Of a DNA stretch of 64,000 nt, positions 1-64,000 are shown in pieces; the stretch's first letter is position 1, and every line of letters begins with the position of its first letter. The translations under genes were made by a program, and so were the position numbers. The stretch covers positions 930,501-994,500 of the forward strand of contig NC_081810.1 of the NCBI RefSeq assembly GCF_030704535.1, given 5' to 3'. The notes under the pieces are model-generated. The model was not told where the DNA came from. It saw nothing but the letters and a program-made list of their open reading frames with translations, and did not search any database. The stretch comes from Vitis vinifera (taxonomy: Eukaryota > Streptophyta > Magnoliopsida > Vitales > Vitaceae).

Positions 1-840
1 GCCAACATAAGAATCCTCAGCTCCTTTGCATCTCCAATGTTTTCGGGCAGCTCCCCAAAGAAATGGTTCCGTGAGAGAGCAAGCATCAACAGACGACTTT
101 GAGAAAAAAGGCAAGTTGAAAGAGAACCTCTAAGTTCATCATCTGATAGAATCTCCCCCAGAAGTTTCATTTCAACAAGCCACTGTGGGAATTCTCCTTT
201 CTGAGCTGGTTCTCACTCAAAACCAGAGAAACTAGTCTCTTTAGTGTAGAAATCCAATGTGGGATTTCTCCTGCAAGACCACAGGATTTCATAGATAATT
301 GATGCAGCATGCTCTTTGGCGCTATTTTCAAACTGTTATTCCAACTATAAGATGGTTTCCTCCAAGAAACAAGTCCATGAGGCCATCCAAATCAAACAAC
401 CAAGATGGAATTTCTCCGGTGAGCGAGTTGTTCTCCAGGTCAAGTATTTCCAACTTTCTCAGTTTCTCCATCGACCAGGGGATTCCGCCAGTCAGCTTGT
501 TGTTCCTCAACGACAGACAGAAGATGTTGGATGAGTTTCCAATGCCAGCCAGGATTTCCATGGATAAATCATTGCGACTCAAGTCCAATACTTCTAACTC
601 TTTCAAATTCAAAACAGAAGTAGGAATACCACCTGAAAATTTGTTCCCTTGAAGTGACAGATGCTTCAACTTTGTGAGGTTTCCAATTTCTTCAAGGATT
701 TTTCCATTCAGAAAATGATTATAAGACAACTTTACAACCCTCAAGTTCTTAAGAGTGGCCACTTCAGGACTCACGACTTCCATGGAGAAAATTATTACTC
801 AAATCCAGATACTGAAGATGCTGCATGCAATTTTCAGAAT
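1..840 (-). pseudogene. LRR receptor-like protein fragment (RLP46-like), decayed
   Basis: The minus strand encodes extracellular leucine-rich repeats of a plant receptor-like protein. The longest open piece (783-328) has about six repeats with the L-x-x-L-x-L and G-x-I-P signatures (for example SLRNNKLTGGIP and DLENNSLTGEIPSWL). Homology continues on both sides in other frames: upstream to about 840 (LQYLDLSNN), downstream through KSCGLAGEIPHWIS near 290-230, and to the left edge as ELPENIG near 45-25. At least three frame changes are therefore needed, near 780, 332 and 210, so this is a pseudogene or decayed tandem copy rather than a gene. There is no signal peptide, and any transmembrane anchor would lie beyond the left edge. 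The repeat order resembles RLP46-type proteins; that subfamily name is from memory of the family. Confidence 0.75.
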
Positions 841-2274
841 TATTATTAAAGATTAAAAAAAGATTATTTAAAATTTTCGATATAAATAAAAAGATATTAT
901 AAATGTTTGTCATTTATTTGTATGAAAAGGTACTATTTTATTTATATTTAAAAAGTTAAAAAAAAATGAAAAAAAAAATCACTTAAAATAATTTTTTATT
1001 TAAAATTATATATAATCAAGGAGACAAAGTGGGACAAAAATCATACCCAAATCCACCCCAAACTCGTTTTGAATTTTTGAGAAGTTTCCAAACTCATTTT
1101 CAACTTGTTTATCTTCATTTCAAACTTTGTTCACCATAGGGAGGGATGAATAATAATAATAAAATAAAAACATACTCAATTGCCATTCTACATAAGGTGA
1201 AACAAAACAAGGGTAGCGTAATATCATTAACGTAGAACCACTTTAAACCAATTTTATTATGACTCTAATTAATCTATCTAATGAGGAAAAAGTTTTTTGT
1301 TTCCACTTCCACTAATTTTGATGTATTGGTTCCCTTGGAATTTTTTTATTTTTTATTCCCATACCTAGGGATCAAAACTAAAAACCTCAATAAGTTATTT
1401 TTTATTTCCTTTCTAATTTGACTTAAAAGGGTTTGGTGATTGCTAGCTTTGATATCTTATGTATTACCAACCCCACTGACCTAGCTCCTCCAGTATCACT
1501 CAGTACTCATCACCACTTGTGGTTGCCAAGATAAGAAAGCTCTGTTCCTGATTGTAGCTTGAAGCTAAGTTCATTTCTAGAAATGTTGCAGCAGCAACTC
1601 TTTCTCTTCACCTAACAGTCCATAAATGGTTCTACGCTTTGCTGTTGTGAAACTTTGGATTAGACATAGATGTAAAATATTTACATAATCATATAGATTA
1701 ATCAGACATGATTACAAACTAATAATAGGAAATCACTATAAAAAACATATCTGTTTGAGTCATCATAACAAACCGTGATTGATTGTTGCAATCAAGTCTT
1801 CTTCTTTATGATTTTGATAACAATTATGGTATCTCAATGGAAAAACAAAAAAACCATTTTTATCTAGATTAAAGGAGGGACTTAGCATAACTCAAATTGA
1901 GTTTTCATTGGACCCTCCCATAATGGGCTTCAATGAGACTCATAGCATATACTTGCCACTCAACTGAACTTCTACTCAAAAAAATGCAAAACTCAATCCA
2001 AAATATGATCATTAGTTAATTAGGTTCATTATATATAATAGACTATCCATTAACCCGTTTTTGCAAATACAAATTATTCAATTAATGTTAACCCATGTAA
2101 AAAAAATTTCCAACAATAGATGTCATATCAAATTACATGTGATTATAGATAGACACAGGTACAAACAGCTCTGATTCTCGTCTTCCTTAACATGTTCTCA
2201 CACACGACCATCATGCAGGGACGTTGTTTATTCTTCTTATTATTTGTGTTATTACTAGAGAAGTAGAGTCGGGG
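841..2274. other. Intergenic, AT-rich, no gene seen
   Basis: This spacer has no supported gene. Positions about 1150-1340 resemble a stretch at about 22330-22440: both contain an aaacaaaacaagg tract and end in a tgtattggttcccttgg motif, so both probably hold the same short dispersed repeat. The part next to 2275 will include the 3' UTR of the dioxygenase gene. Confidence 0.5.
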
Positions 2275-3496
2275 TCATATCTTTGCAAATTCGACACTGT
2301 TCTTCCCATCGTGTGCCTTCCTGAAGAAGTGCTTCACATAATCCGAGTAGAGAACTTGCTTGTACAGCGGTTCCTCTCCTCCCTCAAGCACCTCTGGCAA
2401 AGGACCGATGACCTCGCTTGGCCTCGGGTTCACAAAGATTGGAACTGACACCCTGTTGCTGCTCCCACTGGCAATGACACGGTGCTCAACGCTCTTGTAT
2501 CGTCCATTGCTCATTATCTGCAGGGCATCGCCAATGTTGATCACAAGCGACCCCCTTATAGGTGGAACATGAACCCAGGTATCATGAACTCCCCTCACAT
2601 AGAGGCCACCAATGTCATCTTGGAGGAGGACAGTGAGGATCGAAACATCAGAGTGTCGCCCTACTCCCACTGTCAGTTCAGGATTAGGACAAATCGGGTA
2701 GTAGTTAAGGTTAATCCTCATTGAACCCATCAAGAGAGACTCTTTTTTTTCATCAATTTCCTTCACATTTAGCCTCCTCGTCAGCACCTCCAGCAGCTGC
2801 CTGATGACTAGCTCTGACCTCTTCATATACTCCAGTGCTTGATCCCTGAAAAGGCATAATTAGAACAATCAGTTACCCTTCTACACTCAAAACCGGGTTT
2901 TTCTTTTTTTTTTTTTAAATGAGAAATATGATCTAGATTACTCATTTTTCATGTATGCATGAAGACCATAGTTTTCTGTTTTTTCATTACTTGCATACAC
3001 TAGGCCACAGTGCAGAAGCCTCGTTCTCTGAGACATAGAAAAGACTAAGATAATCTTTCCACTCCAAGCTCTTCTCTGCCTGAGGAGTAAAGCTTGTCCC
3101 GAACCTCACATTGTTACTTCTCGAATTCTCCTTCGAGTACTTCCTCTTCTCCTCTCCAGGCAACGCGAAGAACCGATGGGTTGCCTCCTTCACATCCTCG
3201 AGCACACCGAGGGGGACTCCATGGTTAACAACCTGGAAGAACCCCCACTTCTCGGCTGCATCACATATCATTTGAGCCACCTTTGGACCATCCAAACAGG
3301 CCATATCGATCACCGGTATGCACTCTTCGCATACTACTTTGCTTGCATCAATCCTCTCTTCAGGGGGTTGGATGAACTGCTTGGGAATGGATAGGAGTTT
3401 CATTTCAGAGAGACCCTTCACTCCATGGCCTTGGTTCACAACAAAGTCGGTGATATCCCATGAGTTGGTGGCCGATTGCACCATCTTCGGAGCCAT
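2275..3496 (-). CDS. 2-oxoglutarate/Fe(II) dioxygenase, feruloyl-CoA 6'-hydroxylase type
   Basis: The gene has two exons, 3496-2991 and 2845-2275, separated by a 145-bp GT-AG intron at 2990-2846. The join gives ...[12 protein letters not shown]... and a protein of 358 aa, the usual size for the family. The N-terminal DIOX_N domain (residues about 55-170) contains [12 protein letters not shown] and [11 protein letters not shown]. The C-terminal 2OG-Fe(II) domain has the iron ligands in GRHSD and SVEHRV and the 2-oxoglutarate-binding R-x-S in NRVSVPIF, with the YPICPNPE motif before them. Closest known relatives are Arabidopsis F6'H1/F6'H2, which ortho-hydroxylate feruloyl-CoA to give scopoletin in the cytosol. 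The start [13 protein letters not shown] matches F6'H-type N-termini. All catalytic residues are present, so the gene looks functional. Substrate choice (feruloyl- or p-coumaroyl-CoA) cannot be read from sequence. Confidence 0.9.
2846..2990 (-). other. Intron of the dioxygenase gene
   Basis: The donor AA|GTAATG is at 2990 and the acceptor TTTTCAG|GG at 2846, in phase 2. It restores the frame between the two dioxygenase domains. Confidence 0.9.
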
Positions 3497-3574
3497 CGCC
3501 AGAGCAGAAAGGGCCTGAGGAGAGGTAGAGGTAGAGGTGGTGATTGTGCAATTCCATCACCCTCATTAAGAATA

Positions 3575-3875
3575 TATGGGGTGATGACTTCATAAGGGTG
3601 ATTTCATTATGAAGTCACCACCCTCATTAAGAATATATACATACACTTGAAGTGCTGGTGGTGGGTAGTGGTATATATAAAATGCAATGATTTTTGGGTG
3701 GTGACTTCATAATGGTGATCATATCATGACGAAGTCACCACCCTCATTAGGAATATATATACATACTTCATTTTACATGCCAAAACTATGAATATGTATA
3801 AGTCACCACCCCAAAATCATTGTAATTTATATGCTAAAACTATATATGGAATGGTTTTGGGGTGGTGACTTCATG
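3575..3875. promoter_or_regulatory. Repeated dyads around GTGACTTCAT upstream of the dioxygenase
   Basis: Directly upstream of the dioxygenase start, the motif GGTGGTGACTTCAT and its complement ATGAAGTCACCACC recur in opposing pairs: about 3579-3626, about 3697-3743, then a single AGTCACCACCCC near 3802 and GGGGTGGTGACTTCATG near 3857. Each pair forms an imperfect hairpin of about 50 bp, and CCACCCTCATTAGGAATATATA-like tails follow. The TGAC core with dyad symmetry is the kind of site bound by bZIP (TGA) or WRKY factors. That reading is inference; the alternative is a degenerate tandem repeat with no function. A TATATATAAAA tract lies near 3672-3682. Confidence 0.5.
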
Positions 3876-4244
3876 TCGTCCAAACAATGGTCAACTAATT
3901 TGAATTTTCTTTTTCCTTGGGTTGAGTTTCTGCATTTATAAAAAATTTTAAAAATATATATAAATGTTTGATAATTTTTTTTTTTTTTGGTTAAAAATCG
4001 TTTTTGAGAATTTATTTTGAAAAATGTTGCCTTTGAGGTAAATTTAAGATATTTAGGTTTTTTTTTTTAGATTTCTATTATATATATAATTGGAATTATA
4101 GAAAATGTTTTAATGAATATAATTAGACAAGAATATTATTTTTCATATTTAAATTTTTAAGTAGAAATTTATTTTTGAAATCGGTTCATAACTATTTTAA
4201 ATAAAGATCCTCACGTGTTTGGAATTATTTTTAAAAACATTGTT
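3876..4244. other. Intergenic, AT-rich
   Basis: Low-complexity A/T-rich spacer with several homopolymer T runs. No gene or recognisable signal is seen. Confidence 0.4.
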
Positions 4245-4491
4245 AAATTAAAATTCAATATATATGCAGGGATTTAATAAAATATATGTATAAAAAAACC
4301 CAACTTTTATAAATCAATTTTATATTTATTTATTTAAAAATATTTTAAAATACATACACTTTCCATGACTAAGATATTTATTTCCTAAAATATCCTTTTA
4401 CTTGATTAAATAACATAAAATTATCAAAAGAAAATAATTTATCATTTTAATTTGATAAAAATATATTACAAATAAATATATTATAATTTTT

Positions 4492-4791
4492 TATTATATA
4501 ATATTAGATACAAATCATTTTGGAAAAATTCTCTTGGATTCTCAAGTGATAAATAATTTTTCTTAATTATCTAATTAATAATAATTTTAAATATTGTATT
4601 ATATAAATATACTCTATTTTTTTTAATAAAATTGAATAAAAAAATTATTAATTGGCATCAACAATAAAATAAGAAATTTTAAAAATTTTAAATACAATTA
4701 AAACAAAAAAAAATAGAAATTAAAACCAAAAAACTTAAAATTTTAAAGAATAAAATATTGACTTTCATTGTATTTTCAACTTTTTATTAAT
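4492..4791 (+). repeat. Left copy of the 300-bp direct repeat flanking the viral insert
   Basis: Aligned by eye with 10314-10612, the two copies are identical except for the length of one A run (9 versus 8). The copy is part of the host inverted-repeat arm and does not have TG...CA ends, so it looks like duplicated target DNA rather than an LTR. Confidence 0.85.
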
Positions 4792-5009
4792 GAACCGAGT
4801 GGTGTTACTAGTTGGAACAGTGATTAATCGCAGATTTAGTCCTGACTTAGTTCGGGTTGAATTTCCTGTGAACGGTTTGGTCAGCCTGTGATAAGCGGTG
4901 TTTAAGGGCAGAAGGAGCGTAAGTCCCGTGTTGATCCGCTTGTGGTGGTCCCTGTTCAGGAAATTATCTGAATTAATTAAGGATAAAATTGTGATTATTT
5001 TCTGTGACA

Positions 5010-8000
5010 ATGAGTAATATTATTAGGAGATTAAGTAGAGGTAGTTCTTCCAAATCACTTAGGTCTAATGATAGTTCTGCATCATCATCTGCATCATTAA
5101 CTGCATCATCAATTACTCAAAACATAGTTAATAGTCAAGAAATAAATATTGCTCAAATAGAAAGTCAACTTCATAATTGGTCAATTCCTCACATGAAAAT
5201 TAATACAATATATCAACAAGGAAATTTTGAATTTAATCAAAATTATTCAATAAAAACTGAAGAAAAAACTATATCTCTTAATCAAAATTTAGAAAGTCTT
5301 CAATTATTAAGTCAAAATACTATTAATCATCATAGGAAGAAATTCAATTATATTCATATAGGATTAGTTCAAGTTGCTATAAAACCTTTATTTAGGCTAG
5401 GATTAGATATTCCTGTATTTACATGCCTTAGAGATGCTAGATCTATAAATTTTTCTGATTCAATACTTAGCATGATAGATTCAAACCTTGCTAATGGTCC
5501 TATTTATTTTAATTGTTTTCCAAACTTTTCCATGAACATAAATGATCCTAGTATACTTTCTAGTTTAACTTTAAATATTAAAACTAAAAACATGAATTTT
5601 GTAGAAGAAGCTCAAACTATAGCAATAATTTATAGGATATATTATAAAGTCATGACTACTCAACTAAATCCTAGAGCTATATGTCAATCTGTTAAGGATG
5701 AAACATTATTATTACAATATAATCCTAATAATACTCAAGCTTTTGTTCCTAAAAAATTAAAATGGAATGAAATTACTCAAGGAAGTCAATGGGAATTAAA
5801 AGATTTAACTCATCCAAAACCTATTAAACCTTTAACAACTCCTTCAAAAATTATTCAACATACTGATGGTACTATTCAAATAGAATTTTCTCCAGTTTCT
5901 AAAAATTCTTTCAATCAAGATTTCGTGAATTCAAGACCTTCTACTTCAAATGCTAGTCTAAATAGTGTCAATTTTGCTCCAAAAATTCCTATTCCTGTTT
6001 ATCAACAAAATGAATCCCCTCCTGTGTCTCCTACTCATTCGGATATGTTTCCTAATCAAGTCAACATAATTCATAAGAAAAATTACAAAAAGACTCCTTT
6101 TACTCCTAATGTAGAATGGATAAAATCAGATTATTTTTCTCCTAAAAATGATACAAAAAGAGCTTATTTTCAAACATTTCCTCCTCAAACTAGAAATGCA
6201 TTAAGAAAACAATATGAAAATTATATGAATCAAAAGAAAATTATTATTCCTTTTTTCTATTGGTTTTTCAAACTTAAAAAACAAAGAAAACAAATTATAA
6301 CTTTAAGAGATAAAGAAGGACACCAATTAGCTTTAAAACACTCAGAAAATATTCAAAAAAGAATTTTAACAATAACCTCAGAATTAGGTTCACAACCACC
6401 CTTAAATAATCATCAATTCAATTTTGATAATAATACAATTTCTGCATCTCCCTTTAAAATCCCAAGAACTAAAGATGAACAAAGTCCCATAATTTACAAA
6501 GACATTAGACAAATTCAACAACAATTAAATTATACAAATCATTCTCTTCAACATGTGAATCAACAAACAACAAAAATTTCTCAATTTTTGTTTTCTTCTG
6601 CCCCGAGAGAGAGGATAGGAGAAACAACAACATCAAAATCAAATTTTTCTTCAAAAGTTTCTTCAACTTTATCATCATCATCATCTTCATCTTCTAAGTG
6701 TTCAGACCAACCTTTTATTATTCCTATAAATGCTGCAAAATCAAATATTCAATTAGCCACACCAACAGAAATAATGTTAAAAGAAATACAAATGAGATTA
6801 GATAAACTCAATATTAATGGTATTAATCAAACCAAGAATCAAATTCAAACCATAACAAAAAGAAAATCAGAAATCAATAAAATAGAAGAACAATTCAAAA
6901 TGTCTCCTGATTCAATAGTAAAACCTCCTGCAACAGTCAATGCAATTTCTAATAATTTTGTAAGTAGAAAAAATTATTATTCAAAACCCTCTTTTCCTGA
7001 TGTCCAATTAGAAGAAAGAAATTATCAATTAGCTGCTAGTTATGATGGTAGTAGTTTTTATGAAGGGAATATAGATGGAATGAGTGAACATCAAATAATC
7101 AATCTGCTTCATGAAATGATGATGGCTGCTAATGCATATAGAATCAAGACTAGTAATTCTGACTTTCATGCTGCCGGTGTCTTGGTCATAGGATTCACTG
7201 GTTTGCTTAAAGGATGGTGGGATCATTATTTGAGTCAAAATGATAGAGAATATATATTAAATGCAAAAAAGACAATAATTAAAGAAGAAGGAACATCAGT
7301 CCAAAGTTATGAAGAAGATGTTGTCAATACTTTAATATTTTCAATAACAAAACATTTTATAGGAGATCCAGTATATTTTCAAGAAAGAACTTCTGAAATC
7401 CTTAACAATCTTAGATGTCCAACACTTCAAGATTTTAAGTGGTATAAAGATATGTTTTTAGTCAAAGTTATGTCAAGACCTGATTGTGGAAATCATTATT
7501 GGAAAGAAAAATTTATATCAGGATTACCCACTTTATTTGTAGAAAAGGTTAGACAAAGAATAAGAAATATTCATAATGGTAGGATTCCTTATGAGTCATT
7601 AACATATGGAGAATTAATTACTTTTGTTAATAATGAAGGTTTAGCTCTTTGTACAGATCTTAAATTAAAGAGTCAAATGAAAAAAAAGAAACAAGATAAC
7701 AGAAAAGAATTAGGAAAATTTTGTTCATATTATGGTTATGATACATTAGTTGCCCCTTCAAAAAGAAAAAATAAACAAAATAAAATAAATAATAAAAAAC
7801 CTTCAACAGAATCAAAATTTCAAAAGAAGTTTGTAAAATCTACTCCTAATAAATCAAAACCTCCAAATAAATCAAATTTAAAAAAGAAAACACCTACTTG
7901 TTACAAATGTGGAAAAGTAGGTCATTATTCAAGAGATTGTCAATTAGAAAATAAAATCAATTCATTAGAAATAAGTGATAAACTCAAAAATTTAATGATA

Positions 8001-9629
8001 GGATTAATGATTGATAAAGAAAATAATGAATCAAGTGAAAATTATGAATCAGAAGAAGATAATCAAATCCTCATAACTCAAGAAATATCAAGTGAAGAGT
8101 CAAGTCTAGAAGAAGAATCAGATAATCAAAAAGATTGTGATGGTATTTGTGCATGTTCATATAAGTCAATAAATGTGATTTCAAAATATTCAAAAACTCA
8201 TTTTAACATCATTATTAGAAATTATGTTCCTCTCATAAACTCAATATATTTTCAATTTTGGTATGATAAAGACAAAATCATTAGATATTTGTTTTATTCT
8301 TCAATAGAGATACTAATATTTGAATTTTGTTTACAGATGGAGCAAGAAAGAATTACATTTGGGAAATTTACTCTTCCAGTATTTCCTAAATGTAATCTCT
8401 CATTTCGAATTCATAAAGATATTGAAGGTTTAGACAGATCACAAAAATGCATTTTAGACAACCTCTGGAATGCAAAAAGTGATATTCAAAAGTTGGAAGC
8501 TTTAAATGCATTATCTTTCCATTTTAAACAGTTAAATGATAAATTAGAAAGTTTTTCTAACCCTTCAAGTTCTGATATACATTGCACACCAATGGATACA
8601 GATCTTGAAAATTTCATTTGCAGGAAAAAAGCAAAAGGATCCAAAGATGCATTTTCAAAAGATTTTCAAAATGAATTTCAAAAAGAACTTTCAAAACCAA
8701 ATGAAGATTCAAAACTTTCTCAAGAAAGCCAAGAATGTCAAATTTCCAGATTTTCATTTTTCAAGTTGAAAAATTTGGACCTTCTTGAAAACCTTAGACA
8801 GATGATCTGTGAAAAGGCTAAAGCTACAGGAGAAGCAAAGCAAGAGCATATCATGCAATTTCTTGCTGACTGTAGCACTTTTGGAATTACTATTCAAGGG
8901 ATGAGCTTCACTTGGATTTCTTGTTATGACAACACTTATAATAATTGTCTAAAGACCGATCCCTTGTGTAGAGAAATTCCATTAGAAAGGCATGACTGTA
9001 AGTGTGCTCTTACTTACAGTATATGCAAAGCCAACATTAACCTAGACAGTTATAAACCGATAGTCATCAAATTTAACAATGAGTCAATAGAGTTAACTCC
9101 ATCCCTCCTCATGGACTATGGAGTTCTTTATCAATTGATTTTCTCTCATCCTGATCAAACTGATAAATGTGGAAGAAAATTAGCTGTTTGTGTTTTAAAT
9201 GCCTTCATCAATGATTTCAAATCTGTCGAACTCATCATAGAAAGTAAACCTCCTGAATGGTCGAATGATGGAGGAGTCTACCCTGCTCAACATCTCATTT
9301 TACTCAAAGCCAATCAGAGAAAACATCAGCTGTTTGGTACAGAGGACCCTTGGCCCTGTACTAAATCCAGTCTCAAAAAACAAATCAGACATTGGAGATC
9401 AAGAATGATTGCAAGAGACCTTGATTCCGAGATTTATAGTTCTTCCAACTATAATCTCATTGCTGAAGATAATATTCAAAAAATCATCTCTGCAAATAAC
9501 TTTCATGAAGTCCCTCTTTTGTTTCAAACTCAATTTACTTATCTTGTTGATAAGTATAAAAAAGAATATGTCCTTGAAGAAGAAGCCAGAAAAACTTTTG
9601 AGAAATATCTCTTAGAAATGCTCAGCTAA
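5010..9629 (+). CDS. Caulimovirid polyprotein: movement protein, coat protein, zinc knuckle, unknown C-terminal module
   Basis: The frame is open for 1,539 codons from the ATG at 5010; an upstream in-frame GTG at 5004 is less likely as the start. Residues about 60-230 read as a 30K-superfamily movement protein (HIGLVQVAIKPLFRLGLDIP, then NLANGPIYFNCFPN). Residues about 290-660 are low in complexity, rich in Ser, Asn and Gln. Residues about 665-900 form a gag/coat-like helical region (DFHAAGVLVIGFTGLLKGWW). A lysine-rich stretch precedes the CCHC knuckle CYKCGKVGHYSRDC at about 964-977, followed by a Glu/Ser-rich acidic tract. Residues 1110-1539 are a separate module I do not recognise. Base composition is strongly AT-rich with matching codon use. 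It is treated here as a viral fossil that looks whole. Confidence 0.75.
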   Translation: MSNIIRRLSRGSSSKSLRSNDSSASSSASLTASSITQNIVNSQEINIAQIESQLHNWSIPHMKINTIYQQGNFEFNQNYSIKTEEKTISLNQNLESLQLLSQNTINHHRKKFNYIHIGLVQVAIKPLFRLGLDIPVFTCLRDARSINFSDSILSMIDSNLANGPIYFNCFPNFSMNINDPSILSSLTLNIKTKNMNFVEEAQTIAIIYRIYYKVMTTQLNPRAICQSVKDETLLLQYNPNNTQAFVPKKLKWNEITQGSQWELKDLTHPKPIKPLTTPSKIIQHTDGTIQIEFSPVSKNSFNQDFVNSRPSTSNASLNSVNFAPKIPIPVYQQNESPPVSPTHSDMFPNQVNIIHKKNYKKTPFTPNVEWIKSDYFSPKNDTKRAYFQTFPPQTRNALRKQYENYMNQKKIIIPFFYWFFKLKKQRKQIITLRDKEGHQLALKHSENIQKRILTITSELGSQPPLNNHQFNFDNNTISASPFKIPRTKDEQSPIIYKDIRQIQQQLNYTNHSLQHVNQQTTKISQFLFSSAPRERIGETTTSKSNFSSKVSSTLSSSSSSSSKCSDQPFIIPINAAKSNIQLATPTEIMLKEIQMRLDKLNINGINQTKNQIQTITKRKSEINKIEEQFKMSPDSIVKPPATVNAISNNFVSRKNYYSKPSFPDVQLEERNYQLAASYDGSSFYEGNIDGMSEHQIINLLHEMMMAANAYRIKTSNSDFHAAGVLVIGFTGLLKGWWDHYLSQNDREYILNAKKTIIKEEGTSVQSYEEDVVNTLIFSITKHFIGDPVYFQERTSEILNNLRCPTLQDFKWYKDMFLVKVMSRPDCGNHYWKEKFISGLPTLFVEKVRQRIRNIHNGRIPYESLTYGELITFVNNEGLALCTDLKLKSQMKKKKQDNRKELGKFCSYYGYDTLVAPSKRKNKQNKINNKKPSTESKFQKKFVKSTPNKSKPPNKSNLKKKTPTCYKCGKVGHYSRDCQLENKINSLEISDKLKNLMIGLMIDKENNESSENYESEEDNQILITQEISSEESSLEEESDNQKDCDGICACSYKSINVISKYSKTHFNIIIRNYVPLINSIYFQFWYDKDKIIRYLFYSSIEILIFEFCLQMEQERITFGKFTLPVFPKCNLSFRIHKDIEGLDRSQKCILDNLWNAKSDIQKLEALNALSFHFKQLNDKLESFSNPSSSDIHCTPMDTDLENFICRKKAKGSKDAFSKDFQNEFQKELSKPNEDSKLSQESQECQISRFSFFKLKNLDLLENLRQMICEKAKATGEAKQEHIMQFLADCSTFGITIQGMSFTWISCYDNTYNNCLKTDPLCREIPLERHDCKCALTYSICKANINLDSYKPIVIKFNNESIELTPSLLMDYGVLYQLIFSHPDQTDKCGRKLAVCVLNAFINDFKSVELIIESKPPEWSNDGGVYPAQHLILLKANQRKHQLFGTEDPWPCTKSSLKKQIRHWRSRMIARDLDSEIYSSSNYNLIAEDNIQKIISANNFHEVPLLFQTQFTYLVDKYKKEYVLEEEARKTFEKYLLEMLS
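8337..9629 (+). other. Unknown 430-residue C-terminal module of the viral frame
   Basis: This module begins with MEQERITFGKFTLP right after TTTACAG, a splice-acceptor-like sequence. It contains Cys-rich segments (ETFRIH-like start, then DPLCREIPLERHDCKCALTY) and a conserved-looking SKPPEWSNDGGVYPAQHL stretch. It sits where other caulimovirids carry the transactivator/viroplasmin or the florendovirus ORF2 of unknown role. Separate expression by splicing onto this ATG is possible, since several caulimovirids splice their RNA, but that is inference. Confidence 0.5.
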
Positions 9630-9899
9630 GAGATATCAAGAATCAAGAATCTTTTATACATCTGTAAAGTAGCTCTCTTGTGATTATCCAAAAAAAAAAA
9701 AAAAAGAACAGTATATGAAGTCTGAAGAAGTGCACAGTGCACAGTTTGTAAAAATAAAAAAAATTAAAAAAAAACAAAAAAAAAAAACATGAATAGTGTT
9801 TTGTGAATAGTAAATTCCGTCCTTTAAAGTAAAAAGCAAGATGACTCATTGCCCATGTGATGAAATGAAGAAGAAGAAAGCAAATTTACCTCCTGCATA

Positions 9900-10201
9900 C
9901 ACGTGGAAGACATCCAAGGCATAAAACTTTCAAGCCTTTGCTATAAATAGGGCTCAAAGGCTTCCTCCCAAGGCAGAGGTCGGCAAGAGTAGAGAGAAGT
10001 CGGCAAGGGTTCAAGAGCTCCTACAGCCAAGAGAGAGCTTAGGAAGGTTTCAATAGTTTTGAGAGTTCAAAAAAATTAGTGAAAAAATTCTGAGAATTCA
10101 AAAATTTCTCTTGTAATTTTCTCTTTGAGTTAGAGTCATTCCTCTGTTGTCAACAACCTGTAATCATCAACTCTCTGTAATCAAGGTATATTTTCAATAA
10201 A
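9900..10201 (+). promoter_or_regulatory. Pregenomic-RNA-type promoter, leader start and poly(A) signal of the viral insert
   Basis: A G-box-like CACGTGG at about 9901-9907 precedes the TATA box CTATAAATAG at 9941-9950, with GA-rich leader sequence after it. AATAAA lies at 10196-10201, about 220 bp downstream of the expected transcription start. A poly(A) signal a short way after the start site is the layout caulimovirids use to make a terminally redundant RNA from a circular genome. Two imperfect copies of a roughly 45-bp unit ending in AATTAGACAG follow at about 10220-10313. Confidence 0.6.
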
Positions 10202-10313
10202 CAATATTTTCAGATTCAAATATTTGTGTTATTATGCTTAAATTTCTGCAATAAATTAGACAGTATTAGACATTAAATATTTCTGTTTTTATGCTTGGAG
10301 ATAATTAGACAGA

Positions 10314-10612
10314 TATTATATAATATTAGATACAAATCATTTTGGAAAAATTCTCTTGGATTCTCAAGTGATAAATAATTTTTCTTAATTATCTAATTAA
10401 TAATAATTTTAAATATTGTATTATATAAATATACTCTATTTTTTTTAATAAAATTGAATAAAAAAATTATTAATTGGCATCAACAATAAAATAAGAAATT
10501 TTAAAAATTTTAAATACAATTAAAACAAAAAAAATAGAAATTAAAACCAAAAAACTTAAAATTTTAAAGAATAAAATATTGACTTTCATTGTATTTTCAA
10601 CTTTTTATTAAT
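10314..10612 (+). repeat. Right copy of the 300-bp direct repeat flanking the viral insert
   Basis: This pairs with 4492-4791 at an offset of about 5.82 kb and differs only by one A in a homopolymer. Host sequence continues past it and is inverted-complementary to the left flank, which supports a host origin for the repeat. Confidence 0.85.
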
Positions 10613-12049
10613 ATCTATATTTTCTACTAGTATCATTTAAAAAAATGAAAGTTAATATTTTATTTTTATATTTTTAACTTTAAAGTTTTTAAATTTTAAT
10701 TGTATTTTTTAATTTCTTATTTTAATTAGTTTAAAAAATTGTCACTTGGTAAAATTATTCATTCAAGTAAAAGGTCATTTTAAAAAATAAATATATGACT
10801 TATGAAATAATGCATGTATTTTAAAATGTTTCTAAATAAATGAATATAAAACAGATTTATAAAAATTGAAATTATATATATATTGAATTTTAATGATTCT
10901 AAAAATGAAACAATTTTATAAGATTGGTTATTATCGTAATTGATTTTGACTCTTTGGAATTGACCCGTTTCATTTCTAGTCACAGCTTGAGCTTAATCTA
11001 ATTTAAATCTGATCACTCTAGCATTGAACTTGATTAAATCATTTGTAAAATTATTAAATTTTACTCAAGTATTAGACTTAGTGTCAATCCAATGCAAGCT
11101 TGGCTTGAGGCTTTCCTAGGGTGGTCAAGCCGAAGGCATCCAAGTCGGGCCCAAACCCAAGCCAAGAGACTCATTGTGGACCTCGCATTTCGGCTCAATG
11201 CGTTTCCCACTTGAATGACGAGCTCGATTTTTATTTGAAAATGATTTATTGATTATTTGAAAATGACTTGGAGTCGCCACTTATTTTTGTTTTATTTTTA
11301 AAGGGTAAACAAAATAAAAAAGAAAAACCCTAAGTGTGACTCTTGGTTTTGGAAAAGGCGGCCTGTGAAAAACCGGATCGGGTTCGGGGGTCAGGTTACT
11401 TATCGGGAAGGTACGGTAAAGACCGTAGCACCCCTCTAAGTCCCTAAAGTCGGGTTTCTACTAATAGAATGAAGCTGACGTGGCAATCAACGAGAAAGTC
11501 AATGGATATTCACCTAAATCATGCACAATATGAGAATCAAAACACGCAATAGAGATTGACTAGAAAGGAAGTGGATGCGTACCTCGACCACGAGCCACAA
11601 TGCGCTATCAAGAAACGGGCTTAGTGCATAATTAATGAATACAAAACATAGCTCATACATATCGGAGTGCAAAACGAAGCTCAAGCGAAATACAGTAAGC
11701 ACAATAATTGACAATCAAAAGGGGTCAAACATAGGGCTCCCAACAAAGCCCGATTTATTGTTCATGAGTTAATCTCATAAATCCCGTGTTTTAGAATTAT
11801 GAAGGAATCACTATTGCTTATGTAAAATCAAGAAGATCAGAAGATTATTTAGGAACTGAAATGTGATTAAAAACTATTCGAGTAAAAACTGGATTATTGG
11901 AGCTTATTTGAAAATTGGAGTATTTGAAATTAAATTTTGAAGATTAGGGCTCTGGTGATTAAATCGAAATTTGTTAAAGAAAATGAGACGGACTTTAGGA
12001 AATTGAACTGTGAGACCATAGACTTTTGAAAGTTGAATTTATAATAATG

Positions 12050-13028
12050 ATAGTAATAAGATCTTGAGAGTTTGAATTAATAATAATAATAATAATAATA
12101 AGATTTCGAAGGTCTGAATTAATGATAAAATAATAATAATAATATTTTGAAAGCATGAATTAATAATAATAATAATAAGATTTTGATAATCGAATTAATA
12201 ATAATAATAATAATAGTAATAATAATAATAAGATTTTAAAAGTTGAATTAATGATAATAATAATAATAATATTTTGAGAGTTAGGTTAATAATAATAATA
12301 GTAGGATTTTGAAGGTTGAATTAATAATAATGATAATAAAAATATTTTGAAAGTGTGAATTAATAATAATAATAATGAGAGTTTGAGAGTTTGGATTAAT
12401 GATAATAATAATAATAATAATAATAAATAGATGTTGAAAGTGTGATAATAATAATGATAATAATGAGATTTTGAAAGTTGGGTTAATCATAATAATAGTA
12501 ATGAAATTTCTGAAAGTTGGGTTAATAATAATAATAATAAGAATAAATAGATTTTGAAAGTTGAGGTAATAATAATAATAATAATGAGATTTTTGAAAGT
12601 TTGGATTAATGATGATAATAATAATGATAATAATAATGATGACAAGAATAATGACAATAACAATAGTAATAATAGTAACAATGATAACAATAATAATAAC
12701 AATGATAATAATAATTAATAATAATAATAATAACAATGATAATAATAACAATGATGAGAATAATTAATAATAATAATAATAACAATGATAATAATAATTA
12801 ATAATAATAATAACAATAATAATAATAATAATAATCAATAATAATTAATAATAATAATAATAAATGATAATATTTTGAAAGTTGAATTAGTAATAATAAT
12901 AAGAATAATATTTTAAAAGTTGAATTAATAATAATAATATTTTAAAAGTTGAATTAATAATAATAATATTTTAAAAGTTGAATTAATAATAATAATAATA
13001 ATAACAATAATAAGATTTTGAAAGTTGA

Positions 13029-13060
<32 letters not shown>

Positions 13061-13370
13061 GATTTTAAAAGTTAAATTAATAATAATGATAATCATACTA
13101 ATAATGTTAATGATAAGATTTTGAAATAATAATAATAATAATAAGGTTTTGAAAGTTGAATTAATAATAATGATAATAATAATGTTTTAAATGTTGAATT
13201 AATAATAATAATAATAATAATAAGATTTTAAAAGTTAAATTAATAATAATGATAATCATACTAATAACGTTAATGATAAGATTTTGAAATAATAATAATA
13301 ATAATAATGTTTTGAAAGTTGAATTAATAATAATAATATTTTAAAAGTTGGATTAATAATAATAACAAAG
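12050..13370. repeat. Compound (TAA)n microsatellite array
   Basis: About 1.3 kb of TAA repeats is interrupted at irregular intervals by a spacer of the type AGATTTTGAAAGTTGAATTAA. A counterpart array of TTA repeats with AATTCAACTTTTAAAATA spacers occurs in element 3 (about 37455-38130). The compound unit therefore belongs to the element family rather than having arisen locally. Long reading frames here, such as runs of Leu and Ile, are repeat artefacts. Confidence 0.85.
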
Positions 13371-13658
13371 CCCAGACCTAGTCCATCAGCAACCCTAATA
13401 AAGCCCAAACCTAGTCAAGCCCAAAAACTAACTTCATCTTCTCTTTGGGCCTTTCAGCCACGTGCTCTTCTTCTTCACCTTAGGAAGAATATGACGGAGA
13501 AAGCGGAGGTGAGAGGGGCATCGCCGGAGGTCCTCGAAGTTGGTCCAAGCTGTAGCCGCTCCGCGCCGTTTCGTCGTGTCGCGCTGCCTCCTCTGCCGTC
13601 GAACACGTCCAGCTGCAGCGGCTTGGTGTCGGTGTGGAGCCTGCTGCCGCAGCCTTCA

Positions 13659-14040
<382 letters not shown>

Positions 14041-14044
14041 TGGA

Positions 14045-14394
14045 TGAAGAATTTGAAGACAAAATATGGAGGAACACCTCAATTCATTCTGTGATACCTC
14101 TTTTTACAATGAATGAAAGCATAAATAAATAGCCTACGGATATGAGACAATTCCGGAATGGAATTTTCCTTACATGGAAAGTGAATAAACTCTTACATGG
14201 GAAGTGAATAAACTACTCTTACATGGAAAGTGAATAAACTACCTTGCTAGAATTACTCCTAAATATATAAACTACTCTTACATGGAAAGTGAATAAACTA
14301 CCTTGCTAGAATTACTCCTAAATCAATTATAATAAAGGCTGTACATTACACTAATTAGGGAAGTAAACAGAGGATGCTGGCTTGATTTCCAACA
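14045..14394 (-). repeat. 3' LTR of copia element 1
   Basis: The 350-bp terminal repeat begins next to the ATGGA duplication and contains internal short repeats of the unit CTTACATGGAAAGTGAATAAA. Confidence 0.9.
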
Positions 14395-17300
14395 CTCCCC
14401 CTCAAGCCGCGTTGTAGATGTTGATCATTCCAAGTTTTTCTGTCAGATCTTTGAAGTTAACTCGAGCAAGAGCTTTTGTGAGAATGTCAGTCATTTGACA
14501 GTTTGTCGGAGTGGAGCTGACTTTGAAAACTCCTTCTTCAATCTTTTCCTTGATAAAGTGTCGATCTATCTCCACGTGCTTAGTTCGATCATGATGAACC
14601 GGATTCTTAGCGATACTGATGGTAGCTTGATTGTCGCAGTATAACACCATGGGATGCTTGAAAGCTTCCTGAATATTCTGAGGAACTTGTATCTCTGTGA
14701 TGCTAGAAGTGAATGCACGAAACGTAGGTGATAGCTTATCATAAGAAATAAAATTTCCAATGGGATGCTGAGTGCATGATCTAACTCCTTTCCTCCAAGC
14801 TATGGGCATATTAAGAATATCATTTTCTAACTCGAAATCAACAGTACCATCAGGAGCATTGTTACCTGGAAGTTTGCTTGGATTAGGACCCGGTTCTGCC
14901 TCATGGGTTTGTTGAGAAAGTGCTCTTTCCTCCGTTTCCTCTTGGATGTGCTCCTTATCCCACAAGTCAACAATGGACTCGGGTTGATTAAATGACTCTG
15001 GAGGAATGTGATTTTCAGTGGTGATGGGTGACTCACTGAATGACTCAAGATCCCAAAATTGATATTCTTGAGTTGAATTCTCCCCTTGAATATCGTTTTT
15101 GGGATAGTAAGGCCGGGTTTCAAAAAAGGTGACATCCATTGAATTGTAGAATTTTCTTGTGACCGGAGAGTAACACTTATACCCTTTTTGATTTGAAGAA
15201 TACCCAAGAAAGATGCACTTGAGTGACCTAGGATCAAGTTTACTTCTATGTTGTTGATTGATATGAACAAAGACAGAGCACCCGAAAATTTTGGGTGGGA
15301 CGGTGGAGATGAGACGAGTAGTCGGAAAGGATTTTAGGAGTGTTTGACAAGGTGTTTGGAATTTTAGTACCCTAGACGGCATCCTATTGATGAGGTAGGC
15401 TGCCGTAAGTACAGCTTGCCCCCAGAATAATTTTGGAACATTCATGGAGAACATTAGTGATCTAGCCACCTCTAACAAATGCCTATTTTTCCTTTCAGCG
15501 ATTCCGTTTTGTTGTAGGGTATCAACACATGAACTTAAGTGAACTATCCCTTCTTGTGCTAGAAATTCTTCTAGAATGGAGTTGAAATAATCCCTAGCAT
15601 TATCAGACTTTAGAATTTGTATTTTTGACTGGAATTGGGTCTGAATCATATTTTTAAAATTTTTGAAAATTTGACTCGTTTCAGATTTTTCTTTCATGAG
15701 GAATACCCAAGTTAATCTAGTGTGATCATCTATGAATGAGACAAACCACCTAGTACCAGTTACATTTTTTTATTCTTGACGGACCCCAGATATCGCTATG
15801 AATCATTGAGAATGGACTAAACTCTTTATAGGGTTGAATGGGAAAGTGAGACCGGACTTGCTTTGATAATTGACAGATTTCACACTCAAAGGATTTTGGA
15901 TTTTTATTAAATAATGAAGGAAATAAATGCTTGAGATACATAACATTTGGATGACCTAAGCGATAGTGCCACAACCTAATTGCACTATCGTTATTTTGAC
16001 ATGAAACCGAAAAAGAATTACTACCAACTGTCATTTGAGGTTGTTCTTGTGGATCATGGCGCTCCTTAAGGATGTAGAGTCCAGAGCATTCCTCAACATT
16101 GCCAATCGTCTTCCCCGAATCCAAATCCTGAAATTCACAGTGAGTGGAGGAAAAATTAGTAATACACCTCTTTTCCTTAGTGAGTTTACTAATTGACAAT
16201 AGATTACAGTCCAAGTTAAGAACAAGGAGAACAGAGTTGAGAGTAAGATCCCTTGATAGCACAACTGAACCTGTTCCGGCAACCTTTGATAGTGAACCAT
16301 CTGCTATTCGGACTGTTAAATTATTTGGACATGAGCTATATGTATCAAAAATTGTCGCATCTCCCGTCATATGATCAGATGTTCCTGAGTCCACTATCCA
16401 AGGTTTTTTACGTTTCTTACCAGCAGTGAAGGCACTCAAAAAATTACCTTTGTGAGCCAAGGTTCCGGAACCAATGACCTGGTTGGAAGATGAGCCAGTT
16501 TGTGACTGTACTGGCAAAAGAGGAGACAGTAGTTTCTGAAGCATCTCCATTTGCTCCTTATTAAAAGGGCTAGCTTCAGGTTGTGGCGATTGTTCATCGG
16601 TAGCCACATGATTGCCTCGTCCTTCTTTCTCAAGTGGTTGACGTGGCTTCCAATCTACTGGCTTTCCATGAATCTTCCAGCAAGTTTCTCTTGAGTGTCC
16701 TGGCTTTCTACAATGATCACACCAAGGTCTACCTCCTTTAATTTTTTGACGGTTGTCAAAAGGAGCGAATTGAGTCTTAAGAGCCGAGCTTTCTGCCATA
16801 TTCAGTTGTTGATGGGATCCCATCATGAGATTTTTCCGACTTTCTTCGCGACGGACTTCAGAGAATGCCTCTCTGAGGCTAGGTAGGGGTTTTACTCCCA
16901 TGATTCTTCCTCTGATTTCATCAAGATTTTTGTTCAAACCTAACAAAAATTTAAACACACGTTTCCCTTCGACAATCTTTTTATACAAAAAACCATCTGT
17001 AACACAATTCCAGTTATGAACCTCAAACGTATCAAGTTGACGCCATAGACGAGTAAGAGTATTGAAATATTCAGTTACCGTAAGGTTCCCTTGACGCAAA
17101 TCGTGGAGGATGCCTTCAATCTGGATGATTTCAGATGTGTTTTCCTTGTCTGAGAAAGTTTCTTTTGCAGTGTTCCAGATTTCTTTGGCAGTATCAAATG
17201 ACAGAAAATTTTCACCAATGTCAACGGTCATAGAGTTGACTAGCCAGGACATGACCATATTATTTTCTGCTATCCACTTTTTGTAGGTTGATGCTGTGGT

Positions 17301-17611
17301 TTCTGGTGCCGCCGAAGCTCCGGTGATGTAGTCATCTTTCTCCTTTCCCCGTATAAACATTAATATGGACTGAGACCATTGCAAATAATTTTGCCCATTC
17401 AGTTTATGGGCTGTGATTGGAAGATGAGAGGTTTCCATCTGATGAGAGGATGAAGATGATGAGATGATGATATCAGAAGTAGAGGATGATGAATTGGTAG
17501 CCATTCCAAAGGCTGGACCGTATTTAGGCATAAATTAGAAGAATAGAATTGAGTAAAAAAACCGACTAAAGATGAAGACGATGAGACAGGATTAAACCTG
17601 CTCTGATACCA

Positions 17612-17961
17612 TGAAGAATTTGAAGACAAAATATGGAGGAACACCTCAATTCATTCTGTGATACCTCTTTTTACAATGAATGAAAGCATAAATAAATAGC
17701 CTACGGATATGAGACAATTCCGGAATGGAATTTCCCTTACATGGAAAGTGAATAAACTCTTACATGGGAAGTGAATAAACTACTCTTACATGGAAAGTGA
17801 ATAAACTACCTTGCTAGAATTACTCCTAAATATATAAACTACTCTTACATGGAAAGTGAATAAACTACCTTGCTAGAATTACTCCTAAATCAATTATAAT
17901 AAAGGTTGTACATTACACTAATTAGGGAAGTAAACAGAGGATGCTGGCTTGATTTCCAACA
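17612..17961 (-). repeat. 5' LTR of copia element 1
   Basis: The 350-bp partner of 14045-14394 is preceded on its inner side by the tRNA-Met primer-binding site at 17600-17611. Confidence 0.9.
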
Positions 17962-18380
17962 ATGGACGCTACTTACCGGAATGGAACACACAATATAACT
18001 AGCCTCTCAAATATTAAACAAAAAAAACAAAAGCAAAACATACTGACAAACAGAGTATGAACCATTAAGAATCAGTTATGCCAAACATGAAGAAAGAAAA
18101 TATACCGGAGAGCCATAATAACCATACCTGAAGATGGTTCTCTCCAGCTAGGTGGGCGAGGGAATCACCCAGCCATCTTGCCTTTTTCCCCTCTCTTCCT
18201 CTTAGCCTCCTCTCTTTTTCTTTCTCCCCCAGGTCTATCTTCCTGAGGAAGCCATTACCTGCTTCCTGCCCCTCTCATGTCCCATCTGGCCGACCAAAGC
18301 CGCGCCTTTCCCGGGTGGTCAAAAAATATATAAATATAAAAAAAAACAGTCCACTGTCTCCATGGGGGGTCTACACTCAT

Positions 18381-20237
18381 GCTTTAATCGGCCTGACCTG
18401 AACCGTTTACATGCCTAGAACTCAAAGATAAGGAATGTACCTTGGCATCAAACCCTTTTATGGACCCATAATTTCTATGCAAAACTTCATAGTCTTACAA
18501 TTTTCCTCTTTTTCTCACTTCTATTGCAAATGAAATAGATGAAAAATAGGTTACTTTCAAGTCAAGAAACAATATACATATAAACATCATTTTGAGTCTA
18601 TTCTTCATGTCATGAATTTTGATTATTTGGGATCTCATTTTTCTATTACAAGTTTGAACTTTTAAAATAATTGATAATTTAATATGGTATTATTGAAAGA
18701 TAATATCTTTCTATTAGAAATATAAGCTTTGTTTGAAGGTTACACAAAAGTTTTAAAAGTATTTAGGTTGAATTCTCTATCATAAGCTTTATACTTTTTA
18801 TCCATATCGATTCGATTTGAGATCTTGGTGTGGACGTTAGAACATTAAGACCTTTCCCTAGTATAAGAGGACTGTGAAGCACCTCTAATCTACGAATTAT
18901 GGTTCCCACAATTAACGTTGGATAGTTAAGTGTGGATCAAATAATTGTTAAAATTTATCTATCTTTTGAACAAATAGGAAGAGTTATGACACATGTTTTT
19001 TTAACCTAAAACTAGATATGAGAAATAATTTTTTATTTAATTAAAAATATTATAATTATCCTTATCTTAATAAAACCATTTTAGCTATCAATTTTTAAAT
19101 ATAAAATTCAATCACATCAAAACAATAATAAATTTTATTTTTATTTTTATCGTTAAACCCAAAAGTTAAACCGTAGCAACCAATCAAGATCCCAACAAGT
19201 ACTCAAACCGGTCATTCTTATTGACTAGGATTGACCCAAGAAAAGGAAGTGTTCAAAGCCGAATTAGGAGTTCATATATAGACTAAGATCTAAAGATTAG
19301 CCATCAAATAACAGATGGGTTCTTTAACATTCAACTCTTCCAGCTTCATATGAGATAAGGGTTGGGACTTTTCCTTACCAATCCAGAAGCTTCAGACAGT
19401 ATATTACTATATTTTGGGATCTGGGTGTTGTCTATATGCTAGCTAATTGCCAAGACCATCGCTGTCATTAGCAACAGCTAGCACATATTCTATGCCAACA
19501 GCCCATTTTCTATATGTCCCAATCACATAATTCAGTGTGATTGGGGTTGCTGATGGGTTGCTCAGCATGGCCTAATCCCTGTACCATGATGTCCATGACC
19601 CACCATGCTCAAGCTCAATTAGGACGATCCATGGATCTCAAGCCCGTAGGACGGCCTCGTTTGGGATAGCCTTTTACTTTTGGCCTGTTCTGAAATCTAA
19701 AGTTGGAAGTTATATTTAAAGGACTTTCATTAAACATGAAATAACTTCTTAAACAAGTCAAACTATAGCTCATACAATAAATGATATTTTCCTGACTTTT
19801 ATATTAAGTTCTTTTTTAAGCTATAAACTTTTTAAACAAAATTAGTCACACAGACGTGAAATAAACTCTTCTTGAGCTTAAAAAAAAAAAGAGATTTTGA
19901 CTTCAAACTGGGCCTAAGTGTTGTCATATTGGTTCTGGCTGTTTTCAATCTCGGGCATGTTTAAGGACTATAAACATGACAACATATTCAGCCTTCTTAA
20001 TGCAACTTTTCTTCTCAATTTGATCCAGATCAGTGCATGCCATTATAGAAAAGCTCATGGAATTTGTAATATGATTGGAGCTCTCTCATTCAGTTCAATA
20101 TTGAGCTTTGGTACACTTTTGCCTACACAAACTGAAGAAGACTAATTTACAAACTCACCATTTATTTTCCTTTGTAAATATTGGAGACAATCCACCCTAA
20201 AAGGGCCGAAAGTACCCACATGGCTTTGATCAATAAT
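18381..20237. other. Intergenic; possible MITE at about 19680-19916
   Basis: No gene is supported. Near 19680 a TTTGGCCTGTTCTGAAATC stretch and near 19916 the inverted TTAGGCCCAGTTTGAAGTC are roughly complementary ends of an approximately 235-bp segment, as in a small hAT-type MITE; this is weak. The stretch next to 20238 should include the 3' UTR of the first transporter. Confidence 0.35.
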
Positions 20238-21665
20238 CTACTCTACATCCCCATCTTCCACTCTTTCCCTAACAGTATCGAACCCAAGCCACATCCTTGA
20301 CTTGCAAAAATTCATCAAAAAGTACCAAAAAATCCCAACAAGCGTGAGCAGACCACTAACCATACAGACAGTTTTGGTAGCAATTGCCATCACAAAGACC
20401 AAAAACCCAGAAGGAACCAAGCACATGATCACCAATCCAGGCAGCCCCATTGGCACCTTGTATGGCCTGTTCACCGCCGGCCACCTCCTCCTCAACCAAA
20501 GGAATGAGGCGAATTCAAGTAACATCCCTAAACTGTACAGAAAATTGGCTGAAGAGATTATATCACTGAAATCCATAAAAGATACTGCAAGTCCGAATAC
20601 AGTTGATATCAGAATTCCCACCCAGGGTGTGTTGAACCATGTCGATCTAACCCCGAAAAACCGAGGCACAAATCCTAAATCCGCCATGCCCAGAAGCTGG
20701 TAAGCACAGCTGCTCAACTGTGCCTCAAAGAGCCCAATTGTTGATAAAACAGCCCCAACTTCCACCCAGACTTTCAGCCATTTTCCGGCGATGATTTGAG
20801 CCACATTGGCAAAATAGCCGTCCACCCAGTCTTCCTGGTCTAAGGGAATAGCCCCAGTTGCAGCCAAGAGAGGGATCAAGTATGCCAAACAAACAAGCAT
20901 ACCAGCAGAAAACAGTGCCTTGGGAAAGGTCTTTTGTGGCTGATCAACTTCACCAGCTAAAGTACTTGCACTGTCCCAAAAATTCAAGTTCCAGAAGAGG
21001 GTATTGAAGAACAATGTCCAATCTTTCTTTACACCTTTCTCACCCAAACTCAGCCACCTGATTGGCTCAATTTTAGGTATAGATATCAAAGTAAGAACCA
21101 GAAATGGAGACAGTGAAATAATCCCTAGAGAAACTGCAGTATAACCCACTATGCTCAAACCTGTGTAGTTCAGAAAGGAGAGCAGCAGAGTTGAAAACAA
21201 CACTGCTAAATACCTAGGAAGGCCGGAAGAGAAGATGGGGAAGAGGAGTTTGAGGTAGTCCACACAGAGAACTGGGTAGGAAGCAATGTTGATGACACCA
21301 CAGAGGAACTTCCATGAGCCCATGAGGGAGCCCCAGAAGGGGCCAAAGGCTTGGTGAGCCCATATGACAAAGCCGCCGTTGCCGGGGAAAGTGGTGGCGA
21401 GCTCAGCAGTGACGAGAGCTTCCGGGATGCTCCATATGAAGGGGAAGATGAGGAAGCCAAGGATGGCCAAGAGGGGTCCTGCTGCACCAACTGCTTGCTC
21501 TTCTCCATATGGGCCTCCAGCTACTTCAAAGTAGATCAGAAAAATTAATGGGATTAGAGCTAGCTTCTTTGGGTCTTTGGTGGCGGTGGCGGTGGTGCTG
21601 GCGGTTGGTAGTGGTTCTTCGAGAAGATAAGGTGGAGATTTTGGGGTAGAATGTGAGATTCCCAT
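20238..21665 (-). CDS. Polyamine/amino-acid transporter (PUT/LAT family), copy A
   Basis: This intronless gene encodes 475 aa and belongs to the APC superfamily, closest to the plant L-type PUT/LAT transporters such as Arabidopsis At3g13620. These proteins import polyamines such as putrescine and spermidine (and paraquat) by proton symport at the plasma or Golgi membrane. A hydrophilic 35-residue N-terminus precedes [23 protein letters not shown], where GGPYG is the first-helix substrate motif. About 12 hydrophobic segments follow. Further family blocks are [40 protein letters not shown] and [15 protein letters not shown]. The frame is intact and full length. It lies head-to-tail with copy B about 1.4 kb upstream, so the pair arose by tandem duplication. 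Substrate is inferred from family. Confidence 0.92.
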
Positions 21666-23078
21666 GTTGGGTTTTTGCTCTAGATTTTTTGGTTCAAAGG
21701 TTGATCGGTAGTTGGACTTGATTTACAAGATCCATGAGTGGGTCCTTTTGTAGAAATAAAGCTAGGGTTTTGGGCCCACTGTTGACCAATTGGGGCTAGA
21801 GGACAATGTCTGAGAACCCCCACACAGTTCCCAAAAAAAGTGGTATACTTGGTATATTTAATTTAGGAAAACGATTGTTCTCACGTGCTTAATTTTTTAA
21901 ATAAAAAAAGCTATAAAATTATTCAAATTTCATGAATCATCCATTAAATAATAATAATAATAATAATAATAATTAAAAAAAAATTGTATTTGAATGGTGA
22001 AAAATTGTGCATTCAATATATAAAAATTTAATTATTTTTAAATAGAGGTATAAATTTTTTATTTTAAAAATTTAGAGTTTGTTTGTTTTTAAGAATAATT
22101 TTTTATTTTAAAAAATAAAAAAAATACATTTGATAATTAAAAACATATTTTTTTTTTCAATTCTTAAAAACAAAAGATATGATATTTTTAGAAAATGTCT
22201 TTTTTGATTATTTTTCTCAATTAATTTAAAAACATATTGACAAGCCAATTTGGAATTTTGTGGTTGTAAGTCGTTTTAATTAGATAGAAAAATAGCTTCC
22301 AATTTAGGTTCGTGGGCCCACAAGAGGTGCACAAGGAGAAACAAAACAAGGCATTTGTAATGTTGAACCATACCTAACGAAGAAGAAAAAGATTTTTATT
22401 TCCACTAATTTTGGTGTATTGGTTCCCTTGGTCCAATTTTGATAATACTCTTCAAAGCATAATTTCTATTTACTATTATCTAAAAATAATCAAATTATTT
22501 ATGATAAGATGAAATCAAGAAATAATCTGCACCTATGAAATTATGTAAGATCTCCTTTAAGATCTGACAATTTCATCCAAGACAAAGATTTATAAAATAA
22601 TCAATTATGAAGATTCCAAATCATTTAAAATAAAGTGGTCAAAGTAAGTTTATATATATAACATTATTGGCATTGCTTTTAATGGAAAATAATAAATTCA
22701 ATGGTTGACCACAAGATAGAAAAGGGATACAACATACAAATTTCATAACTCTCTTATTCCAAATTGATACGAAGAAAGTAGATGACCTTCGGACTTTGTT
22801 ATTGAATTTACACGCAGATTAAGAGTGCTTTTAGGAGTGATTCTAGAATACGTTTATAGTATTTCTAACACTTGAATGATGAAAATTTTTAACTATTAAA
22901 AATATTAAAAGTCATTTATAGAATTACTAAAAAAAACTCTAAATGAACACAAAAGAAAATGACCATAGGCATCAAATTGAACCTACGCTTTGTAGGTAAA
23001 TCCACCCGAATGCTCTCTGTATTCAATTCAATTTTGCTGGTATCAGCCTTTGATTCCAATATAAGATAGCATTGGCTG
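21666..23078. other. Spacer between the two transporter genes
   Basis: It contains the copy A promoter and the copy B 3' UTR. A (TAA)9-like run is at about 21948-21973, and homopolymer-rich sequence runs to 22250. The short dispersed repeat shared with about 1150-1340 is at about 22330-22440. No gene is seen. Confidence 0.5.
22822..22940. repeat. Small foldback (MITE-like) element
   Basis: The left end AGAGTGCTTTTAGGAGTGAT and the right end, whose complement reads AGAGTTTTTTTTAGTAATTC, form imperfect inverted ends of about 22 bp bounding 119 bp. No clear target duplication was found. Confidence 0.45.
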
Positions 23079-24530
23079 TCATTCTTGTTCATATTGTTGA
23101 ACTTCATGTTCATATTGTTGAACTTCATGGCTGAACTTGAACCATTTCTTTTTCTTGCAGAACTTCATCAGATAGTACCATCCAATTCCAAACACTGTCA
23201 CCAGACCACTGATCAAGTACACAATCTTGGTGGCAATGGCCATTATGACAATCAGAAACCCAGATGGAATCAGGCACATTATGATCAATCCAGGCAGCCT
23301 CATTGGAACCCGGTATGGCCTCTTCAGGGTGGGCTGCTTCCTCCTCAGCCAGAGGTAGGAGGCAAACTCCAGCAACATCCCCAAGCTGTATAAGAAGTTT
23401 GCAGAAGATACTATGTTAGAGAAGTCCATATAGGAAACTCCAATGGTGATCGCAGTGGACAGCAGTATGCCCACCCATGGAGTGTCGAACCATTTTGATC
23501 GGATGGCAAAGAATCGGGGCAATAATCCTAAATCTGCCATGCCCACAAGCTGGTACACACAGCTGCTCAGCTGAGCTTCAAAAAGGCCAATTGAGGACAG
23601 AACTGCACCTATTTCAATCCAGACTTTCAGCCATTTTCCAGAGACTATGGCAGCAGCATTGGCAAAGAATCCCGACTCCCACTCACTCTGGTCCACGGAC
23701 ACAGCGCCAGTGATGGCAAAAAGAGGAATCAAGTAAGCAACACAAGTGAAAATCACAGCACAAAACAGCGCCAGAGGAAAGGTTTTCTGGGGTTTTTCTA
23801 CTTCCCCTGCTAGTGTGCTCACACTGTCCCAAAAGTTCAAGTTCCAGAAGAGGGTATTGAAGTAGAGATTCCAATCTTTCTTCACACCCTTCTGCCCTAA
23901 ACTCACCCATCTGTGGGGATGAATCTTGGGGATTGCAATAAAAGACATGAGTATAAAAGGGAAGAGAGAAATCACACCCAAAACAACTGCAGTATACCCC
24001 ACAATGACCAAACCCATATAATTCAGAAAAGAAAATGTCAGAGTGAAACCCAACAGAGCAAGCCTTCTGGGCAGACCAGAGGAGAAAACTGTGAAAAGCT
24101 GCTCCAGGTAGTCCATACACAAGACAGGGAAAGCAGCCACATTGACGACCCCACTGAAGAATTTCAATGTCCCCATGAGAGACCCCCAAAAGGGGCCAAA
24201 TGCTTGATCTGCCCATATCACAAAACCCCCGTTACCAGGAAAGGCAGTGGAGAGCTCAGCAGTGATGAGAGCCTCTGGGATGCTCCATATGAAAGGGAAG
24301 ATCAGGAAGCCCAAAATTGCCAGCAAAGGCCCCGCTGCCTTCACTGCAGGCTCTTCTCCAAAGGGGCCACCAGCAACCTCAAAGTAGATGAGGAAGATCA
24401 GTGGGATAAGGCTCAGTTTCTTTGAGGCCTTGGTGGTGGGTGTGGCTGTGGAGGTGGGGAGTTCTTGAGCCGTGTCTGGGGTTGGGGAAGAAAAAGCCAT
24501 GGACTCCGGTTTTGCTTCTGCAGCAGCCAT
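23079..24530 (-). CDS. Polyamine/amino-acid transporter (PUT/LAT family), copy B
   Basis: This intronless gene encodes 483 aa and is the tandem paralogue of copy A, with the same order of blocks: [75 protein letters not shown] and [11 protein letters not shown]. The first-helix motif reads GGPFG where copy A has GGPYG, a conservative change in the substrate site. The N-terminal 35 residues are Pro/Thr-rich and unlike those of copy A. The C-terminus ends with a duplicated octapeptide ([16 protein letters not shown]), a short in-frame 24-bp tandem repeat near 23080-23130. The start at [10 protein letters not shown] is the first ATG after a pyrimidine-rich leader, with a second Met at residue 11. 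The frame is intact; role as for copy A, by family. Confidence 0.92.
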
Positions 24531-26002
24531 GGCTTCTGATTGGATTGGGGAAGGAGAAGAAGAAGATGATGCTGATTCCTATTCCATTGAAGAGGGTTTT
24601 CAGAGAGTAAATCAGTGAAGAATCTTCTGCAGAGGGCTGCGGATTTTATGTGGATCAACAGAAATTTTGGACATCTGGGGAAGGCAGAGAGAGACTGGTG
24701 ACATAGCTATTTCTGGCTGCTTTTGGAGACTTTCTATGTGACAGAGACTTCATTGTTACATTAGCCTATCTTTTAGTATAAGGAAAATGACTATTCTTCG
24801 TATGAGGATGGGCAAATGGGAGAGTTGTATTTGTACTCTCCCTCTTTCCTTAACCCACACTTCCATTTTCTTCTAGTCTTCCTTTCTCTCAAATATATAA
24901 TGGTCATGACAATTTATTTATATGCCTTCATCTTCTTCCATACCCAAATCCCCCCAAAACCCTAATCCAAAACTAGGGTTTGGGTGTGGAAGACGACAAA
25001 GGATGTGAGATCCAAGATGAATATAAAATAAGTTGTAAGACCTTTAGTACTTAACAAAGTCAAAATTAGAATGAATAAAACAAAAGGTGAAAATTGGGAT
25101 GAGTAATTTTTCAATTTTGAATGTGAAAAGACTAAAATGGGCTAAAATGGGCTTCTCATAGTGTTAGGCTAAAATTTTATTGAATAAAAAAAACTTTTTA
25201 TTTTATAAACTAAAAATGTCACCAAAGAAAAAAAAATTATTTTATAAAAATAAAATATTCACACACACATATATATACAATTATTATTATTAATTAATTA
25301 AAAAAATTAAATCAAACAATGAATTCTTATTTTTCCATATTTATATGGAGGATAATACTGAGAAATTAAATTAAATAAAATAAATTATTCTTCCATATTT
25401 ATATCAATGAGAATAGTAAGAAGAGAGGATATAGAAAAATTAAATTAAATAGAAAAAAATTATTTTTCCATATTTATATAGACGAGAATAATAGTTTAAT
25501 ATGGGAAAATAAAATAAAAGTAAAATTTTTTGAATAAAGATTGTTTTATAACCATGAATTAATTGAATGAATGTGAAAATGAATTGATTGTTCCCTTTTG
25601 GGAAATTGTAGAATTTGCTTTTAATTAAATATAAAATATTTTGTGATCCACACAAATTTATATACTAAAATTTAAAGTTTTAGAAACTCATTTACTTTCT
25701 TTTTTCAATAATTTTTTTTTTACTTACCAAATTAAAATTAATTTTTTAAAAAAAAAAAAACAACTTTCCCAAAAGCCAACCTAAGTAAATTTTGAGATAA
25801 AACTTTAAATACAAATAAAAATAATAGAAAAAAAAACTAATATTCATCATAAATATAAAATATAAACTTTTAATCGTTAATATATAAAAAAAATCAAAAT
25901 TGAATTTTTGAAATTGGAGAAATTACTTTTATTTTGATTGTACTAACTATAAAACAGTTGGATTGAAAATGAATGAAAGTTCAATTATTTAATTTTACCT
26001 AT
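24531..26002. other. Intergenic; copy B promoter then AT-rich sequence
   Basis: The first few hundred bases upstream of 24530 will hold the copy B promoter. From 25250 a segment recurs three times: a TTATTTTTCCATATTTATAT core near 25330, 25390 and 25465, alternating with AATTAAATTAAAT, making a short local tandem repeat of about 70 bp. A related stretch lies near 47490-47560. No gene is seen. Confidence 0.45.
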
Positions 26003-29000
26003 TGTAGACCCCATTTAGGGGCTCATGTTTTATCACATTTGCTGTAAGTTTTCTTTGCAGGTGGAAGGCTTTGAAGGAACCACGTGTCACTTCCAGATTG
26101 ACTAGTAAAGAATCAAGTTAGTGGTTTTGATGGCCAATGGAAGCTTGACACGTGGAGATATATTCAGCAGAAAAGCTGAAAACCGTTAAGCTGCAGGGGC
26201 TCTCTCTTTCCTGGCCGTTAGAAGATATTTTGGAGGGAGAAAGAAAAGCCAGCTGGAGGTGAGAGTGAAGGGAAGCTAGCAGCTGCAGAGAGAGGTGGTG
26301 TCGTCTGGCCGTTGAGGATACTCGAGCTGGCAGCTGCAGCAAGGTAAGGGGGGATCCCATTGACGACTGTGAGAAATCCTGGAGAGCTTTTTGGGAGCTT
26401 GGGCAGGGAACTTCCTGGAGGGGGTTTTTCATCTTTCTGAGACTGAGTTTTTGATAGGGAGGAGGAGATTTTTCTGGAGGGTATTCCTTGAGCTTAGGCT
26501 GCTACGGAGAGAAGGCTTAGAGAGACATTCTTGAGGGGACAGAGCATATTTCAGAGTAGCTGGAGAGAGGAGCCAAGAGGGTTACAGAGAAAAAGTAGAA
26601 AACCAGAGTTTTGAGGTGGATATTCGGGCTTTTCTGGAGGAGTAAGTTTAAGGAGAAAGAGGCTTTCAGGTATGACCATTTATGATTTTCCCGTATATTC
26701 TCATCTTTTATATTTCTCCTATCTTATTCCTTGTGATTTCAACTTTGCTTGATGGGTTGCTTTGTTTCGATGATTGTTGGCTTAATATTTGAAAAGCTGG
26801 TTGCATTCTTGTGTTTTACCCAAGCAAACCTCTTCCTTTTTAACCCACTGATTGCTAAACTCATGGATCAAAGAATGAAATGAGGTTAGCATATTCGTCA
26901 AAAGGTTCCTTCCTCTGTTCCTATTTCTGTTCCCTTGCTCCTCTGTTTTCCTTTGAAAGAGACTTCCGAGCTTTAAGACTGGAAATCTGGGGAGATTGGA
27001 TGATGGAGAATGATGATGATAAGAAGAGGAGGCGGGTATCAGTAGTTTTTGGGATTCCAGGAGTCTTTTGCCTGAGTATGTGAGTAACCAAGTGGAACCC
27101 TCTGCACGGGAGTCATTACAAGCCATCAGGCCTTTGCAAGTTCTCCATTTAACAAACTGAATGTGTGCTCCATTACTCTTGATGCTTTAAAGTGGGTTGA
27201 TTGAGGAATTGAGAAATAAATAAAGCTAGCAAAGCTGTTCTCGAACGATGTCGGACGCCTCCGCAATCACCACCCCCCGCATACCCATCCATATCTTTCC
27301 CTCTCTACACCACCATACTCATCATGCATTGTTTTCTCATCAATCCATACTATTCTCTACCACCAATCTCGTGCGTACACCAGACCCATTTCTCACTCTA
27401 CTTCATCCCGCCACCTTTTCTCTTTCTATACCTCATACCCAAATTTTTCTTCTACATCCTATCATAACTATCAACCATTGTCTTGTCACCCTTCATAATT
27501 CATTCCACTGAGGGCAAGCATGATGCGTCTTGATCGCCTGAGTAACAAACTAAATAATGATGCTTATGGATTATGAAAGCTCAGATAGTGGCCTCTGCTG
27601 CCGTTGATGATCATTAGGTCAGATTGAAGTCCAAACGTAGGTCTGATGATGAGCATGACGCTAGTGATGTCGAAGTCATGGTGGAACGGGAGGTGGTCTA
27701 GCGTTACGCGGCAGAAAATCCAGTGCATGACGAAGTAGATAACATGCAGGTGGTCCAGAAAGACAACTTGGTGATTTACAGAGTGCCAAATGCTGGTCAC
27801 TGCCCCTCACGCCATGGCAATGCTATTGAGAAGATACAAGTGGGACAGCATAGCAGTCACTTGGGTTAGAAATTGAATAAGAAAGGGGGAGGCTAGCTGG
27901 AGCTGGAGAAGGAGGAGGGCAGAACACATAGAAAACCAGAGAGAAATTAAAAGAAAACAGAGGGAAGAAAAGGAGCATCCTCAGCCTGCATGAGGAGTTT
28001 GTGGAAGTTTCAGTTGCTGGCATTGACGAGAACGTGATTAGACAGTTTGGTATAGGATTCTACTTGGCTTACTTGGTGTTCGAGAAGATGATCGTCACTA
28101 CCAAGCACAATGATGATGAAGAGTATATCTGGAAGTCACAGGATTGGAAAGACCACTGAGAAGGAAATTTTTGAAGAAGAAAATCAAGGAAGCTTCATGT
28201 GAGTGGTCCTTGGTCGACAAGCAAATGACCATCTGGATGAGGAAATCTGGGGAGATTATTAAAGAAGAGTATGCCGTATTTTACAAAAGTCTCACCAATG
28301 ACTAGGAGACACGTGTCTCGTTAAACTTGCCCAGTTAAAACAATTCTCGAGTCTCTCCTTATCAGCCAAATCAAGTCATGGGAAGTGGAGAGCATAGCCT
28401 GTGGTGATGAAAAATATGGTGACGATGGTGTGTGCTGCATCTATTATGCTTGTGAAGCAAATATCAGATTGCTTGAAGGCATGCATGGTTTATATGGTGG
28501 TCGCCAGGAGGGGAAAGTCAGAGAATATGTCAGCTGATATCATCAATCCCACAAGCTACACTAGTTGCCCCTCGGGCCCACGTGCAAGACATCATTATGC
28601 ATGAACACCTTTATGTCACGTGCCATCCTCCTATTCTTTCCATCCTTATTTTATTCCTATAAATGATTTCCCACTCTTATTCCTCAAATAATTTTTCAAA
28701 GTCTATTTTGTAAATAACTTTTCAAATTTCGATTTTCAAATAATTTCAACACTCCTATCTCTCATCCTTAGAATTTTTAGGTTCCCAAAAATCTCATTTT
28801 TAATAAAACTTTACCGTCATTTTCTTTTTCTGGTGAGTAATACTCACATCTCCTCTGTTTTTAAAAATGTTTTCAAATAAGCATGAATTAATTTCCGTAA
28901 TCCCGAATAATGGAATTTATGGAATTAATCCATGCAAAAATGAATTGGGCTTTGGTGGGGGCCCTACATATGAGATTTCATGACTGATTGACTGATTGAT

Positions 29001-29505
29001 TGATTCCTTAGCTATATGTGTTTGATTTACTCTATTCCTTGATATACACATTATCCTTCTGTGTTTGTTCACTAACCCTGTTTCTGATAACACGTTACGG
29101 CTCGTGGCCCAGTTACGCACTCTCTATACCAATTCTGTTTCTCATATGTGCATAATTGATTCGAGTATTCATTGATTTTCTCATTGATTGTCATGTCAGC
29201 TTCACCTCATTAGTAGAGACCCGACTTTAGGGACTTAGAGGGGTGCTACGGTCTTTACCGTACCTTCCCAATAAGTAACCTGACCCCCGAACCCGATCCG
29301 GTTTTTTACAGACCGCCTTTTCCAAAATAAGGAGTCACACTTAGGGTTTTTCTTTCTTATTTTGTTTACCCTTTAAAAATAAAACAAAAATAAGTGGCGA
29401 CTCCAAGTCATTTTCAAATAATCAATAAAAACCAATTTTTCAAAAAAATAAATCGAGCTCGCCATTGAGTGGGAAACGCATTGAGCCGAAAATGCGAGGT
29501 CCACA
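26003..29505 (+). mobile_element. Large solo-LTR-like element 2 (TGTAGACCCC family)
   Basis: The element is 3,503 bp, from TGTAGACCCCATTTAGGGG to GCGAGGTCCACA, with flanking pentamers CCTAT and CATAT (4 of 5 match). Its last 300 bp (about 29195-29505) match the same end of elements 1 and 3 nearly base for base. It has no nested insertion and no direct repeats at its ends, consistent with a solo LTR. A TATA-like CCTATAAATGATTT lies near 28656. It carries an Hsp90 fragment (separate entry). It is a fossil without retroelement coding parts. Confidence 0.7.
28005..28310 (+). pseudogene. Captured Hsp90 fragment (end of N-domain to middle-domain start)
   Basis: The plus strand inside element 2 reads [40 protein letters not shown] and IWKSQ, matching the end of the plant cytosolic Hsp90 ATPase domain (Q-F-G-V-G-F-Y-S-A-Y-L-V). 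A few bases on, in another frame, it reads KKKIKEASCEWSLVDKQMTI and WMRKSGEIIKEEYAVFYKSL, matching the charged linker exit and the start of the middle domain. The intervening domain sequence is largely missing, and stops and frame changes are present, so this is a dead cDNA-like piece of a host gene carried in the element's own orientation. Confidence 0.85.
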
Positions 29506-29510
29506 CATAT

Positions 29511-30286
29511 ATATGATAAAAATTATATATTCTAATTTTATTTTTAAAAAATATTATATTATTTTACTTAAATTATTTAAAACATTACAAATTTTTTAAT
29601 AACAATATATTTCATTTTTGTTTGCAATTCTACTTTTAAAACATGGTTTAAAACACTCTTTCCATCCTTTTCTTTTACACTCATCTTTTTCATTTTTTTT
29701 TCTTTTGGCTTTTTTCTTCCCAAACTAGCTTGACTGTGTTTGGACCTACAAATATATGTCCATCACATGCGAAATCAAAACCAAAGTTTGTTTTATCCGA
29801 TATCAAACAAGAACTACGAGTCAATAGACCACCTTTTAGGAGTATCAATATATCATTATATGAATCATAAATACATGAATGTTATGTACAAAAAATTTAT
29901 GATTCCTAAATAGGCAACAAAGCTATTTTATCGGCCACGTTTAGTGTGTTAGAAAATGAGGAAAAATATATGTGTATTTCTCATCAAGGATAATTTGGTT
30001 ATTAATCAAGGGACATTTTTATCCTAAAAAAAATTCATTATTCAATTGAATGAAAAGATAAGATAAATTTGATGAATGCAAATATAATTTTGTTAAAATA
30101 AAATGTATTTTAATATTTTAAGATTGAAAATAGTAAAGAATTGACCATTATCTTTTTAAAAAAAATTTTCATTTTGTTACATCTTATCCAAGTAAAAAAA
30201 AAAAAAAAAATTGACTTGAAAAAAATTGTTTTTTTTATTAAAAATAAAATAAGTTTATTTTTAAAAAATTAATTTAATAAAAATGT
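29511..30286. other. Spacer between elements 2 and 3
   Basis: AT-rich sequence with homopolymer A and T runs. No gene is seen. The AAATG target duplication of element 3 is at 30282-30286. Confidence 0.5.
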
Positions 30287-30764
30287 GTAGACCCCCGGAG
30301 GCAGGGAGTTTTCTTTTTATTTATTTATTTTCCTACCTTTTTTTCCCGAGCCACTCGACATGATGGGGAGAGCTGTTTTTGGGGCAGTAAAAGAGGACTG
30401 ATGGGGGAGCTTTTGGGCGGCAGATGGGACGGGATACAGACATGGCTTGGAGGAGAAGCTAAAAGAAAAACAAAGAGAAAAGAAAGGTAGAGACAGCAGA
30501 GAGGAAAAGGGGGCTGGTGGATTTTTTCTCTCGCCGACCTAGCTGGAGAAGATCATCTTCAGGTATGGTTATTATGGTTTTCCTGTGTACTTTCGTTCTT
30601 CATATTTGTTATATCTCATTCTTGGTGATTCCTACTCTGTTTATTAGGTTGCATTGTTTTGATGTTTATTGGTTTAATATTTGAGGGGTTTGAAGCCTTT
30701 GGTGTTCGTGAATATCCTCTGTTTGTGCCCATTTTTCTCCATTCCATTTCATTCACTACATGCA

Positions 30765-31453
30765 TGTTAGAAAAGAATATGAATACAATGGAGAAGAGAA
30801 ACACTCTCAAACACTCACTTTGAAACAATAAAGCTCTCAAAGTTACAAAATAAGAACAAGAAGAAGAAGAACACAAGAAAGGCTTAAACAAGTTCTTGGA
30901 ACTTTGTCCAAAGACTCTATTTCCTCCATCTTCTTGAAATCTTTAGGGAACTAAAGGAAATAGTCTTGGGATTGATCAAGCCTTTTCACTTTTCTGCATA
31001 AGATTTCAAAAAGAAGAAAAGTCATATATAGCACTCTTAGGGTTGAAAATGGTTACAAGGATGAGAAAAAACTCATTGTCTTCCTCAATCTCTTCATCTT
31101 TGTAACATTCAAAAAAGAAATTAAATCATATGTTTAATTCACACATTAAACATAATTTAATCTCAAATGTGTAACTCTCTTACACTTAACCTCTTAAGTT
31201 TTATAAAGTTACAAAGATGAGAAGACTCATTGTCTTCCTTAACCTTTCAAGTTTTGTAACATTTCAAAACTTAATCATATGTGTAAATACCTCTTAAGTT
31301 TTGTAACATTCCAAAACTTAATCATGTGTTTAATTCACACATTAAAAGTGTAACCCTTCTTACACTTTATTTTCAAAAGTTATTTTTCAAAAGTGTAACT
31401 CTTCTTACACTTTATTTTTAACCAACAATATATATATTTATATAAATATAACA
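30765..31453 (-). repeat. 3' LTR of copia element 2
   Basis: The 689-bp terminal repeat abuts the ATGCA duplication on the left and the polypurine tract on the right. Internally it has several alternating copies of AAGTTTTGTAACATTTCAAA-like and TGTAACTCTTCTTACACTT units. Confidence 0.9.
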
Positions 31454-34400
31454 ATCCCCCACTTGGATAAAAATAAACATCAACCCTTATAACCTCAACA
31501 ATGAAAATGCATAAAATAAAATATCTTTCGATTTGAATTTTACCTTAGTGTAATTGTCACAAAGCTCCGTTGAAATCCCAGGTTGTTTGTAGCATTGAAC
31601 TAGTTATTCCTTGTAACAAAACCGGTAACAACACACACACTTCCACTAACCACACGAGTGCCCATTGTTTTCTTGCTTAGCACTTTTATGGTCATGTGCT
31701 CAATCCATTCATGAACTTTCTTGAAAGAAACTCTAACTCTCATGAGAGGCGGCACCACCCCTAAGTTCACATAGGTGAAATTCTTCCAGCATCCTTGTTA
31801 CCTTTAAGATGCTTGTCACACATAGACTGAATTTCATTAAAAGCTTTAAGCTTAACCCTTCAACGGTAACAACCAGCATTAATCATCACAAATGGAACTC
31901 ACATGCTCTAATGCTACGACAACCCACTTATCAATGACTTGTTTTTACCTATTGAACTTAAGACTAATCATTTCTTAGTATTAAGTTAGGTTACCATCAT
32001 TGGTGAATTTTATTTAAGGAGTTTTAGTCCCATCCCTCTAAATGTTATCCTTACTAAATCTCTTGTAAGAGGTTTAGTAAAAGGATCCGTCAAGTTTCCA
32101 CTTGACCTCACAAATGAGATTGAGATGATTCCATTTTGAATCAATTGTCTCACATACTCATGTCTAATGCTTATATGTATAGACTTCCCATTGTACACTC
32201 CATTGTACGCACGAGCTAGAGTGGCTTGACTGTCACAATGTATCGACACTGTTGACACATTATTTACAATAAAAGGGATGTCCATCATGAGATCCCTAAG
32301 CCACTCAGCTTCTTTTCTAGTTGCAGCTAGAGTTATAAACTCTACCTCCATGGTTGAGTGTGATATACAAGTCTGTTTCTTGGATCCCCAAGAGACAGCC
32401 CCACCACCAAGTGTAAACACCCAGCCTGTGGTAGATAAATTATCTCCCACACTCGATATCCAGCTTGCATCTGAATACCCTTCAAGTATAGCAGGAAACT
32501 TTGAATATTGGAGGCTTAGTTCTTTGGTATTCTTTAGGTAGCCAAGAACTCTATCAATAGCTTTCCAATGTTCCACGCTTGGATTGCTAATAAACCTACT
32601 TAGTTTACTAACTGCAAATGAAATGTCAGCCCTAGTACACTGAGCAGCATACATAAGACTTCCAATTGCACTTGCATACTCAAGTTGAGTCACCGATCTA
32701 CCATCATTCTTTTCAAGTTTTATACTTGAATCAAATAAAGTATTAGCATCTTTAATCTTGAGATGACTAAATTTGCTAACTAATTTCTCAATATAGTGGG
32801 TTTGGTTCAAAGCATAACCCCCACTATTTCTTTTCACTTTGATACCCAATATAGTATTAACTTCTCCAAGATCTTTCATCTTGAAGGTTGAGGATAGAAA
32901 CCTTTTCGTTTCTATTATTCCTTTCATGTCATCACTCAAGATTAACATGTCATCCACATATAGACACACTATAACCACATAGTCATCACAAGTCTTAGAA
33001 TATAAGCATTTGTCCGCATTGTTGTGTCTAAATCCATCCGAAAGAATAGCATGATCAAATTTTCCATGCCATTGTTTGGGAGCTTGTTTTAAACCATATA
33101 ATGATTTGACAAGCTTACACACATTGTTTTCATTCCCCAGTAGAACAAAACCTTCCGGTTGTTCCATGTAGACCTCCTCATTGAGATCCCCATTCAAGAA
33201 TGCCGTTTTAAAATCCATTTGATGAACAAATAGATTATGAATTGATGCCAAAGCAAACAATATCCTAATCGATGTTGTTCTAGCCACCGGCGCATAGGTA
33301 TCAAAATAATCAATACCTTCTCTTTGTTTAAACCTCTTAGCTACTAATCTAGCCTTAAAGGTTTGAATCATGCCATCAGTGTGATATTTCCTTCGAAATA
33401 CCCACTTGCACCCTATTGGTTTAGATCCTGGTGGAAGGTCTACCAATTCCCATGTTTGGTTGGACATAATTGAATCCATTTCATCATTGATAGTCTCTTT
33501 CCAAAAAGCAACATCTCTAGAAGCCATAGCTTCTTTGTATGTTTTGGGATCCTCCTCTATTTGAAGTACTATAAGAATTTTTCTTATAAAATCTTCTCTA
33601 TTTCCTTCTACTAAGTAAAAGGAAATTCTTTGAGAGTCAATCTCATCCAATCCCAACACTTTCTCTTTTCTAACTCTTTGGCTTTTCCGAGGCACAATGG
33701 GTTGCTCAACAATCTTTGAAAGTGTCTCCTCTTGAGACTCTCCAACACTAGTAGGTACTTGAGAATTGCTATCACTCAACAAATTCTCAAAGAACTCTAC
33801 CTCTCTTGATTCAATTATCACATTAGACTCCAAGTCTAATAGCCTATAAGCTTTGCTATTTGAGGCATAACCTACAAATGCACACTTAATGGTTCTTGGA
33901 CCCAATTTTGTTTTATTAGGATCCGTTTTCTTGCAATAAGCAAGACACCCCCACACTTTGAAGTAACCTATATTAGGCTTCCTTCCTTTCTATAACTCAT
34001 ATGGAGATATCTCATTTTTCTTCATAGGAATTCTATTCAAAATATGGCAAGCAGTCAATAAAGCTTCACCCCACAAATTGAAATTCAATTTAGCATGCAA
34101 TAACATAGCATTCACCATTTCCAAGAATATTCTATTCTTTCTCTCCGCTATGCCATTGTGTTGAGGTGTATAGGGTGCGGTGCACTCATGTATTATGTCA
34201 TATTCTTCACAAAAAGAATTGAATTCACTAGAGAAATATTCACCACCTCTATCACTTCTAAGCACCTTAATATTTTTTCCTAGTTGATTTTCAACTTCGG
34301 CTTTGTAAACTTTAAAGGCATTGAAAGTTTCACTTTTGTTTTTCAATAAAAACACAGAGGTAAATCTAGAATAATCATCTATGAATGTAAGAAAATACCT

Positions 34401-35966
34401 ATTTCCACCTCTTGTTAACATGTCATTAAGTTCACAAAGATCACTATGTATTAAATCAAGCAAATTAGATGATCTCTCAACACTATGAAAAGGCTTTTTA
34501 ATCATCTTTGATTTAACACATATTTCACACTTTTCAAATTTCTTGGTATCACAAGCAATCAAACCACATTTCACAATCCTTTTAATAGTGCTTAAACCAA
34601 CATGTGCAAGCCTATTATGCCACAAAAATAAAGAATTTGAATCACACATATAAGCGGAAGTAGAAGCCATTTTATTGATATTGTCATTGGTACAAAGTTT
34701 GATCATCTCATCACAAGAATACCCTTTTCCCACAAAGTTCCCCGATTTGGATAAAATTAGCTTACCGAATTCAAACACCGCTTTGATACCCGGTTTGCCA
34801 AGCAAATCCCCACTTACCAAATTTTTATTCATATCGGGGACATACAATACATTTATAAGGGTAACCTTTTTACCAGAGGTAAAAACAACTTCAATAGTGC
34901 CCTTGCCAAGCACCTTGGATCTTCCTTCATTGCCCATTTGAATCTCTTGATCTCCCTTTGCATCTTCAAAGGTCTTGAAAAGAGTTTTTTCATAGGTAAC
35001 ATGAACTGTGGCACAAGTATCATACCACCATCCTTACACATTTCCTTGGACAACGCACATATCGCTTAGTGTTGCAATGATCTCCTCATCAATTGCATTC
35101 ACCACAGCCCCTTTTTGGTCCTTTCGGTACCTACACTCCCTAGCATAATGCCCGGGTTTTCCACACACAAAACAAGGATCTTTCTTGCCCTTAAATTGTT
35201 CTTGATTTTTCTTGGGGCTCATATAATTTCTGGAATTCTTTTTGTCGTTGTTATTTTTACCTCTAGGATGATTGGCCTTTGAAACCGCATTGGCTTTATT
35301 AGTCCCACCATTGGACTCTTCCACCATCTTGTCTCTTGATCTCGATTCTTCCTCAATGCGAAGATGTTTTTGAATCTCTTCCAATGAGTAATCTTCACTC
35401 TTGTGGAAAATCCTCTTCCGGTAACCTTTCCAACTTGATGGTAATTTAGCCACAATAGCACCAACTTAGAAGGCCTTCGGAAGTTCAATTTTGAGAACTT
35501 TCAACTTATTCACAATTACTTGCAACTCATGAATTTATGGTAAGAGAGGCTTTTCATCAAAAAATTTGAAATCTATGTATTGAGAAATAAGAAACTTTTT
35601 GGTACCTTCTTCCTCGGCTTTGTACTTGTTTTCAAGAACCTCCCAAATCTCCCTCGCGGAATTAGTGTTGGTGTAGAGATCATATAGCCTATCGGATAAG
35701 GCGTTCAAAATATGACCCCTACATATGAGCTCATCCTCCTCCCTCTTCTTCCTTGCCGCCACCACTTGAGGTGTGTCATTTTCCTTTGGTTCCGGTAACG
35801 GTGCCAATGTAGGATCAAGGATGTAGAAAATCTTGAGTGTTGTGAGAAGGAATCTCACCTTGTCTTGCCACCTAGTGAAGTTGGAACCATCAAAACGATC
35901 CAACCTCACAAGGTCTTGGTTCATAATCTTGATAGTCTCTCCTTCCATTGAAATAGAGTCTTTGAT

Positions 35967-36656
35967 TGTTAAGAAAAAATTTTGGATACAATGGAGAAGA
36001 GAAACACTCTCAAACACTCACTTTGAAACAATAAAGCTCTCAAAGTTACAAAATAAAAACAAGAAGAAGAAGAACACAAGAAAGGTTCAAACAAGTTCTT
36101 GGAACTTTGTCCAAAGACTCTATTTCCTCCCTCTTCTTGAAATCTTTAGGGAACTAAAGGAAATAGTCTTGGGATTGATCAAACCTTTTCACTTTTCTGC
36201 ATAAGATTTCAAAAAGAAGAAAAGTCATATATAGCACTCTTAGGGTTGAAAATGGTTACAAGGATGAGAAAAAACTCATTGTCTTCCTCAATCTCTTCAT
36301 CTTTGTAACATTCAAAAAAGAAATTAAATCATATGTTTAATTCACACATTAAACATAATTTAATCTCAAATGTGTAACTCTCTTACACTTAACCTCTTAA
36401 GTTTTATAAAGTTACAAAGATGAGAAGACTCATTGTCTTCCTTAACCTTTCAAGTTTTGTAACATTTCAAAACTTAATCATATGTGTAAATACCTCTTAA
36501 GTTTTGTAACATTCCAAAACTTAATCATGTGTTTAATTCACACATTAAAAGTGTAACCCTTCTTACACTTTATTTTCAAAAGTTATTTTTCAAAAGTGTA
36601 ACTCTTCTTACACTTTATTTTTAACCAACAATATATATATTTATATAAATATAACA
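35967..36656 (-). repeat. 5' LTR of copia element 2
   Basis: The 690-bp partner of 30765-31453 is followed by the ATGCA duplication. Confidence 0.88.
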
Positions 36657-37224
36657 ATGCAGTCGTCACTTTCACCATACATGTGAATCTTTCATCTTCA
36701 CCGTTTCCATCATTCCCATGCAAATAGGATGCCATATACTTGGCCACCCACGACACGTTCTATCTCTCTCTACCCTTATACCCTTCTTCGTATACTCTCT
36801 TTCTCTCTCTACCCCGCATGCCTCTTCATACCCATAAACCCATTTCATCTTTCATTCATTATGCTTTCTCTCACTACACCGCGTTCCATGCATACCGTCA
36901 TTTCTTCTTAAAAACGTTACCAAACCCCTTTCTTTTCACTATTCGGTGCATATTCCCCCATGCATGGCCACCTTAGCCTTCGTACCCATGCCATCTTCCA
37001 TGCTCGCCAACCTATTTTTCTCTCCAAACTTGGGTTTTTGTGTGTTGAACGTCTCTTTTTGGGCTACCATAGGCTGTAGTGTAGAATGAGTTTTCGTGGA
37101 GATGTTTTATCGGGTCTCATTGGAGTGCAAGAGAATGGTCTCTGGGTTGTTTATTATGCATGTGCTGAGGCTTAAGGGACCATGCTGATGGTCTGGGCTT
37201 GTGATGGAGCTGAAGGCTTGTGGA

Positions 37225-37400
37225 CTTAGCTTTTAGTTTTTTTTATGAATGGACATGGGCTTGATGGAGATGGAGCTCAAGGCTTCTTTTAATGAATGGA
37301 CATGGGCTTGATGGAGATGGAGCCCAAGGCTTCTTTTAATGAATGGACATGGGCTTGATGGAGATGGAGCCCAAGGTATTTTTAATTGAATGGACGTGGG
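37225..37400 (+). repeat. 47-bp tandem repeat in element 3
   Basis: There are about three copies of a 47-bp unit beginning AATGAATGGACATGGGCTTG and ending GGCTTCTTTT, the first and last partial or diverged. Confidence 0.8.
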
Positions 37401-37454
37401 CTTGGGCTTATGGATTGGGCTTATGAGAGAGATGGAACCCAAAGCCCTTTCAAA

Positions 37455-37521
37455 ACCTTATTATCACTATTGTTATTATTATTTTAAATCTTATTATTAT
37501 TATTATTAATTCAACTTTTAA

Positions 37522-37552
<31 letters not shown>

Positions 37553-37714
37553 CAACTTTTAAAAATTATTATCATTATTATTATTAATTCAACTTTTGAA
37601 ATATTATTATTATTATTATTAATTCAACTTTTAAAATATTATTATTATCATTATTATTAACTCAACTTTTAAAATATTATTCTTATTATTGCTATTAATG
37701 CAACTTCCAAAACC

Positions 37715-37758
<44 letters not shown>

Positions 37759-37842
37759 TCAAAATCTTATTATTATTGTTATTATTAATTCAACTTTTAA
37801 AATATTATTCTTATTATTGCTATTAGTGCAACTTTCAAAACC

Positions 37843-37881
<39 letters not shown>

Positions 37882-37929
37882 GTATTTCAAAATCTTATTA
37901 TTCTTATTTTTTGTTAATTCAACTTTTAA

Positions 37930-37960
<31 letters not shown>

Positions 37961-38018
37961 CAACTTTTAAAATATTGTTATTATTATTGCTATTAATTCA
38001 ACATTCAAAATTTTGTTA

Positions 38019-38055
<37 letters not shown>

Positions 38056-38130
38056 AAATCTATATTCTCGCAGTTCAATTTCCTAAAGTTCATTCCTTAT
38101 TATTATTATTATTACAAATTCAACTTTCAA
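37455..38130. repeat. Compound (TTA)n microsatellite array in element 3
   Basis: TTA runs are interrupted by AATTCAACTTTTAAAATA spacers. This is the complement of the array type in element 1, as expected from the opposite orientation of the two elements. Confidence 0.85.
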
Positions 38131-38473
38131 AACCCATGTTCTCGCAGATCAATTTCCTAAAGTTCGCTTCTCATTTTCTTTAAGAAATTTCAATTTAATT
38201 ACTGGAGCTCTAATCTTTTAAATTTAATTCCAAATACTACAATTTTCAAATAAACTCCAAGAATCCAGTTTTCACTCGAATAGTTTTAATCTCGCTTTAG
38301 TTCCTAAACAATCTTCTGATCTTCTTGAGTTTACATAAGCAATAATAATTTCTTCATAATTCTAAAACACGGAATTTGTGAGACTAGTTCGTGAATAATA
38401 AATTGGGCTTTGGTGGGGGACCCTATGTTTGATCCCTATTGATTGTCAACTGTTGTGCTTAATATATTTTACT

Positions 38474-41400
38474 CATGGATTGAAAAATCGGAAAATGTCG
38501 TCGATATTTCGGAGAAATATCGGTTATCGGGCGGCATCGAAACGATAATCGGCACCGATTATCGATCGACGGAAAAATCGACCAAAAATCGGCAAAATCG
38601 CCGATATATCGGCGAAATATCGGTGGAGGACCGAAAAATCGGCGAAACATCGGCGAGTGGAGCCACGCGCGGCGAAGACGGCAGAGGACAGGAAAAAATC
38701 GGCGATTAATCGGTAAAATCGACGATTTATCGCCGATTTTTTGCCGATAAAATCGCGATAAATCGGCGATTTTTTGAAAATATCGACGATTTTTTGAAGA
38801 TTCCCTGTTTTTGATCTGACGGCCAATTTTGAATTTTTGAGGATCTGATGGCCCAGATTTCACCCGTGTATGTAAAGGCCTCCAACGGTCAGATTTGTGA
38901 TCCAATGGTGGAAAATCAATCTTGACTTTATCCAAGGGCTATGGAGTGTTTCCAACGGTTATATGAAGATCTAATGGTGAAATTTGAACCAAATTTTGAT
39001 CCAACGGTTAAAATTAATTTATAACGGCTAGTTTGGCCATCCAACGGCTAGTTTGACCAAAAAAATTCCTATAAATACCCACATTCCATTTCATTTCATA
39101 CATCAAAATTCTTATATGATCTAGCAAAATTTTTTTATTTTGAAAATTTGGTGGTGAAGGGGATTAACTCCAAGTCAAGGCTAATTAAGGTATGTCTTAC
39201 CTTTCATAAAATTTATTTTATTATGCATAATTCAATTTTATTTGTTATATATAGTTTAATTGATATTTTCTAATTCATATGGAAATGTAATTGTAATGTT
39301 TATCTATTTCATATATGCATAATTCAATTTTAATTTTTATTAGTAATGATTCTTATCAATTTCATGAATATGCAAATTTAATTTATTTTAATTTAATTTA
39401 ATTCTTATCAAAATTTTATTGTAATGTTTATCTATTTCATATATGCATAATTCATTTTTAATTTTAATTTTTATTAGTAGTGATTCTTATCAATTTCATG
39501 AATATGCAAATTTAATTTATTTAATTCTTATCAAAATTTTATTGTAATGTTTATCTATTTCATATATGCATAATTCAATTTTAATTTCAATTTTTATTAG
39601 TTCTTATCAATTTCATGCATATTAAATTTCTTACATGTTTTATCTTTAATAATTTTAAATTTGATATTAGTTTCATAATTCAATTTTAGAAAATGGCTAG
39701 TGAAAGCGATACCATGGGTCGAGATCCTTGTTGGAAATATTGTACACCTATGGAAGGGAACAAAAATGGAACAATATGCAATTACTGTGGGTTGGCAATA
39801 AAGAGTGGTGGGATTACTCGTTTTAAATTTCACCTATCACATACAGACCCTAATTCAAATACAAAAAAGTGTCCTAACGTGCCTCCAGAAGTGAAACAAG
39901 AAATAAGACGACTTATAGAGCAAAGAAATAAGACAAAAGCGAAGAAAGCTGTTGATATAGAAGAGATTCGAGCAGAACTGCGAGACACAATGGGAAGAAG
40001 ACATAGGCATTTAATTGATGAGGACGATGAGGAGAACCTTGGTGGTGATGGTGGTGGTGATGGTGGTGGTGGTGGTGGTGGTGGTGGTGATGATGATGAT
40101 GATGGAGATGATGATGTGTATATGTATCCGGCTGACATGCACCCTGATGAGCGACATGCTTATAGAGAGGCGGTTCGAGCATCAAAAGCTGCTGAATGGA
40201 ATCGACAACAACAAGAACATTTTATAAAAGGCAAAAGAAAAACAGGTATAATATTAATTTGAATTATTACTGTTTCTTATCAACTTTATCAATAATATTA
40301 AATTAACATATATGTTTAATTTTAATAATTATAATAGGCGAGTCTTCACATCCAACCAATCCAACAACAAGGCAAATGCGAAAATCGCAAAGTGTTCGAT
40401 ATTCAGATGCATCACTGCCTGATGCACCCTCATTGTACAAATCTTCAGCAGCAAGACAGAAAACTGTGAAAAATCTTTTCAAAGGTGGTGCCATCAAGGA
40501 AACCATGGGACGTTTGATCAGTAAGTTCTTCATATATGAGAGTGTTCCGCCAAGTAAAGCAGACTCTCACCACTTCAAGAACATGATTGTTGGTGCACAA
40601 CAAGCAGGTAATTACTATAATTTTAAAAGTTGTATTTATTTGAACAATATCATTACTATTTATATAGTATGATTGACACAAATGTTCTTATATGTTTTAA
40701 TTATATATGGATGGTAGGTATGGGTATAGAACCGCCGTCTCCTTATGAAATCAAACACAAGTATTTGGATATGGAGTACAAAGACATGGAAGCTTATGTC
40801 AATATTCAAAGAGAAAAGTGGAAGACTTATGGATGCACGATTATGTCTGACGGATGGACTGGGCCCACGAAATTAAGCATAATTAATTTCATGGTATATT
40901 CAAAAGGTAGCACAATCTTCCTCAAATCCGTTGATGCATCAAATAATATAAAGGACAACAAATACATATATGGTTTGTTGAAGGATGTGATCAAGGAAGT
41001 TGGCAAACAAAATGTGGTCCAAATAGTTACAGATAATGGGTCGGCATTCGTGAAGGCGGGGAAGTTGTTAATGAAGAAATACAATCTTTATTGGACTCCG
41101 TGTGCAGCACATTGCATCGACTTAATGTTCGAAGACATCGGTAAAAGGACGAGTGTTGCAGATCTGATTACAAAGGCTCGAAAGATAACCAACTTCATTT
41201 ATAACCATAGTTGGTTGCTTGCACAGATGCGGAAGGTGTGTGGTGGAGACATAGTTCGTCCTGGAGCAACAAGATTTGCAACCAATTATATAGCCCTTGA
41301 CAGTCTTTTGAAAAAGAAAGCAAACTTGAAGAAAGTGTTTATCAGTGATGAATGGGCACAACACAACTTAAGTCGCACATTAATCGGCAAAGAGGTTGAA

Positions 41401-43721
41401 TCACTTATGTTTGACCATGCGTACTGGGAAAGAGTGGGAAAGTTAGTGTCAATATATGAGGCGCTATACACAGTTCTTCGCATTGTTGATTCAGAAGTTG
41501 TTCCTACAATGCCATTTGTGTACGAATTGATTCGAGTTATGAAAGAGAACCTCATTCGACTTAATGCTAAAGAATGGGTGTTAGAAATAATTGCAGATCG
41601 TTGGGATAGAACTCTTAAACATCCTCTTCATGCAGCAGGTAAGTATTATTCATCTTTGAAATTTATTGGTATTTAATATGTTTCTTTCATAACATTCTAA
41701 TTTTACATTTCTACTTTACTATTGTAGCATTCTTTCTTAATCCAAGATTTCAATATAAACGTGGAGTTGGTACTGATCCTGATCTACTTCAAGCTGTTCA
41801 TGAAGTCTTTGCGAAATTAGATCCTACATCAGAAGGTCTTAGTCAATTTGGAAATGAGGTAAATTATTAGAGTTATAATATAAATTAAATAATTGAATTT
41901 CATTTACTCAACTTTTTCACTTTCAATTATTTAATATGTAGATTATACTATTCCGAGATGCAAAAAGAGGATTCGGTGATCGAGCAGCGATTGCTTCGAG
42001 GTCAGAAATGGTTCCCGATGAGTATTATTTGTGAAATAATAATTCATTTCATTAGCATATTATTGTAACTTTCCAATATAAGTATTGATATCATTTATTT
42101 GGTTGTAGCTGAATGGTGGTTCATGTATGGACATCACGCTCCTACATTAAGAAGGTTGGCCATCAAGGTTTTATCGCAAACTGCATCATCTTCAGCTTGT
42201 GAGAGAAATTGGAGCACGTTTGCCTTAATTCATACAAAACAAAGAAATCGGCTTGCTTACCCAATGCTCCAACAATTAGTTTTCTGTTATTATAACATGA
42301 AACTAAAGATACGTGACATGGAAGCAGAACAAGACAAAGTTGCAGAGAAAGATTACCTCGATTTACTTGACATTGCAACTGAGGTTGGTGAAGAAGAAGA
42401 TAACCAATTGTTTCAATGGGTTAGACCTCTTCATTTAGATGATGAAGATGGAAATCCCGACCCACGAATTGCCGCACATGTCCGAGAAGCAGGTGTTGAT
42501 GTTGATCGAGTGTTATCCGAAGAAGTTCATACTGATAGTTTCAGCCAAGACACGAGAGATTCATTTCAACAAGGAATTTTTCAGCCGGCAGTCACTTCTC
42601 GACCTTCTTTTGACTCCACGAGTGTTGAACATAGTAGTAGACCTAGTGCTACTGGTACTTCCGCTTCCGGTTATGATGGTTCAAGAGGAGAGGGGACCAA
42701 TGATGGTAGCGACCCTGGAAATGATGAAGGGGATGTTAGACAACAACAACAAAGTGGACAACCATTGGCATTTACTTGTGAAGATGATTTCACACATTGT
42801 ACTCAAGATGAAGACCACGGCTCTAGAAGAGCCAGTCCAGGTGTTGGAGCCATTGGAAAGCCATATAGAGGAAGACAACGAAGGATGATGCCATACAACG
42901 AGGACTCATTGTCGGCCAGTTTTGAGTCGATGAGTGTAGAGACTCAATTCAGTGATTCATCAAACGAAGCCAACATTTATGCCCCTTATGCAATGAGTTA
43001 TGGTCAGCCTCCTCAAAATCTTTCAAGTTCCACTGATGAAGAGTATGAAAGGTATAACTATCCTTCTTCCACACAAATGCCATACTACCTTCCACATCAG
43101 CTGCAACAACAAGGATTTCAAACGAGCACATGGGAAAACCCTGGATTTCCTATCCATGGACAAGTTATTGGTAGGACTCAAGAAATTTATGCATGGCATG
43201 TTCGTACATACAATCAATACTATCGAAACTCCATGTCCTGGTATGAATATTGTCTTCAACAAGATGGGCTCCCTTCATCTAACAATAACAATATGATGGA
43301 ACCACATCGATCTTCATTTTGGTATTAAGGACCATTGCAATGTCATATGTATTATGTTTATGTGTAAATTGTTTTCATTTAATAAAATCAAATATTTCTT
43401 AACTCAATTCTAACTTTCTAAGTGTACAATTCCAAATTTCATATTTTTTATTCTTAAAATCAAAGTATCGTAAACTATTTACCGATATTTTTTTCTTTGA
43501 CCATATTTATGTCAATTACACTTATAAAATAACTTTAACATGCATATTCTTGTTTATTTTATCATTCTTTGGCTTTTTTTAAGCATTCCCATCAATTTTG
43601 GATAATTTTTGTCTCACCGATATTTGATGAAAAATATCCACCGATATTTCTCCGATATTTCCGATATATCCGTAAAATCCAAGTACCGATATATCCGTGT
43701 TTACCGATATTTCAATCCTTG
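38474..43721 (+). mobile_element. hAT superfamily DNA transposon nested in element 3
   Basis: The element is 5,248 bp with a perfect 8-bp target duplication ATTTTACT (38466-38473 and 43722-43729), the hallmark size for hAT. The inverted ends are CATGGATTGAAAAATCGG and, reversed, CAAGGATTGAAATATCGG. Both subterminal regions (about 38490-38790 and 43590-43715) are packed with ATCGG and CGATATATCGG motifs in both orientations, as expected for transposase-binding sites. It encodes one six-exon transposase on the plus strand. The near-intact frame and clean ends point to a fairly recent insertion, but see the transposase entry for a lost splice donor. Confidence 0.92.
39693..43328 (+). CDS. hAT transposase (BED finger, DUF659, hAT dimerisation), splice-donor mutant
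   Basis: Six coding exons are inferred from GT-AG sites with consistent phase: 39693-40245, 40338-40607, 40718-41638, 41728-41858, 41942-42017 and 42109-43328, giving about 1,056 aa. Exon 1 has a BED-type finger (Cys29, Cys32, His47, His50) and an Asp/Gly-rich linker. Exon 3 carries DUF659 with SDGWTGP and VTDNGSAF, where the catalytic aspartates are expected. Exon 6 has the dimerisation region ASSSACERNWSTF with the catalytic Glu and Trp, then an unusually long polar tail of about 300 residues. The fifth intron should start after 42017, but the sequence there reads ATGAGT where GTGAGT is expected. That single change would block normal splicing and stop translation before the dimerisation domain, so this copy is probably not autonomous, although every exon is open. 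Confidence 0.85.
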
Positions 43722-44245
43722 ATTTTACTTGATCTTCATTTTGCACTCCGATATGCATGAGCTATAATTTGTATTCGTTAATTGTATACTAATCTCATTC
43801 CTTGATAGCGCATTGTGGCTCGTGGCCCAGATACGCATACACTCTCATTCTGATACTTCACTATACATGTTCCGATTCTCATATGTGCATGATCATTTAG
43901 GATATTCATTGATTTACTCATCAATTGCCACATCAGCTTCATTTTATTAGTAAAGACCCAACTTTAGGGGCTTAGAGGGGTGCTACGGTCTTTACCGTAC
44001 CTTCCCGATGAGTAACTTAACCCCCAAACCCGATCCGGTTTTTTCGTAGATCACCTTTTCCAAAACCAGGAGTTACACTTAGGGTTTTCTTTTTTATTTT
44101 GTTTACCCTTTTAAAAATAAAATGAAAATAAGTGGCGACTCCAAGTCATTTTTTTTAATCAATAAATAGCATTTTTTCGAAAATAAAAATCGAGCTCGCC
44201 ATCGAGTGGGAAACGCATGAGCCGAAATACGGGGTCCACAAAATG

Positions 44246-45294
44246 TTTTCCAACTTTATTTGACAAAGGATAACTTGCTAGATAGTCTTTTATTTATTTA
44301 TTTTATCTCTTTTTTTTCTTATTTGTTCATAGACTCCCTCTCCTCTCGTATGAATATTTTTGGACAAATTTTGAAAAGATAAGGTTTTACGATAAGTCAA
44401 GTAATTTAAAATTTCATAAAATTCAATTTTTTTTCTGGAATTTTTCTAGAATTTTTGGATAAAAAATGCTTCTAAAAGCCTTTTATGGCATGGTATGTGT
44501 GGGGTCCACTGGCCACAATTTTTTTTGCACGTCTGATACATGTCATTTCCCAGGCGGCCCTTAACAAGTGTTGAGAATTTTTCCAAAATATTATGGGCAT
44601 TATTTTAATTTTTTAAATGATTTTTTTAATTCGTTGAAATTAAATATTGACCATTTCTAGAAAAAGAATCCATGTAAAATTGTCCAAATATTTAAGGAAA
44701 AATCTATGAGTATTTTGAGTTGTTGAATAAATTATGATTATGATTCAAGTATGAAAATTATAAATAAAAAAAAAAAATTGTGGGAAAAATATGAAATAAT
44801 TCCTATTGAATTTTTTGTGCAAAATTTAATAACATTAATGATAAATTTATGTGAACAAGAGATGATTAAGAACTACTTGTTCTTAATCTTGAAGTCTACC
44901 AAAATTGGTGCAAGGCATAATGACTGAATCAAACAATCTGAGGAGTATCAAACTACTAAAGAAAAGTTCAATGGGGCTTTCCCTCAATCTTAAATTTGAT
45001 TCCTACAAGATACTATCAAATCAATTAATGAAGAAATATCTTAAAACTATATCAACTAAAAATAATTGGAACTAACTTCATTGATGAGAAATGGGAGAGT
45101 GAGGAGCAAGCATATGCCCCTCCTCGGCATGCGTTGGCTTCCACCAATGTTGGTGAGCAACAAGTCTAAGTTGACTCATGGGAACGTATAATGTTGAATA
45201 TATCACACAATAAGAAGTCATTAAAGCAAGTGGCTCTCATGAACTTATTGACTTTAAGCACGATAACTTCTAGAAGCTTCCCAAAAAGGAAAGA
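44246..45294. other. Intergenic, AT-rich
   Basis: No gene or mobile-element end is recognised in this stretch. Confidence 0.4.
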
Positions 45295-45299
45295 ATGAG

Positions 45300-45680
45300 G
45301 GAAGATTTGTACAAGAGATTTGGCCTTAAGTGCAACAATTTCAAGAGAACTTTCCAAAAAGGAAGGAATGGGGGACCTATGCTTGATAAAGGAAAAACCA
45401 TCAAGTGCAAGGGATTTGGTCTTAAGCATAATAACTTTATAAGAGTTTCCCAAAAAGGAAAGAATGGGAAAGGTTTTGTGCAAAGGATTTGGCGTTAAGT
45501 GCAACAACTTCAAGAAAGCTCATCAAAAAGAAAAGAATGGGAGACCTAGGCTTGATAAAGGAAAAACCATCGTATACTACAAGGGATTTGGCCATAAGCA
45601 TAACAATTTCAAGAGAGTTTCCCAAAAGGAAAAGAATGGGGGATTTATGTCTCATAAGGGAAAAACCATCAATCACAAAT
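45300..45680 (+). repeat. Tandem repeat of about 171 bp, two copies of a two-part unit
   Basis: The core GATTTGGCCTTAAG-like sequence recurs at about 45315, 45413, 45486 and 45583, giving alternating spacings of about 98, 73 and 97 bp, so the true period is about 171 bp made of two related halves. Each half includes AAGAATGGG and GGAAAAACCATC. Short frames stay open on both strands (for example FGLKCNNFKRTFQKGRNG on plus), as follows from a repeat unit whose length is divisible by three. I do not call it a gene. Confidence 0.7.
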
Positions 45681-45689
45681 GAGGAATGA

Positions 45690-48094
45690 AAACCAAGATG
45701 ATAAATATTCCACATGTATAAATCTATGGACTAATTTTACTAAATTCCTTTTCTTTTGCCTTCCCAATTTCTTTTTCTTTGGTTGGAGGAAAAGCTTTCT
45801 TATTGTATTTGATTGAATCAATTAATAATGAGAAACTAAAGGCTAATCTTAAAAGAGAAAACACTCAAGAGAAGGGGTGAATTGAGATTTTTAAAAAAAA
45901 ATTACACAACAAATTTAAACACAAGAGAAGCAAATAAAAAGAGATAAGGTTAGAGAAATCAAACTCAGGTTTTATAATGGTTCGACACTTCTTTACTTAC
46001 ATCCACTCTCTTCAAGCTCCTAACTGAGTGAGGGTTCCACTAACTTGAAACTTCAACCAAGTTTTTAATCACCTTTACACTTGAATTTCGGATCCAATTG
46101 ACTCTTACACAATCTCTTCAAGTCTCAACTCACTTGAAGGTTTTATCACTCAAAAAAAAAAAAAAATTTAAGTCTCTCAACCTAGCTCAACAATGGAATA
46201 CAACTCAAGGCTATGATGAATCATAAAGGTGCACTAAAGAATATGCAAATAGAGATTTAATGCACTAAGAAAATAATGAGAGCTTTTAAGGTAAGAACAA
46301 GTAAGTAAACAAATAAATGCAGGTGTTCTCTTGCTCATAAATGAAGTAAAACTCTCTATTTATAGGTTTCTAACTTCGGGAGCCTAAAAACCAAAAAGCA
46401 GCCTCGACAGGTTGAGTTGGGGGTCGACCGGTTCACTAGCCATTTGAGCATTTAATACTTGGCAGGTGACCGTTACCCTCAACTGGGAAAGCAAATTCCT
46501 CGATCGAGAAAGAAAATGTACTAGAAGAGAGTGTTTTTTGCACCTCTTGACTGGACTTCGACCGAGAAGGAGTAATCGGTCGATTGGTACCCTAGCCGGT
46601 TGAGCCGTTTTGGCCAATACCTTGAGCGATTCATCATTTTTGACCCGAAAACTTATCTTTTTCTGGTCTTTTTGCTTCTAGCACTTAGGCAAGATCTTTA
46701 GGTAAAATTATATGTCAATTTTGAAACGTTTTGCCTAAGGTTCATTTGATATATCTTGGATTTTAATGGAAATGTAACTTTAAAGCATAAGCGCCCTCAT
46801 GGATTCATCTTACATATATTTCCTATGATTAAAAATCTTTCAAAAATTTTGATCTTGCATTCTTTAGGTTCTTTAATGAATTGCCAAACTAACACCTGAA
46901 ATTATTTATAATTCAAACTAGTTAGTAACTTAACCATGATTTGTTATCATCAAAACATGATTAGGAGAACCCTTGGGCTAATAAATAATATAAGATTTTA
47001 TTATTTTATGACTTAACATTTAAGGGAAAAAAAAAGATAGAAATTAAAGAAATAATAACAATATACTAAAATTGGAAGTTTTAGAGATTTTTATTTTGTT
47101 ATAAAAAAAATGAAAAAAAAAAAAAAAAAGAGTGCACATTGAGTATTTAACCATAATCACCTTATTTGCTTCAAATTTCATTATCGTAATAGCTCCAAAC
47201 TTAACCATAATTAATCACCACATTTAAACAATATAAACTCATATAGGATTAAGGTCATATTTAGTACTTGAGAACGTTTTGATTTGATTTTTTTACGTTT
47301 AAATCACTTAATTTTTGTTATTATATGTGTTTTATTTTTTCGGGTTTTTAATTAATATATTATTGTAATTATTCTCCTTTCTTTTTCTTTTCTTTTTTTG
47401 GTTTTTGGGATTCTATTTGTAATTTTTTTTATTTGTATTAATGATAATGCTAGAAAATTAAATCAAATGAGGAATTCTTATTCTTCCATATTTTTATAGA
47501 CCATAATATTAAGAAATTAAATTAAATAGAAAATTCTTATTTTTTCTATATTTATATTGATGAAACAATTAATTTAGTATCAATATTCTTCATAAAAATA
47601 TGATCTAAATGAACTTTCAATTCTTTGTTTGGATGGACTAAAAATGTAAAATTAGAATGATGATTTACTTTCATTTCAATATTAGGTAACAATTAGAATA
47701 TGAATGAAAAAATTTGACAATTATGCTTTTATACATAATTTAAAATATTTTTTTTTTATTTTAGAAAACATATAGTCTAAAAATTTTCATTTTACTAAAT
47801 AATAAGATTAAAAAAATAATATTTATAAAATGATACTTTTAAGATATTAATATTATATATCATTTTTTATACTAAAGGAATCAAAATATTTTATTCGATA
47901 TTATTTTTTAGTTTTATTTAAAATATCCAAATATATGAATAAATAAATGTTGTTACAATTCAAAAATAGTTTCATCCCAAATACTTCCACTCTTAAAATA
48001 TCTTCTTTGTTGGTTCAAAACGGTGTCGTTCCAAGCCCTTATGCAATTTTTTCTGCTCCTCAGCGGGCTGTCTCCCATCCTGAGAATCTCAGAA
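45690..48094. other. Intergenic; unclassified dispersed repeat at about 45830-46980
   Basis: About 45850-46980 has the look of a dispersed plant repeat (a GAAGGGGTGAATTGAGATTT start, a TTTTATAATGGTTCGACAC motif, and a TTGTTATCATCAAAACATGA end), but no ends or target duplication were found. Low-complexity AT sequence fills 46990-47940. No gene is seen before the start of the PLAT-like gene. Confidence 0.4.
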
Positions 48095-51000
48095 ATGGAA
48101 TCACTTTCCGTGAGAAATTTGATTTCTGCAACTCACAACACCTTCCCAATCCGACGCCCAGTAAACCCTTTTCGTATCAGAAGATTCCACCTCCAAATTC
48201 GCCATTTTCGCTTCGTTGTCTCCTCAAAACAATCTTATTTTCAAGGTAGCTGTGAGCTTTATTCCATGTTTGAAGTGGGTTTCTGATTGGTTGCTGAGAA
48301 AAATGTGGAAAGTAGAACAAAAACGTGAAATTTGATGTCTTTCGTTTTCTGATGCTTGACTTATGCAGACGTTGGACATAACTTTGATTGGGTTTTGGCT
48401 CTCCCTTTTTTTTTTTCTTTTTTTTCTTCAGGATTCTCAGCAGCCAAACAGAAAGCTAAGGAAATTTTAGTAAACTAATATATGGTTTAGGTTGGGTTGC
48501 TTGATACGTATGATGTTAACCCTTTCTAGTCCAAATTGGTAGTTAATTCCAAATGGGGTTTTGTTTAAAACTTCAACGATAATTTGAGTTTGTATGAGAA
48601 AATTGAGGAAATAGGGTCTGATTCTTTTGGAATTTGATAGGCTCTAATCTTACGGTATTGACCTCAATTTCAGCTGGCTTTCTGTTAATATTTGTGCTAA
48701 ATCATTGGAAGTTATGTTTTTTTCTCAGCACTTCAATCCTCACTTTTTTGGTCTTCACTCGTGCTCTTTTGCCACTTTCAATGGAAATTACTTTCCTCCT
48801 GTAATCTTGGAATCACTGGTCATAATAGGTTGTGGACAAAGTTATTCTTCATTTTGTATAAAGATTAAACAATCCCCAAAGTACTGCAACTTGCTGTAAT
48901 TAGTAATGGTAGGGGTTGTCAAACAAGTAATTTCTGGCAATGCATGCTCCAAACTGAGCATTCGAAATCATATACACAATAATTTTTAGTTTCTAACTGT
49001 TGAACTACCAATTTTCCTAAAAGCTTAAGCTTGTAGGATTTCGGCTCACAATGTATTATATCGTGCACTCTAACACCCTCCCTCACTCATACCCGCACAT
49101 GGAGAGACACACATATCCATAGGTAAACAACCACAATCAACCTCTTTTGAGCTTACTTAATAAGGCCTCTTTTGGGCTTACTTGATAAATTGGGGATATA
49201 AATATACAGTAGTGAGGTTTGAACACATGACCTCCCAACAATTGAAGCTCTAATACCATATTGAACTATCAATTTTCCTAAAAGTTTGAACTTATTGGAT
49301 TTAGGTTCACAATGTATATCATGCACTCTAACACTAACTATATATAGGCCAGTGGACAGTGTGCTATTTATGGAGTTATTTCAATTTTCAAATAATACAG
49401 GGTTTTGGTTACTTTGAGTGGAAAAAAAAGTCAACAAGAAGACATCATGTTTACATAAATGTGCAGAATGCAAGAGGCATAGGATCAACTAATTCTAGGG
49501 TTTCCATGATTCCTATTCTGTATTTGTGCACATGTTCATCAAACCATCTCCTTCAAAAGTCTATTGTTTTATCAGGTTCCATTTTGTATCAAAAATCAAC
49601 CTAGGAGGTAGGGACGTATCAAAAACAACATTTTTAGGATTCTCATTTCAAGTGATGGAGGCATCAAATAGATGACCTTTATAGAAAGGTGAATATGGTA
49701 AATGAGCACCTGAAAATTGCAGGCACCCACACACTCATAAATATATTCTCTGTGTGTGTGTGTAGAGAGAGAGAAAGAGAGAGAGATGTATGCACGATTT
49801 GGATATGCTTGTAATGAAATGTGTGGCTTATGGATCCTATTATATCTTTTGGTTCTAAAATTGCTTTCGGATCTAGAATAGCTGCTTGACAACAATTTTG
49901 TTGATTTAAAAGCCTCAATCTTCTTAATACAACAGAGAATGGTATAGATGTACACTACATGATGGTAGGCAATCGTTTATTGTAATACAGTAGCAGTTGG
50001 ATCGTATGTATGTTGTTTATCTTGTATTTACACTGGTAGCTGCTATCAAACATTTTGTTGATTTTGCATCTGCAGCTATGACACATTTTATGTATGATTG
50101 CAAGTTTTTTTTCTTCAGATTTTCAGGACTATGCCAAACCTTTGCGTCTTTTGCCAACCGCAGAAGTTCAAGACTACACTGGAGCCTCACTGGAAAAAAT
50201 TCCTTCACTTTTCAGAAAAGACGAATCTAAGTCTTTATACAAGGTCAAGATACAAACAAGTAGCATCTATGGCTCAGGCCTGGGTGACATAAATGCTGGA
50301 GTACTGCTTTGCTTAATAGACGAAAATGGTGACTCAATATTGCAAAGGATTCCTGCAAGTTCAATGAAAGATCACCCTTCAACATCGAAGGACAGCATTG
50401 TTTCTGAAACACTTCATTTCCAAAGAGGTTCAGTTGATGAGTTCGCATTTGAAGGGCCTAAACTGGGAAAAGTAGGTGCTATTTGGATCAGCCTTGAATC
50501 AGGTTAGTCTTTGCTTAAATGAAGCACTTACAATGCCATGTATGCATATCAGACCGGAATTTGTAACCCAGTACCATGGAGAGCAACATTGAGCAGAGGA
50601 ATAGTAGGAGAGGTGCTGAAATGCATTTAGAAAATTGTTCAATGCGTCTTTTAGAATCTCCTTGATTCCCTACTATTCTACAATAATAGAATTGTATGTG
50701 ATATAAACACTACACCAGGTCCTATAAATAACTTGTTTGATAAAATGGCTAGCTTCTGAAAATTTAATGGGAATGGATGCATATATGATACCTGTTTGGC
50801 CTTTGAATTCTAACGAGTTCTTTTAATTTTCTTTTATTTCTATGCTCAGGTCAGTGGAGATTGGGTGGTGTGAGCTTGACTATCATTTGTAGTTGTGAAA
50901 GTCCAACGGAAGACACCGATGAAAAAGAAAGTCAGTACTCTGGTTTCCACTACGATTTTGATGTTGAGGATATCTTGCTGGGAGAGGGAAGTGATGTTTC

Positions 51001-51547
51001 CATGGTAGAACTTAGACCTCGCCTTGTTACAGAGTTTTCTGGGCTTGATTCTTTTGCCTTGTCAAGTAGAAACATCCCCCAATCAGCTTCACTTGCAAGT
51101 CAAGGGATATCAAATGAAGAAAGCATGAGGGAGTATGCAGATTTGAAGTTCTCCTTGTTGCTATATGATACCATGCTTATCTTTGTTGGTACACAAATTG
51201 CATCCCTATCAGCTGGTGAAAAAGCTGGTTTCGCGTTCTTAACTGGTGGCGTTGGAGGCTTGCTGTATCTGCTGTTACTACAAAGGTCTGTTGATGGATT
51301 ACCATCATCAGAATTAAATCCCATTAACAGGGGAGGGATTTTTGGACAATATAAGGGTCCATTGTCGAGTGTGGCACTGGCAGTTGCATTTGTTATTTTA
51401 GCGGTGAAATACAGCTCAGGAGACATTCCCCTGGCGTTGACACCAAGAGAACTCGTGGTCGGGATGATGGGATTTCTTGTATGTAAAGTTGCAGTGTTGT
51501 TGGCAGCATTTAAACCCATGGCAATAGGCCTGAAGGAGAACAAGTGA
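48095..51547 (+). CDS. Plastid-targeted PLAT-like membrane protein of unknown function
   Basis: Three exons, 48095-48245, 50119-50502 and 50850-51547, join in phase 1 at both introns and give 410 aa. The first 50 residues are rich in Ser and Arg and nearly free of acidic residues (MESLSVRNLISATHN...), a typical chloroplast transit peptide. Residues about 65-195 resemble a PLAT/LH2-type beta-sandwich (YKVKIQTSSIYGSGLGDINA, then GKVGAIWISLESGQWRLGGV). An acidic linker follows. The C-terminus has about four hydrophobic segments (LLLYDTMLIFVGTQIASL, FAFLTGGVGGLLYLLLLQ, VALAVAFVILAVKY, LVVGMMGFLVCKVAVLLAAF). I think it belongs to a conserved plant plastid family known only by domain numbers, and no activity is assigned. 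Upstream in-frame codons exist (ATG at 48041), but 48095 starts the best transit peptide. Intron 1 is 1.87 kb and contains a TRIM. Confidence 0.8.
48998..49333 (-). mobile_element. TRIM (terminal-repeat retrotransposon in miniature) in intron 1
   Basis: A complete 336-bp miniature LTR element carries terminal repeats 48998-49075 and 49259-49333 (78 and 75 bp, about 80-85% alike), a perfect 5-bp duplication CTAAC (48993-48997 and 49334-49338), and a primer-binding site complementary to tRNA-Met at 49258-49247 (TGGTATTAGAGC on the minus strand). A polypurine tract GAGTGAGGGAGGG abuts the 3' repeat at 49076. It has no coding capacity. Repeat divergence makes it clearly older than the two copia elements. 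Confidence 0.88.
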
Positions 51548-52421
51548 TACATTTTCTTCTGTTTCCCATGTTATATGAAGGAGAGTTGGTACATATTTTG
51601 TAAAGGAAACACACTGCTGTATATATTGAAGATAACATCTATAGGTACTTTTCATAACCTTGAAAGATAACAATGTGTTGGTAAAGGCTGTAATCCGTCT
51701 CTTACATCACATCTATGTTAGCATTAACTTTACAGGTAGAATTATTTATCGACAGTTGTTATTTAAATGCTTGATATACCAGCTAAATTGAATTACTACC
51801 CTTGCTGATATGATGAAGTGTATTGAAATTAAAAGAAAGAAGAGGTTCATTTATAATAGGATTCTGCAGTTAGTTTGTATAGCAGCATGCTCAAGGTACA
51901 AAATGGGAATTTCAAATACCACTGATTCAATGATCAAGAGTGGGAGCTCCAGCTTCCTATTGCAATAGGTTTTTCATTTCCATGCTTACCATACTAGATT
52001 GACCGGTTCTTATTCATGAGAATGACTACTGATGATGATGCTATGCAGATGAATTGGTGAAGTTCTGACCAAATAATTTGGGTATTGATTGAAGATTTTG
52101 CTCATAATTTTGAATCTTGATTACTATCTCTTTTGCTACTAACTTGCTTGTTATGCTGTTAACGGCCTTGTGTCAACATGGTTTCAGACTTCATCTCTGC
52201 AAGACTAGATCTGTTCTTGTGTCTTTTTTCCTTTCCATTGAATGATCTGTATCCCAAAAGGAGATTTTGTAGTTAAACTTCAGACTGTTCCCCTTCTTGT
52301 TCCCTTATTAGGTAAATAGATTCCAATCTCTTTCATCTTTCGTAGCTTGAAAGTGTTTTAATTGTTGACTAACTCGAGATCACCTCATTGACAATGACAT
52401 CAAGATTCTTCCTTCTTTTTA

Positions 52422-52454
<33 letters not shown>

Positions 52455-52847
52455 TATTATTTTTACTTTTTGTGGCCTTTCTCCAGTATGTTGTCTGCTT
52501 CCATTTGGTAAAAACAATAAACCTTAATTTTAGAGGCCACTTGAGGACACCATGAAAGATAAACTGAAGGGTATCATTGTTTCCTAAGATGCTTGTTTGG
52601 ACTGCAGAAGAAGACAGAGTTGCAACTTCCAACAATGCTTTTTTTGGATAGATATGTAGCAGACAAATCAGCATCTTTGCAAGACCCACTGTACCTCTAT
52701 ACCAAAGTGGGTATATGTCTTCATCATATATGTATAATTTTAAGGAGGTAGTACCGATATTTAGAAACATTCGATCCTATCATAGAGTAGTGATTGGGTT
52801 GATAAAAGTCATTTGATCATTCTCTAGAGCCTGCTAAAATTTACCAG
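51548..52847. other. Spacer between the PLAT-like gene and phytoene synthase
   Basis: It contains the 3' UTR of the upstream gene and the promoter of phytoene synthase. A poly-T tract of about 29 bases lies near 52424-52452. The two genes are in the same orientation 1.3 kb apart. No other gene is seen. Confidence 0.55.
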
Positions 52848-55013
52848 ATGTCTTCAGCGTTTTCGCTTGCAGTTAAGCCTAGTGTTGCATGGAGCAATGG
52901 CAAACTCCTGTCCCGCAAATCTACAAGGAGAGCAGCTAGAGCAGAAGTTATTGTTGCTCCCAAGAAAAGAACGAGTACCCACAATGTCCCTGAATTATCA
53001 AAGCAAGGCATTCCTCATACTGATCTACATGTACGAGAAATTGTCAAGAGGCAATCTACTGACAAGTCATCCATGTTTGATGTGTGTCAAAAACCACAGT
53101 TTCATCCTATGTTTCTTGAAGAAGCTTATGAAAGGTGCAGGAACATTTGTGCAGAATATGCCAAGACCTTTTATCTAGGTACAACTTCACTTCTCTTCTT
53201 TCCATGATGCCTGATCTATTTTTCCAAACTTTCACCAAGTCTTGTATGGGTTTATGATTGATGATTCAATCCTACAGTATCAGATTCATCTACTATGTGG
53301 TTGGTGTTTCCAGAAAGTAAATTTGCCTATTGCTTCATCTGCAGTGGCTTCCAATCTTTCTCAGTTTTCTATACAGACCTCAAAACCCTGATTCTTTTCT
53401 GTCTCTCATATCTGCCTCGGCTTGAAAATGATGTTTGATTTGTTGTCATGGTGCAGGAACTCTGTTAATGACAGAGGAGCGACAGAAAGCTATATGGGCT
53501 ATATACGGTGAGGAATCACTGCTTGAACTGAAGGTTAATGAATAAGATTGAGAATCATTTAGAAGAAAATCAATGGAAACTTAATACTTCTGGGCATACT
53601 TCTATGACAAACTGAGCATGAACAAGTTATAAGTTTCTAGGATCATGGCTCAAGTTTATGAACTTTCAGGATGTTTTTACCTTTGATAGACTTACCTGTG
53701 AGCCCTATTCATGTAAATTAACGATGCCTACACATTCTCTATGTTCTCTTGGTTTTTCCTCTTGAATGATACAAGTCTTGTGTCCTTAAGGTCTGATTCC
53801 TAAGAATATACAGGCTCTTCTCTTGTAAGTGAAATGTTTTCTGCAGTTTGGTGCAGGAGGACTGATGAACTTGTGGATGGCCCCAATGCTGCCTACATGA
53901 GCTCTGCAGTTCTTGATAGATGGGAAGAGAGGCTGCACGACATCTTCAATGGACGCCCCTATGACATGCTTGATGCTGCACTAACTGATACCATTTACAA
54001 GTTCCCCCTAGATATTAAGGTACTAAAGAAGTTTTCTAGATGAACCTGATTTGCATTAAGCCATTGCTTTAATAACATACCAATTTTCCCATTACATCTA
54101 TGAAGATTGTTTCTGAGAGAATTGAGTGCAAGCTGTCCCCTTCTAACACAATTTCATTCTTCTTGAACACAGCCCTTCAGGGACATGATAGAGGGCATGA
54201 GAATGGATACCAAAAATTTTCGCTATGAAAATTTTCAAGAGCTCTACCTTTACTGCTACTATGTGGCTGGAACCGTCGGCCTAATGAGTGTCCCAGTAAT
54301 GGGAATTGCACCAGAGTCTCCGGTTTCTGCTCAATCCATCTATAATTCAGCACTCTACTTAGGCATAGGAAATCAACTAACAAACATTCTCAGAGATGTT
54401 GGAGAAGAGTAAGCATCATCTCTTTCAATGTATTCTTTACTAGCTCACAATTCCCTCATTCCATCTCTTTAACAACAGAAGTTTCTTTTCCTTCCCTCTT
54501 TCAGTTCCCTGAGAGGGAGGGTATATCTCCCCCAAGACGAGCTTGCACAGTTTGGGCTATGTGACAGGGACATTTTCTCGAGAAAAGTCAATGATGGATG
54601 GAGGGAGTTCATGAAACAGCAGATAACAAGAGCAAGATTCTACTTCAACCAGGCGGAGGAGGGAGCTTCTCAGCTAGACAAGGCTAGTCGTTGGCCGGTA
54701 TGCACTTCCCCATTTCTCCAATTCTTCATAAACTCATAAAACCAACCCTACTTACACTACCAAATTCCTAACAAGATCATTTCAAATGACACATTATGAA
54801 CTGATTTATGCTTGAAAAAATTTGCAGGTATGGTCATCATTACTACTATATCGCAAGATCTTGGATGCCATTGAAGAGAACGATTATGACAACTTGACAA
54901 AGCGGGCATACGTTGGGAGGACAAAGAAGCTTCTCACGCTGCCATTAGCATACTCTAGAGCTCAGTCAGCCACCCACCCTGGCCTTTCAGGAACCAGGTT
55001 TTTGGGCTTTTAA
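52848..55013 (+). CDS. PSY: Phytoene synthase
   Basis: Six exons join in consistent phase: 52848-53178, 53457-53507, 53847-54019, 54173-54408, 54505-54697 and 54828-55013, giving 389 aa. The enzyme condenses two geranylgeranyl diphosphates head to head into phytoene, the committed step of carotenoid synthesis in plastids. The first Asp-rich motif is [12 protein letters not shown] and the second, restored by the exon 4-5 join, is NILRDVGED, followed by [15 protein letters not shown]. These bind diphosphate through magnesium. The N-terminal 40 residues ([13 protein letters not shown]...) form a basic, Ser-rich transit peptide. The six-exon structure matches plant PSY genes. The short N-terminus and the unusual tail [15 protein letters not shown] set it apart from the main leaf and fruit forms, so it may belong to the PSY3 clade linked to roots and strigolactones. 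That placement is inference. Confidence 0.95.
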
Positions 55014-55994
55014 TCTTTGATCTGATGGTGAAAATTGCTGGCATACTGGTATCTCCCAAACTACATGAAATAAATGGTGATGATGCACGGGAGAAATTCT
55101 GAGATATTTTACCAAGTTTTTGAGAAATCTTAGCTTGATTTTGAAGAGAGCTGTGTATACCTGTTTATGTTGTACAGTTATACTACTTGGATGAAAATAT
55201 CATAATTTTGGAAATAAATTTTGATGGGATAGGAAAAAAAAATTCTGTGATAATTTTGGATGAAACCTTAATAAATGGTTTCAATTTATTTGGATAAATC
55301 ATATTTTTATTATTTAGCAAAGAAAAAAAAAACTCCCAAAGACTTTTTTAAATGAAAATAAAAAATTACTTAAAATTACATACAGTGTGAGAACTATTTT
55401 AAAAATAAAAATAATTATTTTAATATTGAAATGAAAACATTTAATTATTTCAACTTTACAATTCTAAGCACTTCCAAACGTAAGAATTAAAATCATCAAA
55501 TTTATTTTTATTCAAAGAAAAATAAAAATAGAAAGAAAATATTCATTTTCGTTCCTCCTTCCTCATTCTCATGTACTAAACATGACCTTAAAGTAGATAG
55601 AGAAGAGGGACACGAATTGAGATCAACCATGGATTATTGGTCTCATATGGTGAATTGCACCGATTACAGTATTATATTTAATAATTAATAATTGCTTCTC
55701 TGGATTGGCCCATAAGCCTGATACGACTATTGGACAAGCAACAAAGTATCACTTTTTATTAAATTTTTTGAATCGATGTTGGGGGTGAAGAGGGTATTTC
55801 ATATCATTTTATCATATTAGATTCACTTAATTGCAGACCGGCCAACCCCATGAATATCTTTTATAAATTCATGATAATTCTATTACATATACATGGAATT
55901 TTTAAAGTAAAAATGCTACCATACATAAGAAAAAAGGAAAAAAAAACCAAAATAACCCATCAAATTTATTCTACATATTCTGTAGATGGGTCTC
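55014..55994. other. Spacer after phytoene synthase
   Basis: An ATGAAATAAATGG with a possible poly(A) signal lies at about 55061-55073. The rest is AT-rich. The convergent small membrane-protein gene ends at 55995. Confidence 0.5.
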
Positions 55995-56457
55995 TTAATG
56001 GTTTAAATAGGTTTCTTCCCGATCCATGAGCATGCCAAAGTCATAAAATGGTCTATGCAGGTCCAACGCCACCTTTACTAAGAAGATCACCCAGACAAAA
56101 AGGAACAGCCAGCCTACTCGTGGAGTCAGGATCAAAAACATTGAAGTTACAGCAAGGGCTCCACTCAAGAACTTAATGTTGTCCAAACTAGCGAGATGAG
56201 CATTGATTTCAATGTTGAACCTTTCCTGAATGGTAACTGTCATATAATATACGAATACCGCGAAGATCATGATTCGCATCGCTATATGCTCTCGCGTGAA
56301 TGGAGAATCATTCTTCCAATCATACTTGGCAGCAACAAGTGTCACCATAAATTTGAGCAGATCCAAGAAACTGTGATGACAACGATTTATCACATGAAAA
56401 GAAAACACAATAGAACAATAGACAATAGAGATTAGACTGTACTCACCTGTCCGTCAT
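55995..56457 (-). CDS. Small four-helix membrane protein, unknown function, with an 11-nt first coding exon
   Basis: The best model has exon 1 at 56457-56447 (ATGACGGACAG, donor GTGAGT) and exon 2 at 56370-55995 (acceptor CACAG), joined in phase 2 to give 128 aa beginning MTDSFLDLLKFMV. Four hydrophobic stretches can be seen: LDLLKFMVTLVAA, IAMRIMIFAVFVYYMTVTI, FLSGALAVTSMFLIL and GWLFLFVWVIFLVKVAL. A charged C-terminus follows (DREETYLNH). I do not recognise the family. A longer single-exon reading from 56408 would start inside the intron (MFSFHVINRCHHS) and lacks support from the splice signals. It could be a real small gene or the remaining 3' part of a larger one. The upstream flank holds a local duplication and then an LTR fragment. 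Confidence 0.55.
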
Positions 56458-56547
56458 ATCAGATGAGGAGGATAACAGTATTTCAGACAGAAAAGGCGAA
56501 GGCAACAGCTCACAGCGAGGATAACAGTAGGAGAGCACAGTATAAGC

Positions 56548-56662
56548 TCAGTACGTAGGGCGAGAGATAGGGCGATGCTCCAGGAGGGATAACACCGCAG
56601 GAGAGATGGCGCCGCCACTCAGTACGTAGGGCGAGAGATAGGGCGATGCTCCAGGAGGGATT
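56548..56662. repeat. Direct duplication upstream of the small membrane-protein gene
   Basis: A 43-bp stretch (CAGTACGTAGGGCGAGAGAT and the next 23 bases) occurs twice, about 66 bp apart, at about 56551 and 56617. Confidence 0.8.
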
Positions 56663-56789
56663 AGACCGCTATAAGTTTGCAATGACAAAAATAATGCATT
56701 GCCACTGATTTGACGTTCAACTGTTTTTTCGCGGACTGCGGAGTAGTGTTGTTCATTGGCCTGCATTTTCTAAAGCTTATTTGGGCTGT

Positions 56790-58490
56790 GGCACGTGTTG
56801 CCTCCTGATTGGCTGATGGAGAATCAATTGGTAGAGGATGTAATGGGGAATAGACACTTTTCAAGGGATATTCTGGGAAACCTGCAGACCGTTAGAGAGG
56901 GAGGTGATTTTGTTGCTGATTTTTCAGACAGAGGAGGAAGAGGAAGCTTTACAGAGGAAAACGGGGAGGGGGTGTGAGATTTTTTGAGGGTATTCTGTAG
57001 CTTGAGAGAGACTAGAGAGAGGAGCTCAGGAGAAATTACAGAGAAAAGCCATAGAGGGAGAAGAAAGGAAAGGTATGACTACCATGGATCTTTGGTTTTT
57101 CTTTATCGGTATATAGTCTCATTCCCTTTTCTCAATAGTATCAGTGGATTGCTTGATTATATGTTCAGTTTCATGGTTCATGTTTGAGCTATGGGTTTAT
57201 TGTTGTTATCTCCTTCACTTCTTTGGGTTGCTTTGAGAGCAACACAGCTCTGTTTTAGCTTCACCATGCATCATGTAGGAGTCTTGTTTTGTTTTCATTT
57301 CTATGAGGTGCACTCTAGTTCACTCACCTATAGCTAAACCTGTTGATCAAAACACAAAGCATGGCTTGGGTTGCTTTATTTTGCTTTGTTAGTTTGTGCT
57401 CTGTTTTGTTTCGCCATTCCCCTGTTCTTGGTATCTTGCTTTGTTACATATCAGTTTGCACCTCCCTAACTGAGGAAGCCGGACACCGCAGACATAAAAT
57501 ATTGGCTTGAGGGTGAAAAGGGTTGTAGCGGCTCTTTGGGTTGTGAGAATGCTCAAAATGGGTTGTGGGTATTGCTGCCAGAAAATCTCCGTTTGTGGGT
57601 GTTGAAGGTTATTGAAGTTTTTTTGGTGTGGTGAAGGGTGTTTTGATCCTGAAGAATGAGTCTCTCTGCATCGGGTTTTGCTCACCAGACAGAGGAAGGG
57701 TGATGAGTTTCTGTCTATAGACAATGCCTTTGACAAGTGTGCAGTGGGTCAGTTGAAGGAGATTGAGAGGAAGTGGTTCGTTTCCACAACCAAGGAGAGT
57801 CTGAAACTTGATAAGAGCGAAGATGGAGCGCTCTCAAAGCACCTGACAGGTTCCAAGGTAACAATGGCAAAATGATGGAACAGAACACACACACAGAGCA
57901 AGCACCTCAGAGAGAACAGAGAAAATGCATGGAAGCATATCAGGCACGACCCAAACTGAGGCCATTGATTGAAGTGAAATGGAGGTTATCAGACCATTGC
58001 CTTGGTATCCTAAGAGTTCTGTTTGGCAATCAAGTTACTCATGTATGCAGCTGAGAAAGACCCAAACCCTTGAGAGGTTTTATGAGTTTTTAAAACAAGC
58101 AAAATGAAATCAGGAACATCACAAGGCAGAAAGCTGTCAGCATGATCCCTCCCCTCTTCTTGGATGAATCTCCAATTTATTTTGTACTTGATATGTGTGC
58201 AGCGTCATGTTCAAATACATCCCAGTTGTTTGAGATTTGTACACCAATCAATCAAACCAGGAACATTACCAGGCAGAAGGGTTGTGGCAAATGATGTCGA
58301 TGTCCAAGGATGCAATCTCCTTATTCACCAGACCAAAAGGATGTGTACTGCCAGCTTGCCTGCAACAAATCATGAAATTCCCCACCTATGCATGGCCATG
58401 CACGGCCACACAAATCTTCGTAAACCCTTCCACCTAAAATCAATTCCATCAAACCTGAATCTCAGGTCAAACCACTCCCGCCTGAGACGT
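56790..58490 (+). mobile_element. Truncated fragment 4 of the TGTAGACCCC element family
   Basis: The stretch about 56980-57080 (GAGGGTATTCTGTAGCTTGA, then GAGAGAGGAGCTCAGGAG, then AAAGGTATGAC) aligns with about 26480-26675 of element 2, and an Hsp90 piece follows downstream as in element 2. Neither the TGTAGACCCC start nor the GGTCCACA end is present, so it is a fragment with approximate limits. No duplication was found. Confidence 0.55.
57685..57835 (+). pseudogene. Captured Hsp90 fragment (middle/C-terminal boundary)
   Basis: The plus strand reads DEFLSIDNAFDKCAVGQLKE, then VSTTKESLKLDKSEDG, matching the plant Hsp90 stretch around D-A-I-D-E-Y-A-V-G-Q-L-K-E and S-A-T-K-E-G-L-K-L-D-E-S-E-D. 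It is a different part of Hsp90 from the piece in element 2 and in the same orientation relative to the element. No start, stop context or neighbouring Hsp90 sequence supports a gene. Confidence 0.75.
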
Positions 58491-58499
58491 CATGGCCAG

Positions 58500-58869
58500 G
58501 AAGTGAATTAATTCTTACTAATAATATGTAAATGAGAGTTCAAATTAAAATAATGATTTAATAAATAAATAAAAAATGGGGAAAAAAATAGACAAAGGAG
58601 TCATAAATTTTAATTAAGAAATTTCATTTTGAGAAAAAAAAAATAGGTTTTTTAAATTTTAACTTTATTTTATTTTTATTTTATGATGATTAATGTGAGT
58701 CTCCCTTGGATTCTAACATCCCCTGCTCAACTTTTCATCCTTTATTTATGAAGTATTTGGTAATAATTTAAGTTGACTTTAAATTAAATCATTGAATTAA
58801 AACTTATTACTTAATTTTTATTTTAAGTATTAAGGTTGTTTGATAAATTTTATTTTAAATCATCCAATT

Positions 58870-58939
<70 letters not shown>

Positions 58940-61620
58940 AGACAAAAAAGGTTAAATAACAATAGAGACCATAGAGTAACAAAAAAAATTATGGAAGCAA
59001 TTAGTATAAATAAGAGCAAAAAAATGTAAAATGAAAATACGGACTTAAAACTAAGTTAATTATTTTTACTTATTACTTAAAGTTATTTTTTACTTTTACT
59101 ATTAAGTTATTTTACCAAATATATTTAATAACTTAAATTAAGTTATTAAGTCACTTTAAATTATTAAGTTGGTTTATTGGTAAAACTTAATACTTATTAT
59201 TTAATAACTTAAGTTGACTTTAAATTAAATTATACTTAAGTTGTTGACTTAAAATTTATTACTTGATTCTTATTGTAAGTATTGAGGTTATTCGATAAAT
59301 TAACTTAAAATTTATTTTAAATTATCAAATTAATATATTTATCATAATAAATTATAATTAAGGTAAAATAGGTCAAGTAATAATGAAAGTTGTGAAATAG
59401 CAAAAGATATCATTGAAGTAACTATGATAAATGAAAGTAAAAAAATAAAATGAATATGTAAATTTAAGAATAAGTTAATTGTTTTTTTTTATTACTTAAA
59501 GTTGTTTTTTATTTTAAGTCATATCATTAAATTATTTTATCATACTTAATTTACTTAATGACTTAAATTAAATTATTAAGGTATTTTAAGTTATTAAGTT
59601 GGTTTCACTTAGTTGAGATTTTTAAAAAACTTTTGGTGTTTAATAATGTGTGAATTTCCATCAAATTTTTCTTGGGTGATGTAGATAATTGACGTGGGCA
59701 TATCAATTTTATTTATCATATTATTTTACTTTCACTGCATGTCTAATGTCATCTAAAGAAAACGCAGAAAATATCTTTTATAAATTTATGATAATTCTAT
59801 TACAAAATTTACGAAGTTATTAATGCATAAAAAAACACTAAAAAAACACTATAATTAGTCAAATAATCCTTAGAATTTATTCCACATAAAATTTGTATTT
59901 TTAGTAAAATTAATTTAAAATTTATTCCAAATCATTAAATTAACATATTAACTCTTCAATTTAATTAATATTTATCCTCATTGATCTTAATTATCATTTA
60001 TTATTTTTATTAATCTCAAGTAATAAATTTATTTGTTAAACATTTATTAAATACATAAGATAATTACAAAATATTTACTATAAAATATAAGTCATGGAAA
60101 CGGAATTATAATTGTAAAATATACTATTATTATATGTGGATAAATAAGACAAAAAAATTTGAGATTAAAAATAAATTAACTATTTTAAATTTAATAATTA
60201 AAGTCAATTTTAAGTTTAAGTTATGATATTAAGTTATTTTATCATACTTAATTTATTTAATAATTTAAATTAAGTTATTAAATCACAAATGAGAAAAAAT
60301 TGAAAGAAAAAAAATTAAATAAAAAATAGATTAAAAGTTAATAAATTATTTTTATATGTTACTTAAAACTCATTTCACTTATTTTTTAATTAAAACAGAA
60401 AATATCTTTTACATAGGGGTTACACTTTTAAGCTAAATTTGACACTTGAAAGTAATAATAAAAATATAATGGAAATAAAGAAATTTTGTAATACCAAATA
60501 AAAAAAAATAATCAAATTTCAAAGGGAGAGTAAAATTTGATTTCCAATAAAGATGAATTTCTTATTCATATTCTTATTCTCAAAAGCAATTTTTTAAGTT
60601 CAACAAGAGTTTTTATATTGACTTATACAATAAATTGAAGTTTATACCAATTTATAGAATAAATTGTTTTATGTTTAATAAAACTTTTACAGTACCAATA
60701 TTATCTTATTAAAGTATAAAATAAGAAACTATCTCAAATTGGCTATCCTTTATCTTCCAAGTATATATTAAAAATGATAATAAAGAATATATTTTACTTT
60801 TTCATTAAAAAAATTTAACAAAAAAATAAAATAATGATTGCTTTTGTGCAAAAAATATTTATTAAACATAATTAGTAATAAATATTATTCCATTTATAAT
60901 GGTAATAAATAAAAATTTATTTAAATATAAAACATCTAGTTATTATTTTTGTTAATTTAATTGTACTAAATAAAAATATAATATATTAATATTATTCTCT
61001 ATTTAAATATTTCAAAATATATTTGTTATTATTTTATTAATTAAGAAAATATAAAATTAAGAGTCTATGATAAGAGATCAAAACAAACATAGTTGATTAT
61101 TTAATTATCAAGTTTCAATTATTTATTAAAATAACACCAAATAAAAAGATTAAATTATTAACTCCTATTATATAAAATAATAGGTTATTAACCACAGATT
61201 AATGTTTTTTTAATGATCAAGTTAGCGTCACTGGTCCAGTGTCTATGCATACTGAATTTGATTGGTCAACCAGACCCTAAAGGTAACTACAACAAAGGTC
61301 AACCATTGATAGTCAACACATATCTCCATAAAACTAATTTGGGCAGCAAAACCTAGAGAAAATTAATAAAAATAATTCTCATATTTAGTTCATATAAAAA
61401 ATTAAATATAATTTTATAATTATTTAACTTACATATAAAAATAAATAAAAAGATAAAATAAAAAAATTTATTCACTATCCATCCTTTTTTATTTTTTTAT
61501 TCACATTTTCTTTTATCTATATATATTTCCTATATTTCTCTTAAAAAAACCTAGACATCATATTTTCCAACAACCAAACATGACGTTAAGAGAAAAAGAG
61601 CATTCACGCTAAGGGGAATA
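58500..61620. other. Long AT-rich spacer with diverged tandem units
   Basis: No gene is seen in 3.1 kb. A unit of about 460 bp (opening TTAAGTTGACTTTAAATTAA and including AAATTAAGTTATTAAGTC) is present at about 58765-59180 and 59205-59605, with a more diverged third copy at about 59930-60290. Shared internal order suggests tandem duplication of an AT-rich MITE-like element. Confidence 0.5.
58872..58937. repeat. (TA)n microsatellite
   Basis: About 33 uninterrupted TA dinucleotides lie inside the first AT-rich tandem unit; the corresponding place in the second unit has none. Confidence 0.95.
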
Positions 61621-62063
61621 TTGAAAATAAAAATTATAAAATCAACCCCATTAAAAAAGTTCCAAAAAAGTACTCATCTTTCCCTCTACAGCCCCTCCCA
61701 TCCCCCCCACCCAAAACAACCATATCCTTCTACGAAACAAAAGGACAAGTATTTGAAGGAAGAAAAAAAAAAAAAAAACAGAAACAGAAAAGAAAAGATT
61801 GCCACATTGTCTGCTGGAAATGGTACATCTGCGATACAGCTTCTCCAGCTCCACTGCCTCCTTATGCCGAAACTCAGTACAGTTTCGGGAAATAATTGAA
61901 TCAAAGGAAGCCTTACCTGCTGATTTTACATTCTCCGCTACTTTTTTTATGGCCACCCACAACCACCACCATGGCGAATAAGTCAAAGTTTGAAAACAGC
62001 ACCCAACCCCTAAACCAGCGCAGTCGCCACTGGAAAGTTAGCCAGGTCTCAGTGGCAGATGCA
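61621..62063 (-). other. Probable 3' UTR and downstream flank of the PP2A gene
   Basis: It directly follows the PP2A stop codon at 62066-62064. The short open frames here, on both strands, have no recognisable homology. Confidence 0.45.
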
Positions 62064-64000
62064 TCATAGGAAGTAATCAGGTGTTCTCCGAGTTACATCA
62101 GGCTCTCCCCTCCTTGGTGCTGGCTCAAACTGCAACAAAAACATACATTTCCATTTTCAAGCTTTTGGCAACAGGAAAAATAAAACTTAAGCTAATAAAC
62201 CCTGCCTCAAAGGGGGTTATTTCTTGGATCATAAGAAACTGACTCAGATAACGATCCCGCCAGTAGCAGAAAGGCATTAAAAGGGGTTTTGATTTTGGTC
62301 AGATCATAATTCATGCAACGAAATTGTATTCAACCCCTTCTGCCACAAGGCATGCTTCCTTCAAATATCAGACCCATGATTTAAAGGACCTCCTCCTGAT
62401 ATAGGAGAGGCCTCCACAAGCTTCATGGCCAGAGGCAAAACTCCTTTCCAACACCATTGTGAAAAAGTGGATGGCGTGTACGTCACGTGCATGTGTGGTT
62501 GAATGTATGAGAGAGAAAGAGATCAGGAAAGTATACCTGAATGAATGTGTGGCCCTTGCAATCATCAACTTCCAGGATGGAAGCCATGTTCCCACAGCGA
62601 TAACAATAATTTGGTGCACTAAATATAGTAACCACCTTTTGCTCCTGCCATAATAAACACACAAACAGTCAATTCAAAATTTCATTTATTCCACTAGTGC
62701 TTCGGTTATGTTTGGCTACTGGAAAGTCCTAAGGAAAAAAAATTTATTAAAGAAAATGTTATTCTCATGTTTAGTTGCAACATGAAAAATACCAAAGAAA
62801 ATAAAATATAATAAAATTTTATATATTTTCAAATTATTTAATCTTTATATGGAAGAGTTAAAATAAGTTAAATGAGTTTGAAATAACATATAAAAATAAT
62901 TATTAACTTTAAATCTATTTTGTTATTTTCTTTCACTTTTTATTTCCTCTTACTTTTCTTTTCCTTGCATTTTCCCCCAATTTTTCCGGGAACTAAACAT
63001 AACCTAAGAGGGAGGAAGCCTCAATAGTAGGGGAAAGTAGTTACATGGCCCCAGTTGAATCCCTCCATAACCAGTTGGTGAGCTCTAGCGATCAGCTTCA
63101 AGTTGTTTGTGTGATTAAATTGTTCAGATATGTCCTGTGAAAACAAAGCCAGTGAGACAGACTAACAAATTGTAATGTTTTTCAAGAGAATGAAAACCCT
63201 AAAAAGAAGGGGGGTAAAAAGAGAAGAATAAGAAACCTGGCCAAAAGTATATCCAGCACCCCTAGGCGAGATACCCCAACCACAGCGATCATCTGGGTCA
63301 GACCATAAAAGATCACACATGGGCCCCTCATGAGGAACTTCTTGAACACGGTCAAAATTGCGTATGTTATCAAGGGTCTCGATAGATGGGGACAACCCAC
63401 CATGCAGGCAAAATATTTCAGATTCAACCTTAAAAATTGGAATGAATATTGTTAGAATTGAGATATAAAACAGTACGAATATCAGAGCCCAACTAAGAAT
63501 ATTAACAAGAAAACGGCATTGTATAGCAAGAACTTCAAAAAAAAAAAAAAAAAAAAAGATTAAATAACCTAAACAATCAGAAACTGATAAAATGCCTACA
63601 AGGACAGCTTCAACTCAACTTCAAAGACATGCAGTTGGGTAATGCCAGACTCCCACAGCACATCTTTATAAAGTGATCCATGAATGGAAATACAACAGTG
63701 TTATAGATGGCACTATTGAAACCATGGGGAGTATAAAAGAAAATAGCACTCAAATCAAAAGGAGGCAAGTCTGCAGATAATTAAATGGAACAGGCCAGCT
63801 GACACTGATATTAGCAACCACACTCTGAAAATGCCACCAAATGATGCCAGTCATTCAAAGTTTTAATTTTCGGATATATCTTTTGTTGCTATTTTGAAAG
63901 ATATTTTTCTCCTTTCCAAGCATTAGATGGTTAGTACATTCACCCACTCAACTAAAAGCCCTCTGGTTTAGTACTTTGGACAGGAATCATTTGGCCATTG
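62064..64000 (-). CDS. Protein phosphatase 2A catalytic subunit (3' half, partial)
   Basis: Four 3' exons are present: 63428-63237, 63134-63045, 62644-62537 and 62129-62064, all joining in phase 0, giving the last 151 residues. Earlier exons lie beyond the right edge; 63429-64000 is intron as far as I can see. The sequence reads [75 protein letters not shown] and the tail RRTPDYFL. The histidines in CLHGG and ARAHQ are metal-site residues. The invariant C-terminal TPDYFL holds the Leu that is carboxymethylated and the Tyr and Thr that tune B-subunit binding. The [19 protein letters not shown] end fits the PP2A-3/4 subgroup of plants. The enzyme is a Ser/Thr phosphatase of the cytosol and nucleus working in A-B-C heterotrimers. 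All visible motifs are intact. Confidence 0.93.

What the first reader, a model, noticed from the sequence alone, without database searches (positions are those of the whole stretch)
4792..10313. Whole-looking pararetroviral insert that lacks any polymerase module
The single 1,539-codon frame has a movement protein, a coat/gag region and a zinc knuckle, followed by its own promoter and poly(A) signal, but no protease, reverse transcriptase or RNase H. Two-component florendovirus genomes have been proposed for grapevine and rice. This 5.5-kb insert could be a near-complete movement/coat component, or a chimaeric or previously unlisted kind of caulimovirid satellite. The long open frame argues for recent integration.
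Basis: partly seen in the sequence, partly recalled or inferred. Interest (0 to 1): 0.88.

Follow-up and report, generated by a model that had tools for sequence, protein, structure and literature searches.

The report
Coat-half of a two-part plant virus
This is a recently inserted, still open copy of what looks like one half of a two-part plant virus: it carries the movement and coat genes, while the copying enzymes sit on a separate element elsewhere in the same, probably grapevine, genome.

Summary
A 5,522-bp insert (4792-10313) has one 1,539-codon frame with movement, coat and zinc-knuckle domains, promoter and poly(A) signals, and no protease, RT or RNase H. It is not a private deletion: its polymerase-less junction is in 40 of 40 scored genome matches (window included; 119 candidates, 79 unscored) and in five older copies whose C-terminal domain is 60-78% identical. 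A second element with protease-RT-RNase H, no coat gene and a 94-99% identical leader exists in the same genome, at four loci joined head to tail with the first. dN/dS across copies is 0.14-0.39 in every part of the frame (wrong-frame controls 0.56-2.06), so it replicated under selection. Best reading: component B of a bipartite florendovirus, a kind described from Vitis vinifera in 2014. Two published features are not met: no protease domain, and the 430-aa C-terminal extension shows no detectable homology to the partner's ORF2. The insertion is young: it lies in an AT-rich host foldback and is flanked by a 300-bp duplication without substitutions. I could not compare it with the published reference sequences; replication in trans is inferred.

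The parts
4279..4413 (+). left arm of AT-rich host foldback element
   Evidence: inverted partner at 10755-10890, 82% over 114 bp
4492..4791 (+). left copy of 300-bp duplicated host target sequence
   Evidence: identical to 10314-10612 except one 1-nt indel in an A run
4792..5009 (+). viral leader; in other copies it begins 26 nt after the first base of the primer motif TGGTATCAGAGC
5010..9629 (+). single open frame of component B (1,539 codons)
5238..5654 (+). movement protein domain PF01107
   Evidence: E 4.7e-21
7041..7283 (+). DUF7746, part of the coat/gag region
   Evidence: E 1.6e-28
7407..7688 (+). caulimovirid coat protein domain PF22909
   Evidence: E 8.4e-12
7896..7943 (+). CCHC zinc knuckle
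   Evidence: E 8.2e-8
8262..8336 (+). 25-codon linker where most relatives aligned continue towards a protease; overlaps a TACTAAT...TTTACAG splice-acceptor-like sequence
   Evidence: 75 nt in 15 of 18 copies; acceptor-like AG kept in 12 of 17 sites read
8337..9626 (+). C-terminal extension, 430 aa, 50.0 kDa, no known domain, under purifying selection
9942..9948 (+). TATA box of the viral promoter
10183..10189 (+). splice-donor-like AAG|GTAT in the leader, the only match to [AC]AG|GTA[AT] in the insert
   Evidence: AG|GTAT in 18 of 20 IGR copies read
10196..10201 (+). AATAAA poly(A) signal (another at 10250)
10314..10612 (+). right copy of the duplicated host target sequence
10755..10890 (+). 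right arm of the host foldback element

Best explanation
The insert is an endogenous copy of component B of a bipartite florendovirus (Caulimoviridae). In the living virus, component B supplied movement protein, coat protein and an extra 430-aa protein. Component A, a separate circle with nearly the same leader and primer site, supplied protease, reverse transcriptase and RNase H plus a separate ORF2. B RNA was reverse transcribed in trans by A's enzymes, and A was packaged and moved by B's proteins. This copy entered the chromosome without an integrase: a break in the middle of an AT-rich foldback was repaired with a viral molecule opened close to the primer-binding site, duplicating 300 bp of host DNA. 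Shown: architecture, recurrence, a complementary partner, shared leader, joined A-B loci, selection on the frame, flanking duplication. Inferred: trans-complementation, packaging of both, the repair route, and that the extension may also be made from spliced RNA.
For: Junction in 40 of 40 scored matches (window included) of 119 candidates, 37 of the 40 aligned over at least 1-297 of 301. In fetched stretches, 12 of 12 near B junctions run straight from the post-coat region into the extension; in five older copies (extension 60-78% aa) the extension follows the coat match after 472-482 nt in four and 548 nt in L033, where the coat match stops short. Partner A: protease, RT or RNase H pieces in 13 of 20 stretches (15 distinct places); 8 of 8 units readable from leader to protease (L009, L012, L014, L017, L018, L021, L024, L027) hold no coat hit. 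A leaders 94-99% to the window, 98.6% in the two aligned globally. Primer motif in 13 of 14 gaps between units, one of the 13 only as a 10-mer. Head-to-tail joins at L009/L010, L012, L014/L015, and L016 (start of A only). dN/dS 0.14-0.39 in frame, 0.56-2.06 out of frame. Duplication without substitutions. Precedent in V. vinifera (PMC4241990).
Against: Two published features of component B are not met: no AP domain, and no detectable homology of the extension to A's ORF2 (hhalign probability 0.1-0.2%); the profiles are shallow. The whole intergenic region is less alike between window and A copies than the published >90% (promoter segment 82-97%, 5' half 73-80% in the pieces that match). L027 also holds RT pieces only 51% identical to the query, so another caulimovirid exists in the genome and could have helped. 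No reference VvinBV or VvinDV sequence was at hand, no RT tree was built, and replication in trans was not tested.
Confidence: 0.84

Rival explanations
1. A defective or satellite DNA of an autonomous, monopartite florendovirus: B was multiplied by a complete helper virus, not by a mutually dependent partner.
For: B has no enzymes of its own. Geering et al. say dependence on a helper cannot be discounted. A monopartite relative is described from grapevine. A more distant RT type is present in L027.
Against: The RT element sharing B's leader lacks coat and most of the movement gene in 8 of 8 readable units, so it is no helper on its own. Movement and coat parts of B are under purifying selection, unexpected if a helper supplied them. 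Five older copies keep the layout.
Confidence: 0.12
2. An incomplete integrant: the polymerase module was lost from this one copy during or after integration.
For: Integrated caulimovirids are often truncated (established knowledge). The window copy does lack the stretch around the primer site, 70-106 nt in the gaps read in other copies.
Against: The same junction is in 40 of 40 scored matches, with a 75-nt linker in 15 of 18 copies. Six places, the window included, hold open frames of 1543-1546 aa; three of them, on C5, are probably duplicates (82 of 1134 candidates scored).
Confidence: 0.02
3. An LTR retrotransposon, the 300-bp repeats being its LTRs.
For: Two near-identical direct repeats flank the insert.
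Against: Among 33 fetched loci the repeat matches only L001, which is this same place (low-complexity filter on). It continues on both sides as a host foldback. The domains are caulimovirid.
Confidence: 0.01
4. A host gene family domesticated from the virus; the selection is on a host function.
For: dN/dS is low.
Against: Scattered copies, many with stops; all parts constrained alike; viral leader kept; A-B joins.
Confidence: 0.01

Closest known systems
Component B of bipartite florendoviruses VvinBV and VvinDV, Vitis vinifera (Geering et al. 2014, PMC4241990; passages, section 10 and the first part of section 12 seen)
   Same: 5.5-kb unit, one polyprotein with movement and coat, RT missing, a C-terminal extension, a component A with a nearly identical leader, compound A-B insertions, uninterrupted frames at several loci
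   Different: No protease domain and no RNase H remnant found; extension not detectably homologous to A's ORF2; the matching A lacks coat and most of the movement domain.
Monopartite florendoviruses and Petuvirus (PVCV)
   Same: Movement, coat and zinc knuckle in one polyprotein; tRNA-Met primer site in other copies of this element
   Different: Those carry AP-RT-RH in the same polyprotein; here it is on another unit
RTBV ORF4 and CaMV leader splicing (PMC5902531, passages seen)
   Same: One splice-donor-like site in the leader and one acceptor-like site in front of a downstream coding region
   Different: Only predicted here; the extension is also in frame with the upstream polyprotein, and the acceptor AG is missing in 5 of 17 sites read, 4 of them in the 5 older copies

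Membership tests
Bipartite florendovirus component B (as described in PMC4241990) | 5.5-6.9 kb unit with a single polyprotein carrying MP and CP | tested here: met
   5,522-bp insert, one 1,539-codon frame, MP and coat domains
Bipartite florendovirus component B (as described in PMC4241990) | RT and N-terminal RH1 missing | tested here: met
   window; nothing between coat and extension in 17 of 17 fetched B junctions read
Bipartite florendovirus component B (as described in PMC4241990) | AP domain present in component B | tested here: not met
   no Pfam hit, no D[TS]G[AS] in forward frames, no tblastn hit; AP lies on the partner
Bipartite florendovirus component B (as described in PMC4241990) | C-terminal extension homologous to component A's ORF2 | tested here: not met
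   extension present; blastp to A's ORF2 no better than E 9.5, hhalign probability 0.1-0.2%; shallow profiles
Bipartite florendovirus component B (as described in PMC4241990) | Intergenic region >90% identical to a component A | tested here: inconclusive
   leader 98.6% and 3' part of the promoter region 94.9-97.4% in the copies aligned, but longer promoter matches of A copies are 82-90% and matching parts of the 5' half 73-80%
Bipartite florendovirus component B (as described in PMC4241990) | MP domain >87% nt identical to that of component A | tested here: inconclusive
   A keeps only about the first 74 nt of MP (86-90%) and a C-terminal stretch (78-82%)
Bipartite florendovirus component B (as described in PMC4241990) | Compound A-B insertions in the genome | tested here: met
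   L009/L010, L012, L014/L015, L016
Florendovirus | RT-RH phylogenetic placement | not tested
   no labelled reference set at hand; A-type RT pieces are 70-79% identical to a Trifolium relative, one in L027 only 51%
Florendovirus | ORF2 of 45-58 kDa after ORF1 | tested here: met
   on component A: 49.4 and 49.6 kDa in two copies, start overlapping a stop (TAATG) in 7 of 7 copies read, frames checked in L010 and L014; 28.6% identical to a Citrus protein segment, E 2e-24 within a set of 158 proteins; that this Citrus protein is florendoviral is inference
Caulimoviridae | 30K movement protein, caulimovirid coat and CCHC knuckle, tRNA-Met primer site | tested here: met
   domains; primer site missing in this copy but present in 13 of 14 gaps between other units
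LTR retrotransposon | LTRs shared by copies, integrase | tested here: not met
   the repeat matches only this locus among 33 fetched; no integrase domain in the frame

The most novel reading that the evidence does not exclude
Component B of this bipartite virus carries a lineage-specific gene of its own, unrelated to the partner's ORF2, fused to the coat polyprotein where the polymerase used to be. Splitting the genome freed room for a new gene that selection has kept in recent and older B copies alike, and which may be made both as a fusion and, by leader-to-extension splicing, as a free protein.
Probability: 0.35. Interest if true: 0.72.

Novelty: new variant of a known kind. Interest (0 to 1): 0.56.

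Why it matters
Bipartite florendoviruses were proposed from reconstructed sequences, and dependence on a helper was left open; divided genomes are described as unique among viral retroelements (PMC4241990, PMC10377300, passages seen). Purifying selection on a frame without its own enzymes, a layout kept in older copies, a partner lacking the missing half, and joined A-B loci together make the two-part reading much harder to avoid. The unmatched extension is a candidate new viral gene.

Tried and rejected
Rejected: LTR element; private deletion; polymerase elsewhere in the window. Led nowhere: three viral-contig scans (no relative confirmed); Rfam at gathering threshold (0 matches); AlphaFold of the extension (mean pLDDT 31.9 and 33.9: not used, no fold search made); PDB profile search (best E 0.081). 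Three protein searches: C-terminal piece 8 hits, MP piece 30, coat region 148 of which 120 listed. P0001, a V. vinifera gene model, first looked like proof of a second polymerase-less copy, but its introns could hide a polymerase, so I did not rest on it.

Limits of the genome counts: the genome search scores only the best candidates (40 of 119, 40 of 245, 82 of 1134); the junction query by nature ranks junction-bearing copies first; the 20 stretches were picked from such hits and cover 15 distinct places. Comparisons under 100 codons were left out of the dN/dS pools.

Splicing: the acceptor rule was written after seeing the site, the donor patterns before. Shuffles gave means of 1.67 donors and 0.18 acceptors per insert against 1 and 1 seen, so donors as such are not enriched; only the place in the leader is notable (0.17 expected there). 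Against it: the linker is also conserved as protein, and 5 of 17 sites read lack the AG, 4 of them among the 5 older copies. Left as a weak prediction. My notebook wrote 17 of 20 donors; the recount is 16 of 20 for AAGGTA and 18 of 20 for AG|GTAT.

Full report
What is there. The insert spans 4792-10313 and is flanked by two copies of a 300-bp AT-rich host sequence (4492-4791, 10314-10612) that differ by one base in an A run and by no substitution. The host sequence is the centre of a foldback element whose arms (4279-4413, 10755-10890) lie outside the duplication. Among 33 fetched loci, the duplicated sequence and the left flank match only L001, which is this same place; the right flank matches none (low-complexity filter on). 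Inside are a leader, one frame of 1,539 codons, and an intergenic region with a TATA box at 9942 and AATAAA at 10196 and 10250. The frame encodes a 30K movement domain, DUF7746, a caulimovirid coat domain and a CCHC knuckle. There is no protease, RT or RNase H.

Where the frame departs from relatives. In an alignment with eight relatives, six (P0046, P0048, P0143, P0147, P0058, P0124) continue from the coat region to a protease with D[ST]GAD; P0041 and P0047 do not reach one. The window frame leaves this path soon after the conserved stretch that follows the knuckle, passes a 25-codon linker and enters a 430-aa, 50.0-kDa extension without known domains. A search with the C-terminal 440 residues found eight relatives at E up to 0.001, one of them a V. 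vinifera gene model 96% identical over 308 residues.

It is not a private deletion. The assembly that holds the window has 495.6 Mb in 21 contigs. A 301-bp query across the coat-to-extension junction gave 40 scored matches out of 119 candidates, the window included, all crossing the junction at 91-100% identity. Such a query ranks junction-bearing copies first, so it shows recurrence, not the share of all copies. The movement piece gave 40 scored of 245 candidates, 86-100%, 20 of them at 95% or more. In the 20 stretches fetched (15 distinct places), all 12 B junctions read run straight into the extension. In the five older copies fetched the extension (60-78% identical in protein) follows the coat match after 472-482 nt in four and after 548 nt in L033, where the coat match stops short. 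L030 is a rearranged locus with RT pieces upstream of its coat region, not between coat and extension. The linker is 75 nt in 15 of 18 copies and frame-neutral in 16 of 18. Six places, the window included, hold open frames of 1543-1546 aa; three of them lie close together on C5 and are probably duplicates.

The partner. Thirteen of the 20 stretches hold protease, RT or RNase H pieces. In the eight units readable from leader to protease (L009, L012, L014, L017, L018, L021, L024, L027), the leader is followed by about the first 74 nt of the movement gene where covered, a short C-terminal bit of it and scraps of the middle region, with no coat hit; then come protease, RT, RNase H and a separate ORF2 of 49-50 kDa, whose start overlaps a stop (TAATG) in 7 of 7 copies read (not every unit is covered to its end). 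Ten of the 13 stretches have no coat hit at all, some because they hold only part of a unit; in the other three (L009, L012, L022) coat lies in a joined or neighbouring B unit. Leaders of A are 94-99% identical to the window; one further leader fragment in L027, of unclear kind, is 85%. A and B are joined head to tail at L009/L010, L012, L014/L015 and L016, the last showing only the start of A; each of these joins carries the primer motif, in L016 as a 10-mer. The two units are complementary, with no overlap in protease here.

Selection. Window codons were compared with those of fetched B copies, piece by piece. Pooled dN/dS (Nei-Gojobori) is 0.23-0.33 for movement, 0.32-0.39 for the middle region, 0.26-0.27 for coat, 0.14-0.25 for the post-coat part and 0.20-0.28 for the extension; the same alignments read one or two bases out of frame give 0.56-2.06 (single comparisons, where some reach 0.59). 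Differences are commonest at the third codon position in all ten pools. Limits: the window is one partner in every comparison, only alignments of 100 codons or more were used, and protein-guided alignment favours conserved stretches. Neutral decay after integration would raise the ratio, not lower it. The polymerase-less frame therefore replicated under constraint, extension included.

How it works. Shown: parts, recurrence, partner, shared leader, joins, constraint. Inferred: A's enzymes copied B RNA; B's coat and movement proteins served A; the viral molecule was opened near the primer site, because the insert begins 26 nt after the first base of that site and lacks the stretch around it, 70-106 nt long in the gaps read in other copies; a break in the foldback was repaired with this molecule and a 300-bp overlap was filled in. 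Geering et al. proposed capture at fragile TA-rich sites as filler DNA. With no substitution in 299 bp, the 95% upper bound on divergence is 0.010, or 0.4-2.0 million years at recalled plant rates of 1.3e-8 to 2.5e-9.

A weak prediction. The insert has one match to a splice-donor pattern, in the leader (10185), and one acceptor-like site ending at 8336, directly before the ATG at the start of the extension; there is no ATG between the presumed start of transcription and the donor. Six of 12 near B copies have the canonical TACTAAC branch sequence. Geering et al. suggested leaky scanning for ORF2; Pooggin and Ryabova named a subgenomic promoter or splicing. Against it, the linker is also conserved as protein and the AG is missing in 5 of 17 sites read.

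Compared with what is known. Geering et al. 2014 described this kind of system in V. vinifera, rice and sorghum; a later review mentions evidence from sugar beet. The 2014 text gives component B movement, coat and protease domains and an extension homologous to A's ORF2. Here B has no protease and the extension matches nothing in A (blastp to A's ORF2 no better than E 9.5; hhalign probability 0.1-0.2%), while A's ORF2 does match a Citrus protein segment (E 2e-24 within a set of 158 proteins). Either this is a further bipartite virus, or the published homology is too distant for my shallow profiles, or the text lumps several cases. Because two described features were tested and not met, I file it as a variant that works like component B. 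It may well be close to or the same as VvinBV, for which the authors report many entire component sequences, several uninterrupted ORFs and recent insertion changes; the study of Cauliv-1, which they equate with VvinBV, itself saw no pattern of recent activity for that element (PMC3299709, passages). On novelty of the selection test: the words 'purifying' and 'synonymous' do not occur in the main text of PMC4241990. A library search with florendovirus, purifying selection, synonymous, bipartite and component B (243 papers with at least three terms, 20 listed, titles and abstract starts seen) showed no such test of component B. Most subscription papers are not in that library.

Noticed in passing
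G000:C5:25056000-25103000: Five B junctions within about 36 kb and several IGR copies, including three B frames of 1546 aa with identical search scores; looks like local amplification of integrated virus.
   Followed up: no
G000:C13:7915776, 7953340, 7990889: Three B junctions spaced about 37.5 kb with the same identity, suggesting a tandem segmental duplication of host plus virus.
   Followed up: no
L018 2597-9922: One A unit between two B extension pieces in opposite orientations: a rearranged compound insertion.
   Followed up: partly
L027 37-1805: Protease and RT pieces (RT 51% to the Trifolium query) of a more distant caulimovirid type next to an A unit.
   Followed up: no
window 14402-17531 and 32010-34937 (-): Pieces of Ty1/copia elements; a perfect tRNA-Met primer motif lies at 17600-17611 on the same strand.
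   Followed up: no
window 40630-43328 (+): hAT transposase pieces in two separate frames (DUF659 and the dimerisation domain).
   Followed up: no
window 20238-21665 and 23079-24530 (-): Two neighbouring amino-acid permease genes.
   Followed up: no
window 3555-3874: Repeated and inverted GGTGACTTCAT-type motifs in the host DNA left of the insert.
   Followed up: no
L016, L029, L033 at the extension start: CAG to CAA changes at the acceptor-like site, as would be expected from decay of a methylated CHG site (inference).
   Followed up: no
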